A stretch of DNA of 64,000 bases. Origin: a virus. Positions 1 through 64,000 of this stretch are shown here, piece by piece. Both the position numbers and the translations under genes were made by a program. The notes below the pieces were generated by a model. That model did not search any database. It saw nothing but the letters and a program-made list of their open reading frames with translations, and was not told the DNA's origin. The stretch spans positions 1 through 64,000 of IMG/VR virus record IMGVR_UViG_3300017971_000032. The stretch is one strand, 5' to 3'. Positions within the stretch are counted from its first letter, which is position 1; the number at the start of each line of letters is the position of its first letter.

Positions 1-3000
1 GATGTGGGTGAGGATAATGTTAGTGCTGGAATGACTTTATGGGTAGGTTCAGCTGCTGGTTTGTATGACGTAGGGCGTGTGCGTGTGAGATCCATAGACA
101 CGGCCACTAACACGCTTACGGTAGCTGAAAACAGTGAAATAGAATGGGCCGATGATTTATACCTGATGTGTCCAGGTGCATATGGATTCAGAGAGCTTTG
201 GGGTGTGTATCCACGTTTAACGGAGACTGCGGGTGTGGTCAATTTCTTGATGGACTATGATGAGGATTTTACCAGTCCACAAGACACGGTTTTGCCGCCG
301 AAAGCCAATGCTGGTCCGCCTGCCGTTGCCTGGATTGATAGCGTTACAGGCTTGGCAACGTTACATTTTACAGGCGATCGCAGCTACTCTACTGAGGTAG
401 GGGCTTCTATAGATAGTTACGGATGGAGATTTCCGGGAGCATTTCCGGGTGATTTGCCTGTAGTTGCTCCATACGCGTGGTGGAGTGCGGATGATATTAC
501 TGGGTTAGCTGATGGTGATCCTATAGCTTTATGGAATGACTCGTCTGGGAATGGTTACAATGCCACTCAAGGTATTGCTGCCCGTAGGCCTACTTACCTA
601 ACAAACCAAGTCAACGGGCATCCATGTGCCAGGTTTGATGATGACTACATGGATGTGCCTGCTGGATTCAATAATTTTACTGGCGGTTTGACAATATTCA
701 TAGTCACGAGGTCACATACTAAGGTTGGTGCAGAGGGTTGGTTTGATGTTGGTAATGGTGGCGCGAACAACGACATCGTGCTACTTCGCTCGAACACTGA
801 GGATCTGCGCTATCGGGTATATGATGCTGGCGTACAGACGGAGTTAGAAGGAACAGATGTAATAGAAGAAGATGTGTGGGAGTTGTATGAGATTGTACAA
901 GCTGGTGGTGTTGGTGGCGCTCCATCTAATGCGGATATGTATAAGGACGGATTGTTCGTAACTAATGGTGCTGTTGATGTGCCTAACAATGTTGCTAGAA
1001 ACAATAACTATCTAGGGCGTCAACAGGGTGGGCCCAAGAACTTGCGTGGTGACATAGCGGAGTTGATCATATACGATTATGATTTGACAGATGCGCAAAG
1101 GCTAGATGTGGAGCAGTATCTGTCTACCAAGTATGATTTGCCGTTGTCCAAGGAGGGCACATGTGCGGATCCCGTCACGGTACAGTGGGACACGCCAGGA
1201 TTCTACTACGCTTCTCTCACGGTTATAGATGACACTGCGCAGGCAAGAGAGGCAACGGTTTACGTGCCCGTATGGATCTTCGATGAGTCAAGCGACAACG
1301 CATATGAGAAGCCTTTCAAGCTTCATCAAGTAACTAGTCAGGATGGGGATGAAGACAATGGTTGGAGATTGGCCGTAAAAGCCTTTCAAACCAATTCAGC
1401 AGATGAAGACCACATATATGGTTGGCCAGATGGGGCACTAATTGTACTGTTCACTCGTACATGGTTTGGTGGTATCGAGACAGGCGTAGGTGGGTGGTGT
1501 ATGGCATCAGACAAACACTACCGTGATAACATCAGGTTCGTTGGATGGTTGCTTGGGGAGACGCTTCAACATGATTACGCTTCTGGCATAGTGGAATTTG
1601 AGGCTGTAGCACATGACGGCATAATGGATTTGATACCAGGTTGGCCATTTACTATTGAGGACATAGATGGAGTACCAACTGATTGGTATCAGTTGTCAGA
1701 TCTAAATGTAGATCGCGCTTTGCATTATTTGTTGGAGTATTACAGTACGGTGAATCAGGTATGTCATGTGGAGCGTGTAGGTGAGGGTGATGCTAGAACA
1801 GTGAAAATCCAGTCTTATTCTGGTGAATCATTAGCATCCCAGGCCAGGGATGATTTGTTAGGTGATGCATGTTGTAGGTTGCTGAGTGACCGTCAAGGTA
1901 TATTGTGGGCCACTCGTGACCCACAATTCATGGACGCAGCTGACAGGGCTGGTGTGGATGTAGCATGTCATTTGCTCCAAGCTGATTGGATGAATGACTT
2001 GAGTGAGGAGAAGCCACACAGACCTGAGACTGGTATGGTACGTATAGGCGGATTTGCCTATGACGTGCCCTTGTTGTCCAGGGCGCCAGGAGCAGCGCCA
2101 GTTCAAAGTGCTGGCGATGAAAGACCTGATGGGTTTATATTACAGAACCAGGATGAGGCTAATTTATGGTCCGGTTTGATGTTGACCAGGGCCAATAATG
2201 ATTACCCTCAATTGCCCTTGGAATTGTCTGGTTATTGGCCAGTGTTTGATCCGGCATACCAGGAGTACATACAGCTAACCACCACTGACCCGTTGGGCAG
2301 GTGTGATTGGGCGGATCAGAAGTTTATTGTGCGTGAAGTCAGTTTCAGGGATGACGCAAGCAATAGCACTTGCATCACTTCGCTGGTGCTTGAGAAAGCG
2401 AGTGACATTTTGATTGGTGAGACGGTGGAAGTCCCTGAGACACCAGATCCTCCAAACCCACCTAGACCGTCACCGCCAATTCCTCCTCCACCTTGGGGTG
2501 GTGATTTGAGGCATATGATTTTGGTTACGACTCAAGGCATCTTCATCACAGAGAGCTTTGACGAAGATGAACCGGTGTGGTACGCGGCAAATGGTGGTCT
2601 CAGTACAAATCAGCGTACCAACATCAGAGACGCAGCTTTCGACTTCGCGCATGGATCGCGCATGTTCATGGTTAGCGACCACGCCACGGATGGAGGTGCT
2701 TTCCGCATAAGCGATCTGTGGAGCCGAACTGGCTGGACTCAGCAGTTCACGCCAGCAGATGCTACGAATGCAATTAACGCAGATGGCGGACAGTGCACGC
2801 CACATGTTTGGACGGCATCACAGTGGTCGTGTATCTGCTGTGACCCGATTGACGGCACTGTGGAATGTATTGCTGGCGGATCTATGGCAGGGCCATATAA
2901 CTGTGATCAGCACAAACGCGCGTTCTATAGCAATGACGCGCTAGACACCGTGACCGTCGGTGACATGCTAACCCACGATCCGTTCGTGGGTTGCGCCGCG

Positions 3001-3651
3001 GACCATTGCTCAACACCCTGGGCAGGTTGCGTAACAACGGCGGGCGGCATCAGTACTTACACCTACGTGTGTGGCTGGGCGGCAGGTTCAGACCAGCACG
3101 TGGGCATAAGCTACGACCATGGCAATTATGTAGATACTACACCGGGCCAGATCGGAGCGTGGGCAGCTCGACCAGTTTACCACGCACGTGCGGGTGCTAC
3201 GGTTTACTTCTTTGTTGAGAATGGTAACAATCTCTACTACTCAACAGACAATGGCGCTACGTGGGTGAATGTTGGCGGTGGCGGCGCTTTGCCTCATGGT
3301 GTGCCTATTACAGCTTACAACGACAAACAGGTATTGACTGTGCACAATCTCGAACTATCAAACCTGCTGTACTGTGGTGGGGCTAACCTTCAACTTAGCA
3401 CAGATGGCGGCGCGACTTGGGCAGCTACCACCACCAACGTGGCCAGTTCGTGCAGTGCGGCACCTGCGATGGTTGCTGGGTATCCAGAGGGAGAGGCTTT
3501 CATCGTGGCGACCGGTGCTGCACCTTGGGTTTGCCTTACTGTTGACTTGGGCATTTCATGGGAAGACAAGACGGGCAATCTCGGCACATGGTTGGGTGCG
3601 GGTGATGCTGTCTATGGAATCTTTCCTGTACAGGAAGGATTGGTGGTATGA
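1..3651 (+). CDS. Giant tail tip / receptor-binding protein (5' partial)
   Basis: The frame is open from base 1, so the true start lies outside the window; at least 1,215 residues remain. A LamG/concanavalin-like domain lies at about 155-385 (WWSADD, WNDSSGNGYNAT, AELIIYDYDLTDAQR). It is inserted between two halves of a PKD-like fold that resumes near 385-425 (GFYYASLTVIDDTAQ). Residues about 430-800 look like a tail-hub or tail-tip region. A proline-rich hinge near 815-835 leads to a C-terminal propeller-like part with Asp-box (BNR) repeats STDNGATW, STDGGATW and TVDLGISW near 1080, 1130 and 1178. LamG and BNR modules usually bind glycans, so a receptor-binding role is inferred. The stop overlaps the next start as ATGA. 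Confidence 0.75.
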   Translation, partial: DVGEDNVSAGMTLWVGSAAGLYDVGRVRVRSIDTATNTLTVAENSEIEWADDLYLMCPGAYGFRELWGVYPRLTETAGVVNFLMDYDEDFTSPQDTVLPPKANAGPPAVAWIDSVTGLATLHFTGDRSYSTEVGASIDSYGWRFPGAFPGDLPVVAPYAWWSADDITGLADGDPIALWNDSSGNGYNATQGIAARRPTYLTNQVNGHPCARFDDDYMDVPAGFNNFTGGLTIFIVTRSHTKVGAEGWFDVGNGGANNDIVLLRSNTEDLRYRVYDAGVQTELEGTDVIEEDVWELYEIVQAGGVGGAPSNADMYKDGLFVTNGAVDVPNNVARNNNYLGRQQGGPKNLRGDIAELIIYDYDLTDAQRLDVEQYLSTKYDLPLSKEGTCADPVTVQWDTPGFYYASLTVIDDTAQAREATVYVPVWIFDESSDNAYEKPFKLHQVTSQDGDEDNGWRLAVKAFQTNSADEDHIYGWPDGALIVLFTRTWFGGIETGVGGWCMASDKHYRDNIRFVGWLLGETLQHDYASGIVEFEAVAHDGIMDLIPGWPFTIEDIDGVPTDWYQLSDLNVDRALHYLLEYYSTVNQVCHVERVGEGDARTVKIQSYSGESLASQARDDLLGDACCRLLSDRQGILWATRDPQFMDAADRAGVDVACHLLQADWMNDLSEEKPHRPETGMVRIGGFAYDVPLLSRAPGAAPVQSAGDERPDGFILQNQDEANLWSGLMLTRANNDYPQLPLELSGYWPVFDPAYQEYIQLTTTDPLGRCDWADQKFIVREVSFRDDASNSTCITSLVLEKASDILIGETVEVPETPDPPNPPRPSPPIPPPPWGGDLRHMILVTTQGIFITESFDEDEPVWYAANGGLSTNQRTNIRDAAFDFAHGSRMFMVSDHATDGGAFRISDLWSRTGWTQQFTPADATNAINADGGQCTPHVWTASQWSCICCDPIDGTVECIAGGSMAGPYNCDQHKRAFYSNDALDTVTVGDMLTHDPFVGCAADHCSTPWAGCVTTAGGISTYTYVCGWAAGSDQHVGISYDHGNYVDTTPGQIGAWAARPVYHARAGATVYFFVENGNNLYYSTDNGATWVNVGGGGALPHGVPITAYNDKQVLTVHNLELSNLLYCGGANLQLSTDGGATWAATTTNVASSCSAAPAMVAGYPEGEAFIVATGAAPWVCLTVDLGISWEDKTGNLGTWLGAGDAVYGIFPVQEGLVV

Positions 3652-6600
3652 CTTCTGTAGCAGATCGACTAAGGCTTAGAAGATTGTTGGAGAGGCCATC
3701 CTCTGACAAGGAAACTACGCCAAGACGATTTACAGCTAAATTGGGTGATGGGCAAGGCAATGTGGAGGTGCCGGGCAAGCACTCAACAGTATACATCCGT
3801 AGAGGAGGCAGGTCACGGATCCAAGAAGCGCTAAACGTGCACGTGCCAAAGTGGGATGAACTGCCCGTCATCGTTGGCTACGAGCAAGAGAACCCCGACA
3901 CTTTGCAGGTGCTGAGGGTAGATTGGGGCGCGCTCAAGAATGGCGGCAATCTGGCTTTCGTCCCAAGCCATCACGAAAACCACGAGCTCTTAAACCCTGA
4001 TGGCGGTGGGGATGTGGTTTGGGTACGCAAGACGCAAGTCATTCCCCTGGCACCATTCCCGACTAATCCCCCGTCAATGCAGCTTTGGATTCAAAAAGAC
4101 TTCTACCCCTGGGGCGCAAGCTGGAAGTACTGGCCCGGCGGTCTCACTGCGGATCTTTCCGCCTACCTTCCACACGCCTATAGTGGTGTTTATGTGCTTG
4201 TCACGATCGACGGCGCGACCAATGCCCTACAATACACCAGCGGCACAGAATACCCCTATTGGCCTCCCCTGGCAGAGGAAGACGCAATCCCAGCAGCACC
4301 AAGTGGAAGCGTGCCAATTGCAGCGGTTTACCTCTACTCGAAACAAAACCTAATCCCCAATTCCAACTTCTTGCTCTTTGCATCGTTTGAGGCATTGGGT
4401 GGGGCGCCACCAGTGTTTTTCAACTGGACTGACGTGTTAGGTCTGGGCGTGCTGGCTGCTGACAACGTGACGAAGCGCACCGGCGCGCGATCATGCACCA
4501 TCACGGAAGGTGGTGGCGGTCGTGACACCGGATGCTACCAAGATTTTGCGGTCATAGAAGGACACCGCTACCAGATTCGTTTTTGGAACTACGGCGATGG
4601 TGGCGCTAATGACGGCGCTTACCGCGTTTATGACGTGACGAATGGTGTAGACATCATTGCCACCACAGGGACGGGGCACACGGCGGCAGCTTGGCAGGAG
4701 GTAGCCACATCATTTGTGGCTCCGGATGGTTGCGCCACGGCGCGACTCTATTTCTACTGCCCGGCAGCGGGCGGTTCCCAAACGTGGTTCGAGGATGTGA
4801 CCGTCACCGAGGTCAACACGTCCTTGGACTGGGACAGCTTCAGAGACATGCGCCTGTTCAACCAGCCAATGCCAGGCAGTATTGCACCAGCTGTTGATGA
4901 CTGGATTGGCATCACGGCATCTAACGAGGTCGTGTTCCAGCCTGACAATGTAGCGGTTTATTTTGACGCCACTGATACGCTTGTTGAATACGCAGATCCA
5001 GACGATGCTTTCGCAGTGGCGGGCGGATTCGATGTGATTTTAGTACCACCAGGGCAGCACTTCCTTAGTTCTTGTCACGCTACCACAGCCAGTATTGTGG
5101 GTATGTTTGGGACACAAGCTGGATCATCCGAACCGGATTGTGAACTGTACGGGCATAATGCCGGTGGCGACACGCTGATTAGCGTAACCAGTGGCAATGT
5201 ACAAAATGTGTCTGTGAATTACATTCGGGATTCAGGCGACGCCACCGCGCTGGAAATTACAGACGGCGGTGCGTTCAATGTGTTTGCTAGTGGATACAGC
5301 AAGGATGCAGATGGTATAGGCATCAAGGCGGACGACTCGGAGCTATACCATTGTGAGGGTGTTGGTTTCTCCCTCAACTTCGTTGATTCTGTAGGCATCT
5401 GGGCCAGTGATTCGGTACTCTGGGATTGCTACGGCCATGCCAGTTCTGAGGAAGCCACAGCGGTTAATGTGTTCGGTATCTACATAGACACCGCCAGTTG
5501 CATACTGCATTATTGCAAGGGTGAGGCAACCGATGCAAACGGCATCCGCTACGGGATTTGTGCGGATGCCGTCAACGCGTACCTCTACCATTGCTATGGC
5601 AGTGGTGCGGATGGTGACATAGCGGCGATTAACGCGGCGGTGGTGTATGTCTACAGTGTGCAGTATGACTCAAGTGTGGGCACCGTCACCCAAATGTCAG
5701 GCGACCGGGCAGGGATTGCAAGAGACGAAACCATCACGGGCACATGGACTTTTGAAGAGGAGATCACGCAGGCAGAGCAAGCGGGCGATCCGGGCGCACC
5801 AGGTGCGGGCTATGCTAGGCTCTATCCGAAAGACGATGCGGGCCAGACCAAATACTACTTCCAAGACGACGCCGGCAGCGTCTACGAAATCCAAGGCATC
5901 GTGGAAGATCTAACCGTCACGGTCGGTGGCGCTGGCGACTTCGCCGCGATACAAGCGGCGGTCAATTGGCTCAAAAATTGGATCATCAAAGGCGATTGCG
6001 TCATAGACTGCGACGCGGCGGCCTACGATGAAGCGGTAGAATTTGCGGACTTGCTCATTTGTCCCGGCAGTACCCTGACGCTGGAAGGCGACACACGCGC
6101 GCTTGTCGGAATTAGCTACGTAGACGGGGCCTCGATGAACCAAGCAGCGATTGCCAACGGCGGAAGCGGTACATGCGCACTGGCGACGAACGCAGCAAGG
6201 GACCAAATCACGGTGACCGGCACGGCTGGTAATCCGGATTTTTCAACGGCTGGTATTGTGAACAGTGACCGCATTCTTGTCTATGCAGACGACGGCAACA
6301 GTTACGAGCGCATTGTCAACACGGTAGATCCGGGCGGCGCGGGCACGAACATTATAGAAATCACGGTTGCGCTTCCAGTTGGCGCAACTCTTGGCAACGA
6401 TGCAACGGCGATTTGCCTACTACCAGACCGCAGCGTTGAGAGAACGGCAGCGGGTGAGTGTGTTGAGGTTAACACTGTGCGCGGCATCGTGTTGGCTGGC
6501 TGGTACTTGCAACCGTCAACCGGCGCGGACTGCCATGGCGTCTACACACACAATCACGGCGCGGTGACGTGTGAGAATGTGGCAGTTGAGGCAGAAGACT

Positions 6601-7040
6601 ACGGGTTCTACGCGCTCGATCAGAATTCGTTTTTGTACGCTGAGGATGGTGCGTGCTCTGCCTGGAACTGCGAACGCGCGTTTGTGGCCGGTGGTCCGCT
6701 CGGCGGTGTTGCTGCGCTGGACGCTACTTATTCAGTTGTCATCAATGCAAGTGTGTTTGGCTACTACGCAAACAACTTCAGTTACATTGGCGCTGACTAC
6801 ACAATCGGGGCAAACTGCGGTCAGGCCTACCGCGCAAATCAATTCTCAGAGATTTATTGCAACGCTGCCACTGCCAGGCAAAACACTTCTGGGTATGTGA
6901 GTTACTACAGTTCGCTTATTCAGGCGACGAACACCAACAACAACAACAATGGCAATGGTGCAGATTACTCACCATTGCCAGGTGCGTTTCCAGGCAGCAA
7001 CCAGGGTAACCATTACGCGGTAATTTACGCAAGCAATTGA
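3648..7040 (+). CDS. Tail fibre/tailspike-like protein with beta-helix
   Basis: This 1,130-residue virion protein is translationally coupled to the preceding tail protein by an ATGA overlap. The N-terminal third looks like a fibre attachment region followed by a carbohydrate-binding-like jelly roll near 240-390 (NLIPNSNFLLFASFE, then WQEVATSFVAPDG). Two stretches carry pectin-lyase-type parallel beta-helix signatures: about 440-690 (DDAFAVAGGFDVILVPPGQH, then repeated turns) and 760-1120 (GAGDFAAIQAAVNWL). An enzymatic active site is not evident, so glycan binding is as likely as depolymerase activity. The C-terminus is rich in Asn and Gly. Confidence 0.7.
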   Translation: MTSVADRLRLRRLLERPSSDKETTPRRFTAKLGDGQGNVEVPGKHSTVYIRRGGRSRIQEALNVHVPKWDELPVIVGYEQENPDTLQVLRVDWGALKNGGNLAFVPSHHENHELLNPDGGGDVVWVRKTQVIPLAPFPTNPPSMQLWIQKDFYPWGASWKYWPGGLTADLSAYLPHAYSGVYVLVTIDGATNALQYTSGTEYPYWPPLAEEDAIPAAPSGSVPIAAVYLYSKQNLIPNSNFLLFASFEALGGAPPVFFNWTDVLGLGVLAADNVTKRTGARSCTITEGGGGRDTGCYQDFAVIEGHRYQIRFWNYGDGGANDGAYRVYDVTNGVDIIATTGTGHTAAAWQEVATSFVAPDGCATARLYFYCPAAGGSQTWFEDVTVTEVNTSLDWDSFRDMRLFNQPMPGSIAPAVDDWIGITASNEVVFQPDNVAVYFDATDTLVEYADPDDAFAVAGGFDVILVPPGQHFLSSCHATTASIVGMFGTQAGSSEPDCELYGHNAGGDTLISVTSGNVQNVSVNYIRDSGDATALEITDGGAFNVFASGYSKDADGIGIKADDSELYHCEGVGFSLNFVDSVGIWASDSVLWDCYGHASSEEATAVNVFGIYIDTASCILHYCKGEATDANGIRYGICADAVNAYLYHCYGSGADGDIAAINAAVVYVYSVQYDSSVGTVTQMSGDRAGIARDETITGTWTFEEEITQAEQAGDPGAPGAGYARLYPKDDAGQTKYYFQDDAGSVYEIQGIVEDLTVTVGGAGDFAAIQAAVNWLKNWIIKGDCVIDCDAAAYDEAVEFADLLICPGSTLTLEGDTRALVGISYVDGASMNQAAIANGGSGTCALATNAARDQITVTGTAGNPDFSTAGIVNSDRILVYADDGNSYERIVNTVDPGGAGTNIIEITVALPVGATLGNDATAICLLPDRSVERTAAGECVEVNTVRGIVLAGWYLQPSTGADCHGVYTHNHGAVTCENVAVEAEDYGFYALDQNSFLYAEDGACSAWNCERAFVAGGPLGGVAALDATYSVVINASVFGYYANNFSYIGADYTIGANCGQAYRANQFSEIYCNAATARQNTSGYVSYYSSLIQATNTNNNNNGNGADYSPLPGAFPGSNQGNHYAVIYASN

Positions 7041-7049
7041 GGTGGCCAA

Positions 7050-7421
7050 ATGTGGCTCATAATTCGCAACTCAGACAGCGCGGTGGTAGGAACCAACTAC
7101 GCCACGCAAGCACCAGCGGCGCCAAACGGGCATACTGTAAAAGAGTGGTTTGGGCCAGAGCCAGCTTTACATGATCCGGTGGAAGGCGTAGAGAGCTACG
7201 ATCCAACGCTTGACGATCCAGATTGGAAGATCTTAGCAAACTTGCGCATTGATTTTGACGCGCTGGCAGACAAGGCAGACAACGAAGTGGCGTGGCTAGA
7301 AGCTGCCATACCGCAGATTGAGACTGCCAACCTAGATGAGTTGCGCATGTTACTATCAAGATTGATGCGACAGAATACAGTAATGATAAAGGCATGGCGT
7401 TATATAGTGCGCAGGTTGTGA
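7050..7421 (+). CDS. Small tail-associated protein, unknown
   Basis: A 123-residue protein with a GAGGTGG ribosome site just before ATG 7050. The N-terminus (MWLIIRNSDSAVVGTNYAT) resembles small proteins often found after tail fibre genes. The C-terminal half is predicted helical (ETANLDELRMLLSRLMRQ) and ends in basic RR. It is last in the tail unit and is followed by a class A promoter. A role in fibre assembly or host interaction is only inferred from position. Confidence 0.55.
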   Translation: MWLIIRNSDSAVVGTNYATQAPAAPNGHTVKEWFGPEPALHDPVEGVESYDPTLDDPDWKILANLRIDFDALADKADNEVAWLEAAIPQIETANLDELRMLLSRLMRQNTVMIKAWRYIVRRL

Positions 7422-7430
7422 TTGCTGACC

Positions 7431-7442
7431 CGGTTTAGTATA
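7431..7442 (+). promoter_or_regulatory. Class A phage promoter motif CGGTTTAGTATA
   Basis: One of eight copies of the element. It sits between the tail genes and the replication genes and faces the helicase. The bases overlap a TATAAT box (7439-7444), and a TTGTGA lies 17 bases further upstream, a -35-like match not seen at the other copies. ATG 7445 follows almost directly, so transcripts from here would be leaderless or nearly so. Confidence 0.75.
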
Positions 7443-7444
7443 AT

Positions 7445-8824
7445 ATGAGAGTGAAGTTCATATGCCAACCGTTGTATACACAATTCAAGTGTGGGGATGC
7501 CGGGGCCAAAGATATACTAGAAGTTATTCAGGTTGTAAGGCATGCCACCAGTGCTAGACCTGAAGGCTATAGGTATATGCCCAGGTACCGTGCTGGCACT
7601 TGGGATGGTTATATACAACTATTGAAGGGCGAGAAATTCCCTACAGGCTTGTTGGGCCTAGTTGTGGATAGCCTACGCGACATCGGCATTAGTAGTATAG
7701 AGATAGTACATTATAATACTCCAGACCGCGATCCGCATTCTGTAGTTCCCCATTTGTTTGAAGATATTACATTGCGTCCATATCAGGTGAAGGCTGCACG
7801 CACCATGTTGAGTTACGGACGTGGTGTAGCTAACATGGCCACTAATGCAGGAAAAACGTTAGTGTTTGCCTCTATGATAAAGCAAGTTAGTTGTAGTGCT
7901 TTAGTACTAACAACTGACTTGGATTTATTGTATCAAACATCCTCCAGATTGTCTATTAGGTTGAATGAAGATATAGGCTTAATAGGGGATGGACATTGGG
8001 AGTTGAATAGGGTTACTGTAGGCACTATCCAAACATTGTCCAGACACTTAGACAGAGCCAAATCAGATTTTAATAATCTAGGTATGATAGTATTTGATGA
8101 GTGTCATCACATACCTAGCAAGACTAGTCAGGCTGTAATGTATAATGTGCCCGCACCACTCAGATATGGGTTCTCCGGCACACCTTTGAGCAACGATAGA
8201 TTGACTGATTTGATATTGATAGGTGCTACAGGCCCAGTATTGGTAGAAGTATCTAATGCCCAACTGATATACCAAGGCATATCAGCTGAACCTCATGTTA
8301 TGATGTTGGTAGTGACTGATGGATCTATGTATGATCTCAAATGGAGTGATGCTTACGATGAGTTAATAGTGCACAATGATGTGCGCAATAGTAGATTGGT
8401 GGATGCTGTTATGGGTTATGGGGCAACGTCCACTTTGATACTAGTGGAACGTTTGGAGCATGGAGTATTATTGGAGCGCATGATAGATGGATCCAAGTTT
8501 GTGAATGGCGGTTCAGAGGCTGACGAGCGCCAAGCGGCATTAGATAGTTTGCGTGAAGGTGAGGGAGCCGTAGTCATATCTACGCCTATATTTGATGAGG
8601 GTGTAGATGTGCCTGCTGTGAGTATGCTTGTGTTGGCAGGTGGAGGTAAAAGTCCACGCAAGTTGTTGCAGAGATTGGGACGTGGCATGCGGCGCAAAGA
8701 GAATGATAATGTGTTACATGTATTGGATTTTGTGGATGATACTAATGAGTATTTACTGAGACACAGTCTGCAACGTGCAGAAGTGTATGAGGAGGAAGGC
8801 TTTAGTGTGGAGATAGTGGAATGA
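7445..8824 (+). CDS. UvsW-like SF2 DNA/RNA helicase
   Basis: A 459-residue superfamily 2 helicase. Visible motifs: Walker A variant ATNAGKT (about 135), DECHH box (about 220), FSGTP (motif III region, about 245), and motif VI-like QRLGRGMRR near 415. The N-terminal 90 residues (YRAGTWDGYIQLL) match the small N-terminal domain of T4 UvsW-type enzymes. Such helicases remodel branched recombination and replication intermediates. It opens the replication unit, starts directly behind a class A promoter, and overlaps the next gene as ATGA. Confidence 0.85.
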   Translation: MRVKFICQPLYTQFKCGDAGAKDILEVIQVVRHATSARPEGYRYMPRYRAGTWDGYIQLLKGEKFPTGLLGLVVDSLRDIGISSIEIVHYNTPDRDPHSVVPHLFEDITLRPYQVKAARTMLSYGRGVANMATNAGKTLVFASMIKQVSCSALVLTTDLDLLYQTSSRLSIRLNEDIGLIGDGHWELNRVTVGTIQTLSRHLDRAKSDFNNLGMIVFDECHHIPSKTSQAVMYNVPAPLRYGFSGTPLSNDRLTDLILIGATGPVLVEVSNAQLIYQGISAEPHVMMLVVTDGSMYDLKWSDAYDELIVHNDVRNSRLVDAVMGYGATSTLILVERLEHGVLLERMIDGSKFVNGGSEADERQAALDSLREGEGAVVISTPIFDEGVDVPAVSMLVLAGGGKSPRKLLQRLGRGMRRKENDNVLHVLDFVDDTNEYLLRHSLQRAEVYEEEGFSVEIVE

Positions 8825-9324
8825 TAATCCACCCATTAAAGCAAGCATATATTGATGTGGTTTGGGAGCGCTATGGTGCTAGACTAGGCAGAGGAGACAA
8901 GAATCCGGAGCGCACAGAGGTGATAGCGCAGAAGGTAATTGCACTAGGCTTGGATTATAATGTGTTTGTAAGCCTTGCAGTAAGGATGTGGGATGGGTGG
9001 GCAGATAGGCAGGGATGGCCGTATCCTTATTGGAATGTGGTTACTGGTGATGCCACATTCCAAAGATTGGAGCAATTTATAGATCTGGGTGGAGACACGC
9101 TGGATATTGATACAGCCTCAGATTTTGAGGCTGAATTGATGTTTGCTGTGTCTTATGTGAAATGGGTGCGTGGGTTGCATGGTAGCAAACCTAGGCGTAT
9201 TAAGGATGTATGCATTAAGATTCAAGTTGCCGTGGCGGAGCACATATGTAGACAATATGGTGTGCCTTCGATTACATCTGACTTGAATTACATAGCGGAG
9301 CAATTAGGAGACAAACTTGACTGA
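8821..9324 (+). CDS. Unknown replication-unit protein
   Basis: A 167-residue, mostly helical protein that I do not recognise by sequence. It overlaps the UvsW-like gene (ATGA) and the DnaB-like gene (8 bases), so it is tightly coupled to both. Position next to a replicative helicase suggests a helicase-loader or accessory role, but no AAA+ or other loader motif is present. Trp-rich segments occur (MWDGWADRQGWPYPYWN). Confidence 0.6.
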   Translation: MIIHPLKQAYIDVVWERYGARLGRGDKNPERTEVIAQKVIALGLDYNVFVSLAVRMWDGWADRQGWPYPYWNVVTGDATFQRLEQFIDLGGDTLDIDTASDFEAELMFAVSYVKWVRGLHGSKPRRIKDVCIKIQVAVAEHICRQYGVPSITSDLNYIAEQLGDKLD

Positions 9325-10552
9325 TATGGTGGCTAACACAGCAGAATTCAGAATGACAATATTAGCTATGATGGCATTCTCTGATTGGTTGTCACGCTAT
9401 GGTACTATATTGAGGCCTGAACACTTCCCATCTAAAGATGAGCGTGATGTGGTTAAGTGGTTGAATGACTACTACGCCACGTACGGGGTTGAGCCTAGTG
9501 ATGTGGATGTTGTGGAAGGATTGAGTGATAACCCGCTGTGGGATGCTATAGTAGCGGCCATCCCAAGCGTGACGGATCATACTGTGGATATGGCTGTCAC
9601 ATTTGCCCAAACGCAGGCTATGATTTGTGCTATAACTACATCCGTGGAGGACATACGTGCGGGTGATTTATCGAATGTGCGTGGACGCATAGAAGAGGCA
9701 TTGAGGGTAGGCCAAGATCTGACGGAGTTGGGTCAGGAATTGGTGAGGGATGCTGATGATTGGTTGTACGAGGAGACCACAGCACGTCATTATCCTACTG
9801 GTTGGGTGTCTATAGATAATGCGTTGAAGGGTGGCATGGTTGGTGGAGAGTATGGTTTGATATTAGCGCCAACAGGTCATGGCAAGACTACTGCATTGAT
9901 TAATATAGGGTATGCCTTGGCAGGTTTGTATGGCAAGGCAAATGTGGTTCATGTGACTTATGAGATGCCGCAGCACAAAGTGTTGAAACGTTATGCGGTG
10001 CGTGTGGTGGGCCATGGGTACGATAGGGATGAAAATATTAAGCCTTATGTGAATGAATTGCTCAGTCGTGCCAAGGTTAGTTTGAGGGCCAAATTGCGGG
10101 TGGTGAGTGGTATAGATAAGACATTGAGTGCCCTGAGACAACTTATTGACAATCTTGCTAGTGATGATTTCTATACGGATGCATTGATTGTAGATTATGC
10201 GGATTTGATGCACCCACCTCACAAGCGTAATGAGTACAGATTTGAGTTGAGTGATATAGCCAGAGGCTTGAGGGCTGTAGCAGAGGATTACGACATACCA
10301 GTGTGGAGCGCATCACAGGCAGGGCGTCAAGCTATAGGTAAGAATTGGGTGGACGTGTCGGACATAGCTGAGGACATAGGTAAAGCCTCAATAGCGGATG
10401 TGATAATAGCTATATGTCGTAGCAGTGATGAGATAAAGCTTGGGCAAGGAAGATTGTTTGCGGCCAAGTTGAGGGATGCCAAAGATCATTTCCCAGTGCC
10501 TGTGAAGATAGATTTTGCTAGACAATTGATAGCGCAACGTTATGACAAGTGA
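9317..10552 (+). CDS. Replicative DnaB-like helicase
   Basis: A 411-residue RecA-fold hexameric helicase that unwinds DNA at the fork. The N-terminal helical domain runs to about 140. The motor begins at GWVSIDNALKGG, with Walker A APTGHGKTT near 185, the DnaB-type switch VTYEMP near 215, and Walker B-like DALIVDYADLM near 290. Start TTG 9317 is chosen because GGAG lies seven bases upstream; ATG 9326 is the alternative. The final 34 bases around its stop are repeated downstream at the junction of the tandem gene pair. Confidence 0.88.
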   Translation: MTDMVANTAEFRMTILAMMAFSDWLSRYGTILRPEHFPSKDERDVVKWLNDYYATYGVEPSDVDVVEGLSDNPLWDAIVAAIPSVTDHTVDMAVTFAQTQAMICAITTSVEDIRAGDLSNVRGRIEEALRVGQDLTELGQELVRDADDWLYEETTARHYPTGWVSIDNALKGGMVGGEYGLILAPTGHGKTTALINIGYALAGLYGKANVVHVTYEMPQHKVLKRYAVRVVGHGYDRDENIKPYVNELLSRAKVSLRAKLRVVSGIDKTLSALRQLIDNLASDDFYTDALIVDYADLMHPPHKRNEYRFELSDIARGLRAVAEDYDIPVWSASQAGRQAIGKNWVDVSDIAEDIGKASIADVIIAICRSSDEIKLGQGRLFAAKLRDAKDHFPVPVKIDFARQLIAQRYDK

Positions 10553-10903
10553 TTACGATGCTTATTGCAAGGAAGTACTAGAAGACAGCCTCATCATTAC
10601 CCATGCTTGGCAACGCAGGTTGGTGCTTGAGATGTTGCAGGAGTTATGGGATAATGATGTGATAGTGGAGTATGTATGGGCTATGTCTTCAGGCTATCCT
10701 ACCATAGTAGTGAATGCTCTGGCTGTGGATACTGACAATTCGGAGTGCGAGGTTGTAGCCACTTGGGCTTATGATAAAGAGTTGCAGTCTGAACCGGACG
10801 CATGGCCGTGGATTATGGTGGATTTGGAGTTGAAGGACGTAGCTTCTGAGGCAGAGATTGACAATGATGATTGATAGCGCAACGTTATGACAAGTGATTA
10901 CGA
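10525..10903 (+). repeat. 34-bp direct repeat flanking a duplicated gene
   Basis: The 34 bases at 10525-10558 recur without change at 10870-10903, a spacing of 345 bases. Each copy covers the start codon and first codons (MTSDY) of one member of the tandem pair; the first copy also covers the end of the DnaB-like gene. The gene bodies between them have diverged strongly, so the unchanged junction stands out. Confidence 0.9.
10542..10874 (+). CDS. Tandem paralogue 1, acidic unknown protein
   Basis: A 110-residue acidic protein beginning MTSDYDAYC. It is paralogous to the next gene: shared blocks are LxLEMLxELWxNDVxVEYVWAMS and VMVDLELxD. It has no recognised domain. The start overlaps the DnaB-like gene by 11 bases and lacks a clear ribosome site of its own, suggesting coupling. 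A helicase-accessory role is possible but unproven. Confidence 0.65.
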   Translation: MTSDYDAYCKEVLEDSLIITHAWQRRLVLEMLQELWDNDVIVEYVWAMSSGYPTIVVNALAVDTDNSECEVVATWAYDKELQSEPDAWPWIMVDLELKDVASEAEIDNDD

Positions 10904-11222
10904 AGATTATTGTGCGGATGTTATAAATAGTAGTGGTGTAATAACTACTGCCAGACATTGTATGCTAGCATTGGAAATGCTGGCAGAGTTGTGGAACAAT
11001 GATGTAGTAGTCGAGTACGTGTGGGCCATGTCATGTGATTTTGATGGTGTGATTATGTATGCAGTGGCTATAGATAGTAATGATTTGGAGTGCGAGGCAA
11101 TATGTCGTTGGAAATATGATGAGGCTGATCGCAAAAGTGCAACATGGCCAGCTAAGCCATTGGTGATGGTGGATTTAGAATTGAGGGATTTGGAAGATGG
11201 GATAGTTGACAATGATAATTGA
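10887..11222 (+). CDS. Tandem paralogue 2, acidic unknown protein
   Basis: A 111-residue protein paralogous to the preceding gene, with the same opening (MTSDY) and the same central ELWNNDVVVEYVWAMS block, but with a different middle and C-terminus. The sequence before the start is a perfect copy of that before paralogue 1. It overlaps the primase start. The pair arose by tandem duplication; subfunctionalisation is possible. Confidence 0.65.
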   Translation: MTSDYEDYCADVINSSGVITTARHCMLALEMLAELWNNDVVVEYVWAMSCDFDGVIMYAVAIDSNDLECEAICRWKYDEADRKSATWPAKPLVMVDLELRDLEDGIVDNDN

Positions 11223-12117
11223 TTGGTTGGAGAGCAGATTTGGTGAGGTCAGGCCTACTTCTAATGGTGAGGAGTATAGGATATGTTGTCCATTTTGCAG
11301 TGCCAAGGTAGGCAAATTAGACACCAAGTATCATATGTACGTTAGTGCTGTAAGGCCAGTAGCTCATTGCTTTAGATGTGAGTGGAAGGGCCATTATATG
11401 AGTTTAGTCAGAAGTGTAGATGGGTGCTCTTACTCGCAAGCCTTGGAAGCTATAGATGGGGTTGTGGCCAATGCACAACGATTGGATGCTTTGCTCAACC
11501 CTAAGACCTCAATGACTCAAGATAGTTACAGTGAGCCTAATGGGTTTAGATTACTGACAGGTTTGGAACACCATCCAGAGAAGTCTGCATCATGGAGATA
11601 TTTACGCCAACGTGATGTGCCCATAGGCTTGATAAGATCTTGTTTTGGGTATGTGCCTGGATCTATGAGGGTGTGGATGCTGATAGATGATAATTGGTGG
11701 CAGGGTAGATCATTGACTAAGATGGAGCCTAAGTACATATCTCCACCATGGCCAAAAGGTGATAGTTTGTGGAACGGCAGAGCGCTTGAGACACATGATA
11801 ATATTGTATTGTGCGAGGGCGTGTTTAGTGCGATAGCTGTAGGCAATGGCGCAATAGCTTTATGTGGCAAGACCATGAATGAGCAACAGGCTGCACGCAT
11901 ATCCAGATCTACGAGTGATGATACTGAAATCACCATCATGCTAGATGCTGATGCAATTGATAATGCTTATGATATGGCCAACGCATTGAGATTGAGCGGA
12001 TTCAATGGAGACATCAACATACAATATATGGATAGTGGCGATCCAGCTGATGGTGTGATTGGCAATATAGTTAGGTGGGATTGGAGTGCTGAAATTAAGC
12101 ATGCCCTGGCGTTGTAG
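11212..12117 (+). CDS. DnaG-type primase
   Basis: About 301 residues. A CHC2-type zinc finger is formed by CPFC near residue 25 and CFRC near residue 53. The TOPRIM part shows the conserved glutamate in VLCEGVFSAIA (about 200) and the metal-binding aspartates in IMLDADA (about 242). These features fit a phage primase that makes RNA primers for lagging-strand synthesis. ATG 11212 is preferred over TTG 11206 two codons upstream. It overlaps the preceding paralogue gene and closes the replication unit; a class B promoter follows immediately. Confidence 0.85.
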   Translation: MIIDWLESRFGEVRPTSNGEEYRICCPFCSAKVGKLDTKYHMYVSAVRPVAHCFRCEWKGHYMSLVRSVDGCSYSQALEAIDGVVANAQRLDALLNPKTSMTQDSYSEPNGFRLLTGLEHHPEKSASWRYLRQRDVPIGLIRSCFGYVPGSMRVWMLIDDNWWQGRSLTKMEPKYISPPWPKGDSLWNGRALETHDNIVLCEGVFSAIAVGNGAIALCGKTMNEQQAARISRSTSDDTEITIMLDADAIDNAYDMANALRLSGFNGDINIQYMDSGDPADGVIGNIVRWDWSAEIKHALAL

Positions 12118-12119
12118 CA

Positions 12120-12175
12120 TTTTAATAAATTTCTAATATAATTCTAATGTAATTATAACGGGCAACCGTTATACT
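12120..12175 (+). promoter_or_regulatory. Class B Pho-box-like promoter
   Basis: Heptamers TTTTAAT, TTCTAAT, TTCTAAT and TTATAAC start at 12120, 12131, 12142 and 12153, an exact 11-base period. A TATACT -10 box (12170-12175) begins after exactly 10 further bases. This geometry is the known layout of PhoB-class activator sites, where tandem heptamers replace the -35 box. It lies upstream of the sigma-like gene at 12219. Two more sites with the same spacing are on the minus strand at 53303 and 57432. Confidence 0.72.
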
Positions 12176-12218
12176 AAGGCCACGACATAAGGAGGTATCA
12201 GCAAAAAAGGAGAAGTCT

Positions 12219-12887
12219 ATGAATGCCTTACCCGATAATATCAAGGCAAAGACTGCAGAGTGGTACGAGGAACTTCATAACCTCATGTGGGCCATGTGCT
12301 GGGACAGAGCCAATGGGGATTATTGGCTCCTGGATCCGGAGGAGATGTTTGCGGAGCTGAGTGTAGAGTTGGTACATTTAGTTCAGCGTTATGGAGGCAA
12401 TGGTAAGTCTAGGGATGAGGTGAAACGCATTCTCATAGTTAGTATGCGCAACCGCATAAGTGATTTGTGTATCATGGCATACAGAACGCATCGCAGTGCG
12501 GAAATTGGCGCTTTGAGATTGTGGGATGGCAGTATAGAATCAGATAATGATAATAGCCTGAACCCTGATGACGAAATGCCCATGGGGGCAGAAGTGGAAT
12601 GGACTAGTGTCAGTAGCGTGCCTATGCACAGCTACGTGGATATGGAGGACGACATTATAGATCTATCCAGTGATGCGCAGGAACTGTTGTACATGGCCAT
12701 GTACCAGGATGACGAAAGACTGCACCAACAAATGGAATTGGCCGAGATGCGTAAATTAGCCACTACATCCAAAAACCAATGGAGCATAAGACCTACACCA
12801 TTGATTTTCAGGCGTGCCTTAGGATGGCCCAAGGACAGATTCAAGGCAGCTTGGAATGAGGTGGTGGATTTTGTGAGTGGACTATGA
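12219..12887 (+). CDS. Sigma-70-region-2-like protein (putative phage sigma factor)
   Basis: A 222-residue protein with an AAGGAG ribosome site. Residues about 20-95 resemble sigma region 2: an acidic helix DPEEMFAELSVELVHLVQRY followed by KRILIVSMRNRISDL, the pattern seen in ECF and phage sigma factors. The C-terminal 70 residues are helical and basic and could act as region 4 (RPTPLIFRRALGWPKDRFK). It stands alone between a class B and a class A promoter, so it is a natural candidate to recognise the class A element. The alternative is a generic DNA-binding protein; homology is judged by eye. Confidence 0.5.
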   Translation: MNALPDNIKAKTAEWYEELHNLMWAMCWDRANGDYWLLDPEEMFAELSVELVHLVQRYGGNGKSRDEVKRILIVSMRNRISDLCIMAYRTHRSAEIGALRLWDGSIESDNDNSLNPDDEMPMGAEVEWTSVSSVPMHSYVDMEDDIIDLSSDAQELLYMAMYQDDERLHQQMELAEMRKLATTSKNQWSIRPTPLIFRRALGWPKDRFKAAWNEVVDFVSGL

Positions 12888-12890
12888 TAG

Positions 12891-12902
12891 CGGTTTAGTA
12901 TA
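12891..12902 (+). promoter_or_regulatory. Class A promoter motif CGGTTTAGTATA
   Basis: The element overlaps a TATACT box and is followed within four bases by the AGGAGG ribosome site of the next gene, leaving almost no leader. Confidence 0.75.
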
Positions 12903-12912
12903 CTAGGAGGAA

Positions 12913-13896
12913 ATGATGACAATCGTGAACGGAGGTGAGCATGACACATATCCAGATTGCTTTGGCTATCATGATGTAGGTGACCCGTCGTGCCGCAGAT
13001 GCAATTTGGCAGAGGAGTGTGTGGAGCATCAGGACAGCATGTTGCCAGAGTGTTTTGGGAAGTTGTACGATGACGAAGAAGTAGAATGTAAGAATTGTTT
13101 ATTCAGTTCAAGATGTGCAGATGAAATGGAGGATAAGGATAAAATGACGAAGCGAAGACGTGTGAGGATGCGCAGAACCGCTACCGCTGACGTTGAGCCT
13201 GAACCTGAGTCAGAAGAGGAAGTCGAGTTTGAGGAAGAGGCTGGCGAGGACGTTGACTATGCGGATATGCGTGTGAGTGAGTTGCGCGAAGAGTGCGAGG
13301 ATCGAGATCTGGATCCTGTTGGCCGCAAGTCCGTACTTATTCGCCGTTTGATGGAAGATGATGGTGATAAGGTGGAAGACGAGGATGATGAGAACGAGCC
13401 TGAGCCGCAGATCAAGCGGCGCAAGGTTGCCAGCAACAAGTCCAATGAGCCTCCTCCCGGATCTAATGACAATCCTGTCGTGGGATTCTCCCTAGATGAT
13501 GTGGTGGATGCACTTGAGGCAGGCAAGTCGATCATCGTGACGGTCACGGAGAAAGGGTATGTCATCAGTATGGGCGGCACTGTCACGGCTCAGCAGGCTC
13601 AGGAGGAGCCCAAGCCCAAGCGCAAGGGGTTGCGTGGGGATGAGTTCTGGCGAGAGGTTCTCACTGAGGATTACTACGACTTCAATAAGGTGGACTGCGG
13701 CACCGGCAAGCCTTGGGAGAAGATGTCCAAGGAGGAGAAGGTAGAGTTCGCTGAGGAGTTGGATGTCACGTGGGAGGAGATGGATTCGGATCTTGTCACC
13801 ACGATGAATATGGTCAAGGCAGTGTATGCGGAGTTGGGCATCGAGAAGTACAAGGAAGAGTACAAGTCGCCTTCCGCTCGCAAAGCGCTGCGGTGA
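12913..13896 (+). CDS. Acidic protein with Cys clusters and a SAP domain
   Basis: A 327-residue protein with a perfectly placed AGGAGG. Two similar Cys clusters (CFG...C..C.....C) lie at about 16-36 and 47-68 and probably bind metal. After a basic patch (TKRRRVRMRR) and an acidic stretch comes a SAP DNA-binding helix-loop-helix at about 116-147 (MRVSELREECEDRDLDPVGR). The C-terminal 90 residues are helical (MSKEEKVEFAEELDVTWEEM). It is the only gene between a class A promoter and a terminator, so it may be strongly expressed. A DNA-binding or host-takeover role is inferred. Confidence 0.65.
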   Translation: MMTIVNGGEHDTYPDCFGYHDVGDPSCRRCNLAEECVEHQDSMLPECFGKLYDDEEVECKNCLFSSRCADEMEDKDKMTKRRRVRMRRTATADVEPEPESEEEVEFEEEAGEDVDYADMRVSELREECEDRDLDPVGRKSVLIRRLMEDDGDKVEDEDDENEPEPQIKRRKVASNKSNEPPPGSNDNPVVGFSLDDVVDALEAGKSIIVTVTEKGYVISMGGTVTAQQAQEEPKPKRKGLRGDEFWREVLTEDYYDFNKVDCGTGKPWEKMSKEEKVEFAEELDVTWEEMDSDLVTTMNMVKAVYAELGIEKYKEEYKSPSARKALR

Positions 13897-13917
13897 TCTA
13901 TAGGTGTTGGCTTGAGG

Positions 13918-13948
13918 AGAGACAGGGTATTGCGCCCTGTCTCTTCTT
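13918..13948 (+). terminator. Rho-independent terminator
   Basis: A 10-bp perfect stem, AGAGACAGGG (13918-13927) with CCCTGTCTCT (13935-13944), a 7-base loop and a following TCTTT. It lies just after the SAP-domain gene and closes that single-gene unit. Confidence 0.8.
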
Positions 13949-14003
13949 TGGGATAGTGTGCTGTGGGATAGGGTAGGCAACTTGAAGTGGATTTGATAAT
14001 TTG

Positions 14004-14840
14004 ATGTACACTTGGCAGACATTTGGCCGGGAATTGATAGAGACTGAAGACCTGGATCCAGTGTACGTCATGCTAGTGGATTCCAAAGCGCTTATGAATG
14101 ATAATCTGTTGAAGCGCTGGTTGCTGGCATATTGGTGCTATTACAGTTGCGGTGTGGCCTCGCGCATAGCGGAGTCGGATGACTTTTATGCATCCATGTG
14201 GCAGGGCATTCATGAGAAGTGGCCCAGAGGGATGGAGCGTCGGTACTTCTGGGGTCGGCAGGCTGAGAATGCAATCCAATATCTCCAAGAGTGGGGTGAG
14301 CCAGAGGCTGTAGTAGATCATATGACAATCCATGATACGTTCCAGGAAGCATCCGATGCCGTTCAAGAGTTTGTGGGGTTTGGGCCTTGGATGGGCTGGA
14401 AGATTGTGGACATGGCTGAAAGGGTATTGGCTATTCCGGTTGACTTCTCTGAATCCACGTTAGGCATTTATAAGGATCCAGTTCAAGGTGCAGCGTTCGT
14501 GCGGTTTGGGGATTGGAAGCATCCTATCACTGAGGCTGAGTTGGATGAAGAAGTCCAGCGCCAGGTGGAGGAGTTCAAAGATCTATTGGCGCCACCATTC
14601 TATGATAGGCCACCTAATATCCAAGAAGTTGAGACTAATTTATGCAAGGCTAAGGCATCATTCAAGGGATTTTACCCGATGGGAAACGACACGTACCATG
14701 TACGTGAGAGCTTGAAGGGTTGGGGTGACTTAGCTCAGGAGCTGTTAGGGTGGTGCCCTAGGATGCGGGATGGGTGGGTGGATGAGGACGGCAACTTATT
14801 GCGGGCGAACAGGGTAGAGGTGGTGGAGACATATGGCTGA
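14004..14840 (+). CDS. aGPT-pyrophosphorylase / 5-hmdU DNA kinase superfamily protein (putative)
   Basis: A 278-residue helical protein. Residues about 122-155 (FVGFGPWMGWKIVDMAERVL) look like the helix-hairpin-helix core of the DNA-glycosylase-like family named alpha-glutamyl/putrescinyl-thymine pyrophosphorylase. Some members of that family are known as 5-hydroxymethyluridine DNA kinases. Both types act on 5-hydroxymethyluracil in phage DNA on the way to hypermodified thymines. It overlaps the radical SAM gene by 8 bases, and a PLP enzyme and P-loop kinases follow, the company this family keeps in known hypermodifying phages. The subfamily cannot be decided by eye. Confidence 0.5.
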   Translation: MYTWQTFGRELIETEDLDPVYVMLVDSKALMNDNLLKRWLLAYWCYYSCGVASRIAESDDFYASMWQGIHEKWPRGMERRYFWGRQAENAIQYLQEWGEPEAVVDHMTIHDTFQEASDAVQEFVGFGPWMGWKIVDMAERVLAIPVDFSESTLGIYKDPVQGAAFVRFGDWKHPITEAELDEEVQRQVEEFKDLLAPPFYDRPPNIQEVETNLCKAKASFKGFYPMGNDTYHVRESLKGWGDLAQELLGWCPRMRDGWVDEDGNLLRANRVEVVETYG

Positions 14841-16254
14841 TAATGACAATCATGGGGTGCAAGAGTTTCATAGGTTGAATGAGCCTGTGGGTGAGGGTGA
14901 GGATGAGCATGGTCATTATCAGCTCATACCTTTGAGCATGGTGCGTGGAGGCAAGGCCAAGCCTTATAAAGTGTACACGAAGCCGATGAAGCATTTACTC
15001 AGAGACACTACGCCTGCACCCAGAGGCTGGTACAAGCCAAAGCACCCTGAATCTGACCGTGTGCGGGCAAGACCTTGCTACACTGAAGCACTTCTTACCA
15101 CACCCTATGGTGGATTTTGCCCTGTTAATTGCGCCCATTGCTATGTGAATAACGGAACACGCGGATACCGTGCTACAGGATTGCCGGTGGCACATTACAA
15201 ATATCCGGAGGCAATGCGAAAATGGGTTTCTAAGCTGTCTATCTCTGGTGCTGCATATATTACCTCATTCAGTGAACCGTTTCACTTCTTAGAGCCAGAA
15301 TACCACGTTACGCAGAATCTAGCGCAGGTCTTCATTGACGAGGGTTTGCCGATGTTCTTCCTATCGCGCAAGATTCCGCCTGATTGGGCTATGGATGCGT
15401 TGCTTGAAAATCCATATAGCTATATGCAGTGGAGCGTTAACACATCCAACCCCGATCACTACAGGCGATTCTCGCCAGGCAGCTTTAGTTTGGATGAGGT
15501 GTACGAGGCTATACAGCGCTTCCATGACAATCGCATCTTTGTTAGCATTCAATGCAATCCCATCATAGCGGGCATCACCACGCTCCAGGAGATTGTAGAT
15601 TTGGTGTATGAATTGGAGTATGCGGGTGCTGATCACATCATCTTCAAGTTCGTGGAGCAAGTGGCTAACAATCGCAAGGTGCTGCTGGATGCGTTCCACA
15701 GGCGTGGATTGCCGCATGTGGACGCATTTGACAATCTATTCAGCCAAGTGATTGGTGGGGTGTACACGATTAATGAGGATGTGCGTGTGGAATGGCTGGA
15801 AGTGCTGTTGGAGGAAACACGCAAGGCAGGCTTGACCATGAGCTTGTGCTATGAGTACTATGATGATGGTCATGCTGGCGCCAATTTGGCTCCTTACTAT
15901 ACTACGGCGGATCAATGCCATGGGCGTGGGGTGCCTATATTCTATCGTCCTGAGCCTGGAGCACGCTTCCAACCGTTGCCTGGGTGCTACCGCAAGGGTT
16001 GTCTGTATTGTGAGGAGTACGGCACGCGTGTGTGTGAGAATGATAAATTACTAAGCGCTTCAGATTTTCAGTATAAAGATCTGCGCACTATTCAGATCGA
16101 AGGGCACGAGTCTAATTGGGACTTGCCAGATAGTTGTGTCAGTCCTGATGAGCTGACCTTTCACGATAACTGCACATTTTCGGAACGACTACGGTTTGGC
16201 AATCCGAAGCTACAAACGGATGCTGAGATGTGGGGATGGGATGACGAAGTATAA
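14833..16254 (+). CDS. Radical SAM enzyme
   Basis: A 473-residue protein with the canonical CxxxCxxC iron-sulfur motif in CPVNCAHCY near residue 98. Further Cys groups in the C-terminal half (CYRKGCLYCEEYGTRVC, about 382-398) may hold an auxiliary cluster. Radical SAM enzymes use S-adenosylmethionine to start radical chemistry. In the phage M6 thymidine pathway a radical SAM isomerase acts after amino-acid attachment to the base. Its coupling to the aGPT/HMUDK-like gene supports a DNA-base substrate here, but that is inference. Confidence 0.75.
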   Translation: MADNDNHGVQEFHRLNEPVGEGEDEHGHYQLIPLSMVRGGKAKPYKVYTKPMKHLLRDTTPAPRGWYKPKHPESDRVRARPCYTEALLTTPYGGFCPVNCAHCYVNNGTRGYRATGLPVAHYKYPEAMRKWVSKLSISGAAYITSFSEPFHFLEPEYHVTQNLAQVFIDEGLPMFFLSRKIPPDWAMDALLENPYSYMQWSVNTSNPDHYRRFSPGSFSLDEVYEAIQRFHDNRIFVSIQCNPIIAGITTLQEIVDLVYELEYAGADHIIFKFVEQVANNRKVLLDAFHRRGLPHVDAFDNLFSQVIGGVYTINEDVRVEWLEVLLEETRKAGLTMSLCYEYYDDGHAGANLAPYYTTADQCHGRGVPIFYRPEPGARFQPLPGCYRKGCLYCEEYGTRVCENDKLLSASDFQYKDLRTIQIEGHESNWDLPDSCVSPDELTFHDNCTFSERLRFGNPKLQTDAEMWGWDDEV

Positions 16255-16984
16255 GGTTTGTAATAAGTGGGATATAGACATACCAGATAGTGCATTGGTT
16301 GCGGCTGATGATAATCCGGGCAGTATTGCCAGGCCATATACATATTATATAGACCATAAGTTGGCGGATATAGGATATCAGGCCTGGTGCCGGGAGTACT
16401 TGTTGAATAATTTGGAAGGTGTACATAGTGTAGTGGAGTACTTTGGTGGTATAGGTGTGGATGCATCTATAGTAGAAGGCACATTCGATTTGGAAGAGCA
16501 TGTTTTATTGGATTTGGATGCCGGATGTGTGGACATTTTGCGCAGAAACAATCCAGAAGCGGAGAGAATAATACAAGGTGATTTTGTGGAATATGCTGGC
16601 ATAAGAGCTGATTTGGCTATATGTGATTTTGAACAATTCACGATGCTGCACATTACCAGAAATAGGAATGGCATGCGTGAGGCATTAGGCAAGGTGCTGT
16701 CAGCTTGCGATTGTTGTATAGTAACTGGCTCAGCAATTAGTAGGATGCATCTGAATGTAGATATATACTCTGAGGCTTCTGACATGCTTGTGAGGGACGT
16801 GTTCACATATATGCAAGCCATGTCTCATTGCTTTTATGATTTATATGGTTTCTGTGTGGGCATGGTGGCTTATGGGCCTCATGCATCGTTCATTACACTT
16901 CTTCCTGGCAAGCATGACTTATGCAATGCTGCATGTATAAAGGCTCCTAGTAGTGCTAGGGATAGTTTCAGGAGAATGGGATGA
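16241..16984 (+). CDS. Putative SAM-dependent methyltransferase-like protein
   Basis: About 247 residues. The central part has a Rossmann pattern: glycine motif VVEYFGGIGVDAS (about 66-78), an acidic end of the second strand in VLLDLDAG, and a motif-IV-like strand DLAICDFEQFTM. It overlaps the radical SAM gene and the PLP enzyme gene, so it belongs to the same operon. Methylation of a DNA base or base precursor is possible, but no target-recognition domain is seen. ATG 16241 is chosen over more upstream in-frame codons within the radical SAM gene. Confidence 0.5.
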   Translation: MTKYKVCNKWDIDIPDSALVAADDNPGSIARPYTYYIDHKLADIGYQAWCREYLLNNLEGVHSVVEYFGGIGVDASIVEGTFDLEEHVLLDLDAGCVDILRRNNPEAERIIQGDFVEYAGIRADLAICDFEQFTMLHITRNRNGMREALGKVLSACDCCIVTGSAISRMHLNVDIYSEASDMLVRDVFTYMQAMSHCFYDLYGFCVGMVAYGPHASFITLLPGKHDLCNAACIKAPSSARDSFRRMG

Positions 16985-17850
16985 TGCATGACATGGTTTG
17001 TAGTTGGGAGCCTAGTTCTGGCAATGATAATCTTGTAGTGTCCAACACGCCCTGGGAAGTCTATAAGATAGATGGTGTGCCTGTTCATGTCAAGCGTGAG
17101 GATTTGTGTTGCCCACCTCCTGGGCCCAGTTTCTCTAAGATACGTGGTGTCAAGGCATATTTGGAGGAAGTGCCAAATGATACAGTTGTGGGCGTGTTGG
17201 ACACGATCCATTCCAAGGCTGGTTGGGGTGTGGCGTACGTATGCAATGCCTTGGGCTTAGAGTGCGTGGATTTTTATCCTGTATACAAACATGAGCCTTG
17301 GGAAACTGTGAGGCCTATACAAGCCAAGGCTAAAGAATTGGGAGCCACTTTGTATCCTATGAAGGCTTGGCGCTCCTCAGTGATGTATGGCAGGGCGAAG
17401 AAGATCTTAGATAAGATGGCAGATGATCGGGCACTCATGATGCCTAATGCTCTTAAGCTTCAAGCTACTGTAGATGCTACTGCAGAGGAGGTACGGTTGT
17501 ACACGCCCCAAGAATGGATGAGTGGCACTTGGATAGTATCCATATCGTCTGGCACAATAGCAGCTGGCGTGCTGAAAGGTTTGGGTGGCAATGATAATGT
17601 TTGCGTGATCGCTCATATGGGATATTCACGCAGTTCAGATTATGCCCGCAAGTATATGATAGACATGGCCAAGGGTGATGTACCATCAGACATATTGATA
17701 ATAGATGAAGGGTACGAATACACTGATTCAGTGAAGGAGAGTTGTCCATTTGAATGTAACAAATTCTATGATCTCAAGGCTTGGAAGTGGTTGAAGGGTG
17801 TTGTTGCTTCAATTGACCAACCTGTCATATTTTGGAACATAGGAGATTGA
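16981..17850 (+). CDS. PLP-dependent enzyme, tryptophan-synthase-beta fold (type II)
   Basis: A 289-residue protein. VHVKREDLCC and FSKIRGVKAYLEE (about 35-62) match the N-terminal region of fold-type-II PLP enzymes such as ACC deaminase and D-cysteine desulfhydrase, where the lysine in the S-K-I-R segment forms the internal aldimine. A glycine-rich phosphate site appears as SISSGTIAAGVLKGLGG near 180. Its operon position after the radical SAM gene parallels known thymidine hypermodification clusters that use PLP enzymes for lyase or decarboxylase steps. The start overlaps the upstream gene as ATGA. Confidence 0.7.
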   Translation: MMHDMVCSWEPSSGNDNLVVSNTPWEVYKIDGVPVHVKREDLCCPPPGPSFSKIRGVKAYLEEVPNDTVVGVLDTIHSKAGWGVAYVCNALGLECVDFYPVYKHEPWETVRPIQAKAKELGATLYPMKAWRSSVMYGRAKKILDKMADDRALMMPNALKLQATVDATAEEVRLYTPQEWMSGTWIVSISSGTIAAGVLKGLGGNDNVCVIAHMGYSRSSDYARKYMIDMAKGDVPSDILIIDEGYEYTDSVKESCPFECNKFYDLKAWKWLKGVVASIDQPVIFWNIGD

Positions 17851-17851
17851 C

Positions 17852-18100
17852 ATGGACATTACCAGCATCAGGGCTGAAGGTTCGGACAAGCATGTTGTAA
17901 TCAATGTGGATGGCACTGGTGAGGATTTATCCAAGTTGGGTGTGAATATCAGCGCTTTGAGATATGATCAGTGGTTCAATGTAGATTTGCAGGTATACCC
18001 ATCTACCTTGGACAAGATCATGCATGTCGAAGCTATTCCGCAGGAGCAGAGAGATCACATTAGACAGTTGGTGGAGGCAGGACATGGCGACGAAAGCTAA
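17852..18100 (+). CDS. Small unknown protein
   Basis: An 82-residue acidic protein with AGGAG before ATG 17852, one base after the PLP gene stop. No domain is recognised. The C-terminal helix (IPQEQRDHIRQLVEAGHG) overlaps the start of the next gene. Confidence 0.6.
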   Translation: MDITSIRAEGSDKHVVINVDGTGEDLSKLGVNISALRYDQWFNVDLQVYPSTLDKIMHVEAIPQEQRDHIRQLVEAGHGDES

Positions 18101-18266
18101 TGATCAAGGATTTGAGGATGGCTTGTTGGGCAGACGCAGGCGCAACAGGCACAGATTTGAGCCGGAGAAGGCAGCTGACTACGATACTGGCTACGATGAT
18201 GCCGTGTTGAGATTGAAGGAGATTGGGCGTGGCAGGCCAGTGCGTGTGCGACATTTGACTGGATGA
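18084..18266 (+). CDS. Small basic RMF/CrpP-like protein (weak)
   Basis: Sixty residues from ATG 18084, which has a GGAGG site. The layout (GFEDGLLGR, a basic loop, then YDTGYDDAV) loosely follows the ribosome-modulation-factor/CrpP fold pattern of two helices around a G-x-x-x-G turn. The likeness is weak. It ends just before the kinase gene. Confidence 0.5.
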   Translation: MATKANDQGFEDGLLGRRRRNRHRFEPEKAADYDTGYDDAVLRLKEIGRGRPVRVRHLTG

Positions 18267-18270
18267 TAAT

Positions 18271-18867
18271 ATGGCCCTACTAGGTATATATGGCCCGCAT
18301 GCAGTAGGTAAGACTACTGCTATGGACAGACTAATTGATAAAGTGGAAGGCAGGCCTGTCACTATCATCAATGCTGATAACAATCTGGAGCGCTGGTGGA
18401 ATGATAACAGTCTTGAGGAGATGCGCCACAAAGGTCGTGGTTGGTGGAAGGGCAAGGCTGAGGGCAAGCGTGCGCTGTGTGCAGACCTTATAGCTGATGA
18501 TATGCGCTTATGGGTGCTGGAGAGTGTGCGCTTCGACACTCACAAGGGCATTGCCCAAGCATATCAGGACTATGATGGTGGAGCACATGTGATATTCTTG
18601 GTTGCACGTTGGGATGTATTCGAATCATTCATGATAGAGCGCAACGAAGCTAATGGCAGAGAGTTCAATTATGATTATTGGACGCAATCCAAGCTGGCCT
18701 ATGAAGGATATGCTAGGTACATCAATCAGGCTCACAAGTACTTCGATCCATATGGAGTGCCATATGATGTAATTGAGGTCAGTCATGACCGGCATGAGTG
18801 GTCGGAGATTGATGAGCTAATTTGGATGCAAGTGATGAAGCCGTTGGATAGGTGGTATAATGGCTGA
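18271..18867 (+). CDS. P-loop kinase 1
   Basis: A 198-residue P-loop protein with Walker A GPHAVGKTT at 8-16 and an NMP-kinase-like layout. A DNA-base kinase or deoxynucleotide kinase role fits the operon. It lies between the PLP gene and a second kinase. Its last bases overlap the start of a small membrane protein gene. Confidence 0.65.
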   Translation: MALLGIYGPHAVGKTTAMDRLIDKVEGRPVTIINADNNLERWWNDNSLEEMRHKGRGWWKGKAEGKRALCADLIADDMRLWVLESVRFDTHKGIAQAYQDYDGGAHVIFLVARWDVFESFMIERNEANGREFNYDYWTQSKLAYEGYARYINQAHKYFDPYGVPYDVIEVSHDRHEWSEIDELIWMQVMKPLDRWYNG

Positions 18868-19015
18868 GATTGTAATGAGTGTGATCCTATATCTGGCAGC
18901 TAAATGTTTGATATGGATAGGGTTGTTGCCAGACACTGAATCGGCAATTTTGCTATTATTGTGCCTAGTGTTTGTAGTACTGTCAAACCTCAATTTGTCA
19001 GGGGATTCAGCATGA
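18860..19015 (+). CDS. Small membrane protein
   Basis: A 51-residue protein made almost entirely of two hydrophobic segments (VMSVILYLAAKCLIWIGLL and AILLLLCLVFVVLSNL). It overlaps kinase 1 by 8 bases and kinase 2 by 4 bases, so it is translated within the operon. Function unknown. Confidence 0.6.
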   Translation: MAEIVMSVILYLAAKCLIWIGLLPDTESAILLLLCLVFVVLSNLNLSGDSA

Positions 19016-19647
19016 AGCTTGTTCAGATAAAGGGTAGCAATGGTTCAGGAAAGACCACTATAGTCAAGCAGATGCTGGAGTTGGATCCAGATGCTTACTA
19101 TTTGGAATATGATGGCATGATAATCGCAACTGTCATGCCTACGGTGCGGTGGATTGCTGTAGGCAAGTATGATCTTGAATCGAAGATGGGTGGTTGTGAT
19201 AGGTTGTCTAGTGTGGACAAAGTGAAGGATGCTATAGACAGATCGTTGGATTGGGCATGTGAGTTGTCTGATATGGAACCTATGTATGGGATTGTGTATG
19301 AGGGTATGATGATAAGCACCATTAAGACGACTTTCTATGATTATGCTGTCTTAATGGCAAGTCGTTATGATGTGGATCCGTTGTTCGTAATATTAAGCGC
19401 TTCTCCGAAAGGGTGTATGCATCGCATACAAGATCGTGGTACAGCACGCAAAGACCTTAACCATGATAATGTGGCTAACAAGTGTTTGATGGTAAGACGT
19501 CATGCCTTAACGTATGACCCTGAGCTTGTGAGGTGGATGGATGTGGAGCGTATACCAGAGGCTTATATGTTACAAGCCTTTGCGGCATTGGTAGGAGATC
19601 ATGATTTGGTTGCCAGGTTGGTCATAGGAGCAGATTGGGGTGAATAA
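19012..19647 (+). CDS. P-loop kinase 2
   Basis: About 211 residues from ATG 19012 (ATGA overlap). It opens MKLVQIKGSNGSGKTTIVKQ, with Walker A GSNGSGKTT. This opening is typical of the phage P-loop kinases that occur in base-hypermodification operons and that phosphorylate 5-hydroxymethyl-dU or its nucleotide. Arg-rich SPKGCMHRIQDRGTARKD could form the lid. Substrate assignment is inference. Confidence 0.65.
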   Translation: MKLVQIKGSNGSGKTTIVKQMLELDPDAYYLEYDGMIIATVMPTVRWIAVGKYDLESKMGGCDRLSSVDKVKDAIDRSLDWACELSDMEPMYGIVYEGMMISTIKTTFYDYAVLMASRYDVDPLFVILSASPKGCMHRIQDRGTARKDLNHDNVANKCLMVRRHALTYDPELVRWMDVERIPEAYMLQAFAALVGDHDLVARLVIGADWGE

Positions 19648-20395
19648 CATCGAAGTAGGATACATGACCAGTACAGAACATCTCATGTCAATGACAATCT
19701 ATGGTGAATCGTTAGATAGGGATAATGTGCCAACGTTTCCTAATGGTTGGCGTTTAGATCTGTGTGGAGAATGTAATGGGGCCAATGGGGGTTGTCCTGT
19801 AGGCGGGGCACCTCATTATCACCAGCTGAAGTCATCTATCCAAGGCTTTTATGTATTGGTGGTACGCTTTGATATGGTTTGGGCTATCAAATATGGTGGT
19901 GTGGGCAAGGGTGTGAGGCAGTCTAATTACTTCCGCTCTGGGTACGCAGACCGTCTGACAGATTGGTATACATGGAGGCTGTTGCGTAGGCTTGAGGAGA
20001 ATGCTAGTGCTTACAGCTTAGGATGTGGCAATTGTCCCAAATGCTCTCCCAAGAAATGCACTGTCATGACTGGTGCCAAGTGCTTATATCCCGATCAGCG
20101 CAGATACTCAGTAGAGGCTGTGGGTGTGGATTGCTCATCCTTGCACAATATGCTGTTTGGGCATCGTTTGGCTTACTGGTACTATGAGGAAGAATTGCCT
20201 CAATACATGTATCGTTATAGCGGGCTATTTGTGGAGGATGATGTGTGGGATTATGTAGTAGAGGCAGTATTGGCAGATGCTAGTTACAATGACAATCTGC
20301 CTGAGCCGCATGGCTTGCAGAGTGTGGAGTGCGAAGCGCCAGAGGGAGTATATGATGAGGGCATGGCATACCAGGGATACTTGCCCAAGTCCTGA
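19640..20395 (+). CDS. DUF2284-like Cys-rich metal-binding protein
   Basis: A 251-residue protein starting at GTG 19640. It shows the DUF2284 layout: LDLCGECNGANGGCPVG near 41-56, then SLGCGNCPKCSPKKC near 131-145, and CLYPDQRRYSVEAVGVDC at 153-170. The family is thought to bind an iron-sulfur cluster or cobalamin-type cofactor; its role is unknown. In this operon it could be a redox partner for the radical SAM enzyme, which is inference. Confidence 0.55.
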   Translation: MNNIEVGYMTSTEHLMSMTIYGESLDRDNVPTFPNGWRLDLCGECNGANGGCPVGGAPHYHQLKSSIQGFYVLVVRFDMVWAIKYGGVGKGVRQSNYFRSGYADRLTDWYTWRLLRRLEENASAYSLGCGNCPKCSPKKCTVMTGAKCLYPDQRRYSVEAVGVDCSSLHNMLFGHRLAYWYYEEELPQYMYRYSGLFVEDDVWDYVVEAVLADASYNDNLPEPHGLQSVECEAPEGVYDEGMAYQGYLPKS

Positions 20396-20933
20396 TAATT
20401 ATGTATGCCAAGAATGTGGTTTGTATAAGGGGTTAAATCACCCATTTCAGGGCATGGTAGGCAATGACAATCCACAGATATTGGCGGTGGCAGAGGCTCC
20501 CTGATGTGACACGGAGGAGGTGGGTACCACCTTCATAGGTCGTTCGGGAGAGATACTGCGTAGCGCAATGAAAAAGTTAGGCATGGATGATGTAACAGGT
20601 TATATCAATGTAGTGCGATGTCATCCACCCAACAACAAGTTGCCTGCCAGGTGCGCTAAGTTGTGCGCTAATTTCCTGAGACATGATCTCAAAGCTTTGG
20701 ATGTGGAGGCAGTGATGGCATTTGGAGCTACGGCATCCAAAGCTTTGATGGCACCAGACAAACCTCCGCATGATTGGCCTGGTGCCATATATCAGGTCAA
20801 TGAGATGGCGCATAGACATTTGTTGTTATTGGCATATCACCCAGCATACATTCTTCGTAGGCCTGGTTTGAAGGAGCAGTGGATGAGTGATTTGAGGCGA
20901 TTCAAAGCTATGTGGAGGAGTTGCTATGGCTAA
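20352..20933 (+). pseudogene. Broken family-4-like uracil-DNA glycosylase
   Basis: A single reading frame that would encode a family-4 UDG: N-terminal VCQECGL, motif A AEAP, then GTTFIGRSGEIL, NVVRCHPPNNK and the C-terminal YHPAYILRRP. It is interrupted by TGA at 20502-20504, exactly where the intact UDG domain at 21417 has the Gly of GEAPG; spacing on both sides is unchanged. One base change (GGA to TGA) explains it. GGAGGAG stands directly before an in-frame GTG at 20520, so a separate C-terminal chain may be made. The alternatives are pseudogene, a two-chain enzyme or a sequencing error. Confidence 0.75.
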
Positions 20934-21117
20934 GAGACATGTTCAGCAAAGTCTTAAAGTGATTCAGAAAAGGTGTTCTGTATGCGGACGCGGTATGAGA
21001 TGGGAGGCGGTACGTAACAGGTGTGTGAGAGCAGGCACTAATAGAATAGTGCAAGATGGATTGTGGGTTTGCACTAATGCTGAGTGTGGTGGTGACGATG
21101 TTAACAATGAAAAGTGA
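20926..21117 (+). CDS. Small zinc-ribbon protein
   Basis: Sixty-three residues with CSVCG near 17 and a second pair CTNAEC near 49, a probable C4 zinc ribbon, and a basic N-terminus. AGGAG precedes ATG 20926, which overlaps the broken UDG. DNA or RNA binding is inferred. Confidence 0.6.
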   Translation: MAKRHVQQSLKVIQKRCSVCGRGMRWEAVRNRCVRAGTNRIVQDGLWVCTNAECGGDDVNNEK

Positions 21118-21430
21118 TCAATCTGCCCACATGGCTGACCGTGTCCACGTTGAGGTGGAGCGTTCAAGGTTGGAGAGTATAGCTTACCGTGTCATCAATC
21201 TTGTGATGCGCAAGAATGCGGACTATGGTGACGCGTGGCAACGTCAGGGCATTAACGGAGCCATGGTGCGATTGGCTGACAAGCTTTACCGCATTGACAA
21301 TCTGTCTGATGGGCGTGAGGTGTTGGTGCAGGAGGAAAGGTTGCTGGACACGCTGGTAGATGCTATCGGGTATGCTATGTTAGGCATATTATACCTTCAA
21401 GATGCGGGAGTGTTGGATGACAGTGAATGA
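21107..21430 (+). CDS. Nmad1 (DUF1599)-like protein
   Basis: About 107 residues from ATG 21107. The segment IAYRVINLVMRKNADYGDAWQRQGINGAMVRLADKLYRI, then ERLLDTLVDAIGYAMLG, carries the helical pattern of the nucleotide-modification-associated domain 1 family, related to all-alpha NTP pyrophosphatases (acidic and Lys residues around a metal site). Members are found with phage DNA modification genes. It is coupled to the polymerase gene by overlap. Confidence 0.6.
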   Translation: MKSDQSAHMADRVHVEVERSRLESIAYRVINLVMRKNADYGDAWQRQGINGAMVRLADKLYRIDNLSDGREVLVQEERLLDTLVDAIGYAMLGILYLQDAGVLDDSE

Positions 21431-24035
21431 TAATATTGGTTGCGCAGCCTGTGGTTTATGTGATCAATGCAAGTGCCCTAATATGCCCCCAGGCGAATAC
21501 TTCGATGACTACTGCGATATAATGTTTGTGGGGGAGGCTCCTGGCGCTACGGAGGATGATCAAGGCACCCCATTCGTAGGCAGATCTGGGAAGTTGTTAA
21601 GGGATGCTGTAGATTCTATAGGTCTATATAAATACGGGTACGTGTTTACTAATGTCGTACGCTGTCGCCCGCCCAACAATAAGACACCTACTAAGCGCCA
21701 AATAGGCTACTGTTTGCCTATATTGAAGGATGAGATTGAGCAATACCAGCCTAGGTTGATAATCTTGTTAGGTGGCACTCCGCTTAATGCGGTTCTAGGT
21801 GAGTCAATCGTCACCAATTGGCGAGGTACATTGATTGAACGTGATGGGTTAACATACTTGCCAGTGTTTCATCCGGCATACATCCTTCGCAATACATCAG
21901 CACTAGAAGAATGGGTGAAGGATCTTGAAAAAGCCAAATCCTTTTTGAGTGGTGATGTAGGTACTGGCAATGTGTCAGATGAGTATGAGTTGACGTTGAT
22001 AGAGACTGATGCACAAGCCCAAGATATGTACAAGACTATCAAGTCTATAGGCTTTTGTGCCTGGGACACGGAGACCAATGGGTTGCGATATGGGGACGAG
22101 CTGGTGATGATGAGCTTTGCAGTGGATGAGCCTGTCAAGCGTGCGTGGGCTGTACCAGTGCCGGGTTGCAATAAGGTGTGCAAGAGATTGTTGCTGGATC
22201 CTGACGTGTTGAAGGTGGGGCACAACATTAAATTTGATGTGTTGGCCATACATGGCAATTGGAATGTAGAAGTGCAGGGTATTGTAGGTGACAGCATGTT
22301 AGCGTCTTATGTGCTAGATCCAGTGCCAGGACGTCATGGTCTCAAGCCTTTGGCGGGCAGACATTTGGGTATGTATGATTATGCCAAGAAGCTGGAGGAT
22401 TATCAGGCATTACGCAAGGACACTAATCCTAAGTATGGTGGGGATTTGAGATTGGTGCCTACGGAAGTGTTAGCGGAGTATGCTGCTTTAGATGCTGTGG
22501 CCACATTAGAGTTGGAGTGGCGATTGTTGGATGATATGGAGGATGAGCAAAAGATAGTGTATGAGCAACTGCTCATGCCTGCTTCTGCTACATTCAGCCA
22601 TTTGGAAATGAATGGTGTTGTGATTGATGAATATTTAGTGGAGCGTTACAAAGCTATTTATGCAGAAGCCAGGGATGCTAGATTAGACGAGTTAAGATCT
22701 GATGAAATGATAGTAGCGTATCATAAGTTCAAGGTCAGACATGGGTATGATAAATTTGAGTTCAATCCTAATTCATCCTATCAGATGAGGGATGTGTTGT
22801 ATGGTTGTGTTGTATGTCCTGAGTGCCATAAGACTGTTGCTAATGAAAATGTGAATCAGGGGCGTAGGCATGAGTGTGCTAAGTGTGATACTAGATTTGC
22901 GGCAACCAAAAGCACAATGTTCAAAGGCTATGGATTAGGTATTACAGTCAAAACCAGTACTGGCAGGCCTTCCACTGGTTGGGATGTATTGAAAGAGTAT
23001 GTGGAGGAGTTGCCAATGCTGACAGTATATCGTCAGTACAAGTTGTTGGGTAAGATGCTGTCCACATATTTGGAACCGGCTATAGGGTGGAAGGATAAAG
23101 ACGGGCGTGTAAGGTCTGATTATAAGATTCACGGCACGGATACTGGCCGTGCCAGTAGTCGCAATCCCAATCTCCAAAACATTCCCACGCCTGAGAAGGA
23201 GCCTGGTACACTTTTGCAGTACTTGCCTATTAAGAACATCTTCACTTGCACTTGGCCAGAGGGTGGATGTTTGCTGTGTGCGGACTATAGTGGTATGGAG
23301 TTGCGCACGATGGCATCAGTATCAGAGTGCCAAGGTATGATAGACATATTCCTGCGCGGAGAAGATTTGCATTCTATCGTGACTGAGTTCTTGTATGATA
23401 TAAAGCGCGAGGATTATACACCAGAGGAGTGGAAGCCAATACGGTATAGAGCTAAGTGGACTAATTGGACGTTGCTGTTCGGTGGGAGTGCATACACACT
23501 CCACAGGTTGTACGGACTTGATAAAGAAGAGGCTGACCGTTTAGTCAATAGGTATTATGACTTGTTCCCGGAGGTATTGGAATACAAAGAGCGCACATTG
23601 GCTTTTGCGCGTGAACATGGATATGTAAGATCTATGTTTGGAAGGCGCAAATATTTGCCTTATATCAATGATTGGCATGATGGTAAACGTAAGGCAGACG
23701 AGCGTGCTGGCATAAATATGCCTATACAGAGTTCAGCCTTTGATGTGTTGTTATGCGCAATGATAATATTGGATGAGTGCATGTGTGATGCTAATATGCG
23801 TTCCTTGATAGTCAATACAGTCCATGACTCAATTATGTTTGATGTGTATCCTGGTGAGTTGGAGGAGTTAGCAGGTTTGTGTGGGGATGTAATGGAAAAA
23901 GTAACGAGTGTGTATGGGCCTGAAAGATTTCCAGGGCTGGACTTCTCGTGGTTCACCGTTCCACTGGTGGTGGACATGGAGATTGGCACACATTATGGAT
24001 CTTTGACAAAGTGGGGGGCAGAGAGTGGATTATAG
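21417..24035 (+). CDS. polA: UDG - 3'-5' exonuclease - DNA polymerase A fusion
   Basis: An 872-residue protein. Residues 1-185 are a family-4-like UDG domain: CAACGLC, GEAPGATEDDQGTPFVGRSG near 39-58, NVVRCRPPNN, and FHPAYILRN. A DnaQ-type exonuclease follows, with D217-T-E219, GHNIKFD and YAALDAVA. The family A polymerase has motif A DYSGMELR near 622, motif B in the RAKWTNWTLLFGG region, and motif C VHDS near 803. A zinc-ribbon-like insertion (C467-x2-C470, C486-x2-C489) sits between exonuclease and polymerase motifs. It is the replicative polymerase; the UDG domain may act in lesion sensing or host DNA damage. Confidence 0.9.
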   Translation: MTVNDNIGCAACGLCDQCKCPNMPPGEYFDDYCDIMFVGEAPGATEDDQGTPFVGRSGKLLRDAVDSIGLYKYGYVFTNVVRCRPPNNKTPTKRQIGYCLPILKDEIEQYQPRLIILLGGTPLNAVLGESIVTNWRGTLIERDGLTYLPVFHPAYILRNTSALEEWVKDLEKAKSFLSGDVGTGNVSDEYELTLIETDAQAQDMYKTIKSIGFCAWDTETNGLRYGDELVMMSFAVDEPVKRAWAVPVPGCNKVCKRLLLDPDVLKVGHNIKFDVLAIHGNWNVEVQGIVGDSMLASYVLDPVPGRHGLKPLAGRHLGMYDYAKKLEDYQALRKDTNPKYGGDLRLVPTEVLAEYAALDAVATLELEWRLLDDMEDEQKIVYEQLLMPASATFSHLEMNGVVIDEYLVERYKAIYAEARDARLDELRSDEMIVAYHKFKVRHGYDKFEFNPNSSYQMRDVLYGCVVCPECHKTVANENVNQGRRHECAKCDTRFAATKSTMFKGYGLGITVKTSTGRPSTGWDVLKEYVEELPMLTVYRQYKLLGKMLSTYLEPAIGWKDKDGRVRSDYKIHGTDTGRASSRNPNLQNIPTPEKEPGTLLQYLPIKNIFTCTWPEGGCLLCADYSGMELRTMASVSECQGMIDIFLRGEDLHSIVTEFLYDIKREDYTPEEWKPIRYRAKWTNWTLLFGGSAYTLHRLYGLDKEEADRLVNRYYDLFPEVLEYKERTLAFAREHGYVRSMFGRRKYLPYINDWHDGKRKADERAGINMPIQSSAFDVLLCAMIILDECMCDANMRSLIVNTVHDSIMFDVYPGELEELAGLCGDVMEKVTSVYGPERFPGLDFSWFTVPLVVDMEIGTHYGSLTKWGAESGL

Positions 24036-24522
24036 CACTGGCGTCATTAGGGTTGTGTTAGGTGATTATGAAACGGAAGTTGACGTGGATGAAATCACTG
24101 GCATTGACACTCAAGATTTGACACATGAATTTGCTCAACAAGCATCATTGTTGGCTTATGTGTCAACGTTGGCTGCTGAGGCTGAGGCTGAGTGGAACAA
24201 TAGCAAACAAGCGTTTGATAGGGCCAAAGCAGAGATATACCAGGCAGTCAGGTCTGCTATGTTGGCAGATGGTGATAAGGTTACAGAGGCTAGAATAGAT
24301 GCTGCCGTAGTTCAGTCACGTGGGTATGTGGATGCCTCTGTATACGAGGCGGATGCTAGGTTGCAATATCGCATACTGCGCGGCTTAGTAGATGCTATGA
24401 TGGCTAAGGGTAGTATGTTACAGAGTTTGGGCGCGCATTTGCGATCTGAGCTGGAACAAACCGATATGGTCACACGCGTGAAGGGCATTATTGATGGCCG
24501 CACGCCTGGTGCCAGTAGATGA
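24025..24522 (+). CDS. Unknown helical protein, possible UvsY-like mediator
   Basis: A 165-residue helical protein from GTG 24025. A central Ala/Glu/Lys-rich region (LAYVSTLAAEAEAEWNNSKQ, then AEIYQAVRSAML) resembles proteins placed next to single-strand binding proteins and sometimes called UvsY-like. Position between polymerase and ssb supports a recombination or replication accessory role. A class A promoter follows its stop. Confidence 0.5.
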   Translation: MDYSTGVIRVVLGDYETEVDVDEITGIDTQDLTHEFAQQASLLAYVSTLAAEAEAEWNNSKQAFDRAKAEIYQAVRSAMLADGDKVTEARIDAAVVQSRGYVDASVYEADARLQYRILRGLVDAMMAKGSMLQSLGAHLRSELEQTDMVTRVKGIIDGRTPGASR

Positions 24523-24531
24523 CCGCGCAAA

Positions 24532-24543
24532 CGGTTTAGTATA
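24532..24543 (+). promoter_or_regulatory. Class A promoter motif CGGTTTAGTATA
   Basis: The element drives the single-strand binding protein gene. The leader to ATG 24605 is about 60 bases with only a weak GCCG-CGGC hairpin, unlike the strong stems after the copies at 34553 and 41485. Confidence 0.75.
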
Positions 24544-24604
24544 TCAGGTTCGAGTACATAGCCGATTTGCGGCAGTAGTCTATCATCTATAGTTGGAGGT
24601 AAAA

Positions 24605-25378
24605 ATGTCTAGCAGCAAAGCGTATAAAGACTTGTTGGACAAGATCCAAAGCGTGGATTTGGGCACAAGCGGGTTCTGGAAGCCACCTCAAGGTATGAGT
24701 ACGGTGCGCATCTTGCCACCGGTGGGTGACATGGAGTACTTTTTCATGGAGGTGGGCCAGCACTATGTGGGTGGGCAGAACTATATGTGCCCCAATCTTT
24801 GCACGGAGGGTAAGGAAGGGTGCCCGTTGTGCGACGTCAACGAGGTGCTGTACAAAGCGGGTGAGAAGGATGCAGCCAGTCAGTACCGTGTACGGCGCAG
24901 CTTCTGGATGAACATTATCGTGCGGGGCAGCGAGGGTGATGGCCCACAGATCTTCACCCCAGGAGTGACAATCTTTCGCACAATCGCTTCCATCATCAGT
25001 GACCCGGACTATGGTGATGTCACCGACCTTGATGAAGGGTTCGATATCAAGGTCGTGCGTGATGGCACTGGCCTCAGTACGAAGTATGAAACGCGTGCAG
25101 TGCGCAATCCATCCGAGTTGGGTGACGATGCACAGATTGAGGAGTGGTTAGAGAAGGCCACAGATCTGGATGAGTTCGTCTCTGGCCAGTTGTCTGACAG
25201 CTATGATGATCTAGCCGAGGAGAGTGGTGTGTCCCTTTTCCTGGATGAAGGTGACGTCACGTCCTTGATTGTGGATGCGCCAGAAGAGGACGAGGAGGAG
25301 GAAGCCAGCGCTTCGGATCGCATCCGTGATCGGTTGTCCAGAAGGGGGCAGCATCGGCGCAGCAGGAGTCGCCGTTGA
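24605..25378 (+). CDS. T4 gp32-like single-strand DNA-binding protein
   Basis: About 257 residues with TTGGAGGT before ATG 24605. The order of features follows gp32-type proteins: basic N-terminus, FWKPPQGMSTVRILPP, a Cys-rich metal site (MCPNLCTEGKEGCPLCDV, about 60-78), an OB-fold core with GVTIFRTIASIISDPDYGD, and a very acidic tail (EEDEEEEA) that here ends in a short Arg/Ser-rich tip (RRGQHRRSRSRR), which is unusual. The protein coats single-stranded DNA and recruits replication partners. It has its own promoter and a terminator-like stem. Confidence 0.85.
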   Translation: MSSSKAYKDLLDKIQSVDLGTSGFWKPPQGMSTVRILPPVGDMEYFFMEVGQHYVGGQNYMCPNLCTEGKEGCPLCDVNEVLYKAGEKDAASQYRVRRSFWMNIIVRGSEGDGPQIFTPGVTIFRTIASIISDPDYGDVTDLDEGFDIKVVRDGTGLSTKYETRAVRNPSELGDDAQIEEWLEKATDLDEFVSGQLSDSYDDLAEESGVSLFLDEGDVTSLIVDAPEEDEEEEASASDRIRDRLSRRGQHRRSRSRR

Positions 25379-25398
25379 TCGTATTCTCCTTCTTTGCG

Positions 25399-25542
25399 AT
25401 GGGGGAGGGACTGAGTCGGGCAGTCCCTCCCCCTGGTTCTGAACCTGATTTGTTGGGTGATGTGTTGTTGGTAATGTATGTGATAATGTTGTTGGCTGTG
25501 TGGGTGTATCTTATAATAGATTCGTATATGAAGGGGGATTGA
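25399..25542 (+). CDS. Possible small membrane protein
   Basis: A 47-residue frame with one hydrophobic segment (LLVMYVIMLLAVWVYLIID). Its start codon sits at the base of the strong stem-loop and has no clear ribosome site, so translation would be blocked when the stem forms. It could also start further in (ATG 25474). Confidence 0.4.
   Translation: MGEGLSRAVPPPGSEPDLLGDVLLVMYVIMLLAVWVYLIIDSYMKGD
25401..25433 (+). terminator. Strong GC-rich stem-loop after ssb
   Basis: A 13-bp perfect stem, 25401-25413 with 25421-25433, and a 7-base loop. No U-tract follows, so it may be an RNA 3' end stabiliser or attenuator rather than a classical terminator. Confidence 0.6.
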
Positions 25543-25543
25543 A

Positions 25544-25810
25544 ATGAAAATCATCAAATATAGGTCGTGGAGATTCAAAGCATTTATGGACAGTATCACG
25601 GGCAAGATTATTGTAGGCTTGCTTGTGGCATTGCTCTTGTGTGCCGCAGTGTGCGTAGGTTGGATTAACATCAACCAGGACAAGTTCACTGTGGTGTTCC
25701 ATACTGGCCCTACCACTGACCCGGTTGAGATGGACAAGAAGTATGGTGCCATCCTGGCTGAGCTTGAGGGGGAGTTGGGCAGGCCTGTGGAGTTGAAGAT
25801 GGCGGTATAG
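25544..25810 (+). CDS. Single-pass membrane protein
   Basis: Eighty-eight residues with GGGGG before ATG 25544. A basic N-terminus, a transmembrane segment at about 22-43 (IIVGLLVALLLCAAVCVGW), and a 45-residue C-terminal domain. Function unknown; it heads the glycan gene unit. Confidence 0.6.
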   Translation: MKIIKYRSWRFKAFMDSITGKIIVGLLVALLLCAAVCVGWININQDKFTVVFHTGPTTDPVEMDKKYGAILAELEGELGRPVELKMAV

Positions 25811-25812
25811 GC

Positions 25813-25938
25813 ATGGATCTAACTACTAGTGTAGGGCTGTTCAAATATGGTTGGACGGGTGTGATTATCATTATGATTGTGGCAGTGTCTGTGGGGTTAG
25901 ATTTGCTGAGCAGATATATTAGGAGCAGGTTGGAATGA
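25813..25938 (+). CDS. Mini membrane protein
   Basis: Forty-one residues (GWTGVIIIMIVAVSVGLDLL hydrophobic core) starting two bases after the preceding stop and ending in an ATGA overlap with the nucleotidyltransferase gene. Function unknown. Confidence 0.55.
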   Translation: MDLTTSVGLFKYGWTGVIIIMIVAVSVGLDLLSRYIRSRLE

Positions 25939-26651
25939 TTGGAATTGTATTAGCAGCCGGCAAATCTGAACGTATGAGTGGTGCAATGAATAAGTGCATC
26001 AAACCTTTGGATGGTGCTGGCCACACGATGTTAGGCAGAGTGATTAGTCAATTGCGCAGCTTGGATGTGGCTCCTGTTGTAGTAGTAGGTTACCAGGCTA
26101 AGGCTGTCATGAAGCGTTACTGTGCCAAGGCCACATTTGTCTACAACCCTGACTATGAATCCACAGGCAGCCTGTATTCTCTTTGGCTGGCGTTGAAAAT
26201 TATATATGATGTCAGTGATGTGGTGCTGGCTTCTGGATCTAATATAATTACAGCCTACACCTTGCGCAATATGATGCGCATTGAGGTGCCGAAAGGTGAC
26301 AACATTGCTGTCATGTATCCTTACCCTCATGGCCAAGCTGGTGCCCGCAACATATATCATCGTGTAGTGACTTCTGTGGAGAATGGCGCATTAAGGCATG
26401 ACATAGCAGAAACAGCTCCTCGTGATGAGTGTCCCGAATGGTGTGATGAGAGCATGGCATACTCTCAATTTGGGATAGCCAACAGATTATATTTGTTGCA
26501 TCACATACCGTATGTGCCTGGTTGGCGTACTGCTAGTGTAGGCAAAGCTTTAGCAGGATTCCAGGCTATGAATGTGGGTGTACATGACACGCTAGATGTT
26601 AACACACAGGCAGATTTTAGGTTGGCCAAGGAATGGTTTGGATATGGGTAA
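25935..26651 (+). CDS. Sugar/alditol-phosphate nucleotidyltransferase
   Basis: A 238-residue GT-A-fold nucleotidyltransferase. The opening MIGIVLAAGKSERMSGAMNK is the classical G-x-G-x-R-like NTP-binding loop, followed by KCIKPL, where the Lys contacts phosphate. It shares most with short LicC/RfbA-type enzymes that make CDP- or NDP-activated sugars or alcohols. The metal Asp usually in a DGD motif is replaced by LASGSN, which is odd. It opens the glycan cluster. Confidence 0.7.
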   Translation: MIGIVLAAGKSERMSGAMNKCIKPLDGAGHTMLGRVISQLRSLDVAPVVVVGYQAKAVMKRYCAKATFVYNPDYESTGSLYSLWLALKIIYDVSDVVLASGSNIITAYTLRNMMRIEVPKGDNIAVMYPYPHGQAGARNIYHRVVTSVENGALRHDIAETAPRDECPEWCDESMAYSQFGIANRLYLLHHIPYVPGWRTASVGKALAGFQAMNVGVHDTLDVNTQADFRLAKEWFGYG

Positions 26652-27417
26652 GATCGCTATCATAGCTGCGGCTGGATGGAAGGGTACCAGTTCAGTCTTT
26701 CCGGAGATTGACAAAGGCATACCTGAGCCGTTGTTGCCTTGCCACGGACAGACGTTGCTGTCTAGGCAAGTGTGTCAGTTGAGGTGTGCTGGGTATTACA
26801 CCATTGCGGCCATAGGACAACCAGGTAGCATATACGCGCAGTGGGCAAGCTTAAGGTTGCGTGAAGGTCATATTGATGTGTCAGGCACTTATGAAGGCAC
26901 TAGACCGCCTGGGCCATGGACTTGGCAGAGGGTGGATTATGTTAGATCTATAGGGGCTGTGCCTGTGTTAATACAGCACCCTGGCTGTCATAACAGCTTC
27001 GATACGGTTACTCAGTGTATGGATATGGTAGGCTATAGTCAGTGGGATGAATTACTGGTAACCTTTGGAGATTATATATTTAGTAATGAGTTACTGACTG
27101 CAATGTTGGAGTTGCCTGCCCCAGTCCAGATTTGGATGGGTGAAGTCAAGGGTGCGCTTCATCATAAGTTCTTGAGATTGAATGTGGAATGTGCCAAGGC
27201 TTATTATGAGTTGCCATCATACGACCAAAACAAAGTAGGACACACATCTCACAATGATAAAGTGCGCAAGGTCTTGGAGGAATTAGGAGCGCCAGTTATA
27301 AATGCGGAACAAGCATTCAAACGTATATACAAACATGGCGAGTATGGTTGGATGGATATTGACTTTCCTTCCAATTATACCAGATTGAGACAGTGGGTAA
27401 AGGATGGTAAGATATGA
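26644..27417 (+). CDS. Second nucleotidyltransferase-like protein
   Basis: About 257 residues from ATG 26644, overlapping the previous gene. It begins MGKIAIIAAAGWKGTSS, with LLPCHGQTLLSRQVCQLRCA, again the nucleotidyltransferase pattern but with a diverged NTP loop. LVTFGDYIFS near 139 takes the place of the LxxxGD motif. It may be an active NDP-sugar synthase or a partner of the first enzyme. Confidence 0.6.
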   Translation: MGKIAIIAAAGWKGTSSVFPEIDKGIPEPLLPCHGQTLLSRQVCQLRCAGYYTIAAIGQPGSIYAQWASLRLREGHIDVSGTYEGTRPPGPWTWQRVDYVRSIGAVPVLIQHPGCHNSFDTVTQCMDMVGYSQWDELLVTFGDYIFSNELLTAMLELPAPVQIWMGEVKGALHHKFLRLNVECAKAYYELPSYDQNKVGHTSHNDKVRKVLEELGAPVINAEQAFKRIYKHGEYGWMDIDFPSNYTRLRQWVKDGKI

Positions 27418-28289
27418 TAGCTGCTGGATCTGTGAACGTAACGTATCCTGTTCGTATACATGAGGATGCGGACATTTGGGTGTCAGACCATTTGTCCATA
27501 GGCCAGTACACAGTCATCAAGTCCGGGTTCAAGGCCAAGTGTCGCAGTTTGACAATCGGACGTCATTGCTATATCCACGAGGGTGTAGAGATCGGGTTTG
27601 GCGGATGTATGGGCTTGAATGCGCATGTTCACATAGGTGATTATGTAGGCATCTTCCAAAACACGCATATTAACTGTGCGGAGCCTGTCTATATCGGTGA
27701 TTGCTGCGGTCTGGGGCAGGAAGTGAAAATCTGGACGCACGGCACCTGGTTGCCGGTGGCGGAGGGATTCCCTCCGCAGAAGCAGGAGCCGGTGCGCATT
27801 GGTGATAAAGTATGGCTACCCGCACGCACGCAGGTGTTGGCAGGTGTGGAGATTGGTGATAATGTGGTAGTTGGCATCAACTCACTGGTTAACAAGTCAT
27901 TGCCATCAGGATGCTTTGCTGCTGGCATTCCTGCCAAAGTGATAAAAGAGAATGTATATCCTAAGCCTTTGACCACTGAGGAGTTAATGCAAGTTGCACG
28001 TGAATTGTGCGCTGGATATTTGCCCATAGCGCAGGATAAGGGGTTTCAGCCAGATTGTCTTGCCCCGTATTTGGATACAGACAATGGGCATGTGTACATA
28101 GACTTCCAGATGAGTGAGGGCGAGGGTGCTGTAGAGTTTGATTTGAGTGACCCTAGTGCTACATATTTGCCTGGCATTAGTGAGTATGAGGAGGATTTTA
28201 GGGATTATTTGCGTCGCAACGGTTTCAAGTTTCACAATGGCGGTTTCTTCAAATCCATGTTGCCGACAAGGTTCACTGAGGTACGTTGA
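27414..28289 (+). CDS. Hexapeptide-repeat acyltransferase
   Basis: A 291-residue protein. Residues 15-185 are left-handed beta-helix hexapeptide repeats with the family C-terminal signature VWLPARTQVLAGVEIGDNVV, then SLVNKSLPSGCFAAGIPAKV. The catalytic His may be in NTHINCA or WTHGTW. The last 100 residues are an extra acidic domain. Such enzymes O- or N-acetylate sugars; it is coupled by ATGA to the nucleotidyltransferase. Confidence 0.8.
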   Translation: MIAAGSVNVTYPVRIHEDADIWVSDHLSIGQYTVIKSGFKAKCRSLTIGRHCYIHEGVEIGFGGCMGLNAHVHIGDYVGIFQNTHINCAEPVYIGDCCGLGQEVKIWTHGTWLPVAEGFPPQKQEPVRIGDKVWLPARTQVLAGVEIGDNVVVGINSLVNKSLPSGCFAAGIPAKVIKENVYPKPLTTEELMQVARELCAGYLPIAQDKGFQPDCLAPYLDTDNGHVYIDFQMSEGEGAVEFDLSDPSATYLPGISEYEEDFRDYLRRNGFKFHNGGFFKSMLPTRFTEVR

Positions 28290-28948
28290 TGTCGAAAGCC
28301 GAATTTATGGGATACAAAGATGTAATATGCCTGTCCCCACATCCTGATGATGTAGAATATGGCATGTATGGCACGGTGTTGTCCTGTCCTGGCACTACCT
28401 TTTGGATTATCGTAATGAGCCAGGGTGCTCCATCTAATCCTACCTATGGTAAGGTGAGGCTAGAAGAAGTCACCAGGTGCTGGAAGGGTGTGCACAATAA
28501 GACATTAATATTCACAAATGCTAGCAGTCTAATGTCTTTGGCGGAGCGTGAGTGGATTGGCAAGTTGGAGCATGATTATTCAGATGTGCTAGGTATATGT
28601 AGTACTATGATAGTGCCGCCGTTAGATGATGACCATTATGAGCATTCGCTAGTGTCCAGAGTAGGTCGTGCTATTGCCAGATCTAATGCCTATGGGTTGA
28701 TAGAATATCGCACTGCCAGTGCTAGGGAAAGTTGGACACCTAATTTAGTGGTGGATATTACAGACAATTATGTTGCCAAGCGTCAGGCTATGGTGAATTT
28801 TCAAAGTCAGGCCAAGCATGGCTACTTTTCGCAAGCTGGTTTGAATGCCTTTCACATCCATTATGGCGCATCCAGGCGTGGGTATGGTACATGGCATGAG
28901 TTGTTCAGAATAGTGATGATGTATATGGGGGGAGGCAATAATGATTAG
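28289..28948 (+). CDS. PIG-L/LmbE-type deacetylase
   Basis: About 219 residues. The zinc site motif SPHPDDVEYGMYG is at 14-26 and a later DDHYEHSLVSR (about 112) supplies the second His, both classical for PIG-L deacetylases that remove acetyl groups from GlcNAc conjugates. Together with the acyltransferase it suggests an amino sugar is deacetylated and re-acylated. The start overlaps the upstream stop. Confidence 0.82.
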   Translation: MSKAEFMGYKDVICLSPHPDDVEYGMYGTVLSCPGTTFWIIVMSQGAPSNPTYGKVRLEEVTRCWKGVHNKTLIFTNASSLMSLAEREWIGKLEHDYSDVLGICSTMIVPPLDDDHYEHSLVSRVGRAIARSNAYGLIEYRTASARESWTPNLVVDITDNYVAKRQAMVNFQSQAKHGYFSQAGLNAFHIHYGASRRGYGTWHELFRIVMMYMGGGNND

Positions 28949-29609
28949 CAGACCTAATGGGCAGGCTTCTGTAGATGCCATAAAGCATTCTGAGCATATA
29001 CCAACGTATGGCAGTCAGTTGATGTTGTTCCATGATGCTATACGTAGTGCTTTAAAAGGCACGCGTGGGGCGATAGTTGCAGAGTTTGGCGTGTACAAGG
29101 GCAAGACGTTGCAAATGATTAGTGACAGACTGCGATGGCATAACATACATTGCAATCTGTATGGCTTTGACTCATTTCAAGGCTTGCCGGAGGCATACAC
29201 GCCTTATTATGGCAAAGGGCACTTCAATGTGAGTGAATCAGATATGGAACAGGTGCGGCGTGACGCTATGGCTTGTGATGCGTGTCTTATTGAAGGTTAT
29301 TTTCAAGACACGCTTGAGTCATTTTTGTTTACGCATCCAGGCCAGTTCAGATTCGTGCATATGGATGCTGATTTATATCAGCCTACTAAATATGTTTTGA
29401 GTACATTGATGGATTGGCATAGACTATTGCCAGGCTCAGTTATACAGTTCGATGAAATGTTTTATGTCAAGCCAGATGATGGACGTTGGTATTGGGATGA
29501 ATATAAGGCTTGGACAGAGTTTGTATACAGGTATAACATCAAGTATGAGTGGATAGGATCCTACACTCAACGAGGGGCTGTTATGTTGTGGGAGGTAGGG
29601 AATGAGTGA
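28941..29609 (+). CDS. TylF/MycF-type sugar O-methyltransferase
   Basis: A 222-residue class I methyltransferase. AEFGVYKGKTLQMI (about 48) is motif I, YGFDSFQGLPE the acidic loop, and HMDADLYQPTKYVL (about 139) the metal-binding region of macrocin-type O-methyltransferases that act on sugar hydroxyls. It overlaps its neighbours on both sides. It probably caps or decorates the glycan made by this cluster. Confidence 0.8.
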   Translation: MISRPNGQASVDAIKHSEHIPTYGSQLMLFHDAIRSALKGTRGAIVAEFGVYKGKTLQMISDRLRWHNIHCNLYGFDSFQGLPEAYTPYYGKGHFNVSESDMEQVRRDAMACDACLIEGYFQDTLESFLFTHPGQFRFVHMDADLYQPTKYVLSTLMDWHRLLPGSVIQFDEMFYVKPDDGRWYWDEYKAWTEFVYRYNIKYEWIGSYTQRGAVMLWEVGNE

Positions 29610-30738
29610 CTATAACCAATTTGATTGTCACCGCAGATTCATCTCGGCCGACAATGGATCGGTTGTGGACAATTTCTGGGATGCATTGCCCTCAGACAAG
29701 ATGCTGACATTGGATCCAGATTATGTGTTTCCGGTGTTTGATATAGGCACATATCGTACCTTGTTCAGTGAGGTGGACGTGGCATTGCCTTTTGATGCGC
29801 TTACTGACAAGGAACTGGAGTTGGTGAAACTGCCTAACGGTTCTAATGAATGTAGCAAGGCTGAGTTGATTAAATGGTGGGGTGATGCTATAGTCGATCA
29901 TATATATAAGGCTTGGGATCCTACTAAATTTCATTTAGTGTTTCACAGCAGTGGGTGGGACAGCCGTGCGGTGTCTGGGGCTGTGTGGCGGGGTGTAAGG
30001 GAAGAGTTAGGTTGGGATTGGGATTGGGATGACGTGCTGTTTGTATGTATAGGGCCAGAGAGTGACGAATTCAAGTGTATTATGGAATACGAGGGTTGGG
30101 AAGACTATCAGTATGTGGCAGTAACTGATATGATTAGCCATTATGATAGGTGTTTGGATTTTCACGATGCTTGGCAGTGGTTGAATGGCCCCATCAACCT
30201 TGGATATAATATGAATTGGGTGTTGATTGAGCATTTGCAGCGCGAGGGATTGGTGCCTGAGCATGATGATGACATCCAACTATTTACCGGACGCAATGAC
30301 GTAGTGTTTGAAGTTAGTGCTGGATCTGATTGTACACTTAAACGAGATTATCTTCACAACTACAGCGCTGTTACCAGTTCTGTGTTGTACAAGGTTGACG
30401 ATTTGGTGTTGCCTCTTATGTCGTATGATGTGGTGCGCACGTTGGCCACATCCACAGCGCGTGTGGGTTATGCCTCCATGCGTCGAGATCTGGTGGCTTA
30501 CATGGATGAAGGTCTGGCCAAGTTCAATCGCATTCAAGATCCGTTCCCAACTATGGAAATAGGGCAGCATGAGCGAGCGATTCAGGATTACAAGGAATCG
30601 TGGTATGGTCAGAATGTGCATCCATCGTTGAAATCATCATCCGCTATATTGTCATATGATGAGTGGTGGAGCAGATGGACGTGTGCTGTTATTGTGGAGC
30701 ACTTGTTGGAAGAAGGCTATGACATCACAATTGGCTAA
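29602..30738 (+). CDS. PP-loop ATP-pyrophosphatase, asparagine-synthase-like
   Basis: A 378-residue protein. LVFHSSGWDSRAVSGA near 111-126 is a variant of the SGGxDS PP-loop that binds ATP and adenylates a carboxyl or carbonyl group; the second Gly is Trp here. Downstream strands (DDVLFVCIGPESDEF) fit the ATP-pyrophosphatase fold. It may form an amide on the glycan or on an amino acid. The variant loop makes activity uncertain. Confidence 0.6.
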   Translation: MSDYNQFDCHRRFISADNGSVVDNFWDALPSDKMLTLDPDYVFPVFDIGTYRTLFSEVDVALPFDALTDKELELVKLPNGSNECSKAELIKWWGDAIVDHIYKAWDPTKFHLVFHSSGWDSRAVSGAVWRGVREELGWDWDWDDVLFVCIGPESDEFKCIMEYEGWEDYQYVAVTDMISHYDRCLDFHDAWQWLNGPINLGYNMNWVLIEHLQREGLVPEHDDDIQLFTGRNDVVFEVSAGSDCTLKRDYLHNYSAVTSSVLYKVDDLVLPLMSYDVVRTLATSTARVGYASMRRDLVAYMDEGLAKFNRIQDPFPTMEIGQHERAIQDYKESWYGQNVHPSLKSSSAILSYDEWWSRWTCAVIVEHLLEEGYDITIG

Positions 30739-31336
30739 GGTTGCATTGGTGTGCCCTTCTTTGAATCTGTGCAGGGCGCAAGATACGTTAGTTAAGGCTG
30801 AACATACAGCAGGCGTGCCTGTGGAGTTGATCGCATCGCATGACAAACATGGTGAAGGGTTTACTAAGGCAGTGAACAGAGGATGGCGTGCGGCATTGGA
30901 TGTTGACGATGTCACGCACTTGACTGTAATCAATGACGACACGCACCCTGACCGGATTGAGACAGGATGGCTCAGGCGATTAGTAGAGGCTTTGGAAAGT
31001 CACACCAATTTTGGAGTATGCGGGCCAAGTGGCCCATGTCGCACGGATCCTCAGAAGTCAGGCAAGCCTGGAATGCCTAAGCGTGTGGTAGGTGTCCAGC
31101 CCTATAGTCTAGCATTTTTCATGGTGGTTATGAAGCGCCAAGTGATGGATGATGTAGGGTTGTTGGACGAGAATTATATACATTATGGCAGTGATAATGA
31201 CTGGTGCCATAGGGCTGCCAAGGCTGGTTGGCGCGTGGTATGGGTGCAGGATGTGTATATGCCTCACGATGTGGGATCTATCAAACATGAGTGGCGTGCA
31301 CATGATAGATCACTATACCTTAACAAATGGGGTTGA
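30719..31336 (+). CDS. Glycosyltransferase family 2 protein (GT 1)
   Basis: About 205 residues from ATG 30719 inside the end of the previous gene. NDDTHPDR carries the metal-binding acidic motif, followed by FGVCGPSGPC and AFFMVVMKRQVMDDVGLLDE, then SDNDWCHRAAKAGWRVVWV, the acceptor region typical of rhamnosyltransferase-like GT2 enzymes. A compact GT-A fold without membrane segments, so cytoplasmic. Confidence 0.8.
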   Translation: MTSQLAKVALVCPSLNLCRAQDTLVKAEHTAGVPVELIASHDKHGEGFTKAVNRGWRAALDVDDVTHLTVINDDTHPDRIETGWLRRLVEALESHTNFGVCGPSGPCRTDPQKSGKPGMPKRVVGVQPYSLAFFMVVMKRQVMDDVGLLDENYIHYGSDNDWCHRAAKAGWRVVWVQDVYMPHDVGSIKHEWRAHDRSLYLNKWG

Positions 31337-31992
31337 TGATGCCTAAGTTGGTGGTGTACACAGCCCTGTATGGTAATTACGACACATTGCGAGATCAACC
31401 ACACAACCCTGACGTGGAATATCGTTGTTATGGTGACACGCCACAGCCATCCAAGACCTGGAAGTTCATTAAGCAGAATAGGCATCAACCGACAGTGGTG
31501 AGGGATGCTCGCAGGGTGAAGACATTAAGTCATTATTATGTGACTCAATGCATGTATTGTACTTGGATGGATACTAATTTGCTGTTGTGGGATGACCCAC
31601 TAAAGATTTGCGAGAAGTATTTGAAGGATGCGGATTTTGCCTTGTTCAGACATCCACATCGTGATTGCATATATGATGAAGTAAGAGCTTGTATAGAATA
31701 CCGCAAAGACAAACCAGAGATTATGAAACGCCAGGTGGAACGTTATAGGGCAGAAGGGTATCCAGAACATGGTGGTTTGGCATCTACTGGTTTCTTGCTC
31801 CGCCGTCAGACAGAGGCTGTGATAAGGTTCAATGAGATGTGGTGGGCGGAGATTGAAAATGGTTCGCATCGTGATCAATTGAGCCTGCCTTATGTGCACT
31901 GGAAGACTGGCCTCAAGTTCTCTGTCATACCTGGCAGCATTCGCACAACTATGGATTTGCCGTCTTATTTGCATAAACCTTATAAGGGTTGA
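31336..31992 (+). CDS. TOD1/MUCI70-like glycosyltransferase (GT 2)
   Basis: About 218 residues. YTALYGNYDTL at the N-terminus, TWMDTNLLLWDDP (acidic metal motif) near 76, FRHPHRDCIYDEV, and GSHRDQLSLPYVHW near 175 follow the DUF616/TOD1 glycosyltransferase pattern. It overlaps the stop of GT 1. Substrate unknown. Confidence 0.7.
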   Translation: MMPKLVVYTALYGNYDTLRDQPHNPDVEYRCYGDTPQPSKTWKFIKQNRHQPTVVRDARRVKTLSHYYVTQCMYCTWMDTNLLLWDDPLKICEKYLKDADFALFRHPHRDCIYDEVRACIEYRKDKPEIMKRQVERYRAEGYPEHGGLASTGFLLRRQTEAVIRFNEMWWAEIENGSHRDQLSLPYVHWKTGLKFSVIPGSIRTTMDLPSYLHKPYKG

Positions 31993-31994
31993 GT

Positions 31995-32552
31995 ATGCCG
32001 CTACTATCTATCGTGACCCGTTGCTATAAGCGTCCTAAGGCATTGAAAATTAACCAGGCATCTGTACTATCTCAAAAAGATGGGGATGTAGAGCATATGC
32101 TTATTGTGGATGATGAGGGACGCGGCACGTTCTGGGCTAATTGCTCGTTTTACCGCAACCATGATAAAGTTCATGGTGACTATGTGTTCATAATGGATGA
32201 TGACGACTATCTGGCGTATGATGGATTTGTAGGGCATTTGCGGGAGATTGTGGAGCGCTATCAGCCTGCTATTATCATGGTCAAGGCAGAGGCTGCCGGA
32301 CGCATATTGCCTACGGACTTGGTGTGGAAACAAGAGAGATACCCTGTGGTTGGGCAAATAGGTTCCGGCAATTTTGTGGTGCGAGCAGATCTGTGGCACA
32401 AGCATATTGAGGCATTTTGCCAGCCTGTGGCTGGTGATTATACTTTTATATGTGATGTGTTTGACGATGTTGGTAATGGGGAGATCTACTGGTTCGATAA
32501 AGTGTGCTTGCGTGCGCAAAGGGTGAGTGATGGAGCACCAGAGCATTCATGA
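31995..32552 (+). CDS. Glycosyltransferase family 2 protein (GT 3)
   Basis: A 185-residue GT-A protein opening MPLLSIVTRCYKRPKALK, with the DxD motif in YVFIMDDDDYL. It is a close paralogue of the gene at 33135: both share LSIVTRCYKRPKAL, DDEGRG and GDYV. The two are separated by one methyltransferase-like gene, so a two-gene unit may have duplicated. Confidence 0.78.
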   Translation: MPLLSIVTRCYKRPKALKINQASVLSQKDGDVEHMLIVDDEGRGTFWANCSFYRNHDKVHGDYVFIMDDDDYLAYDGFVGHLREIVERYQPAIIMVKAEAAGRILPTDLVWKQERYPVVGQIGSGNFVVRADLWHKHIEAFCQPVAGDYTFICDVFDDVGNGEIYWFDKVCLRAQRVSDGAPEHS

Positions 32553-33156
32553 TGAGTATGTAGCTGGTTTGGACGCTAGATTGTTGACTATAAATTTGTG
32601 GTCAACAGGCCAGAACTTCTTGGGCCATAATGTAGCCCAACGCCCTGTAGACTTATTGTTGTGGGACAGGTTTCTTCAGCGACGCACCAGCCTTAAAGCC
32701 ATCGTGGAATTGGGCTCCGCAGCATTTGGCCTGTCACTGTTTCTAGCATTGCAGGCCAAACAGCGTAGTATGGTTTTCAAGACATTTGATTGCGTGCCTA
32801 ATGATAATATACATACTCCATTGTCTAGGATGGTAGGGTTGGAGGATGACTTTGTGTTAGGTGATGTGTTTGGTGACACTAGGCAGAAGCTGATGGGTAT
32901 GCTGACTAAAGAGTTGCCGCATCCATTGCTTCTATTTTGCGATGATGGAGACAAGCCTCGTGAGTTCCGTGAGTTTGTGCCTTATATGCATGCAGGAGAC
33001 TACGTTGGGGTTCATGATTGGGGTATTGAGATAAACGCGCAGGACGTGCAGATCTTTGGTGATGCTGTGGTTCCGTTGTATTGGCGCGAGTGGGCTTCTG
33101 TAGGTAGCATAACGCGCTTTATGAAGGTGACACGATGCCCTTCCTCTCAATCGTGA
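32530..33156 (+). CDS. CmcI-like class I methyltransferase
   Basis: About 208 residues. AIVELGSAAFGLSLFLAL is motif I; LLFCDDGDKPREFREFVPYM, then GDYVGVHDWG are the late strands seen in cephalosporin hydroxylase/CmcI-type methyltransferase proteins common in sugar clusters. It overlaps GT 3 and GT 4. A sugar methyltransferase is inferred. Confidence 0.65.
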   Translation: MEHQSIHDEYVAGLDARLLTINLWSTGQNFLGHNVAQRPVDLLLWDRFLQRRTSLKAIVELGSAAFGLSLFLALQAKQRSMVFKTFDCVPNDNIHTPLSRMVGLEDDFVLGDVFGDTRQKLMGMLTKELPHPLLLFCDDGDKPREFREFVPYMHAGDYVGVHDWGIEINAQDVQIFGDAVVPLYWREWASVGSITRFMKVTRCPSSQS

Positions 33157-33686
33157 CACGTTGCTATAAGCGTCCCAAAGCGTTAAGGCTTAATGTCGTG
33201 TCTGTGGCTAAGCAGACAGACCGCGATTGGGAGCAAGTGTTCATTACGGATGATGAGGGACGCGGTCTGTTGTGGGCTAACAAGAGTTTATATCTCAATA
33301 GGCACCGTGTTAAGGGTGACTATGTATTAATATTAGATGATGATAATATACTATATCACAACAAGGTTGTAGAGCACTTGAAGGCAGTTGTGGCGGCACA
33401 TGATCCTGACATATTGATAGTAAAATTACATCAGATCAAACGCTTATTACCTACAGATGAAGTGTGGGGTAAGCAGCCAGTCTTTGGGCACATAGACACT
33501 GGATGTTTCGTTGTCAGGCACGATGTATGGGTTGACAATATTATATTGTTTGGGCAGCCATATGGGGGTGATTGTGCATTTATAGGTGGGTTGTTTGCCC
33601 AGATAGAATATAATGGATGGAAAGTGTGTTGGCACGATGAGGTCATGACAGCTATACAAAGAGTAAGTTATGGCAAACCAGAGTGA
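33135..33686 (+). CDS. Glycosyltransferase family 2 protein (GT 4)
   Basis: A 183-residue paralogue of GT 3 (shared LSIVTRCYKRPKAL, TDDEGRGLLWAN, GDYVLILDDDN). The acidic motif is LDDDN. The conserved C-terminal WHDEVMTAIQRVSYG matches the VCLRAQRVSDG end of GT 3. Probably adds a related sugar in a consecutive step. Confidence 0.78.
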   Translation: MPFLSIVTRCYKRPKALRLNVVSVAKQTDRDWEQVFITDDEGRGLLWANKSLYLNRHRVKGDYVLILDDDNILYHNKVVEHLKAVVAAHDPDILIVKLHQIKRLLPTDEVWGKQPVFGHIDTGCFVVRHDVWVDNIILFGQPYGGDCAFIGGLFAQIEYNGWKVCWHDEVMTAIQRVSYGKPE

Positions 33687-34548
33687 TTGGGATGAGGTAA
33701 GACCTAATGTATATATGTTGGTTAGGTCTGAGCATGTCAAGCCTGCTCCTATTATTGCAAGGTCTTCCAAACCGCGCAAGACGTTGCACCGTGATAAGCC
33801 TGGAGTGAGGCAGCGCACAACCGGCAAATTTGCGTCCATATCTGTAGTGATGATGACTCACAACCGTGGCGGATTGAGATTGCGCAATACATTGGATTCC
33901 TTGTTGTGCCATCAAAGCTATTTGCCTAAGGAAGTTGTGGTTGTAGACACATCTACAGATAATGACATAGCCAATGGCAATAAAGGCATCGTTGCTCTTT
34001 ATCCTAATGCTTATTGGGTGCGCAAGAAGCGGTCAGTGTTTAGCAAATCTTGGGCATTGAATTATGGTATAAGATCTTGCACAAAGTGCTCCACATTTCT
34101 AGCCTGTATGGACGTGGATGTGATGTTAAGTAGTGGGTTCATCAAGACAGCCATTGATATATTGAGACAGAGCAAGGCTTTTTTACTAGTAGATACTTAC
34201 TTGGCCCCCAGGAACATAGACATAGATCCATTTGATAATTGGCCTGTACTATTGAGGATGTGCACTAAGGCCAAACCGCGTGGGCCTGGATCCTTTCAAG
34301 CTTGCGAACGTAGATGGTGGTTCAATACACATGGATATGATGAGAGATTTAGTGGCGGCTTAGGCGGTATGGATGACGATATATGGGTGCGTGCCAAGAA
34401 ATCTGGATTGAATATAGTGTGGATACCATCTGATAAAGCACAAGCGGTTCATCAGTGGCACGAGCGTTCTCCATTGAAAGGCAGGACTAGCCACTTGTTC
34501 AGCCATGATCCTAAAGTTGTAGTTAACCCTAATGGGTGGGGCAAATAG
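33670..34548 (+). CDS. Glycosyltransferase family 2 with C-terminal galactosyltransferase-like part (GT 5)
   Basis: A 292-residue protein. After a basic N-terminal 50 residues comes ISVVMMTHNRGGLRLRNTLD, the metal motif CMDVDVML near 155, and GPGSFQACERRWWFNTHGYD, then FSGGLGGMDDDIWVRAKKSG, the pattern of GalNAc-transferase-like and chondroitin-polymerase-like acceptor domains. It is last before a class A promoter. Confidence 0.8.
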   Translation: MANQSDWDEVRPNVYMLVRSEHVKPAPIIARSSKPRKTLHRDKPGVRQRTTGKFASISVVMMTHNRGGLRLRNTLDSLLCHQSYLPKEVVVVDTSTDNDIANGNKGIVALYPNAYWVRKKRSVFSKSWALNYGIRSCTKCSTFLACMDVDVMLSSGFIKTAIDILRQSKAFLLVDTYLAPRNIDIDPFDNWPVLLRMCTKAKPRGPGSFQACERRWWFNTHGYDERFSGGLGGMDDDIWVRAKKSGLNIVWIPSDKAQAVHQWHERSPLKGRTSHLFSHDPKVVVNPNGWGK

Positions 34549-34552
34549 GAAA

Positions 34553-34564
34553 CGGTTTAGTATA
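34553..34564 (+). promoter_or_regulatory. Class A promoter motif CGGTTTAGTATA
   Basis: The element starts a new transcript inside the glycan cluster. The strong leader stem begins two bases after it, so the transcript 5' end would be base-paired. Confidence 0.75.
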
Positions 34565-34566
34565 GC

Positions 34567-34645
34567 GAGGCTAACAGTTGACCGCTGGGCAGGTTGCCGG
34601 AAGCCAAGGGTTCGAATCCCTTGGCGGCGGTCAACTGTTAACCTC
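34567..34645 (+). ncRNA. Structured leader RNA with tRNA-like T arm
   Basis: A three-way-junction fold can be read by eye. The outer stem is 34567-34585 with 34627-34645, 18 of 19 pairs matching. Inside are a small GGCA-GGT-TGCC hairpin (34588-34598) and an 8-bp arm GCCAAGGG/CCCTTGGC closed by the loop TTCGAAT (34611-34617), which fits the TTCRANY consensus of tRNA T loops. No anticodon arm and no CCA end are present. AAAGGAG and GTG 34662 follow. It could be a 5' stabiliser, a translational regulator, or a tRNA-derived relic. Confidence 0.6.
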
Positions 34646-34661
34646 AAAGAAAAGGAGTGCT

Positions 34662-35375
34662 GTGAACTGGTCTACAATTGCTTGCTTGATCCCGACCTAT
34701 AATAGACCTGACATTCTGCCAATGACTATTAAGTTGCTGGATGAGAATTTGGGCTATCCTGGCCGCATCGTGTACTTTGTTGGTAATGATGGGGATATAG
34801 ATGTTGCCCCTGTTTTGGTTGAGACGTTAAGTGAGGACATCAGGGAGAGGCTACAAATCATATGTGGCCCACGGCGTGAGAATGGCAGCGGCGGATTGGG
34901 TGATAATCTGAACAAGTTGTTAAGAGTGACCGCTAATTATCACATAGACTATCTGCTACAAATGGATGATGATCATTGGTTGATTAAGCCTATAGATTTA
35001 GTGCCCCATGTAATTCAACTGATGGATGATGGGGCTGGCTGGATACGGCTAATGGGCATTGGCTCACACCACTATACAGCCACGCTTGAAGGTAATTATT
35101 GGTATGTGCATTGGGATAGCGAGGGGCCGTACAGCTTGTATATCCCATCTAATCGTCCCCATTTAAAGCACAGAAGGTTCCACGACTTTTATGGGTACTA
35201 TCCTGAAGGTATGAAGTTAGGAGAGACTGAGGAGAGCTTTTGTCACCAATGTCGCAGGGCGTGGAGGACTGCTACAGAGAATGACAATCCGCCCAGTGTG
35301 TTAGTGCCATTGAATAACAATTCAGAATCTGCCTGGATGCATGTAGGTGTATCCTGGCAATCCAAAGGAGAATGA
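34662..35375 (+). CDS. Glycosyltransferase family 2 protein (GT 6)
   Basis: About 237 residues. GTG 34662 is chosen because AAAGGAG stands six bases before it and because any upstream start would read through the leader structure. The opening IACLIPTYNRPDILPMTI, the DxD region LLQMDDDHWLI near 103 and a C-terminal Trp/Tyr-rich part fit GT2. It is separated from the other five glycosyltransferases by its own promoter, so its expression is set apart. Confidence 0.78.
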   Translation: MNWSTIACLIPTYNRPDILPMTIKLLDENLGYPGRIVYFVGNDGDIDVAPVLVETLSEDIRERLQIICGPRRENGSGGLGDNLNKLLRVTANYHIDYLLQMDDDHWLIKPIDLVPHVIQLMDDGAGWIRLMGIGSHHYTATLEGNYWYVHWDSEGPYSLYIPSNRPHLKHRRFHDFYGYYPEGMKLGETEESFCHQCRRAWRTATENDNPPSVLVPLNNNSESAWMHVGVSWQSKGE

Positions 35376-35376
35376 G

Positions 35377-36447
35377 ATGCCACAGTTGGAGGAGCTATCC
35401 ATCGAGGTTACCAATGAATGCCCTATGATGTGTATCCATTGCTCATCCGGTTCCAGCCCCAAACGGTTGCCTGATGAGATCTCAGTGGAGCTACAATTGG
35501 ATTTGATTGAGCAAGCACGGGATATGGGCGCAACTGTGCTGAGCCTGAGTGGTGGGGAGCCTTTGGTGTACCCTCACCTTATGGAGCTGGTGCGAAAGGC
35601 TGAACGGTGGGGTTATGATCGCATCCTGTTGTACACTACTGGCCATACGCACGAGCATCGTTGGGTGAATCAGCACCCTCTTGTGAGTAGGTTGTTAAGC
35701 GTGCGCAATTTGACTTGGATATTCTCGCTCCATTCTGCTAACCCTGCGGTTAATGACCACATCATGAACCGTGAGGGTGCTACTAATCACATCAAGGACT
35801 CCGTATCTTGGTTGGTGAGCCAAGGTGCCGATGTTGAGATTCACATGGTGCCAATGAAAATCAACTTCACCAGCATTGCTGGCTTGCGCCAATGGTGCTC
35901 TTCTATAGGTGTGAGTAAGATGAGTTTGCTGCGGTTTGTGCCCCAAACACGTGGTGCGGCCAACAAGGACGCATTGCTGATGGACGTGCCTGATTTCTCA
36001 TTGATGCAGGCCATTATGCATATTCAGACTACCATGTCCGCCAGCCCTACAGACCTGCGACTAGGATGCCCGATTGACTTCAGACACTCTCTTGGATTGG
36101 TGTCGGAGAAACAAAAGCCATGCCATGCTGGTGATGATCTTATTCTTGTGCGGCCAGATGGTGCTGCCCATCCTTGCGCTGCTTGGAAGTCTTTGCCGTC
36201 TGACGCCAACGTGCGGGACTACAGCCTGGAGAGCATTTTCAATGATAGTACGGTGTTCCAAGCCGTACGTCACTTCAAGTACGACAGGGGATGGGATCGC
36301 ATCGAGGGATGCAAGGATTGTAAGTATGTGGAGAGTTGTATGGGTGGTTGCCCTGCTCAACGTCTTCATGCCTATGGCAAGAAGCTGGATGCGTTGTTTG
36401 CCGCCCCTGGCGATCCATTGTGTCACATGGTGAGGGGTAATGTCTGA
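35377..36447 (+). CDS. SPASM-domain radical SAM enzyme
   Basis: About 356 residues from ATG 35377 (AAGGAG upstream). The radical SAM motif is CPMMCIHCS at 15-23. SLSGGEPLVYPHL near 57 is the S-adenosylmethionine GGE motif. The C-terminal CKDCKYVESCMGGCPAQR (about 315-332) is a SPASM auxiliary-cluster signature. Such enzymes modify peptides or, in some cases, sugars. It lies between GT 6 and recA, so either a glycan step or a peptide/protein modification is possible; no precursor peptide is obvious nearby. Confidence 0.8.
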   Translation: MPQLEELSIEVTNECPMMCIHCSSGSSPKRLPDEISVELQLDLIEQARDMGATVLSLSGGEPLVYPHLMELVRKAERWGYDRILLYTTGHTHEHRWVNQHPLVSRLLSVRNLTWIFSLHSANPAVNDHIMNREGATNHIKDSVSWLVSQGADVEIHMVPMKINFTSIAGLRQWCSSIGVSKMSLLRFVPQTRGAANKDALLMDVPDFSLMQAIMHIQTTMSASPTDLRLGCPIDFRHSLGLVSEKQKPCHAGDDLILVRPDGAAHPCAAWKSLPSDANVRDYSLESIFNDSTVFQAVRHFKYDRGWDRIEGCKDCKYVESCMGGCPAQRLHAYGKKLDALFAAPGDPLCHMVRGNV

Positions 36448-37444
36448 GCTATTGAAACATATCACTGGCCACAACCCCAAGACTAGAATCATCACTCTAA
36501 GCAATCAGTCGGCTTTGAGCAAGGTCACGGAGTTCGTTCCAACCGGTTGCCCGCCACTGGATTGGATCATGGGTGGGGGCGTGCCGGCAGGGCGCATAAC
36601 GGAGATCTATGGTGACACTTCAACAGGCAAGACGCTTCTGGCTGAGCATATTCTGGCCGAGACGCAGGCCATGGGTGGCACTGCCGTATTGCTGGATACT
36701 GAAACAGCCATTGATCAGCATTTGGCTGAGACCATAGGCATAGATATAGAAGAGTTGCTGTACGCTAATCCTGAGACTATTGAGGATGTATACAAGACCA
36801 TACAGGAGTTTATCGAAGCCAAGCGCGAAGTTGATCCTGATGGGCTAATGACAATTGTGTGGGATAGTGTAGCTGCTACATCCTCAGAGGAAGAAGTTGA
36901 GAAGGTCAGGAAGGAAGGCTTGGGTGCCCGCACGGTAGCCACGCATGCTCGGCTCATATCCAAAATGTGTCGGGTGATGAGACGTGAGGTAGCATCAGAG
37001 CGCTTGGCATTGGTATTGATAAATCAAACACGCCAGAAGATCGGAGTTTTGTTTGGGGATGACAAGAGTACGTTCGGTGGCCGAGCAATTGGGTACTACT
37101 CATCTGTTAGGCTTGAATTGGCGCAGCGTGGTCAGATCAAGGATCATGGGGATGTGATAGGCATTAAGGCTAGAGCATATGTGGCCAAGAACAAGGTGGC
37201 TCCACCATTTGGCCAATGTACCATACCTATATTGTTTGACGTGGGTATAGACGAGCCTGGGGCCATGTTGGAATGGTTGAAGTCCCAAGACGTTATCACT
37301 ACTGCTGGGGGATGGCATCGCATAACTTTGGATGGAGAAGAGCACTCATTCCAACGCCCATCTTGGCCTGAGTTGTATCTCAAACACAGGTCTGAGATAC
37401 TGAGTTGGATGTTTGATACGGAGGACACTAATGAATTTGATTGA
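36440..37444 (+). CDS. RecA/UvsX-like recombinase
   Basis: A 334-residue strand-exchange protein. TGCPPLDWIMGGGVPAGRITEIYGDTSTGKT contains Walker A GDTSTGKT near 59-66; Walker B is MTIVWDSVAA near 138-147; the L2-like region LINQTRQKIGVLFG near 195. Family role: filament formation on single-stranded DNA and strand invasion during recombination-dependent replication. It overlaps the radical SAM gene by 8 bases. Confidence 0.88.
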   Translation: MSELLKHITGHNPKTRIITLSNQSALSKVTEFVPTGCPPLDWIMGGGVPAGRITEIYGDTSTGKTLLAEHILAETQAMGGTAVLLDTETAIDQHLAETIGIDIEELLYANPETIEDVYKTIQEFIEAKREVDPDGLMTIVWDSVAATSSEEEVEKVRKEGLGARTVATHARLISKMCRVMRREVASERLALVLINQTRQKIGVLFGDDKSTFGGRAIGYYSSVRLELAQRGQIKDHGDVIGIKARAYVAKNKVAPPFGQCTIPILFDVGIDEPGAMLEWLKSQDVITTAGGWHRITLDGEEHSFQRPSWPELYLKHRSEILSWMFDTEDTNEFD

Positions 37445-37691
37445 TTTGCTCAGGGTTGTGGCATCTTCCAGGACACGCATCAATGCCATGGCCATGACGT
37501 TCGATGGCGTTTACTCTTATCTGGATGATAATTTGCCCGTGGCGTTGGAGCATGATGCCGAGTTCATGCATTATGATCAGGCAGCATTGGCCAATAACAT
37601 TGCAAGTAATCTTAAGCGTGTGGCAGAGCTTATGGATAGTATGGTGGAGGCATTGAACGAGGAGCAAAAGCTGGAGAGCACCTCGCACTGA
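37431..37691 (+). CDS. Small helical protein
   Basis: About 86 residues from ATG 37431, with GGAGG upstream and an overlap with recA. A helical, acidic C-terminus (RVAELMDSMVEALNEEQK). Coupling to recA hints at an accessory role; no family recognised. Confidence 0.55.
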   Translation: MNLIDLLRVVASSRTRINAMAMTFDGVYSYLDDNLPVALEHDAEFMHYDQAALANNIASNLKRVAELMDSMVEALNEEQKLESTSH

Positions 37692-37765
37692 CGCATGGGG
37701 GCCATACAGAAGATGGAAGCGTCACAAAGATCAATTGTATCCACCTAAGTGTAAGTCTAGCAAGG

Positions 37766-38689
37766 ATGAAGATGAATCTGATAATCGACGGGACGAATCT
37801 GGCTCACAGGGCACGTCATGCGTATGACCTGTCTTACAGGGGCAAGGATACGTCAACCACATATGGCGTGATGCGCATGTTGGCGGCTTTAGTGAGGAAC
37901 TACAACCCCTCATCCGTGGTATTTGCCTGGGATGGAGGTACACCTGGCTTCCGGCGCAGGCTCGTTCCTGAGTACAAATCCAAGCGCAAGCATGAGGAAG
38001 ATCCAACGTGGCTGGAGTTCTTGGCTCAATTAGGTGAGCTTGAGAAGATCTTGCCATACACTGGGGTGCTTCAGGTTAAGCGCAGAGGCATAGAAGCTGA
38101 TGATATCATGGCCCATGCGGCTCAGATGCTGACAGGTGATAATTTGATAATCACTACAGATGATGATCTGCTACAATGCGTGGATGACGCCACATCTGTG
38201 TTCAAGCCTGGAGGCAAGAAGGGCACTATCTATCGCATGTCTAATTTTGAGGATAAAGTAGGCTGGCCACCATTCAAGTTCGTATTGAGTAAAGTGTTGC
38301 AAGGTGATAGTAGTGATAACATCAAGGGTGTTTTTGGCATTGGCCCCAAGACTGCTCACAAGTTGTTACAACATGACAATGTGTTAGAAGCTGCCTCCCC
38401 CAAACTTAGGGATAGGATTGAAAAGTTCATCGAAGATGGGTCATACGTCAAAGCCTACGGGGCAATAGATCTAAGCCATGATAGAGCAGGTGCTAGATTG
38501 ACTATATTGCGTTCCAAATGGCATCCAGCTCATGTCAAACGTTTGTATAAGTGGTGTATAGACAGGGGTTTTGTTAGCATTATTGAGCAAGAGAGCCTGA
38601 GCGTATTCGGGCGTTTGCGGGAGCCACAGTTTGATAAGTTGTTGCGTCGCACTCCATTGGTATGGGATTATGGCAGAGCAGAACATTGA
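37766..38689 (+). CDS. 5'-3' exonuclease / flap nuclease
   Basis: A 307-residue protein matching the 5'-nuclease domain of DNA polymerase I and T4 RNase H. NLIIDGTNLAHR (metal Asp), VFAWDGGTPGFRRRLVPEYK, then GIEADDIMAHAA and LIITTDDDLLQCV carry the metal-binding acids, and VFGIGPKTAHKLL near 190 is the helix-3-turn DNA-binding motif. It removes RNA primers and flaps, a job not covered by the phage polymerase, which lacks this domain. Confidence 0.87.
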   Translation: MKMNLIIDGTNLAHRARHAYDLSYRGKDTSTTYGVMRMLAALVRNYNPSSVVFAWDGGTPGFRRRLVPEYKSKRKHEEDPTWLEFLAQLGELEKILPYTGVLQVKRRGIEADDIMAHAAQMLTGDNLIITTDDDLLQCVDDATSVFKPGGKKGTIYRMSNFEDKVGWPPFKFVLSKVLQGDSSDNIKGVFGIGPKTAHKLLQHDNVLEAASPKLRDRIEKFIEDGSYVKAYGAIDLSHDRAGARLTILRSKWHPAHVKRLYKWCIDRGFVSIIEQESLSVFGRLREPQFDKLLRRTPLVWDYGRAEH

Positions 38690-38840
38690 TGACGGTTTTG
38701 ATCCTGACAAGGCTAGTGAGAGCTGTGCTGCTTTGAAAGCCTACTTGGAATACATCCAGTGCATAGAAAGAACGTACGAGGCTGTGCTAGGCTATTTAAG
38801 CCTTGCCCTAGAAAGTTATGAAAGGAAAAACGATGGATAA
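38670..38840 (+). CDS. Small acidic protein
   Basis: Fifty-six residues from ATG 38670 inside the end of the exonuclease gene. Helical and unrecognised. The next gene overlaps its end. Confidence 0.5.
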   Translation: MAEQNIDDGFDPDKASESCAALKAYLEYIQCIERTYEAVLGYLSLALESYERKNDG

Positions 38841-39078
38841 CCATAAGCCAGAATCTGAGATGGATAACCCTAAGCCAGAATCTGAATCGTTTATCACATC
38901 CAAGACCGCTGTGGATAAGTGGCCTGTAATATCAGTAGGTGATGAGGTGGTGGTGGGTGACATGCTATTCGTCATCCAAAGGCTGAATGCTTCTAGCGTA
39001 GTGATAAGGCCACAGGTAGACGGTATGAGAGCCAAGGACGCTATGGCAGTGTTGCGCAAAAAGGCTGCAGATGGGTAA
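38833..39078 (+). CDS. Small protein with KPES repeats
   Basis: Eighty-one residues; AAAGGA precedes ATG 38833. The N-terminus has a short tandem repeat (HKPESEMDN, PKPESES). The rest looks like a small SH3-like fold (VISVGDEVVVGDMLFVIQRL). Function unknown. Confidence 0.5.
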   Translation: MDNHKPESEMDNPKPESESFITSKTAVDKWPVISVGDEVVVGDMLFVIQRLNASSVVIRPQVDGMRAKDAMAVLRKKAADG

Positions 39079-39529
39079 ACGCTCCAAGGAGAAGGGTGCT
39101 GCATTCGAGCGCAGAATATGTAAAATCTTAGGTGACGCTTACGGCATAGAGCTGCGCCGCACACCTTTGAGTGGTGGATGGGCTCAACACTATGATGATG
39201 TAGCGGGTGATGTGGTGGCTGTCAAGGGCACTTTTCCTTACTGTGTGGAGTGCAAGAAGGAAGAGGGTTGGAAGCTGGAGAGTTTGCTTACAGACAGCCA
39301 CGCCTGGTTCGATGCTTGGTGGATGCAAACAGTTAATGCTTGCCCATCTGGGCAAGTGCCATTGTTAATATTCTCCCGCAATTACATGCCCGTGTTTGCA
39401 GCATCTAATTGCGAAGATCTACTATCAGATTTGAGGTATGGTAATATAGATGTGTCTTATGCGATAATTGAGGACATAGCTATCATGTTATTAGATAATT
39501 TTATTGCTTGGGACAAGGAAGAGTTATGA
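39071..39529 (+). CDS. PD-(D/E)XK nuclease, Hjc-like Holliday junction resolvase (putative)
   Basis: A 152-residue protein opening MGKRSKEKGAAFERRICKIL, the glutamate-bearing helix of Hjc-type resolvases, followed by RRTPLSGGWAQ, the Asp in AGDVVAV, and ECKKEEGW with the E-x-K catalytic pair. The fold class is clear; Holliday junction cleavage is the usual phage role and fits recA and flap nuclease nearby. Confidence 0.7.
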   Translation: MGKRSKEKGAAFERRICKILGDAYGIELRRTPLSGGWAQHYDDVAGDVVAVKGTFPYCVECKKEEGWKLESLLTDSHAWFDAWWMQTVNACPSGQVPLLIFSRNYMPVFAASNCEDLLSDLRYGNIDVSYAIIEDIAIMLLDNFIAWDKEEL

Positions 39530-39711
39530 AATTAGTGTTAAAAGGCAAATCTCCAATAGTGGTCATAAATAGTACTACCAATGATGATTGGATAAAATCC
39601 TTGCCTGGACACTCTGACGAGGTAGACGTAATTGACGCATCGGCTACGGTTGGCGTTGAGAAAAAAGGCATCAGGTTGGTGAAGGGCCATGATAAAGAAG
39701 CTGAAACTTAG
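39526..39711 (+). CDS. Small unknown protein
   Basis: Sixty-one residues with an AAGGAAGAG ribosome site, overlapping the resolvase gene (ATGA) and the ADP-ribosyltransferase start. No domain is recognised. It could be an immunity-type partner of the toxin-like next gene by position only. Confidence 0.45.
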   Translation: MKLVLKGKSPIVVINSTTNDDWIKSLPGHSDEVDVIDASATVGVEKKGIRLVKGHDKEAET

Positions 39712-40696
39712 GCTTGGTGAGAAAGGTGGTCCAGGCTCCGGTAATTGGGGACATGCGGGTCGTCCTGGGCTAGTGGGTGGTAGCTCTAAGCGCAGCGTAC
39801 ATTTTGGCCCTGGGGATGCTGGTGCTTGGGGTGAAGATTTGAATGCTTTCATGGATGAGCGCACTCCCGAATATGGTGATTGGCGTCGTGCTAGTCACCG
39901 TATTAGAGCTGTAGTGAAGTCGCAAATCACCGATGAGCTTTGTGAACGCACAGGCTTAGACAGGGAATTGGTACGTGATTTTATTAAGCAATGGGCCCAT
40001 TCCAGTAATGATTCAGATATGCGCTCCTTGTCCATTCAGGAGGCAGCCGCAGAGGAATTGGGTGTTGAGTTGAGTGATTGGCAAAAGGCATCCATAGAGA
40101 AAATATTGGATGTCAGTTGGATGGATGAGCAATACTCGCATTGGCCCAAAGAAACACTAGACAAAGCCAAGGCTGATTATTTCAATCGACTTGATCGCAA
40201 GCCCTTGATGCCAAGAGAGCAAGAACGCCAGCTTGTGCGTGCTATGTATGATTATACTCAGGAGGAGTTGGCCAAGGCAGGCTACAAGCCTGATGATACT
40301 ATAGAAGTGTACCGTGGCGTTACATATGGTGACACCAAACCTGATTTTGGTGAGAGTGATGTAATTAACTATAAAGGCAATGCCATTGAATCTTGGAGTG
40401 TAGGAGAGCAAGTGGCTGATGCATTTGCTGCTGGTGGGGGTGAGTTGGGCCCAATTGACCCGATGGGAATATTGGATTATGGGGCAACAATATCTATGAA
40501 TGTGCCGGTCAAGAATATAATATCTACAGCTCATACAGGGTTTGGGTGTTTAAAGGAGGGCGAGGTTATTGTGGCTGGTAACGTGCCTGGCTCCAAAGGG
40601 TTTGTAAATACACTGTTTGAGCCACCTACCCAAGAAGAGATTGATGAGTACATGAACTTGACAGGTGCGAGTGAAGTGATAGATTATTGGACTTAA
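39689..40696 (+). CDS. Tagged ADP-ribosyltransferase (putative virion effector)
   Basis: A 335-residue protein. Residues 11-33 are the shared tag (GGPGSGNWGHAGRPG plus LVGGSSKR). The C-terminal half has the R-S-E layout of mono-ADP-ribosyltransferases: Arg209 in EVYRGVTYG, S235-W-S237 in place of the STS motif, and E290-G-E292 in place of ExE. Such enzymes transfer ADP-ribose from NAD to host proteins; T4 Alt is a packaged example that modifies RNA polymerase. The tag is also in two head proteins, so packaging in the virion is the favoured inference. Confidence 0.75.
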   Translation: MIKKLKLRLGEKGGPGSGNWGHAGRPGLVGGSSKRSVHFGPGDAGAWGEDLNAFMDERTPEYGDWRRASHRIRAVVKSQITDELCERTGLDRELVRDFIKQWAHSSNDSDMRSLSIQEAAAEELGVELSDWQKASIEKILDVSWMDEQYSHWPKETLDKAKADYFNRLDRKPLMPREQERQLVRAMYDYTQEELAKAGYKPDDTIEVYRGVTYGDTKPDFGESDVINYKGNAIESWSVGEQVADAFAAGGGELGPIDPMGILDYGATISMNVPVKNIISTAHTGFGCLKEGEVIVAGNVPGSKGFVNTLFEPPTQEEIDEYMNLTGASEVIDYWT

Positions 40697-40697
40697 T

Positions 40698-41483
40698 ATG
40701 GATGACAAAGCATTAGCTGGCCCAATATCCCCAGAGACAGAGATACGCACTCATCCAGATGGTCAGGATTGGGTGTATTATGCTGGCCAACCTATTGTAG
40801 AGCTTGGCCGCAAGCGTGCGCTGCCTGATGAGCATTGTCATCCTGAGCCTGGGTACACTGTAGGGCGTTGTAAAATGATAAAGCGCAATGGCGAACGTTG
40901 CCGCAACCCTGTGCGCAAGGGTTGGACAGTGTGCCATTACCATGGTGCTGGCTTCCCTTCTAACCCTGGAGGTTTGAACAATAAGCAGATTGTCTCAGGG
41001 CGTCACACACCTCATCTGCCTTCCAGGCTTGTGGAAACATACCTTAACTACGCTAACAGCCCTGAGCATCTCAGTATGGCTGATGAGTTGGCCTTGCTAG
41101 ATACGCGCATGGCAGAGCTGCTGACCAGGCTAGACACGTCAGACGTGAAGCGTGCTTGGTTGAAAGTGAGACATGCACGCCAATTGTTGAACGGGGTTGA
41201 CTCGGATGATAAACGTTTGGATGATGCCATAGGTTTGTTAGATGAGGCTACGGGCATCAAAGGTGAGGACGCTGAGATATGGGATGAGATATGCGCTATT
41301 GTGGAGGAAAGACGCAAGGTTGCTGATTCAGAGCGCAAGCGTGTGACTGATGCTCAGCAAGTCATGACCTATGAGAAGGCCAATATGCTAGTGGCTTTTT
41401 TGATGTCTAGTGTCCAAACCCATGTCCAAGATCCACAGGTGCTGCGTGCCATAGCTGATGATATGAAGCGTGTTACTCTGTAA
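40698..41483 (+). CDS. Putative small terminase subunit with zinc-type motif
   Basis: A 261-residue protein one base after the ADP-ribosyltransferase gene. Residues 54-86 carry a CxxxxxxGxxCxxPxxxGxxxCxxH motif (GRCKMIKRNGERCRNPV, then CHYHGAGFP), common in phage proteins just upstream of terminases. The rest is a long helical region, as in small terminase oligomerisation domains. The large subunit lies 3.6 kb downstream, past the mini-gene cassette. Confidence 0.55.
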   Translation: MDDKALAGPISPETEIRTHPDGQDWVYYAGQPIVELGRKRALPDEHCHPEPGYTVGRCKMIKRNGERCRNPVRKGWTVCHYHGAGFPSNPGGLNNKQIVSGRHTPHLPSRLVETYLNYANSPEHLSMADELALLDTRMAELLTRLDTSDVKRAWLKVRHARQLLNGVDSDDKRLDDAIGLLDEATGIKGEDAEIWDEICAIVEERRKVADSERKRVTDAQQVMTYEKANMLVAFLMSSVQTHVQDPQVLRAIADDMKRVTL

Positions 41484-41484
41484 G

Positions 41485-41496
41485 CGGTTTAGTATA
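41485..41496 (+). promoter_or_regulatory. Class A promoter motif CGGTTTAGTATA
   Basis: The element drives the mini membrane protein cassette and probably the large terminase. A perfect 14-bp leader stem begins four bases after it. Confidence 0.75.
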
Positions 41497-41499
41497 GTA

Positions 41500-41586
41500 A
41501 GTGGTGGGGGCAACGTGCCTCCTTAGGATAACCTGCAACGGGATTTGGACATCTGAATGCTTGTACTACTACTTGCCCCCACCACT
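41500..41586 (+). promoter_or_regulatory. Leader RNA stem-loop
   Basis: AGTGGTGGGGGCAA (41500-41513) is perfectly complementary to 41573-41586, enclosing 59 bases with a CCTCCTTAGG segment that could pair with a ribosome site. As at 34567, the stem starts at the expected transcript 5' end. The first gene of the unit begins at 41653. Confidence 0.65.
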
Positions 41587-41652
41587 ACACAAGGTAATTA
41601 TAGCTATTGTAGTAGGTGCAGACTTTAATGTGAATCGGGAGGAGTTGCAGTT

Positions 41653-41814
41653 ATGCCAGATCCAAAGCCAGAACCAAAACCAGAAGAAGTAAAAGAAACG
41701 GAGTCCGCCCAATATGTGGATCGCCATCTTCACTACATCGAAGACATCGACAGCGAGGGAGGTCACCATGGCGATTGGATAAAGATTGAGGAGAATAAAG
41801 ATGAAAGATCTTGA
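41653..41814 (+). CDS. Small Pro/Glu-rich protein
   Basis: Fifty-three residues with GGAGG upstream of ATG 41653. It begins MPDPKPEPKPEEVKE and ends acidic. First gene after the structured leader; unknown function. Confidence 0.6.
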   Translation: MPDPKPEPKPEEVKETESAQYVDRHLHYIEDIDSEGGHHGDWIKIEENKDERS

Positions 41815-41956
41815 ACATTCCGGCCATATAGACGAGGATCAGTTCTACAGCATCGCACTAGGTGTCTTGATTGGCGGAGTGGCCGTTCTGGTAGGATTGT
41901 TGCTTGGCGTGATTGTGGGCCGACTCGGTTTGTTGGAATTGATTCTGGGGATGTGA
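41801..41956 (+). CDS. Mini membrane protein 1
   Basis: Fifty-one residues: an acidic N-terminus and one transmembrane segment (IALGVLIGGVAVLVGLLLGV). GAGGAG precedes ATG 41801, inside the end of the previous gene. Confidence 0.6.
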   Translation: MKDLEHSGHIDEDQFYSIALGVLIGGVAVLVGLLLGVIVGRLGLLELILGM

Positions 41957-41962
41957 GGTAAC

Positions 41963-42097
41963 ATGAAAGATCCAGCTGTAGGATTCTCGGCAAGGTTCCT
42001 GTTGTATGTGCTGATTCTAATAGCAATAGCAGGTGTAGGAATTGCCATATTTGATTTCTTGGGTCATCAGATCTTTGGCCCTGTGTGGGTGTGGTGA
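41963..42097 (+). CDS. Mini membrane protein 2
   Basis: Forty-four residues with one transmembrane segment (FLLYVLILIAIAGVGIAIFD) and an aromatic C-terminus. Its TGA overlaps the next ATG. Confidence 0.6.
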   Translation: MKDPAVGFSARFLLYVLILIAIAGVGIAIFDFLGHQIFGPVWVW

Positions 42098-42324
42098 TGA
42101 CAAAACACAGAGACGATTACAGGTTGGTCAACGTCAAAGGTTCAGGCATTGGCGTGATAGAGCCTGACACCTGGGCACGGATGCCAGAGGAGCTGAAGAC
42201 TGAAAACCATATTGAGGTTCTTGCTACGAACGAGGAAGTTGTCATCAGAGCAGCCTACCATTCTCATCCAGATAAGTACAACTGGAGGGACTCTGGTCAT
42301 ATAGCACCTAAGAATAAGAAATAG
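42097..42324 (+). CDS. Small soluble protein
   Basis: Seventy-five residues starting in an ATGA overlap. Mixed charge, no domain recognised; one of the few soluble products of the cassette. Confidence 0.55.
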   Translation: MTKHRDDYRLVNVKGSGIGVIEPDTWARMPEELKTENHIEVLATNEEVVIRAAYHSHPDKYNWRDSGHIAPKNKK

Positions 42325-42353
42325 AAAGTGAACGATGACGGGAGGTAAGTGTG

Positions 42354-42581
42354 ATGCCCAAGTTTGATCCTTATGATAATCCTGATTATACGATTATAGC
42401 GGCGGAGCCTGGTACGCCTGAGCATGATGCTATGTGCGAGTTCTACAACGAGGGCAACTATGGGTTTGGTGGATTGTTGATGAGGCTGGCGCTGATTCTG
42501 CTTCTTCTACCGCTTGGCACAGCATGCATATGCGCACTAATGGGAGATCCAGAACTAGTGCGACAAGTGTTAGGAATGTGA
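42354..42581 (+). CDS. Mini membrane protein 3
   Basis: Seventy-five residues: 40 soluble acidic residues then a transmembrane segment (LALILLLLPLGTACICALMG). GGAGGT stands before it. Confidence 0.6.
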   Translation: MPKFDPYDNPDYTIIAAEPGTPEHDAMCEFYNEGNYGFGGLLMRLALILLLLPLGTACICALMGDPELVRQVLGM

Positions 42582-42582
42582 T

Positions 42583-42720
42583 ATGACCTGCCCATCTAGA
42601 CCCAACTACACTGGGTTGATATGCGTGGTTCTAGGCCTCATTTTCATATGCTGCATGGCCACCATTGCTGCACCAGACACAGTGCTAGACCTGATATTTA
42701 ACCTGGTCGTAAACTGGTGA
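42583..42720 (+). CDS. Mini membrane protein 4
   Basis: Forty-five residues with one transmembrane segment (LICVVLGLIFICCMATIAAP), starting one base after the previous stop. Confidence 0.55.
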   Translation: MTCPSRPNYTGLICVVLGLIFICCMATIAAPDTVLDLIFNLVVNW

Positions 42721-42754
42721 CATAGGAGAGTTTGCTCAGATTTGGGGGAGATTG

Positions 42755-42868
42755 ATGTTCAAGAACTGGAACTTCGATTGGGAAGGAATCAAGAGCTGCG
42801 TGCTTGTTCCTATTGCTCTCGTTCTTCTCATGATCCTAATTGGAATGGTGCTAGGAAAGTGTAGCTAA
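42755..42868 (+). CDS. Mini membrane protein 5
   Basis: Thirty-seven residues with GGGGGAG upstream. One transmembrane segment (CVLVPIALVLLMILIGMVLG) after a short aromatic N-terminus. Confidence 0.55.
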   Translation: MFKNWNFDWEGIKSCVLVPIALVLLMILIGMVLGKCS

Positions 42869-42875
42869 TGGGTGA

Positions 42876-42989
42876 ATGCTAGTGAGTAATGTCAAAGGCT
42901 ACAATCCTGTAGGTGGATGTGGGTGTCTACTATTTGTATTGTGTATTACCGCTGTGCTAGCAATGTGTGTAGTTAACAGCATGAGGTGA
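42876..42989 (+). CDS. Mini membrane protein 6
   Basis: Thirty-seven residues with one Cys-rich transmembrane segment (CGCLLFVLCITAVLAMCVV). ATG 42876 or GTG 42882 could start it. Confidence 0.5.
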   Translation: MLVSNVKGYNPVGGCGCLLFVLCITAVLAMCVVNSMR

Positions 42990-42992
42990 TTT

Positions 42993-43184
42993 ATGGACTA
43001 CCTATTGGTGTGCGACGATGAGACTGCCAGACTATTGCAAGAGGCTTTGAACGGCCACAAGATCAAGGTAGTGCCTAAGGTTGAATCATTGGGATTCCAA
43101 CATCCTGAGGGTTCTCCTTTGCGTGAGATCAAGCGTGACGGCACTCCCACTTCCCAAATGGACAAACATGGACATAGACGGTAG
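42993..43184 (+). CDS. Small soluble protein
   Basis: Sixty-three residues with AGGTGA before ATG 42993. It looks like a small alpha/beta unit (MDYLLVCDDETARLLQEAL) with a basic C-terminus that overlaps the next gene. Confidence 0.55.
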   Translation: MDYLLVCDDETARLLQEALNGHKIKVVPKVESLGFQHPEGSPLREIKRDGTPTSQMDKHGHRR

Positions 43185-43665
43185 TGACGAGTATGTGGAG
43201 TTCCCTGACTTCGAGGAATGGTTAGGCTTGAGGTATGGTATGCCGAAGCAGGGAACTGCAGAATATAATGTTCTGAAGCGTTTTGGGCACCGTGTCTACT
43301 TGGACAGAGCGTATCCTGAGATATTCTGCCAAACCGGAGTTTCTAAGCGGGATATATGGGGTTGGCAGCATCACTTGTACCGTTGGTACTGTGTAAGGCT
43401 AATGACCGGAGATGATGACGAGGTTGACGAGGATGCGCTCCTCGCACTTTTAGAGACAGCCCCTGTATATTATGTGCTTAACGACATCTCCGTGCCCGGA
43501 GTCACGAATATCGCGGTCAACACTAAGTGCGTGCCTGTGTGGTGGGATGGGGGCAGGGCTGTTGTGCTGTTTTGCATAGGAGATGACTTAGTACTAGCAG
43601 AAGTGCCGCAGGCTGATCTGAAAGAGACTGACAGCACTTTCAGATCTTGGGAGGATATAGAGTGA
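43168..43665 (+). CDS. Unknown protein
   Basis: About 165 residues from ATG 43168. Acidic, with aromatic-rich segments (WGWQHHLYRWYCV). No family recognised. Overlaps the previous gene and meets the next at TGATG. Confidence 0.55.
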   Translation: MDIDGSDEYVEFPDFEEWLGLRYGMPKQGTAEYNVLKRFGHRVYLDRAYPEIFCQTGVSKRDIWGWQHHLYRWYCVRLMTGDDDEVDEDALLALLETAPVYYVLNDISVPGVTNIAVNTKCVPVWWDGGRAVVLFCIGDDLVLAEVPQADLKETDSTFRSWEDIE

Positions 43666-43889
43666 TGGATGGCAAGTCTGTATACGCATTTCTAGCGGAT
43701 CCTGCTAATCGTGTGGTCAACAATGATTTGTATAATTTGGCCAAAGATTGGGCAAGGCGTGCGCAGAGTTTAGACACTACACCCACTCAGCACGAGACAG
43801 AGGAGCTGGCTGCAGCCTGTACGGCTGTGCTGGCAACAGTGCCTTATATGTATAAAGATTCAGACGAACTGGATGAGGAGTTCCTATAG
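43665..43889 (+). CDS. Unknown small protein
   Basis: Seventy-four residues, helical and acidic, coupled to the preceding gene (TGATG) and ending directly at the next GTG start. No family recognised. Confidence 0.55.
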   Translation: MDGKSVYAFLADPANRVVNNDLYNLAKDWARRAQSLDTTPTQHETEELAAACTAVLATVPYMYKDSDELDEEFL

Positions 43890-44234
43890 GTGCGCGACAA
43901 TCACTCACTAGGCGAGATCGTCGTGGCATTGATTATAGTCACAGCCACACTGATAGTGTTGGCCGTGTTGTCGCACGGCGAGATACGTAAACATACAGAT
44001 CCAAGGTGGGTGAGTGCGGCTGCCGACATCATACAAATGGTCATACTTATGTATATAGGCAGCTGGGTGTGGCGTATATCTCACAACTTAGATGCCTTGT
44101 TGGCCATACTCAGTGGTGATGCATCACATCTAAACCCTAACTTGACTGGGTTGGTTGCGCTAGCAGTCCAGAAGTTCAAAGAGGCAGCACAAGAGCTGGA
44201 GGATAATCTCAAAGATGGCGGGAAAAAAGACTAA
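43890..44234 (+). CDS. Two-segment membrane protein, holin-like (weak)
   Basis: A 114-residue protein from GTG 43890 with GAGGAG upstream. Two hydrophobic segments: about 9-28 (IVVALIIVTATLIVLAVLSH) and 50-66 (IIQMVILMYIGSWVWRI), then a charged helical tail. Size and layout fit a holin, but membrane proteins are common in this cassette and no endolysin is adjacent. Confidence 0.55.
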   Translation: MRDNHSLGEIVVALIIVTATLIVLAVLSHGEIRKHTDPRWVSAAADIIQMVILMYIGSWVWRISHNLDALLAILSGDASHLNPNLTGLVALAVQKFKEAAQELEDNLKDGGKKD

Positions 44235-44427
44235 CGTATGCAAAGACATAAAGCAATGTCCTGTATGTGGTGGTACACATCCTAATTTGAGCCTTGCCCC
44301 ATTGCCTGAAGGTGCAATGATGGAGGATTATGGCTGGAGTGAGGAGGTAACGCATTGGGGTATATGCCCAATGACCAATTCTATTATCCAAGTGAAGGTA
44401 GAAGAGGATGGGGGAGATGAGGCCTGA
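44215..44427 (+). CDS. Small zinc-ribbon-like protein
   Basis: Seventy residues with CPVCGG at 15-20 and a later single Cys in WGICPM; a possible metal site. Overlaps both neighbours. Confidence 0.55.
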   Translation: MAGKKTNVCKDIKQCPVCGGTHPNLSLAPLPEGAMMEDYGWSEEVTHWGICPMTNSIIQVKVEEDGGDEA

Positions 44428-44749
44428 CGACAACGAGAAGGGCCCATTGGTAACCTACTATGAAGATCTGGCAGGTGTTACCATCATTGACGTGGCCACT
44501 ATTCCTGCTGAAGTTCCAAGGCAATGCAAGACATATGTTTTGCTAAAGGGCAGGGATAGGGAAGGCAATCCTGTACGATTTATGCTGGCAATGGTTGGGG
44601 TTAAGAGTGCTTGTCCTGACCATGGCGATATGCTGGATGATATGATTGATGGTATTGACTTCTTTGCCCTGCAAGAAGTAAGGCAAAGGGAGCGTGGGCA
44701 GGCATTGAACAGCTTGCGCTTGCTAAAGGAGCAAGACGGTGAAGGCTGA
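44417..44749 (+). CDS. Unknown soluble protein
   Basis: About 110 residues with GGGGGAG before ATG 44417. A likely alpha/beta fold ending in a charged helix (EVRQRERGQALNSLRLLKEQ). No family recognised. Confidence 0.55.
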   Translation: MRPDDNEKGPLVTYYEDLAGVTIIDVATIPAEVPRQCKTYVLLKGRDREGNPVRFMLAMVGVKSACPDHGDMLDDMIDGIDFFALQEVRQRERGQALNSLRLLKEQDGEG

Positions 44750-44909
44750 GGAACCGCTTTCAGAGAAGGTTCTGCGCATAATGTGTGTCAATGGTACCAT
44801 ATACACGCGATCAAAGCGTTCCAATTGGGACAAATGGGCTGTGATATTGATGATTATATTGGTTGTGGCCATAATTGTAGTAAACGCTATTAGCAAGACG
44901 TTTATTTAG
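44739..44909 (+). CDS. Mini membrane protein 7
   Basis: Fifty-six residues from GTG 44739 with AAAGGAG upstream. Soluble N-terminus of 32 residues, then a transmembrane segment (WAVILMIILVVAIIVVNAI). Confidence 0.6.
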   Translation: MKAEEPLSEKVLRIMCVNGTIYTRSKRSNWDKWAVILMIILVVAIIVVNAISKTFI

Positions 44910-44927
44910 TAAATATGGGAGCAAGCT

Positions 44928-45143
44928 ATGAGGCCTATAGATTTTGAAGATGCTCAGGAAACGTTAGCCCAAGAATTTGTTATAAGCGAGATCCAACGGG
45001 TGATCAACGAACATGAAGCACGCAAGCGTTTTGAAATGATCAAAGCACGCAAGCGTTGGGAGCGTCATTGGCGCACACGTCTGTCCAAATGGCTAAGGTC
45101 TGTGGCGCATCATGTAGCGTTGCCGGAGCCGCCTGAGTGCTAG
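44928..45143 (+). CDS. Small basic helical protein
   Basis: Seventy-one residues with GGGAG upstream. Strongly basic (EARKRFEMIKARKRWERHWR) and directly overlapping the large terminase start, so it may bind DNA or assist packaging. Confidence 0.6.
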   Translation: MRPIDFEDAQETLAQEFVISEIQRVINEHEARKRFEMIKARKRWERHWRTRLSKWLRSVAHHVALPEPPEC

Positions 45144-46687
45144 ATATAGAAGCGTTTCAACAGCCTGACCAGCCTGACTTGGCTAACAGGCTAATACAAG
45201 AATGGGCGGACAAGCTCACATTTGGTGGCCCTATAGATGCTAATAACCCTATAGAGTCACCTACTGAATGGATACAAACCAACTTCCTGATTGACAGGCC
45301 AAGGGAGCCGGTTACAGGAAGAGTGTTACCTAAAGGACCAATACGTCTGGCAGAGTATCAAGCCAGGGTTGTAGAAGAAGCGCTACGGCGTGACGCTGAC
45401 GGCAAGCTCATTTACAATACAATAGTGTGGTCAGAGCCAAAGAAATCAGGCAAGACGGCTGTAGCAGCAGGCGTAGGTATGTATATGGGACAGACTAATG
45501 AGGCCTGCCACATATACTGCCTGGCTAATGACGGCAAGCAATCCCAAGACCGCATATTCAATGCAATGGCCAGATCTATCCAGCTACATAATAAGCTTGG
45601 TGGATGCTATGTAGGGCTGAAAGCCACATACTCTCCGCCTACGATAGTCTTGCCCAACCGTACTAAGATTGAAGCTATCCCGTGCGACGCAGCGGGCGAA
45701 GCTGGATCAGAACCATTGATGACGATATGGTCAGAGCTGTGGGGCTATGCTCAGAAGCACAAAGAGCGCATTTGGACAGAGTTGACTATACCTCCTACAC
45801 TTCACGGCTACGCAATGCGTTGGGTTGAGAGTTATGCAGGCTATGAGGATGAATCCACCACTCTTTGGAATCTATATGATGTAGGAGTCAATCATGGCAA
45901 GCGGCATCCCCATTTCTCTGAGTTGCCTGTATATGTGAATGAGGCTGCCAAGCAACTGACATTTTGGTCTCACGAGCCCAGGCAGCCTTGGCAGACTAAA
46001 GACTACTATGCTGCTGAATCGCTGTTGCTGACACCTAATGAGTTCACGCGTATTCACTGCAACCAGTGGATCACATCTGTGACCTCATTGTTTGAGGACA
46101 TTATCACTTGGGACAAGTGTGCTAACCCTAATATTGCCAGACCACTGTTGCCAGGAGATGATACCCCACTAGTACTAGCAATGGATGCAGCCTACGCCAA
46201 TGATTGTGCGGCTATTGTGGGAGTGACACGTCATCCAGATGATGAGTGGGATGCTGAGCACAGACGTGTCATAGAACGTGTAGCATTGGTTTGGGAACCG
46301 CCCAAAGGTGATAAACTCAATTTTACCCTTACTTTAGAGCCAGCCATCATTGAGCTTTGTGAGGAGATGAACGTTTACACAGTTGTGTATGACCCATACC
46401 AGCTACACAAATTTGCCACGGATATGATGATGCAAGGCATTGCCCCATTCAAAGAGTTTTCGCAGGCTGGTAGGCGATTGCGGGCAGACAGACAGTTTTA
46501 CGATATGGTCATCCATCGTCATTACATACATTCAGGCAATGACGATATGAGACAGCATGTACGCAACTGTGCCAAGAAGGAAGAGGGCAAGAACTTGAGA
46601 TTAGTCAAGAAGTCACCCACTAAGCCCATTGACTTGGCCGTGGCCACATCAATGGCAGTGGATGAGTGCTTGAGGTTAAATATCTAG
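45137..46687 (+). CDS. terL: Terminase large subunit
   Basis: A 516-residue packaging motor from GTG 45137. The ATPase part has the adenine region PIRLAEYQARVVEEAL, Walker A SEPKKSGKTAVAA near 97-109 and Walker B-like LMTIWSELWGY near 194. The nuclease part begins at LVLAMDAAYANDCAAIVGV near 350, with the metal Asp, and ends KPIDLAVATSMAVDECL. This is the HK97-type terminase family. A segment (GDKLNFTLTLEPAIIELC) recurs in a small downstream gene. Confidence 0.9.
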   Translation: MLDIEAFQQPDQPDLANRLIQEWADKLTFGGPIDANNPIESPTEWIQTNFLIDRPREPVTGRVLPKGPIRLAEYQARVVEEALRRDADGKLIYNTIVWSEPKKSGKTAVAAGVGMYMGQTNEACHIYCLANDGKQSQDRIFNAMARSIQLHNKLGGCYVGLKATYSPPTIVLPNRTKIEAIPCDAAGEAGSEPLMTIWSELWGYAQKHKERIWTELTIPPTLHGYAMRWVESYAGYEDESTTLWNLYDVGVNHGKRHPHFSELPVYVNEAAKQLTFWSHEPRQPWQTKDYYAAESLLLTPNEFTRIHCNQWITSVTSLFEDIITWDKCANPNIARPLLPGDDTPLVLAMDAAYANDCAAIVGVTRHPDDEWDAEHRRVIERVALVWEPPKGDKLNFTLTLEPAIIELCEEMNVYTVVYDPYQLHKFATDMMMQGIAPFKEFSQAGRRLRADRQFYDMVIHRHYIHSGNDDMRQHVRNCAKKEEGKNLRLVKKSPTKPIDLAVATSMAVDECLRLNI

Positions 46688-46688
46688 T

Positions 46689-46883
46689 ATGAGTACTCCA
46701 GAGACTAAACACACAGGAAAGTTCCGCAGAGTAGGACGTCAATGCCGCCCGCCAGCACAACCACGCCAGCGCACTTGCAAGGGTTGTAATATTCCTATGG
46801 AATGGGTATGCACAGGCCACAATGACCGTACGGGCAAGGCATACGGATATTGGATTTGCCCTGAATGCGGAGAGACCAAATGA
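46689..46883 (+). CDS. Small zinc-ribbon protein A
   Basis: Sixty-four residues: basic N-terminus, then CKGCNIPMEWVC and WICPECGE, a C4 zinc ribbon. It is paralogous to the gene at 47109. Confidence 0.6.
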   Translation: MSTPETKHTGKFRRVGRQCRPPAQPRQRTCKGCNIPMEWVCTGHNDRTGKAYGYWICPECGETK

Positions 46884-47107
46884 GCATAGTAATGATCACA
46901 ATTCCAGACGAGGGCCATCCATTGCATATAGTGGAGTGGGATTCACCAGCAGTGTTTATATACGTCCCACGTGACAATCCAGACATCACTATAGAGCATA
47001 CTACTGAAGGTGATAAGCTCAATTTTACCCTTGCTATAAAGCCGGCTATTACAAAGCTTTGTAATAGCCTGAGACATCTGATTTGCCTGGCACCAGAAAG
47101 GTCATAG
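46880..47107 (+). CDS. Small protein carrying a terminase-derived segment
   Basis: Seventy-five residues from ATG 46880 (ATGA overlap). Residues EGDKLNFTLAIKPAITKLC near 44-62 match the terminase stretch KGDKLNFTLTLEPAIIELC at both protein and DNA level (46305-46360 against 47008-47063). The rest is unrecognised. Confidence 0.6.
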   Translation: MSIVMITIPDEGHPLHIVEWDSPAVFIYVPRDNPDITIEHTTEGDKLNFTLAIKPAITKLCNSLRHLICLAPERS

Positions 47108-47108
47108 A

Positions 47109-47351
47109 ATGGATGAGCAAACACAATCCGTTGAGATTATTGAACCAAATTTAAGCGTTGATTGCCGTAATTGCGACATTGCTATGGAATGGGTGCCTAC
47201 GGACATAGTTGATCATCCTGAGGACGTAGACGCCAAGTGTCGTATAGGGTATTATCAGTGTCCTGAATGCCAAAGGACCACATGGCTGATAACACCATAC
47301 AATAATCCAGGTGCATATGGTATAGGAGAGGAGCCATTAGAGAATGGATGA
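47109..47351 (+). CDS. Small zinc-ribbon protein B
   Basis: Eighty residues with CRNCDIAMEWV and YQCPECQRTTW, the same layout as protein A. The two zinc-ribbon paralogues flank the terminase-echo gene. Confidence 0.6.
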   Translation: MDEQTQSVEIIEPNLSVDCRNCDIAMEWVPTDIVDHPEDVDAKCRIGYYQCPECQRTTWLITPYNNPGAYGIGEEPLENG

Positions 47352-47571
47352 GGAAGGACGAGACCCAAGAGTAGGAATGACTATAGGAGTAACAGCCAGT
47401 ATAGGGAACTATCAATCCTTGAAAGTATCCGTATATGCGGAGATGTGCGTACTACCAGGGGAGACTACTACCCGAGCCTTGGACGTATTACAGAAGCATC
47501 TCCTACAGGAGCTATACGATCGTGCGAAGGAGATAGAAGGGGGCTTAAGGGATAACGGTATAGTAAGATAG
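47344..47571 (+). CDS. Unknown small protein
   Basis: Seventy-five residues overlapping the previous gene; looks alpha/beta with a helical end (ALDVLQKHLLQELYDRAKEI). Last gene of the rightward unit. Confidence 0.55.
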   Translation: MDEEGRDPRVGMTIGVTASIGNYQSLKVSVYAEMCVLPGETTTRALDVLQKHLLQELYDRAKEIEGGLRDNGIVR

Positions 47572-47886
47572 ATCTAAAGCAATAAGGTATAAGGCTAAAG
47601 GAGCTTATGTCTAGGGGCTTATAGGCTAACATATTTGTAGGGGGCAGAGCATCTCCTATAAGTCCTTAGGTATAGGCTCCTTTATAGTGTATATAGGGGA
47701 GAGGGATAGTATGTGGGGGAGGGGAGTGGGTACGGATATGTATGGGGGTGTAGGAGTATATGTAGTGATGGGATATGGGCATAGGGATGGAGGGAGTGTG
47801 TAGAATAGACAAATATCCCCCCTTGCCTCCCCTCTTGCTAAACGCTCCCCTAGCACTAGCTCCCTCCTATAGGAGCGCAGCACAAC

Positions 47887-47921
47887 AGCCTATCAGTTAG
47901 CCATTAACTGATAGGCTTTAT
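47887..47921. terminator. Bidirectional rho-independent terminator
   Basis: A 13-bp perfect stem, AGCCTATCAGTTA (47887-47899) with 47905-47917, a 5-base loop and TTATTT after it on the plus strand. It separates the rightward terminase unit from the leftward block. Confidence 0.85.
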
Positions 47922-47942
47922 TTATAGCGCTATGTAATTGTA

Positions 47943-47962
47943 CAGGCAATAATTATTGCCTG
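47943..47962. repeat. Perfect 20-bp palindrome
   Basis: CAGGCAATAATTATTGCCTG reads the same on both strands. It could be a dimeric protein binding site; it has no U-tract. Confidence 0.7.
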
Positions 47963-48090
47963 GCGCGCATGGCATGGGGTGGGGTGTGTTTGTATATTAC
48001 TGTGGTCAGAACAACTCGGGAAAACTTTATACTTGCCAACCAATTTTTGAATACTGGCCCAAGCAAGTATTTATGGGGATATATGGGAAT

Positions 48091-48135
48091 AGGTATAGGG
48101 GAGTATATACAGGGTGTACGTGCTCCCCTATACCT
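48091..48135 (-). terminator. Inverted repeat ending the minus-strand block
   Basis: AGGTATAGGGGAG (48091-48103) pairs perfectly with 48123-48135 around a 19-base loop. It lies 12 bases beyond the stop of the last leftward gene, the expected place for its transcript end. Confidence 0.6.
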
Positions 48136-48146
48136 ACGGGCACTGC

Positions 48147-48485
48147 CTACTCGTACCGCTCCAATAGACTATTCACAGCAGACCTTATAGAGTGGCCTTC
48201 AGCATGCCCTACTACTTCATGGAGGCTACTTTCCAAGAAAGCGTAGCAGTGTCCTTCACTACCTTCCACTACTACTCTGAGACTCCCATTCAGTACATCT
48301 TCCTCCACATAGCTACTCTTCTCCTCTTGGCGCTTTGGCCTATCTTCTTCTACCGCAGCTTCCCAACCAGCTTGCCAATCATCATGGGCAATCGTTCCTG
48401 GTTCATATGGATTATCCTGTCCACCATACCAATAAAACCGACAACCTTGCCTATAGGCTCTTGACTTCAAGCGTGACTTGTTCAT
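48147..48485 (-). CDS. Ribosome modulation factor (RMF/CrpP)-like protein
   Basis: A 112-residue protein; GGAGGTGG precedes its ATG. Residues about 7-45 (AYRQGCRFYWYGGQDNPYEP, then HDDWQAGWEAA) match the RMF pattern: a first helix with a Gly, a conserved N/C-P-Y, and W-x-x-G-W-x-x-A in the second helix. E. coli RMF binds 16S rRNA and turns ribosomes into inactive dimers. A C-terminal 60-residue extension is phage-specific. Last gene of the leftward operon. Confidence 0.6.
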   Translation of the reverse strand: MNKSRLKSRAYRQGCRFYWYGGQDNPYEPGTIAHDDWQAGWEAAVEEDRPKRQEEKSSYVEEDVLNGSLRVVVEGSEGHCYAFLESSLHEVVGHAEGHSIRSAVNSLLERYE

Positions 48486-49291
48486 AGTCCCACCTCCATG
48501 AGCTTGGCCAGCGCTTCCTCTGGACTGTCCTGCCATCCACTGCTACTGACAGCTCCGGCATGGTTGCGGCATTGTTGCGGCCATGAGAAGCGGTCATGAG
48601 AAATGGCCCAGGAGATGCTTGCTATGTACTTGTTGGCCGTCCCTATGGCCCCATTAGTTTGGCCACGGCGAATGCGAATAATGGCATCAGGACGTTCCGA
48701 CATGGCATCGAGAATGGACTGACGCTTATTGGTGTCTACTACTGGATCCTCCAACTGGGACACGCGTGCATCCAACTTGGCCATCTCCTCACCTACCTTG
48801 TCATCCATAACCTCCATGCGATTACACACTTCATTTACATAGTCCTCCAAAATCTCGGAGGACTTCTTTAGATCCAAGAAGAGCTTGTCTACCTCCCGCA
48901 AGGTATGCTCCAACAGGGATACACGTCGGCCGAGCATGTTTAGGATCTGTACATTGTTGGCCCTGGCCTTGTCCAAGGCTGCCATGAGCTTGCGCACATC
49001 TTCCTTAGCTGACTCATGAGGCTGGATGTCTTCTATGATGGGAATAACGTAAGCCTCATGTCCATACTCAACTTCACCCCTATGATTGTCTTTGGCAAAT
49101 GCGGATGGATCTGCCAAGATCTTATGAACGTATTGGCCAACGTCCTGCATCTGCACTGGCTGCTCCAGCTCGATCATAGCATACAGCTCTGGGTATAACT
49201 TCATATGCTTGCCGGGAACATAGTTCGTGATGCTGATGCTAGCCAACTCCCAACTATTTACTGGTGTGACGAATATGTAGTTGTCGTGCAT
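48482..49291 (-). CDS. Coiled-coil protein
   Basis: About 269 residues; AAGGAGG precedes ATG at 49291. The N-terminal 100 residues are globular (MHDNYIFVTPVNSWELAS). Then come long helices likely to form coiled coil (VQILNMLGRRVSLLEHTLRE, then MEVMDDKVGEEMAKLDARV). A C-terminal region ends in repeated Trp/Ser-rich sequence. Overlaps the RMF-like gene as ATGA. Function unknown. Confidence 0.6.
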   Translation of the reverse strand: MHDNYIFVTPVNSWELASISITNYVPGKHMKLYPELYAMIELEQPVQMQDVGQYVHKILADPSAFAKDNHRGEVEYGHEAYVIPIIEDIQPHESAKEDVRKLMAALDKARANNVQILNMLGRRVSLLEHTLREVDKLFLDLKKSSEILEDYVNEVCNRMEVMDDKVGEEMAKLDARVSQLEDPVVDTNKRQSILDAMSERPDAIIRIRRGQTNGAIGTANKYIASISWAISHDRFSWPQQCRNHAGAVSSSGWQDSPEEALAKLMEVGL

Positions 49292-49304
49292 TTTTGGTGC
49301 CTCC

Positions 49305-49550
49305 TTACCAACAGTCTGGTTCTCCAACGGCTGCCAAGCTTGGAAAGACAGCTTGGCAAACCTCATCCTCATGGGCGTGGATGCGCATGCCTTGTGGCGG
49401 AACATCCCCATCCCAATGGCAACGGTACAAGCGGTAGTGCAACTTGCCCTCAACGGATCGAACAACAATGGCCTTGACGATGAACAACATCTCATCTCCT
49501 GGCTCAATGTCATCTGGCGTTACCGTGTACGGATCTACAATCTTAGGCAT
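49305..49550 (-). CDS. Unknown small protein
   Basis: Eighty-one residues, probably all-beta (EPGDEMLFIVKAIVVRSVEG), with GGAG upstream. No family recognised. Overlaps the preceding gene by 8 bases. Confidence 0.55.
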   Translation of the reverse strand: MPKIVDPYTVTPDDIEPGDEMLFIVKAIVVRSVEGKLHYRLYRCHWDGDVPPQGMRIHAHEDEVCQAVFPSLAAVGEPDCW

Positions 49551-49923
49551 CGTTCTCTCCTTCTCCTACACAATAGTTATACATACTGGCTCTGTACTCT
49601 GGTGAGCCGAACTCATATCCTGCTACGTATTGGTGATATACAAGCATAGTAGGTGGTATGTCAATGAACAGGAATACCAACGTGGCCGTGGTCAGATCTT
49701 GATCAATCGAAAATGGGTCGACAATAACGTCTACCAGTCCTTCAAACGTGATGGGCCCAACCTTGAAGTGGCAGCCTATGTAGCAATTTGATAAGTGTTC
49801 AAACAGCTCCAGCTCCCCTACCACTTGAAGCTCCCAACAGCTTTTCTTATTGCGTTGAGGAGGCCATTTGGCAGTATGACTGACATGTTTGCCAGCCAAC
49901 GTCTTAAGTGTCTTGTAGGGCAT
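49543..49923 (-). CDS. Unknown protein
   Basis: A 126-residue protein with beta-rich middle (IDQDLTTATLVFLFIDIPPT). It follows the von Willebrand A gene and has no recognised domain. Confidence 0.55.
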   Translation of the reverse strand: MPYKTLKTLAGKHVSHTAKWPPQRNKKSCWELQVVGELELFEHLSNCYIGCHFKVGPITFEGLVDVIVDPFSIDQDLTTATLVFLFIDIPPTMLVYHQYVAGYEFGSPEYRASMYNYCVGEGENDA

Positions 49924-49932
49924 GTCAACATC

Positions 49933-50988
49933 CTATATGCTTACTAGCCAATCACCCAAGATCTGACGTATGAGTCCGAACAGGTTGTCCAGATCTGCTG
50001 GGTATTGGACGCATCGGTTGGGGACACTGTAATCAGCCCATTCTTCCATTGGAAGGAAGTTCAACACAACTGATTGAAGTGTTCCATCACGACGATCTTG
50101 AATCTCATCGCACTTGCGTACATCGGTGGGATGTTCCATAACCCCATCCGATACAATCAGATCTAAGCGGTAGGCACCCGCATCGCCGTGGGTATTCTCC
50201 CATGATTCCAGTTCTTCCATGAGAGGATACATCCATGTATCTTGCCCATTCCATCTGCTTGGATATTGGGGCAATCTACTGACCGCAGTGCCTAATGGGT
50301 CATCTTCGTCCTCAAATGGGTGGTGATATTCTCCCCAGTAGTTTTCATCGGTTGACAACAACCGTACGTGCTTGCCATCCTCTCCACCTGCCCAAGTCCA
50401 CAGGTTGACAATTAGGCTGTCATCCAGCAGATCCTTGCTGGCAGCGAACAAGCTGAGGTAAAGTGTGCGGATGACGGCCACTGACACGTCCGACAAACCA
50501 TTATACACCATGGAATTGGATACATCCAGGCAAATATTGACTTGTAGCTTGATGCCCTTGGTAGCCCTAACTTCTTCGCCAAATCCGCCCTGCCCTGAGG
50601 CAGCGGCAACCGGGTCATCTATCCAGTCCCCATCGTACAGACCGTGGACTTCTCCCCAACCGATGGAGGCAGCCAGTTCTGACTGGAGGTACCCTGTGGT
50701 GGCTCTGGCTTCGTCTGCTAACAACTGCTGAGCCTCTACATGACGTTGATGGGCTAAGAGTGTTAGTTTGGCCTGCTCAGCTTGGCGCTTCTTCTCAACT
50801 TCATTCTCTGCATCCAAGAATGCCTGTCGTTCCTCCTCACTCATGGCCGCCAACATAGCTTCCCGCTTCTCACGTTCCTGCTTCTCACGTTCCTGCTCTT
50901 GGCGTCTTTCGCGCTCCCATCTGCGCTCGTCCTCCTTGGTCCAGGAGCGACGTCTTCCCTTTTTGATCTTGCGGTCTGTGTAAGGCAT
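49933..50988 (-). CDS. von Willebrand factor A domain protein
   Basis: A 351-residue protein. The first 105 residues are a highly charged helix (EKQEREKREAMLAAMSEEER). A VWA domain follows from about 145: NICLDVSNSMVYNG is the MIDAS DxSxS motif, with DLIVSDGVMEHP supplying the distal Asp. VWA proteins paired with MoxR ATPases act as metal-dependent adaptors that bring the ATPase to its substrate. Its start meets the stop of the MoxR-like gene (TGATG), a typical pair layout. Confidence 0.8.
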   Translation of the reverse strand: MPYTDRKIKKGRRRSWTKEDERRWERERRQEQEREKQEREKREAMLAAMSEEERQAFLDAENEVEKKRQAEQAKLTLLAHQRHVEAQQLLADEARATTGYLQSELAASIGWGEVHGLYDGDWIDDPVAAASGQGGFGEEVRATKGIKLQVNICLDVSNSMVYNGLSDVSVAVIRTLYLSLFAASKDLLDDSLIVNLWTWAGGEDGKHVRLLSTDENYWGEYHHPFEDEDDPLGTAVSRLPQYPSRWNGQDTWMYPLMEELESWENTHGDAGAYRLDLIVSDGVMEHPTDVRKCDEIQDRRDGTLQSVVLNFLPMEEWADYSVPNRCVQYPADLDNLFGLIRQILGDWLVSI

Positions 50989-52085
50989 CAGTTTCTCCCG
51001 AATTGGACTGTCTGGGCCGTGCTCTTGAGTGTTTCCTTGAGCACCCTGGCCTCAGCCACATTGTCTACCATGTGGACAACGGACGCTTCGAGCGCATCCA
51101 CTACGTCCTCCCCAGCTTTGACCAACGTGATCGCATCCATGAGCCTTCTGGGAGTAATCTGGTAACGACAACGCCCCTTCTTGTGTTGTTCCCAGCAGGC
51201 TATGCCATACTCCACCACCAGGTTGGTCCAAGCCTCTCCCTGTGGCATACCATTGGCTTCTAGCAGAAGTGATAATCTGTAGGCTGAAGGGAACTCCAGC
51301 TTGATAGGGAAGAAGCGGTCTTGGAGTGCTGGGGGCAGTGGCTTGGTGCCTACCAGACCTGGGTTGTAGGTGATGAATAACCGGAAGTCCGGGTGAACTG
51401 GAGCACTCTTGCCGTAAAAGCTCACCTGGAAGGGTGGTGCCAGCTGGTGGTTGAGGTACATAAGTGCATCCGGTTCGGCTGCGTTGATGTCATCAATCTT
51501 GGCCCACCACCCGTTAACGGCTGCGGCCACATACTCGGCGGTCAGGAAATTTGCCCCATTGACCAACTGGTGGCCGACCAGATCGCGACGTCGCAGCCCT
51601 GCATCGGCTGCGACGTTGACCAAAGGCTTGCCACATTCGGCTGCCAACTGCTCCACAGCGGTGGACTTGCCAATGCCTGGTGGCCCCTTGATCATGATGT
51701 GACGCCCTGACCTGACCATAGCCTTCATACGGGCGTACCATTCGGGTGTGCGGAAGTTCTCCATCTGCTCTGCTACCATCGGCACGTCTGGCCAGCGGAT
51801 GATGGGTGCGTAGTCTTTGTCTGGGCTGGGGCTTGCGGCCACGGTCTGCGCGTCAACATGGTCTGCCTGTTGGATGACTGTTTGGGGGATGACATCAGTA
51901 TAGGTGCCACCCCGACGGCTGAGGGTGAAGTTGTCGCAGTATTGGCCAAGCTTGTAGATGGTGTATATGTCATTCCATCCGAAGCCAGCTTCTCGCATGG
52001 CGTCTTGGGACACATCGTCGCTGGATAGAACAAAGTCTGCCAGCTTCTCCAAATCTGTGTCGGGTTTGACTCTGAACGTGTACAT
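50988..52085 (-). CDS. MoxR/CbbQ-type AAA+ ATPase
   Basis: A 365-residue AAA+ protein. Residues 1-100 are an extra N-terminal region. Walker A is KGPPGIGKST near 149; the Walker-B-equivalent strand reads WWAKIDDINAAEPDALMYLN; sensor 1 is LFITYNPG near 240; the arginine finger is probably in LQDRFFPIKLEF. This is the CbbQ/NorQ/GvpN branch, chaperone-like remodellers that work with VWA partners. The target in this phage is unknown; enzyme activation or capsid/host complex remodelling are options. Confidence 0.82.
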   Translation of the reverse strand: MYTFRVKPDTDLEKLADFVLSSDDVSQDAMREAGFGWNDIYTIYKLGQYCDNFTLSRRGGTYTDVIPQTVIQQADHVDAQTVAASPSPDKDYAPIIRWPDVPMVAEQMENFRTPEWYARMKAMVRSGRHIMIKGPPGIGKSTAVEQLAAECGKPLVNVAADAGLRRRDLVGHQLVNGANFLTAEYVAAAVNGWWAKIDDINAAEPDALMYLNHQLAPPFQVSFYGKSAPVHPDFRLFITYNPGLVGTKPLPPALQDRFFPIKLEFPSAYRLSLLLEANGMPQGEAWTNLVVEYGIACWEQHKKGRCRYQITPRRLMDAITLVKAGEDVVDALEASVVHMVDNVAEARVLKETLKSTAQTVQFGRN

Positions 52086-52128
52086 GCACTTTCTCCTTCT
52101 TGCTTAGAGTGTGTCGGGTTTGGCTCTA

Positions 52129-52177
52129 ACAGCTACGGAGAATGTCTTCTTCGTAGCTGTAGGGGCCAAACAGCCCC
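52129..52177 (-). promoter_or_regulatory. Two adjacent hairpins upstream of the MoxR gene
   Basis: ACAGCTACG (52129-52137) pairs with 52152-52160, and GGGGC (52162-52166) with 52173-52177. They lie between the coiled-coil gene at 52192 and the MoxR gene and may attenuate or process the transcript. Confidence 0.45.
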
Positions 52178-52191
52178 TAGCAGATCTATAA

Positions 52192-52881
52192 TCACTCCTC
52201 CTCTTCCTGTGGCCAGCCATTGAGGGTGTAGAACGCACACACCCCATCCAGTAGCCTTTCGATGGCACGGGTGCTGAATTTCCAGGAGTATCCGCCAAAC
52301 AAGTCCATGATAGCCTCATGCTCCCAGATGGACGTGTCACGCGTGACGCTGTTGGTGCAGCGATCAGCAGTCCAGCTCATAGCGCGGTCTAGCAGGTTGT
52401 CCATAGCATAGTTGCGCCAGAGCCACACCTTGACCGGGTTGTTGGGGTTCTCGTTTATGGCATCTAGGAGAGGTTTGGCGTACTTGAACCACTGTGCCTC
52501 TGCCATAACGATCCCACGTGAGTAAGATTCTATGGCATCCTTCCAGTTCCAGCTGTCAGCACGCTTCAGGAACTCTGCTTTGGCCTTTTCGTATTCCTCC
52601 AAATAGGATTCACAGTGGGCTTGGATCTCGGCAACGGCTTCCTTAGGATCAACTGGTGCAGGAGGCAAATCCATGCGCTCCTCCTGCAACCCTTTGACCT
52701 GTGCTTCCAGTGGGGTGATCTCCCTGGTGATCTGTCCCTTCTCGTAACCGGACAGACCTTCGCGCTCCTGTTTCAGCTGCTTAATATTGGCTTGGAGCAC
52801 TCGAAGCGTTCTGTCTACTTCCATCCTGCGAACCAGAGCATCCCTGATGTAAGTCTTGGCTTCCCAATTGTTGTGAGACAT
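52192..52881 (-). CDS. Coiled-coil protein, unknown
   Basis: A 229-residue protein with AAGGAG upstream. Residues 15-70 form a likely coiled coil (VLQANIKQLKQEREGLSGYE). The rest is helical and Trp-rich (WKDAIESYSRGIVMAEAQWF). No family recognised; between a class B promoter gene and the MoxR pair. Confidence 0.6.
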   Translation of the reverse strand: MSHNNWEAKTYIRDALVRRMEVDRTLRVLQANIKQLKQEREGLSGYEKGQITREITPLEAQVKGLQEERMDLPPAPVDPKEAVAEIQAHCESYLEEYEKAKAEFLKRADSWNWKDAIESYSRGIVMAEAQWFKYAKPLLDAINENPNNPVKVWLWRNYAMDNLLDRAMSWTADRCTNSVTRDTSIWEHEAIMDLFGGYSWKFSTRAIERLLDGVCAFYTLNGWPQEEEE

Positions 52882-52927
52882 CTGCTTTCTCCTTATAAGA
52901 TAGCGTCAGGTTTGGCCCCTGACGGAT

Positions 52928-53248
52928 CTATTGATGAGCTTCCTGCCAGTCTTCTTCAGTTTCTGCGGTTGCGCGTCGGATGATGGTCTTCCACAAATTC
53001 AGCTGGTTGCTGGTATAGCCCATGTGCGACAAGACGGTTTTGATGGCCAGGGCTTGGGCTTGTCCCTCTATGCCATTGCTGAGCGTTTCTCCAGGGAATA
53101 GCGGTTCCCCTACCATGAGGCTCACACCGATGGCTGCTTTCTCTTCGTCATCCTTGCCATGTTCCATCGACTCGATAATGACATCTGTGAGTTCGCCTGT
53201 GCCTCCGTGCTCTTGCATAACCTTGGTTAGATCTGACTTTTTGGACAT
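52928..53248 (-). CDS. Unknown protein, first gene after a class B promoter
   Basis: About 106 residues. ATG at 53248 is chosen because AAGGAG lies upstream and earlier in-frame starts would fall within the promoter repeat. Acidic and helical; no family recognised. A CGTCAGG/CCTGACG hairpin follows its stop. Confidence 0.6.
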   Translation of the reverse strand: MSKKSDLTKVMQEHGGTGELTDVIIESMEHGKDDEEKAAIGVSLMVGEPLFPGETLSNGIEGQAQALAIKTVLSHMGYTSNQLNLWKTIIRRATAETEEDWQEAHQ

Positions 53249-53266
53249 CTGCTTGCTCCTTATGGG

Positions 53267-53384
53267 CTTGGTCTTGCTCTTGTAAAATCCTACTATGCCC
53301 TTATTATAGCTGAGAAGCATTAGAATCGCATTAGAATTTTATTAGAATTTGTTATGAAATTGGTAAAGAAACTATTAAAACCAT
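53267..53384. repeat. 118-bp direct repeat, copy 1 (copy 2 at 57396-57513)
   Basis: The two copies differ at one base (53302 against 57431) over 118 bases and contain the class B promoter and the leader up to the ribosome-site region. Near-identity over non-coding sequence points to recent duplication or strong constraint. Confidence 0.88.
53303..53347 (-). promoter_or_regulatory. Class B Pho-box-like promoter
   Basis: Read leftward: three TTCTAAT heptamers (53341-53347, 53330-53336, 53319-53325) at an 11-base period, then exactly 10 bases, then TATAAT (53303-53308). Identical geometry to the sites at 12120 and 57432. It drives the eight-gene block ending at 48147. Confidence 0.75.
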
Positions 53385-53509
53385 GCCTGTCCATTCTGAG
53401 CCATTATATAGCCATGAATCCAAACACGACCTTATAATAGCTCATGCGGATCTACACCGAAAGCCAATGCAAAGCAGTACATAGCCGAACTGGCGGTCTT
53501 GTCCTCATC

Positions 53510-53803
53510 TTACTCACTGTCATCACCTGTATGGACATGATAATAGCAGGCTATTCTTGACAGATTTACATCTGGCAGCGGAACCACCTCCTTCAAGCGT
53601 TCACCATAAGCTTGCGGATCTGACAATGCTTCTGATGCAGTTGGCCCTACATCCTCCAGGTTGATCTCACACATGTACACGAGGTGATGCCACCAATAAT
53701 TAGCGTCCACAGGTTCCTCGTTTAATAACCTCACCTCACATTGACTCCAACTCTTAGACAAGCTCCTATTGCCTGCAGGCACTATTAGTAGATACACATC
53801 CAT
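53510..53803 (-). CDS. Unknown protein
   Basis: About 97 residues. ATG at 53803 is preferred over GTG 53812 because GGAG is eight bases upstream. Beta-strand-rich N-terminus (MDVYLLIVPAGNRS). Last gene of a class A unit. The roughly 260 bases on its downstream side hold the class B promoter and a 17-bp repeat (53421-53437, also at 57806-57822). Confidence 0.5.
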   Translation of the reverse strand: MDVYLLIVPAGNRSLSKSWSQCEVRLLNEEPVDANYWWHHLVYMCEINLEDVGPTASEALSDPQAYGERLKEVVPLPDVNLSRIACYYHVHTGDDSE

Positions 53804-53808
53804 GACAA

Positions 53809-54027
53809 TCACTCCATGTAGTAGAACAGCACATCCACGGTGCGGGCATCCACGCGCTTCATCTCACTGAACTCCCAATACTCCGCATCTTCGTACACTC
53901 TGTTCACGTAAGACCTGGCCCACGCACGCACCTTGTGCATATCATTATTAGGTATAGCATCACCTATGTCTTCCGTGATGATGCGCACACGCAACACTTG
54001 CTCCAAGAACTTGACTGCCAGATCCAT
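53809..54027 (-). CDS. Unknown helical protein
   Basis: Seventy-two residues starting in a TAATG coupling with the previous gene (MDLAVKFLEQVLRVRIITED). No family recognised. Confidence 0.5.
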   Translation of the reverse strand: MDLAVKFLEQVLRVRIITEDIGDAIPNNDMHKVRAWARSYVNRVYEDAEYWEFSEMKRVDARTVDVLFYYME

Positions 54028-54161
54028 TAGCGTGGCCTGTATATCAGATCCACTGGAGCACCGATACGGGACAGCAGCCAAGCCAGCTTCAATGCCTCAT
54101 AAAGTGGCTTAATGACTGTCACTACGCTTCCATCAATCTTACGATACATAACTACACACAT
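54027..54161 (-). CDS. Very small protein
   Basis: Forty-four residues with AAAGGAG before ATG 54161: a short beta hairpin then helix (VVTVIKPLYEALKLAWLLSR). Unknown. Confidence 0.5.
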   Translation of the reverse strand: MCVVMYRKIDGSVVTVIKPLYEALKLAWLLSRIGAPVDLIYRPR

Positions 54162-54162
54162 G

Positions 54163-54297
54163 TCACTTCTCCTTTGGCTCAGGCAGTTCTTCAGGGAATG
54201 GTACTGGCTTCTGAACCTTCTTGCGCATCTCCTCACGCTCCTTCAGGATTTGCTTGGCGGTCTCCACTGCACTCGGCACTTTCTTCTTGTCCGCCAT
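54163..54297 (-). CDS. Very small charged protein
   Basis: Forty-four residues starting MADKKKVPSAVETAKQILKE with AGGAGGG upstream; ends Pro/Glu-rich. It lies in a different frame over the end of the next-upstream gene, overlapping 65 bases. Confidence 0.55.
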   Translation of the reverse strand: MADKKKVPSAVETAKQILKEREEMRKKVQKPVPFPEELPEPKEK

Positions 54298-54532
54298 CTG
54301 ATACCCTCCTGTCTGTCAATATGTCTTTCATCCTATCAATCTCGATTTGTGGCCCTTTCAAATCCCAATCAGCAGTCTCTATGTCTTGGGCAACTCTCGC
54401 AAATCGCCTTCTGGCATGATTCATGTCATGTAGCTCTTCAACAAGCGTGGCTATGTTGTGATTGATAGCGCGCAATGTGCCTGTGATGGCTTTGATCTCA
54501 TATAAGATTGCGCTAAATTGTGCTCCATCCAT
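54233..54532 (-). CDS. Helical unknown protein
   Basis: Ninety-nine residues with AAGGAG before ATG 54532. A helical N-terminal 70 residues with coiled-coil character (INHNIATLVEELHDMNHARR). The last 21 residues overlap the small gene at 54163, and their polar composition suggests an extension fixed by the overlap. Confidence 0.5.
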   Translation of the reverse strand: MDGAQFSAILYEIKAITGTLRAINHNIATLVEELHDMNHARRRFARVAQDIETADWDLKGPQIEIDRMKDILTDRRVSDGGQEESAECSGDRQANPEGA

Positions 54533-54537
54533 GATAA

Positions 54538-54759
54538 CTACTCCTTAAGGATGTGGTCTAGGCTCCACTTATCCTTCATGCGTTGTATGGCTGCATCCAT
54601 ATCCTCTTCTGTCTCAAGCCATTTGCCCTCATGCATGTCGTACAGACCTATAGGCTTGCCTTGGTCATCTACTTCCGTGACGAAGCTGGAGGACATGGAA
54701 GCAGCCATCTTCCTGGCTCTCTCAAAATCGCAATATGGGTATGGGCCTGCTAGATACAT
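54538..54759 (-). CDS. Unknown small protein
   Basis: Seventy-three residues beginning MYLAGPYPYCDFERARKM, an opening seen in small nucleotide-deoxyribosyltransferase-like and DUF4406-type proteins, though it is too short to be a full enzyme. GGAGG lies 13 bases upstream. Confidence 0.5.
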   Translation of the reverse strand: MYLAGPYPYCDFERARKMAASMSSSFVTEVDDQGKPIGLYDMHEGKWLETEEDMDAAIQRMKDKWSLDHILKE

Positions 54760-54768
54760 GACTAGTAA

Positions 54769-55086
54769 TCAATCCTCCCACGTGTTGATGTTAAGCATAC
54801 GGCAGAAATATCGTGCTGCTTGGCTGTTGGGCCCCTCAGCCCTGTATGCTATCACAAATGCGATAGCACTGTCAAGTGTAGGCCATGAGTGGTGTGTGTC
54901 CTTGCCATCAACAAATGGATGAAATGATGCGTCTTCCTCATACCCATCTCCTCTGTTAGGGTGATAGTATTCCACGATGTCATACACATCAATGGAGTGC
55001 GTGGCTACATATTGGCCCCACTTGAATCCACCCTTCCATCTGGCTCCAACACTCTCTTCCAGATCTGTCTTCGTTTCCTCATTCAT
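54769..55086 (-). CDS. Unknown protein
   Basis: A 105-residue protein overlapping the gene at 55083 by 4 bases. Possible alpha/beta; no family recognised. Confidence 0.55.
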   Translation of the reverse strand: MNEETKTDLEESVGARWKGGFKWGQYVATHSIDVYDIVEYYHPNRGDGYEEDASFHPFVDGKDTHHSWPTLDSAIAFVIAYRAEGPNSQAARYFCRMLNINTWED

Positions 55087-55292
55087 TCGAGTGCCTCCGG
55101 GTGACGGTCAGTAAATGAGCCCATCCATTGGGACAAGACAAGACGTGCTGTAGGCTTGTCCAGATCGAACTCCTCTTGGAGATATGGGGCAGCCCCAAAC
55201 ATATTAGTGGAGCCTGACTCGCGCAGGTCATCCAAATATTCGTACATCTCCTCAAGTTCCTCTTCATCAATGATCTTGACTTCAACGTCCAT
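55083..55292 (-). CDS. Small acidic protein, first after a class A promoter
   Basis: Sixty-nine residues, GGAGG before ATG 55292. Very acidic N-terminal half (IIDEEELEEMYEYLDDLRES). Heads an eight-gene unit of small proteins running to 53510, an arrangement typical of early host-takeover genes. Confidence 0.6.
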   Translation of the reverse strand: MDVEVKIIDEEELEEMYEYLDDLRESGSTNMFGAAPYLQEEFDLDKPTARLVLSQWMGSFTDRHPEALE

Positions 55293-55306
55293 CTTAACAC
55301 CTCCGC

Positions 55307-55318
55307 TATACTAAACCT
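55307..55318 (-). promoter_or_regulatory. Class A promoter motif (AGGTTTAGTATA)
   Basis: Reads leftward; only the first base differs from the consensus. GGAGG of the first gene follows within four bases. Confidence 0.72.
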
Positions 55319-55327
55319 GCGTGAATA

Positions 55328-56971
55328 TTAGCTATCAACGAATCCAAGATAGTCCTTGGATCGTGTCAAAGCCACATACAGTATGTTATCTTCTTGAACT
55401 TGTTGCCAGGGCTGTGTTGCTAACGGATGTGGCATAAGGTCTGGACGTAGAATGTATACTCTCTCAGCCTCAGTACCCTTGGCCCTGTGAACCGATGATA
55501 ATATGATGGCCTTGCGGGTGACGTCATCGAAGATCTTGCGGATGTGATGTCGCAGATCCGACAGATCCCTCATCCCATCGCACAAAGCCTCCAAAGTGTC
55601 GCATCTGTCATACAGGCTGGCAATCTTCTCTTCTTTGTCAGCTGCCTTCAGTCTAGCAGCCTCACGGTGTTTGTACAACCGCAGCTCCGTTAGAAGTGCT
55701 GTAATGGTCTGTCGCTCCGGTGGGGTGTCCCTTAGCAATCTGTCGATCATGTTGTTAAGCATCTGGCCGATGTTGCGTCCACGGATGACTGCCTTGCGCC
55801 CCTGGCGAATGAATGAGTAGCAAGTCTTAACTAGTGGGGCATTGACTCTGCAAAGCACCAAATCCTCTTCTTGGACTTGCTGGTTGAAGGCATATTCTGA
55901 TAGGTGCTCAATTTCACCCTCCTTAGCCCAAGGTGCCGGTTCTGTCGTGATATGGGGGAAGTGTTGACGAACCAGATCCAAATGGGAAGTGGGGTTGCGG
56001 TAGGAGATTGACAAAGGCAGCTCATCGGCTTCGAGCGCTGCCTTCAATCTGGGCATAGCCTCCGTGTCCGCTCCACGGAATCCATAAATGGACTGTTTAG
56101 CATCACCCACGGCCACGATGCGCCCGTCCCCGTTGGTCAGCTTGAGCGCCAATTGGATTTGGCAAGCGTTCAGATCCTGGCACTCGTCAATGAAAACGTA
56201 GTCGTACTTGCCGATGTTTATGTCGAACACGACAGGCATCCAGATCATGTCATCGAAGTCGATGATGTATGTGCGTTCTTTGCACATTTGGAGTGCAACG
56301 GGCAGTAGCTCTATCAGCCTGTCTGCATCCCCATTCAACTCAATCTCGTACCTGGAAGCCATAGCATCCACTGCCTCACGGTCTGTCGGATCCACCAGTG
56401 TTGCTTTAGCCAAAGACACCATCTTCTTGAGTGGTGCCCGCAGGGATTGATCCTTGTGGGTAGGCAGCAGCTCCTTGCAAATGTTCCAGACCTTAGATGT
56501 GTCCAGCTCAGGCCTGCCAGGCAGATAATTGCTCAGTGCCCGTAGCCCTATGGAGTGAAGAGTGCCAGCGCTGACGTGGGGCGGCACTTTGGCTGCCAAC
56601 TCATCAGCCATGTCCTTGCTAAAGGTGCAGTACAGCACCTTGGCGTCTTTGGGCGTGAGCTTGAGTGCTTGAACAGCGGTGGTGGTCTTGCCGGAGCCTG
56701 CATCAGCTCCAACTACGATGTGGCCAGTGCCTTGTTCAATCTTGTCGAAGATGGCTTGCTGGAAGTGGGATGGGGTGAATTGGCGCTTAGGCTTGGATTG
56801 AGATAACTCCAGCATCCGCTTGACTGACTTGACTGACCGCGTGCCTTTGCACTTGGGGTACTTGGAGCATCCGTAGAATGCCCCATAACGCCCATTGCGC
56901 AAGACCATGGGCGAACTGCAATCTGGACAATTAACTTGTATATGCTTGTCGGGTAGCACTTGCTTAGACAT
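55328..56971 (-). CDS. UvrD/Rep-like SF1 helicase with N-terminal zinc finger
   Basis: A 547-residue protein from ATG 56971. Residues 13-45 are a topoisomerase-I-type C4 zinc finger (NCPDCSSPM, then CSKYPKC). The helicase has Walker A GADAGSGKTT near 85, DECQD near 256, QSIYGFRGA near 281, and late motifs SSVHRAKGTEAERV and LYVALTRSKD. Superfamily 1A helicases unwind DNA 3'-5'. The fusion of a topoisomerase-type zinc finger to a UvrD motor is uncommon. Upstream are a class B promoter and two small genes. Confidence 0.87.
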   Translation of the reverse strand: MSKQVLPDKHIQVNCPDCSSPMVLRNGRYGAFYGCSKYPKCKGTRSVKSVKRMLELSQSKPKRQFTPSHFQQAIFDKIEQGTGHIVVGADAGSGKTTTAVQALKLTPKDAKVLYCTFSKDMADELAAKVPPHVSAGTLHSIGLRALSNYLPGRPELDTSKVWNICKELLPTHKDQSLRAPLKKMVSLAKATLVDPTDREAVDAMASRYEIELNGDADRLIELLPVALQMCKERTYIIDFDDMIWMPVVFDINIGKYDYVFIDECQDLNACQIQLALKLTNGDGRIVAVGDAKQSIYGFRGADTEAMPRLKAALEADELPLSISYRNPTSHLDLVRQHFPHITTEPAPWAKEGEIEHLSEYAFNQQVQEEDLVLCRVNAPLVKTCYSFIRQGRKAVIRGRNIGQMLNNMIDRLLRDTPPERQTITALLTELRLYKHREAARLKAADKEEKIASLYDRCDTLEALCDGMRDLSDLRHHIRKIFDDVTRKAIILSSVHRAKGTEAERVYILRPDLMPHPLATQPWQQVQEDNILYVALTRSKDYLGFVDS

Positions 56972-56972
56972 G

Positions 56973-57167
56973 CTAGCATCCTTTTTGACAATCTGGGCAA
57001 ATGGTCTCAGAGAACAGCCCTTTTGTGCGGGAGCGCCAGCCTTTTGGCAGTGCCGCTGCTTGGCTAGAGCCCTTGGCCTTGGCCTCACCTTCTGCCCCGC
57101 AACGGGAGCAGGTGACCTTGACTGTGGCTATAAGTCTTTGGCGCTTCCTGGTGTAAGTGTTAGGCAT
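56973..57167 (-). CDS. Small zinc-ribbon protein
   Basis: Sixty-four residues with GAGGT before ATG 57167. Basic N-terminus, then CSRCGAEGEAKA and CPDCQKGC, a C4 ribbon. Its stop is one base from the helicase start, so the two are co-translated. Confidence 0.6.
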   Translation of the reverse strand: MPNTYTRKRQRLIATVKVTCSRCGAEGEAKAKGSSQAAALPKGWRSRTKGLFSETICPDCQKGC

Positions 57168-57213
57168 CTTTGACCTCGTCATAAGGGTACAAAATGGGCT
57201 ACTCCATGCATAA

Positions 57214-57381
57214 CTAGTGCCCAGACCGCTTTCTTGCCTTCTCTTTTGTGCTTTTATTGATGGTCAGATTGGACAATCCATAAATCCTTGCGTAATGGTC
57301 AATTATTGCCCTTGCTCTTTTTTCTGTCATCACGTATCCTACATATAGCAATTTGTTTCCTGCGCTAATTTGAAGTATCAT
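57214..57381 (-). CDS. Small basic protein behind a class B promoter
   Basis: Fifty-five residues, AAGGAGG before ATG 57381: MILQISAGNKLLYVGYVMTE, then a basic helix and RKRSGH end. Likely DNA- or RNA-binding by charge. First gene of the zinc-ribbon/helicase unit. Confidence 0.6.
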   Translation of the reverse strand: MILQISAGNKLLYVGYVMTEKRARAIIDHYARIYGLSNLTINKSTKEKARKRSGH

Positions 57382-57431
57382 CTGCCTGCTGCCTCCTTGG
57401 TCTTGCTCTTGTAAAATCCTACTATGCCCTC

Positions 57432-57476
57432 ATTATAGCTGAGAAGCATTAGAATCGCATTAGAATTTTATTAGAA
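57432..57476 (-). promoter_or_regulatory. Class B Pho-box-like promoter
   Basis: Copy inside the second 118-bp repeat: heptamers at 57470-57476, 57459-57465 and 57448-57454, 10 bases, then TATAAT (57432-57437), reading leftward. Confidence 0.75.
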
Positions 57477-57512
57477 TTTGTTATGAAATTGGTAAAGAAA
57501 CTATTAAAACCA

Positions 57513-57758
57513 TCACATTTGCCCGTTGCGTTCCAACAAAGCTTCAGCAGCCAGTAGCACCATCTCCGCTGCATCCCCATCTACAGCTACGCGCAGACCT
57601 TTGCCGAACTTGAGCTCCTCTCCAGAGCGGTGCATCTTCCTCATGTCCAGCCATAGCTTGTCGTACTGATCTATCAATGTTATGCGGATGGGGGACAGAG
57701 AATCTTCCAGCACTGTAACCTCATCCACTACTGTACCATACTTGTCTTGCTTTGACAT
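57513..57758 (-). CDS. Unknown small protein
   Basis: Eighty-one residues. ATG at 57758 is chosen because GGAGGTGG precedes it and a longer reading would cross the class A promoter. It looks beta-rich (VTVLEDSLSPIRITLIDQYD) with a C-terminal helix. Its stop touches the 118-bp repeat. Confidence 0.6.
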   Translation of the reverse strand: MSKQDKYGTVVDEVTVLEDSLSPIRITLIDQYDKLWLDMRKMHRSGEELKFGKGLRVAVDGDAAEMVLLAAEALLERNGQM

Positions 57759-57770
57759 ACCCACCTCCGA

Positions 57771-57782
57771 TATACTAAACCG
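57771..57782 (-). promoter_or_regulatory. Class A promoter motif CGGTTTAGTATA
   Basis: Reads leftward and is followed by GGAGG of the 81-residue gene. It is the rightmost promoter of the leftward block. Confidence 0.75.
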
Positions 57783-58124
57783 GCAGACATATTGCCTCAT
57801 AAAATCAAACACGACCTTATAAGAGCTTGGCCTAATCCAAGCTATTTGTTGGGCGTTAATGATAATCCATACCAGTCCATGCGCATCACTAGCGGAGGAA
57901 GGGAAGGGGGAGGGGATCCTCCCGTAGGGAGGAGGGGAGGGGGAAGGGATGGTGGTCTACGAGTTCTAGGGCTACGAAGTTATATTTGATGGTATACTAT
58001 TCCTCATCTACTCGTCCTCCCTACGGGAGGACTCCTAGATGAACAGCTTCGCTGTTGGAGGACATGCAATATATCCAAACATACATGAGGTGTTGAAAAT
58101 GAGTGGAAGACCTCATATTCGTAG
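57783..58124. other. Divergent intergenic region between leftward block and head genes
   Basis: No convincing gene. It holds a purine-rich GGAGG-run stretch (57894-57945), two CCTCCCGTAGGGAGG-type hairpins that are reverse complements of each other (57917-57937 and 58013-58034), an AACAGC-TTC-GCTGTT hairpin near 58039, an ATGAGGT/ACCTCAT stem (58084-58115) and the 17-bp repeat at 57806. A bidirectional terminator or regulatory function is plausible. Confidence 0.7.
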
Positions 58125-58136
58125 CGGTTTAGTATA
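58125..58136 (+). promoter_or_regulatory. Class A promoter motif CGGTTTAGTATA
   Basis: Faces the portal gene and so probably drives the head operon. Confidence 0.75.
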
Positions 58137-58175
58137 CTAGCGTCATATTTACAGTGGTGAGCAAGGAGATGTGGA

Positions 58176-60695
58176 TTGAGCAAGAAGCCGTTTAGCGTAC
58201 AACAAGCACAGAATGTCGAGCCATTAGATCTCGGCATGTCTCTGCCAATAACATTCTTCTCCAACCAGGAGATAGCTCCTGAATGGGATGCGGCTGATAG
58301 GGACGCTTGGCTGCGTAAATTTTGGAAGATGTTTGGTAATGACATGCTACAGGGTGTCTTGGCTGCTAGTGTAGCTAAGGTTCAAACCCAGAACTGGGAG
58401 CTGGAAGGGCCAGAAGGTCTGGTTGACTTGTACCATCCTATCATGCGGGATGACGCTAACTTTGGCAAAGGCTATGGCGATCTGGTAGCCAGGGGTGTGG
58501 TTGACTACTACACACAGGATAATGGATGGTTTATGGAACGTCAGCGTTCTGGCGCTAAAGACCACGAAGGCCCCATGTTAGGTTTGGCTCACCTAGATTC
58601 TGCTCGCATGAGACCTACAGGCAATGCTGACTATCCATACATATACATGGATGTGTATGGAGAGCATCACTTAATGCATCGTTCTCAGTTCATAAGAATT
58701 GTGGACATGCCTAATCCTAAGACTGAGCTTCACGGTTGGGACAAAGGATTCTGTGCTTTGTCCAGAGCACTCTCCACTGCTCTCATATTGACAATGCTCG
58801 TGACGCTGAAACAAGAGAAGCTATCAGATCTGCCTCCCTCAGCGCTGGCAATCTTCAACAACCTAACACGCAAACAGTTTGAGAAGGCTATATCACTATA
58901 TGGGGCGCAGGAGGACATGAAAAACAACACTGTTTGGCGTTCTCTCATGCCTCTGTTTGGTATAGATCCAGCCCATCCAGCCAGCGTTCAATTCATATCA
59001 TTACGGGAAGTGTGGGAGTCATATGATGACATGACTGCCATGAATATTGCTGCATACTCGTTTGCGGCTGCTTGGCGCATAGATCCACGTGAATTTTGGC
59101 CGGTCTCTCAAGGCCCACTCGGCACTGGCAAGGAGGCAGAGGTTCAGCATCAGAAGGCCAAGGCTAAGTCCACAGGGTTGTTGTTCACAGAGATTGAACG
59201 TGCCTTCAATGCTCGTGAGAGCTTGCCGGATGGGTTGACATTCAAATATGCGCTTCAGGATGCAGATGAGGAACAGCAACGTGCAGCTATACACCAGCTT
59301 CAGATAGGCAATGTAAAGACTATGCAAGAAGCTGGTGCGTCGTTGACACCGGACGAGGTACGATGGATATTATCTACACAGTACAGGATACTGCCTAGAG
59401 AATTGGCTAAAGTGCCTGCCGAGGGTGAGGAGTTCAATCTGGTCAACGCCCGTATGTATCTGGATGACGTGGAGCGTCAGGCCAAAGAGTATCATGGATG
59501 GTACTGGGGGCCATGTGTAAGGATGGATGCCTACGGCAAGAAGGAGATGGCATCCCCTGGCGGATCCAGGTTGCCTACAGGCATAATGTATTTAGGTGAG
59601 AAGGGTGGTCCAGGTAGCGGGAATTGGGGACATGCGGGTCGTCCTGGGATGGTTGGTGGTAGTGCTAAGCGTGGTGGAGGTATTGCTGGTGTAACTTTGG
59701 TGGATAGGGCCAGTGAGGTAATGCAGGATGATGGTGGTAGTTTAAGATATTATATAATGCCTGATGGGAAACTAGCGGATGTGTCGGGAACTGATGATGG
59801 TGCAAGCGAATGCACCCATGCCGAATATGCGGCAAGGTTTCCAGGTTTATTTGGTATAGACAAGAAGCCAATGACTTTGGAAGAAATATGGCAAACGCAT
59901 ACTGGGTTGAGCGTGGAAGTGGCAAAGGAATATTTGCAGGATGTGAATGATGCAGGTGCTATAACGGTTTTACAATATGGCAATCAAATTGGACTTGCAG
60001 GCAATTTGCCAATCACGACTCCAAACTTACGTAAAATACATTCTTGGTTGGATAAGGGTAAATTGCCTGTAAGACGCAACTCCACATATGCATGGCAAGA
60101 TATGTCGAGCGGAAAATCTGTTACAGTTAGTTATGATGATTTGATAACGTCCAGAAATGTGAGAGATTTGCAAGTGTTATCTAAGGAGCTCAATGACAAT
60201 CTTGTCTTTGGATCCAAAGAAGCATTAACTGATGGTTTGAAGGGGCAATTTACCTGTTGTGAGAGCCATGCGGCTCAGATGTTCCCAGACATAGTCAATG
60301 ATTTGTTTGAGTTAGGCTATCTGTCTGTGGAAGAGGCTTGCAAAGCCAGTATGGCTCCATCTGCTTGGGTGTATGGTGTAGCAGGCGCGATTGCTCCAGC
60401 TACTGCTGGCAAGCGTGATGTCTTGCTGGCTGCTGCCGAGGAAATTTCACGTTGCTTGGGTGAAGTTGAATTTGCTTTGGGGGAGAAGGAGAGCAAGGGG
60501 TTGCAGACCATCAACCAAAAGATAGCATCCCTGCCTGCCCCTATTGCACGCACCGTTCGAGACAATGCCAAACGTTTACAGGGTGCCATGAATTCAACAA
60601 CCAAACGCAGACAGAATGCTTTGAAGGCTATTCCTGATGAGTTGTGGGATGAATGGGTGGCTGAGGATGAGTTGGCAGAGCAAATAGGGACTTGA
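58176..60695 (+). CDS. Portal protein with tag and extra C-terminal domain
   Basis: An 839-residue protein from TTG 58176 with AAGGAG upstream. Residues 1-460 are a portal of the phage connector type (DARMRPTG region, FCALSRALSTALILTMLV, IAAYSFAAAWRIDPREFWPV). Residues 475-499 are the tag, GGPGSGNWGHAGRPGMVGGS. Residues 500-839 are an additional domain of unknown fold, rich in short helices and unlike any portal part. The ring of twelve portals would thus carry up to twelve copies of the extra domain at the genome exit, unless it is cut off at the tag. Confidence 0.8.
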   Translation: MSKKPFSVQQAQNVEPLDLGMSLPITFFSNQEIAPEWDAADRDAWLRKFWKMFGNDMLQGVLAASVAKVQTQNWELEGPEGLVDLYHPIMRDDANFGKGYGDLVARGVVDYYTQDNGWFMERQRSGAKDHEGPMLGLAHLDSARMRPTGNADYPYIYMDVYGEHHLMHRSQFIRIVDMPNPKTELHGWDKGFCALSRALSTALILTMLVTLKQEKLSDLPPSALAIFNNLTRKQFEKAISLYGAQEDMKNNTVWRSLMPLFGIDPAHPASVQFISLREVWESYDDMTAMNIAAYSFAAAWRIDPREFWPVSQGPLGTGKEAEVQHQKAKAKSTGLLFTEIERAFNARESLPDGLTFKYALQDADEEQQRAAIHQLQIGNVKTMQEAGASLTPDEVRWILSTQYRILPRELAKVPAEGEEFNLVNARMYLDDVERQAKEYHGWYWGPCVRMDAYGKKEMASPGGSRLPTGIMYLGEKGGPGSGNWGHAGRPGMVGGSAKRGGGIAGVTLVDRASEVMQDDGGSLRYYIMPDGKLADVSGTDDGASECTHAEYAARFPGLFGIDKKPMTLEEIWQTHTGLSVEVAKEYLQDVNDAGAITVLQYGNQIGLAGNLPITTPNLRKIHSWLDKGKLPVRRNSTYAWQDMSSGKSVTVSYDDLITSRNVRDLQVLSKELNDNLVFGSKEALTDGLKGQFTCCESHAAQMFPDIVNDLFELGYLSVEEACKASMAPSAWVYGVAGAIAPATAGKRDVLLAAAEEISRCLGEVEFALGEKESKGLQTINQKIASLPAPIARTVRDNAKRLQGAMNSTTKRRQNALKAIPDELWDEWVAEDELAEQIGT

Positions 60696-60698
60696 CAT

Positions 60699-62279
60699 AT
60701 GCCACCACGTCAATGGGAGCCAATAGTTGAAGATTTCTCTGTGGTGATGAAGAAGGTACACCTTCTCTTTCGCCGTGATCAAGTGGACATTGAAAATATA
60801 TATGCCGAGATCTTCCGTGAGAAGCGTGAGGCCTACGAGGATGGATTGGCAATCCAAGCAGCTAATGTAGGATGTGCTGGCAGACGTGGCATCACTCCGC
60901 CTGATGTGATGAAGGAAATTAGTGATGAGGCTCACACGGAGGCAGCTGGCATAGCTAATACATACAACTACGATTTGGCTTTGGCTGTGAGGGCCATTCG
61001 TACTGAGACGCCACGTGCCAACCGTTGGACATATGCTAAACGTTTGGGTGAGTGGGAAGCCACGCGTGACGAGTGGAAGAGCAAGCAAATATCGCTGTGG
61101 AATCAGATGAAGTGGCAAGACCGTGCCACACGTGATTTCATGCAACACAACCCACAAGCATTGAAGGGTTGGGCCAAGGTTGAGCCATCTGGTCGCGCAG
61201 TTTGCGATGTGTGTCAATATTGGGTCAATCGGGGCAAGGTGTCCATAGATGAGACACGCAAACAAGAATGGCCAGCTCATCTGAATTGTCCTCATTATTG
61301 GGATGTGCATTACACAGGCAAGGTGGATTGCAAGGAGCTGTGGCTTGGCGCACCATTGCGTGAGTGGTGGGAGGGCAAGGAGATTGGAGAGAAAGGTGGC
61401 CCTGGTTCTGGTAACTGGGGACACGCAGGTCGTCCTGGAATGGTAGGTGGTAGTGCTAAGCGTAGCGTGGCCATGTCTATCAGAACTGGTAGAGATTGGC
61501 AGGAAAGACAACAAGCAGCCAAGAAGATGGCCGAAGCTCAGAAGGCATCTGTGGCTGGTGTGGAAGGGGAATGTAAGCGTGCTATTGATGAATTTATTGG
61601 GGACATTAGTTATGGCCCAGGTGCTTTTGATAATCTGGTAGAGATAAATGATGACGACATTAAAGCCATGTTTGGATTGGGTCATATGGATTATAGGGCT
61701 GATATTAAGGTGATCACTGTGGGAGAGCATGGCAATGTGACCAGACTTGAGATAGATTATTATGATGCGGATGGATCTACAGTAGCCAATGTGGCAAGAG
61801 AGTTGCGCAGGATGGGTGGTGAGGAATGGATGGCATACAACGAGCTGTTGGATGTAATGCCTGAGTATCAGGACAAGGGCATAGCAACCAGTTTGTATAA
61901 TAGGCAGATATACACATTAAGGAATGCCGGTGCATCTGAAATTCAATTATATGCTAATATATCTATAGGACGTTATGCATGGGCCAAAAAGGGGTTTGAT
62001 TATAAGGAAGGCAGCAAGAAATATACGTTGAGACGGGTCAATAGCAATTTTAGGAAATGGGCAGATGACAAGGGCATTCCTGAGCCTTCTGGGGGTTGGC
62101 CTACATTTGATTCAGCCCATAGCGTAGCCACATATAGTCACCCCACTCACACAGTGAAAGGATCGGACATATACAATGATGATGTGGCTGATGATTATGT
62201 TATGCACTTAGGCAAAGCGTTCATGTTGGAATTGCATCACGGGCATGGGCCATGGAATGGCGTATTGAAGTTGAACTGA
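60699..62279 (+). CDS. MuF-like head protein fused through the tag to a GNAT domain
   Basis: A 526-residue protein three bases after the portal gene. Residues 1-225 are a MuF-type minor head protein, including CDVCQYWVNRGKVSIDE and HLNCPHYWDVHY, a likely zinc site. The tag follows at 231-254. The C-terminal part has a GNAT acetyltransferase signature: VMPEYQDKGIATSLYNRQIY with Q391-x-x-G394-x-A396, then an ISIGRYAWAKKGFDY strand-helix. MuF proteins can be ejected with DNA and often carry toxin domains, so an injected acetyltransferase is the favoured inference. Confidence 0.78.
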   Translation: MPPRQWEPIVEDFSVVMKKVHLLFRRDQVDIENIYAEIFREKREAYEDGLAIQAANVGCAGRRGITPPDVMKEISDEAHTEAAGIANTYNYDLALAVRAIRTETPRANRWTYAKRLGEWEATRDEWKSKQISLWNQMKWQDRATRDFMQHNPQALKGWAKVEPSGRAVCDVCQYWVNRGKVSIDETRKQEWPAHLNCPHYWDVHYTGKVDCKELWLGAPLREWWEGKEIGEKGGPGSGNWGHAGRPGMVGGSAKRSVAMSIRTGRDWQERQQAAKKMAEAQKASVAGVEGECKRAIDEFIGDISYGPGAFDNLVEINDDDIKAMFGLGHMDYRADIKVITVGEHGNVTRLEIDYYDADGSTVANVARELRRMGGEEWMAYNELLDVMPEYQDKGIATSLYNRQIYTLRNAGASEIQLYANISIGRYAWAKKGFDYKEGSKKYTLRRVNSNFRKWADDKGIPEPSGGWPTFDSAHSVATYSHPTHTVKGSDIYNDDVADDYVMHLGKAFMLELHHGHGPWNGVLKLN

Positions 62280-62286
62280 GGTGATC

Positions 62287-62415
62287 ATGATAGTAGATGT
62301 GCTTGAAGGCGAGGAAGTTGAGAACGACTCGGATATAGAGTTCTGGAATTATGTACTGTACGATGATGATATTGATGTAATGACCTATCAGGAGGAGTTT
62401 GATCTTCCTGATTGA
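62287..62415 (+). CDS. Very small acidic protein
   Basis: Forty-two residues with GAGGTG before ATG 62287; strongly acidic (EGEEVENDSDIEFW). Unknown; between head genes. Confidence 0.55.
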   Translation: MIVDVLEGEEVENDSDIEFWNYVLYDDDIDVMTYQEEFDLPD

Positions 62416-62447
62416 CTTGATGATAATCTTAGGAGGAGGTGATATAG

Positions 62448-62717
62448 GTGAATCAAGACATGTCATATTCGGATCCAGAGGCTGATATTGAAGAACTCGT
62501 TGAAGCTGAGGATGAAAAGACTGGTTGGGACTACTTCTGGGACTTGCTCTCAGAGAGTACGCTTGCATCGGCTGCCATTGCACTGACTTTGGTAGGCACT
62601 GCGTGCTACATGTGGAGTGTAGGCCAGGAGGTGCCTGATCAGTTGTACAACCTGCTACAGCTTGTAGTAGGATACTTCTTCGTATCCAAGACAGCAGCCT
62701 CTGCACGTAGGATGTAG
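62448..62717 (+). CDS. Small membrane protein in the head operon
   Basis: Eighty-nine residues from GTG 62448 with GGAGGTGA upstream. Acidic N-terminus, then two hydrophobic segments (ASAAIALTLVGTACYMWSVG and LYNLLQLVVGYFFVSKTA). Holin-like in layout, but its place between head genes is unusual for lysis. Confidence 0.6.
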   Translation: MNQDMSYSDPEADIEELVEAEDEKTGWDYFWDLLSESTLASAAIALTLVGTACYMWSVGQEVPDQLYNLLQLVVGYFFVSKTAASARRM

Positions 62718-62727
62718 GAGGTAACAT

Positions 62728-64000
62728 ATGCCGTATTCTAGTATGGAACAAGCTAATCCATCACTCAAAGGCATCGAGCCGCCTATTTCATTGATACAAG
62801 CCAACCAGATAGCAGCGGTGGCAGACAGAATCACAGGCGTGGACAGCCCCTGGGCAGTGGCTATCAGTCAGTTCAAGAAAAGTCATACTGTCAAGGATGG
62901 TAAGTGGGTCAAGAAGGAAGGCAGTGAGTGGGGTGGCAAGAAGGAGTACGTATCTGGGCTGAAGGCCATCGAACGTGATGGTGATCAGTATCTAGTGCTG
63001 TGGACATCGAATGCGTTCGAAGATGACGAGAAGGAGATCTTTGCAACTAAGGCATGGGAGGACTATGTTGAACGTTGTGATGAAAATCCTGAACTGCGTG
63101 GGCGTGTGTGGTTCTGGCATGTCAAATCTACGGACTTCGCAGATGTTGTCTGGCAGGGTATGGTAGGGCGCATTCTTGTGGAGGTGGCTAAGGTTGACAA
63201 TACGGCATATGGTCAGAAGATGTTCCATGCGCTCCAGAATCCAGATGAGCACCCGGACGTGGTGCCGTTTGGGTGGGGCACTAGCCATGGGTATGTGTAC
63301 AAGCCTGGCACGAAGCATATAGGGCCACCAAATGTGTATACGTGGGTTCATAAATTTGAGACTACCGTGTTGCCGTACGACCGGGCAGCGAACAAACACG
63401 GTGGCGTCAAGGAGGTGATAGACATGTCCGTTTCAAAGAAGAAGGTTGAAGGTCTGGCTAGCATCGTTGGTGAGGATCAAGCCAAGCAGCTGTTGGGAGA
63501 TACTGAGGCTGCCAGTGACGAGTACGAGAAGCAGTATGCCTTCAAGGAGAAGGACGAGGCTGGGGATGAGGATGAGAAGGGTGTTGCCAAGCCTGTCAAA
63601 GCGGTGACTGAGGATGAAGAAGACGAGGAAGAAAAGGCTGAGGAAGAGGAAACCGCTGAGGAATCCAAGGAGGTGTGGGAGATGGAGGTGACTGATGAAT
63701 TAATGAAGGAGATTGCCGCCCATGTCCCAGTGGCTGAGGCTGTCGAGGCAGTTGTCAAGGAGCTAATGCCTAAGTATCTGGGCGAGGCACTGAAGGAATT
63801 GGTGCCACAGATGGAAACGGCAGTGAAGGAAGCTGTTGAATCCACCACTGTGGCATCCAAGGAGAGTATTGTCCAACAGGCAGTGGCTGGCACGTTGCGA
63901 TTGACGCCCTACTCTGCTAGCAAGGATGAGGGCAACGTGGTGAGTGAGAAGGAAGTGGATGAGCACTTCAAGGGCAATGACAAAGCCCAGCAGGGTGATG
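62728..64000 (+). CDS. Putative prohead protease/scaffold protein (3' partial)
   Basis: The frame is open to the window end, 424 codons so far. AGGAGG precedes ATG 62728. Residues about 1-230 look like an N-terminal maturation-protease part (SPWAVAISQFKKSHTV, GTSHGYVYKPG, HKFETTVLPYDRAAN), as in siphophage capsid maturation proteases. Residues 245-330 are extremely acidic (TEDEEDEEEKAEEEETAEES), and the following helices look like scaffold. Protease plus scaffold in one gene is common in HK97-like phages. The catalytic Ser/His assignment is not certain. Confidence 0.55.
   Translation, partial: MPYSSMEQANPSLKGIEPPISLIQANQIAAVADRITGVDSPWAVAISQFKKSHTVKDGKWVKKEGSEWGGKKEYVSGLKAIERDGDQYLVLWTSNAFEDDEKEIFATKAWEDYVERCDENPELRGRVWFWHVKSTDFADVVWQGMVGRILVEVAKVDNTAYGQKMFHALQNPDEHPDVVPFGWGTSHGYVYKPGTKHIGPPNVYTWVHKFETTVLPYDRAANKHGGVKEVIDMSVSKKKVEGLASIVGEDQAKQLLGDTEAASDEYEKQYAFKEKDEAGDEDEKGVAKPVKAVTEDEEDEEEKAEEEETAEESKEVWEMEVTDELMKEIAAHVPVAEAVEAVVKELMPKYLGEALKELVPQMETAVKEAVESTTVASKESIVQQAVAGTLRLTPYSASKDEGNVVSEKEVDEHFKGNDKAQQGD

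Follow-up and report, generated by a model that had tools for sequence, protein, structure and literature searches.

Gene content of the cassette

The window, a 64,000-nucleotide stretch (positions 1 to 64,000) of the virus record IMGVR_UViG_3300017971_000032, carries at 14,004–24,035 a series of genes that all run in one direction and mostly overlap (Table 1). The record is a complete genome, with an exact terminal overlap of 123 bp. Four of the genes encode the core enzymes of Pseudomonas phage M6, an amino acid:DNA transferase, a radical SAM enzyme, a fold-II PLP enzyme and a 5-hmdU DNA kinase, at 27–50% identity to the M6 cassette (tblastn). The original prediction of a likely thymidine hypermodification locus is thus supported by sequence comparison, and the cassette is of the M6 type. 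The predicted order, with two P-loop kinases, a DUF2284-like Cys-rich protein, and an Nmad1-like protein followed by a polymerase, was also recovered. One gene had been overlooked, a member of the uracil-DNA-glycosylase (UDG) superfamily between the DUF2284 and Nmad1 genes.

Table 1 Features of the cassette and a further radical SAM gene of the window
Feature	Position	Strand	Evidence or remark
Amino acid:DNA transferase (ADDT/aGPT-Pplase2 family)	14004..14840	+	Pfam ADDT PF18724 2.7e-18, above gathering score
Radical SAM enzyme, M6 gp53 type	14833..16254	+	Pfam 2.2e-8; phrog_9252 3.7e-85
Predicted class I SAM-dependent methyltransferase, unnamed phage family	16241..16984	+	AlphaFold2 model; homologues adjoining PLP genes
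Fold-II PLP enzyme, M6 gp52 orthologue	16981..17850	+	phrog_7093 1e-75; Pfam PALP 2.7e-7
Small ORF, 82 aa	17852..18100	+	No relatives found (Pfam, PHROG, related loci)
Second P-loop kinase-like protein	18271..18867	+	Weak AAA/dNK matches only; kept in four related cassettes (L013:8886-9542, L023:2365-3033, L071:13261-13935, L088:5627-6301(-))
5-hmdU DNA kinase (HMUDK)	18961..19647	+	Pfam PF18748 9.2e-22; aligned with M6 gp54
DUF2284 Cys-rich protein	19640..20395	+	Pfam PF10050 2.5e-8
UDG-superfamily gene, TGA-interrupted	20352..20933	+	Pfam UDG 2.1e-17 on read-through; start codon uncertain
SECIS-like hairpin	20516..20534	+	8-bp stem, loop GUA, loop 19 nt after UGA
Nmad1/DUF1599 nucleotide-modification-associated protein	21056..21430	+	Pfam 1.8e-7
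Family A DNA polymerase	21402..24035	+	N-terminal UDG domain (GEAPG intact) and 3'-5' exonuclease; Pfam
Radical SAM/SPASM protein	35347..36447	+	Shared with G038

The first gene had been read as aGPT/HMUDK-like. The transferase part of that reading stands: the product matches solved transferase structures in the PDB (25qc, E = 7.6e-47; 8z2m, 'Glycinyltransferase', E = 8.5e-43), which keeps it within the proposed family, and it is 37% identical to M6 gp51 (tblastn), with the invariant residues of the alignment kept. The HMUDK part does not, the 5-hmdU kinase being encoded at 18961 instead. The transferase is expected to swap the phosphate on 5-phosphomethyl-dU for an amino acid, glycine being the probable one. 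The radical SAM enzyme, second in order as predicted, has the CX3CX2C motif at C96, C100 and C103 and further cysteines at 82, 339, 362, 385, 390, 393 and 401 that are invariant in the alignment; it is 64% and 58% identical to its counterparts in the phage genomes G002 and G001, and no relatives were found among PDB sequences or, with the alignment, in a GTDB genome scan. The fold-II assignment of the PLP enzyme comes from phrog_7093 together with Pfam PALP, which for this protein lies below its cut-off. The enzyme is 49.6% identical to M6 gp52 (E = 6e-80, tblastn), and K53 within PSFSKxRG, invariant in the alignment, is expected to be the Schiff-base lysine. In the HMUDK, the Walker A positions G-x-N-G-x-G-K-T-T are invariant in the alignment with M6 gp54, and Met18 (~19012) is a likelier start than the GTG at 18961.

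The second kinase-like protein has no PDB sequence relatives that we could find. The DUF2284 protein scores 34.3 against a gathering cut-off of 25 bits, in a match that covers only the C-terminal Cys motif and is wider in G002. Six cysteines (45, 52, 132, 135, 140 and 148) are kept across three phages in the alignment, and the protein probably binds an Fe-S cluster or a metal; the pLDDT of its predicted structure, 30, is too low to speak for any fold, and its PDB sequence matches do not go beyond chance. The DUF2284 gene adjoins cassette genes in G002 and is fused to HMUDK in the complete genome of a related phage, G038. Single-sequence scans of viral contigs with the products of 14001, 16196, 19640 and 18271 returned nothing close.

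The UDG gene is interrupted by an in-frame TGA at 20502–20504, which stands where motif A (GEAPG) has its conserved Gly, and a SECIS-like hairpin follows. Locus L082 has a TGA at 12780 and a hairpin of equal shape and spacing, and the two proteins are 48% identical; a stand-alone UDG gene with a TGA is common to the window phage and the relative that has the DUF2284-kinase fusion. Both hairpins fall within the bSECIS ranges (loop of 3–9 nt, G in its first two places, 16–37 nt from the UGA), at a z-score of only −1.8 each. As in bacterial selenoprotein genes under the bSECIS model (PMC13188914), an in-frame UGA is followed at 19 nt by an 8-bp stem with a 3-nt loop starting in G; unlike in those genes, the homologues seen, which are polymerase-fused UDGs, have Gly and not Cys at the TGA position, and the word 'glycosylase' is absent from that review. 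The gene is a candidate phage selenoprotein as judged from these motifs. General reassignment of TGA was rejected, TGA being the commonest stop (37 of 53 genes), as was a conserved internal restart past it, the GTG of the window being GTT in L082. No tRNA genes were detected with ARAGORN across the 64 kb of the window, which precede the last 13.5 kb of the record, and a GTDB genome scan with the UDG alignment found no relatives.

The methyltransferase and the final base

The product of 16241, predicted to be methyltransferase-like, has no family match in Pfam or PHROG, and no PDB sequence relatives were found for the reading frame taken from TTG 16196, the alternative to ATG 16241. Its AlphaFold2 model, built on a shallow alignment of 8 sequences, is nevertheless confident (pLDDT 90.1, pTM 0.88) and has the seven-stranded Rossmann fold of class I SAM methyltransferases, with Trm1/Trm5-type nucleic-acid methyltransferases as best matches (Trm1, Z 15.4). 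The protein carries a glycine-rich motif I (E-x-F-G-G-I-G) and an acidic motif II (D-L-D), the motif II residue varying among some members of the family. The (N/D)PP(Y/F) (DPPY) motif of amino-methylating DNA methyltransferases is missing, most members of the family having D-[FY]-x-x-x-[TS] instead, and for this reason activity and target stay candidate assignments.

The methyltransferase stop overlaps the PLP start by 4 nt. Family members occur in nine PLP-bearing phage records, including Pseudanabaena phage Pam3, in a collection made by PLP gene from which members located elsewhere may have escaped; they adjoin the PLP gene in most records and flank it on both sides in G002. Searches by tblastn with two family members returned, among phage records, Pam3 only. 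Mapped onto the PLP tree, where its members lie scattered, the family changes state nine times; shuffled labels give no more changes than that (mean 8.4), so the gene has been gained or lost repeatedly. Given this distribution, 16241 is probably a tailoring enzyme. In a set of 60 further PLP loci taken from phage contigs, the majority include ADDT and radical SAM genes, and HMUDK and thymidylate-synthase-type genes are present in many.

We favour, as reasonably probable, an M6-type post-replicative cassette with an added methyl-tailoring step that would yield N-methylated 5-(2-aminoethyl)-dU. The step chemistry of M6, on which the proposal draws, is general knowledge; we infer every chemical step in the window phage, the methylation target included. 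The 18961 kinase would phosphorylate 5-hmdU in DNA, and the 14004 ADDT would put an amino acid, probably glycine, in place of the phosphate. The radical SAM enzyme would convert the N-linked glycyl group into a C-linked one, and the PLP enzyme would decarboxylate it to an aminoethyl base. The 16241 protein would methylate either the group that the PLP enzyme acts on or the one that it forms, with the amine as the likeliest site, while DUF2284 and the second kinase (18271) would act at or before the 5-hmdU or phosphorylation step.

Alternatively, the phage might follow the plain M6 pathway to 5-(2-aminoethyl)-dU or a simple relative, with the methyltransferase acting elsewhere, for instance as an ordinary methylating enzyme of DNA or proteins, and with accessory roles for DUF2284 and the second kinase, such as radical SAM electron donor and nucleotide kinase. 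None of the four core enzymes is missing and each is well conserved, and the core works in the absence of the methyltransferase, which the close relative G038 lacks; against this, the methyltransferase gene is repeatedly tied to the PLP gene across diverse backgrounds, and we regard the plain pathway as a serious but unlikely contender. The suggestion that the methyltransferase and DUF2284 are extras that may alter the base has been strengthened, as both recur in related cassettes.

The source of 5-hmdU

To our knowledge, the known phage routes of thymidine hypermodification take 5-hmdU from a dUMP hydroxymethylase or a TET/JBP oxygenase. The noted absence of a dUMP hydroxymethylase from the window extends to the whole complete record, in which PF00303 (the thymidylate-synthase-type dUMP hydroxymethylase), ThyX/Thy1, TET/JBP and AlkB-type oxygenases were not found. 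No oxygenase is among the families listed for the remaining proteins of the record (25 of 52), and ten proteins were rechecked. PF00303 and Tet_JBP were likewise not found in the complete genome of G038. With extra recurring enzymes and no known gene for the starting base, both the final base and the first step may be new.

DUF2284 is a candidate part of a third route to 5-hmdU. Of the 6 records that lack both thymidylate synthase (TS) and TET, 3 carry it, and of the 26 that have one or the other, none does; in the complete relative G001, TS is present and DUF2284 absent, and the domain fusion in G038 joins DUF2284 to the very kinase that would receive 5-hmdU. In such a route, DUF2284, perhaps with the TGA-UDG-fold or the SPASM radical SAM protein, would make 5-hmdU from T (or dU) in DNA and hand it to the kinase, replacing the hydroxymethylase, a proposal that fits both views of the later steps. 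The SPASM protein at 35347 is a possible member of the pathway, being common to the hydroxymethylase-less G038 and not found in G001. However, few lineages are involved and these are related, three of those six records are incomplete pieces, a hydroxymethylase or oxygenase of very divergent sequence is possible and DUF2284 has no known chemistry; we hold the route to be tentative and on balance unlikely. The methyltransferase was rejected as the missing 5-hmdU maker, since Pam3, L023 and L048 carry both it and a thymidylate-synthase-type gene. That the pathway is decaying, with the hydroxymethylase lost, the remaining genes relics and the DNA unmodified, would fit the absence from the record of the M6 genes TS, aGPT-Pplase1, HD and Nmad5, but is very improbable given that every core ORF is intact and keeps its conserved motifs and that G038, with core proteins 54–59% identical, retains a comparable set of genes from which those same ones are missing.

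Known systems share parts of this arrangement. The M6/Yuavirus pathway (gp51–gp54) has the same ADDT, PLP enzyme, radical SAM enzyme and 5-hmdU DNA kinase, with a family A polymerase nearby, and M6 DNA contains 5-NedU (PMC6449724). Compared with M6, the window has no dUMP hydroxymethylase, aGPT-Pplase1, Nmad5 or HD nucleotidase, adds the methyltransferase, second kinase, DUF2284 and stand-alone TGA-containing UDG genes, and has a different gene order. Pam3 has the core enzymes, Nmad1 and a distant methyltransferase (Pam3_39, 25% identity); unlike the window, it carries thymidylate-synthase-type, aGPT1, HD and Nmad5 genes, it has no gene annotated as DUF2284, and its methyltransferase lies 2.4 kb from the PLP gene. 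The TET/JBP-type route to 5-hmdU of phage Tonitrus (PMC11955845) likewise places ADDT and HMUDK downstream of a source other than TS; Tet_JBP was found in G005 and G007, whereas the window genome has no Tet_JBP match.

The boldest reading, which we consider rather improbable, is that a phage subgroup makes 5-hmdU directly in DNA with a DUF2284 iron-sulphur protein and the 5-hmdU DNA kinase, possibly helped by a UDG-fold protein with Sec at the residue expected to face pyrimidine C5, the end product in the window phage being an aminoethyl base that is N-methylated and so far undescribed. In two complete related genomes the downstream pathway persists together with DUF2284, and no dUMP hydroxymethylase or TET/JBP protein can be recognised in either. 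This makes DUF2284 a concrete candidate for functionalising the methyl group of thymine in a new way and gives a domain of unknown function a suggested role; the locus also offers a probable new family of tailoring methyltransferases and a UDG-superfamily gene that is a candidate for encoding a selenoprotein.

Cassette organization and correspondence to phage M6

ORF analysis together with Pfam and PHROG searches confirmed the one-directional gene block at 14004-24035 that the original prediction had read as a likely thymidine hypermodification locus; the gene list drawn up for it was incomplete, with a UDG-family gene after the DUF2284 gene overlooked. From its sequence, the block is a thymidine hypermodification cassette of the M6 type, and the phage genome that carries it is complete. 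Its proteins share 37%, 50%, 38% and 27% identity with gp51, gp52, gp53 and gp54 of Pseudomonas phage M6, respectively, and a comparison with solved structures pairs its amino acid:DNA transferase (ADDT) with 25qc (amino acid:DNA transferase, E = 7.6e-47) and 8z2m ('Glycinyltransferase', 8.5e-43). Lee et al. (2018 and 2021/22) reportedly detailed the steps as glycine transfer, radical SAM isomerisation and PLP decarboxylation. M6 DNA contains 5-(2-aminoethyl)-dU, formed by way of 5-hmdU and then a 5-hmdU DNA kinase (PMC6449724).

Genes of the cassette, in order
Product	Position	Searches
ADDT	14004-14840	Pfam/PHROG
Radical SAM enzyme	14833-16254	Pfam/PHROG
Methyltransferase-like protein	16241-16984	
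PALP enzyme	16981-17850	Pfam/PHROG
Small ORF		
P-loop protein (second kinase)	18271-18867	
5-hmdU DNA kinase (HMUDK)	18961-19647	Pfam/PHROG
DUF2284 protein	19640-20395	Pfam/PHROG
Stand-alone UDG-family gene with in-frame TGA	20352-20933 (counterpart in G038: L082:12651-13187)	
Nmad1/DUF1599	21056-21430	Pfam/PHROG
UDG-PolA-exonuclease fusion	21402-24035	Pfam/PHROG

At 13914-13949, past a SAP-domain gene and immediately ahead of the cassette, a strong hairpin precedes a T-rich run; the terminator scan output does not include it. A block of about 10 kb (25935-35375) encodes a nucleotidyltransferase, a hexapeptide acyltransferase, a PIG-L deacetylase, a TylF-like methyltransferase and several glycosyltransferases, and could serve virion or DNA glycosylation; it sits between the SSB and SPASM/RecA genes, and not between them in the related phage G038. 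A repeated motif like KGGPGSGNWGHAGRPGLVGGS occurs in many proteins (L001, L069, window 39689-62279), also in the relative G001.

A UDG-family gene with an in-frame TGA

The TGA lies at the same place in the window (AEAP*CDTEEVGTTFIGRSG) and in locus L082 of G038 (QEAP*RDVEKVGPTFKPIGRSG), and the read-through proteins match Pfam UDG at 2.1e-17 and 1.8e-18. Those polymerase-fused UDGs that were read carry GEAPG at the corresponding motif A site, with no stop in any of them. General reassignment of TGA is ruled out because TGA ends 37 of 53 genes. Selenocysteine normally stands in place of cysteine, not glycine; the motif A glycine site in UDG structures presumably faces C5 of the bound pyrimidine. 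An 8-bp SECIS-like hairpin places its loop, GUA or GUC, 19 nt past the TGA; one pair is G-C in one phage and U-A in the other, and singly the hairpins are only moderately unusual (z = -1.80 and -1.81; 9 and 8 of 200 shuffles). The bacterial SECIS model accommodates this loop and spacing (PMC13188914). We regard the protein as no more than a candidate selenoprotein.

Genome completeness, 5-hmdU and DUF2284

The first 123 bases of the 77,500-base record containing the window are identical to its last 123, an exact terminal overlap that argues for completeness, and a reading frame continues across the joint. G038 (77,754 bases) and G001 (74,005 bases) have terminal overlaps of 127 bases, and all three are taken as complete circular assemblies, though listed with linear ends. 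The thymidylate-synthase family (PF00303), Thy1 (PF02511), Tet_JBP and AlkB-type oxygenase (PF13532) were not found in the window's record, and unfiltered searches with M6-type TS (dUMP hydroxymethylase), aGPT1, HD and Nmad5 profiles gave no significant match there; the genome has no recognised 5-hmdU source. Across 40 PLP- or radical-SAM-bearing phage records, PF00303 is present in 24 and Tet_JBP in two others; the M6-type records with neither are the window's, G038, the 31-kb G002 and smaller fragments.

DUF2284 (PF10050) was detected in 0 of 26 records having TS or TET and in three of six with neither (the window's, G002 and G038; 32 tested), a hand-worked Fisher-type count of 20/4960, or about 0.004, that ignores kinship. 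A better contrast is offered by the complete relative G001, which has TS and aGPT1 and lacks DUF2284. A single ORF in G038 joins HMUDK (residues 23-182) to DUF2284 (371-442), and six cysteines are kept across the DUF2284 proteins of three phages; structure prediction for the window protein gave no usable model. The probable place of DUF2284 in the pathway is at the 5-hmdU/kinase step or next to it; as a hypothesis we propose it as the maker of 5-hmdU.

Recurring methyltransferase and second kinase

Relatives of the second kinase lie between the PLP and HMUDK genes in G001 (L013), between ADDT and PLP in L023, between radical SAM and ADDT in G002, and beside the HMUDK-DUF2284 fusion in G038. 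HMUDK was not found in the partial G002 contig; because this relative is the sole kinase seen there, the second kinase could likewise be a 5-hmdU DNA kinase.

A scan that used an alignment of the PLP enzyme gathered 60 loci. Relatives of the 16241 methyltransferase occur in L009 (two copies flanking a PLP gene), L023, L029, L033, L047, L048, L061 and Pseudanabaena phage Pam3. The gene adjoins the PLP gene in the window, L009, L023, L033, L047, L048 and L061, and is separated from it by one gene in L029 and three in Pam3. On the PLP tree the trait requires nine changes, and shuffled labels give no more; since loci were chosen by PLP gene, the pattern shows that the family recurs across varied PLP backgrounds, but not that it is confined to them. 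An AlphaFold2 model (pLDDT 90.1, pTM 0.88) falls among class I methyltransferases with Foldseek and VIA-align (Trm1 best, Z 15.4), and two uncultured phage proteins match it near full-length. The protein is predicted to have a class I methyltransferase fold, which by itself does not prove activity; its pairing with the PLP enzyme suggests the amine of an aminoethyl or glycyl group as target. G002 (L075/L071, L009) has two PLP genes, one highly divergent, the second flanked by both methyltransferase copies.

In a second cassette type (L021, L029, L052-L061), the M6-like PLP gene is accompanied by genes for two radical SAM proteins of divergent sequence (~354 and ~470 aa) and two unknown proteins of 240 and 250 aa; several of these cassettes also encode a PolA with a UDG domain and an unknown protein of 360 aa. 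ADDT, HMUDK, TS and TET were not found in cassettes of this type, which possibly specify another base modification. Large insertions interrupt radical SAM genes at L082:8558-11107 (directly inside the CX3CX2C motif), L033:4461-6884 (with an intein splicing domain match), L055:8296-10113 and in L057.

The window cassette would operate like the M6 system, from which it differs in that one usual feature, the hydroxymethylase, is missing from the phage. Its predicted extras are the recurring methyltransferase, the recurring second kinase and a DUF2284 protein tied to the kinase through fusion in a relative.
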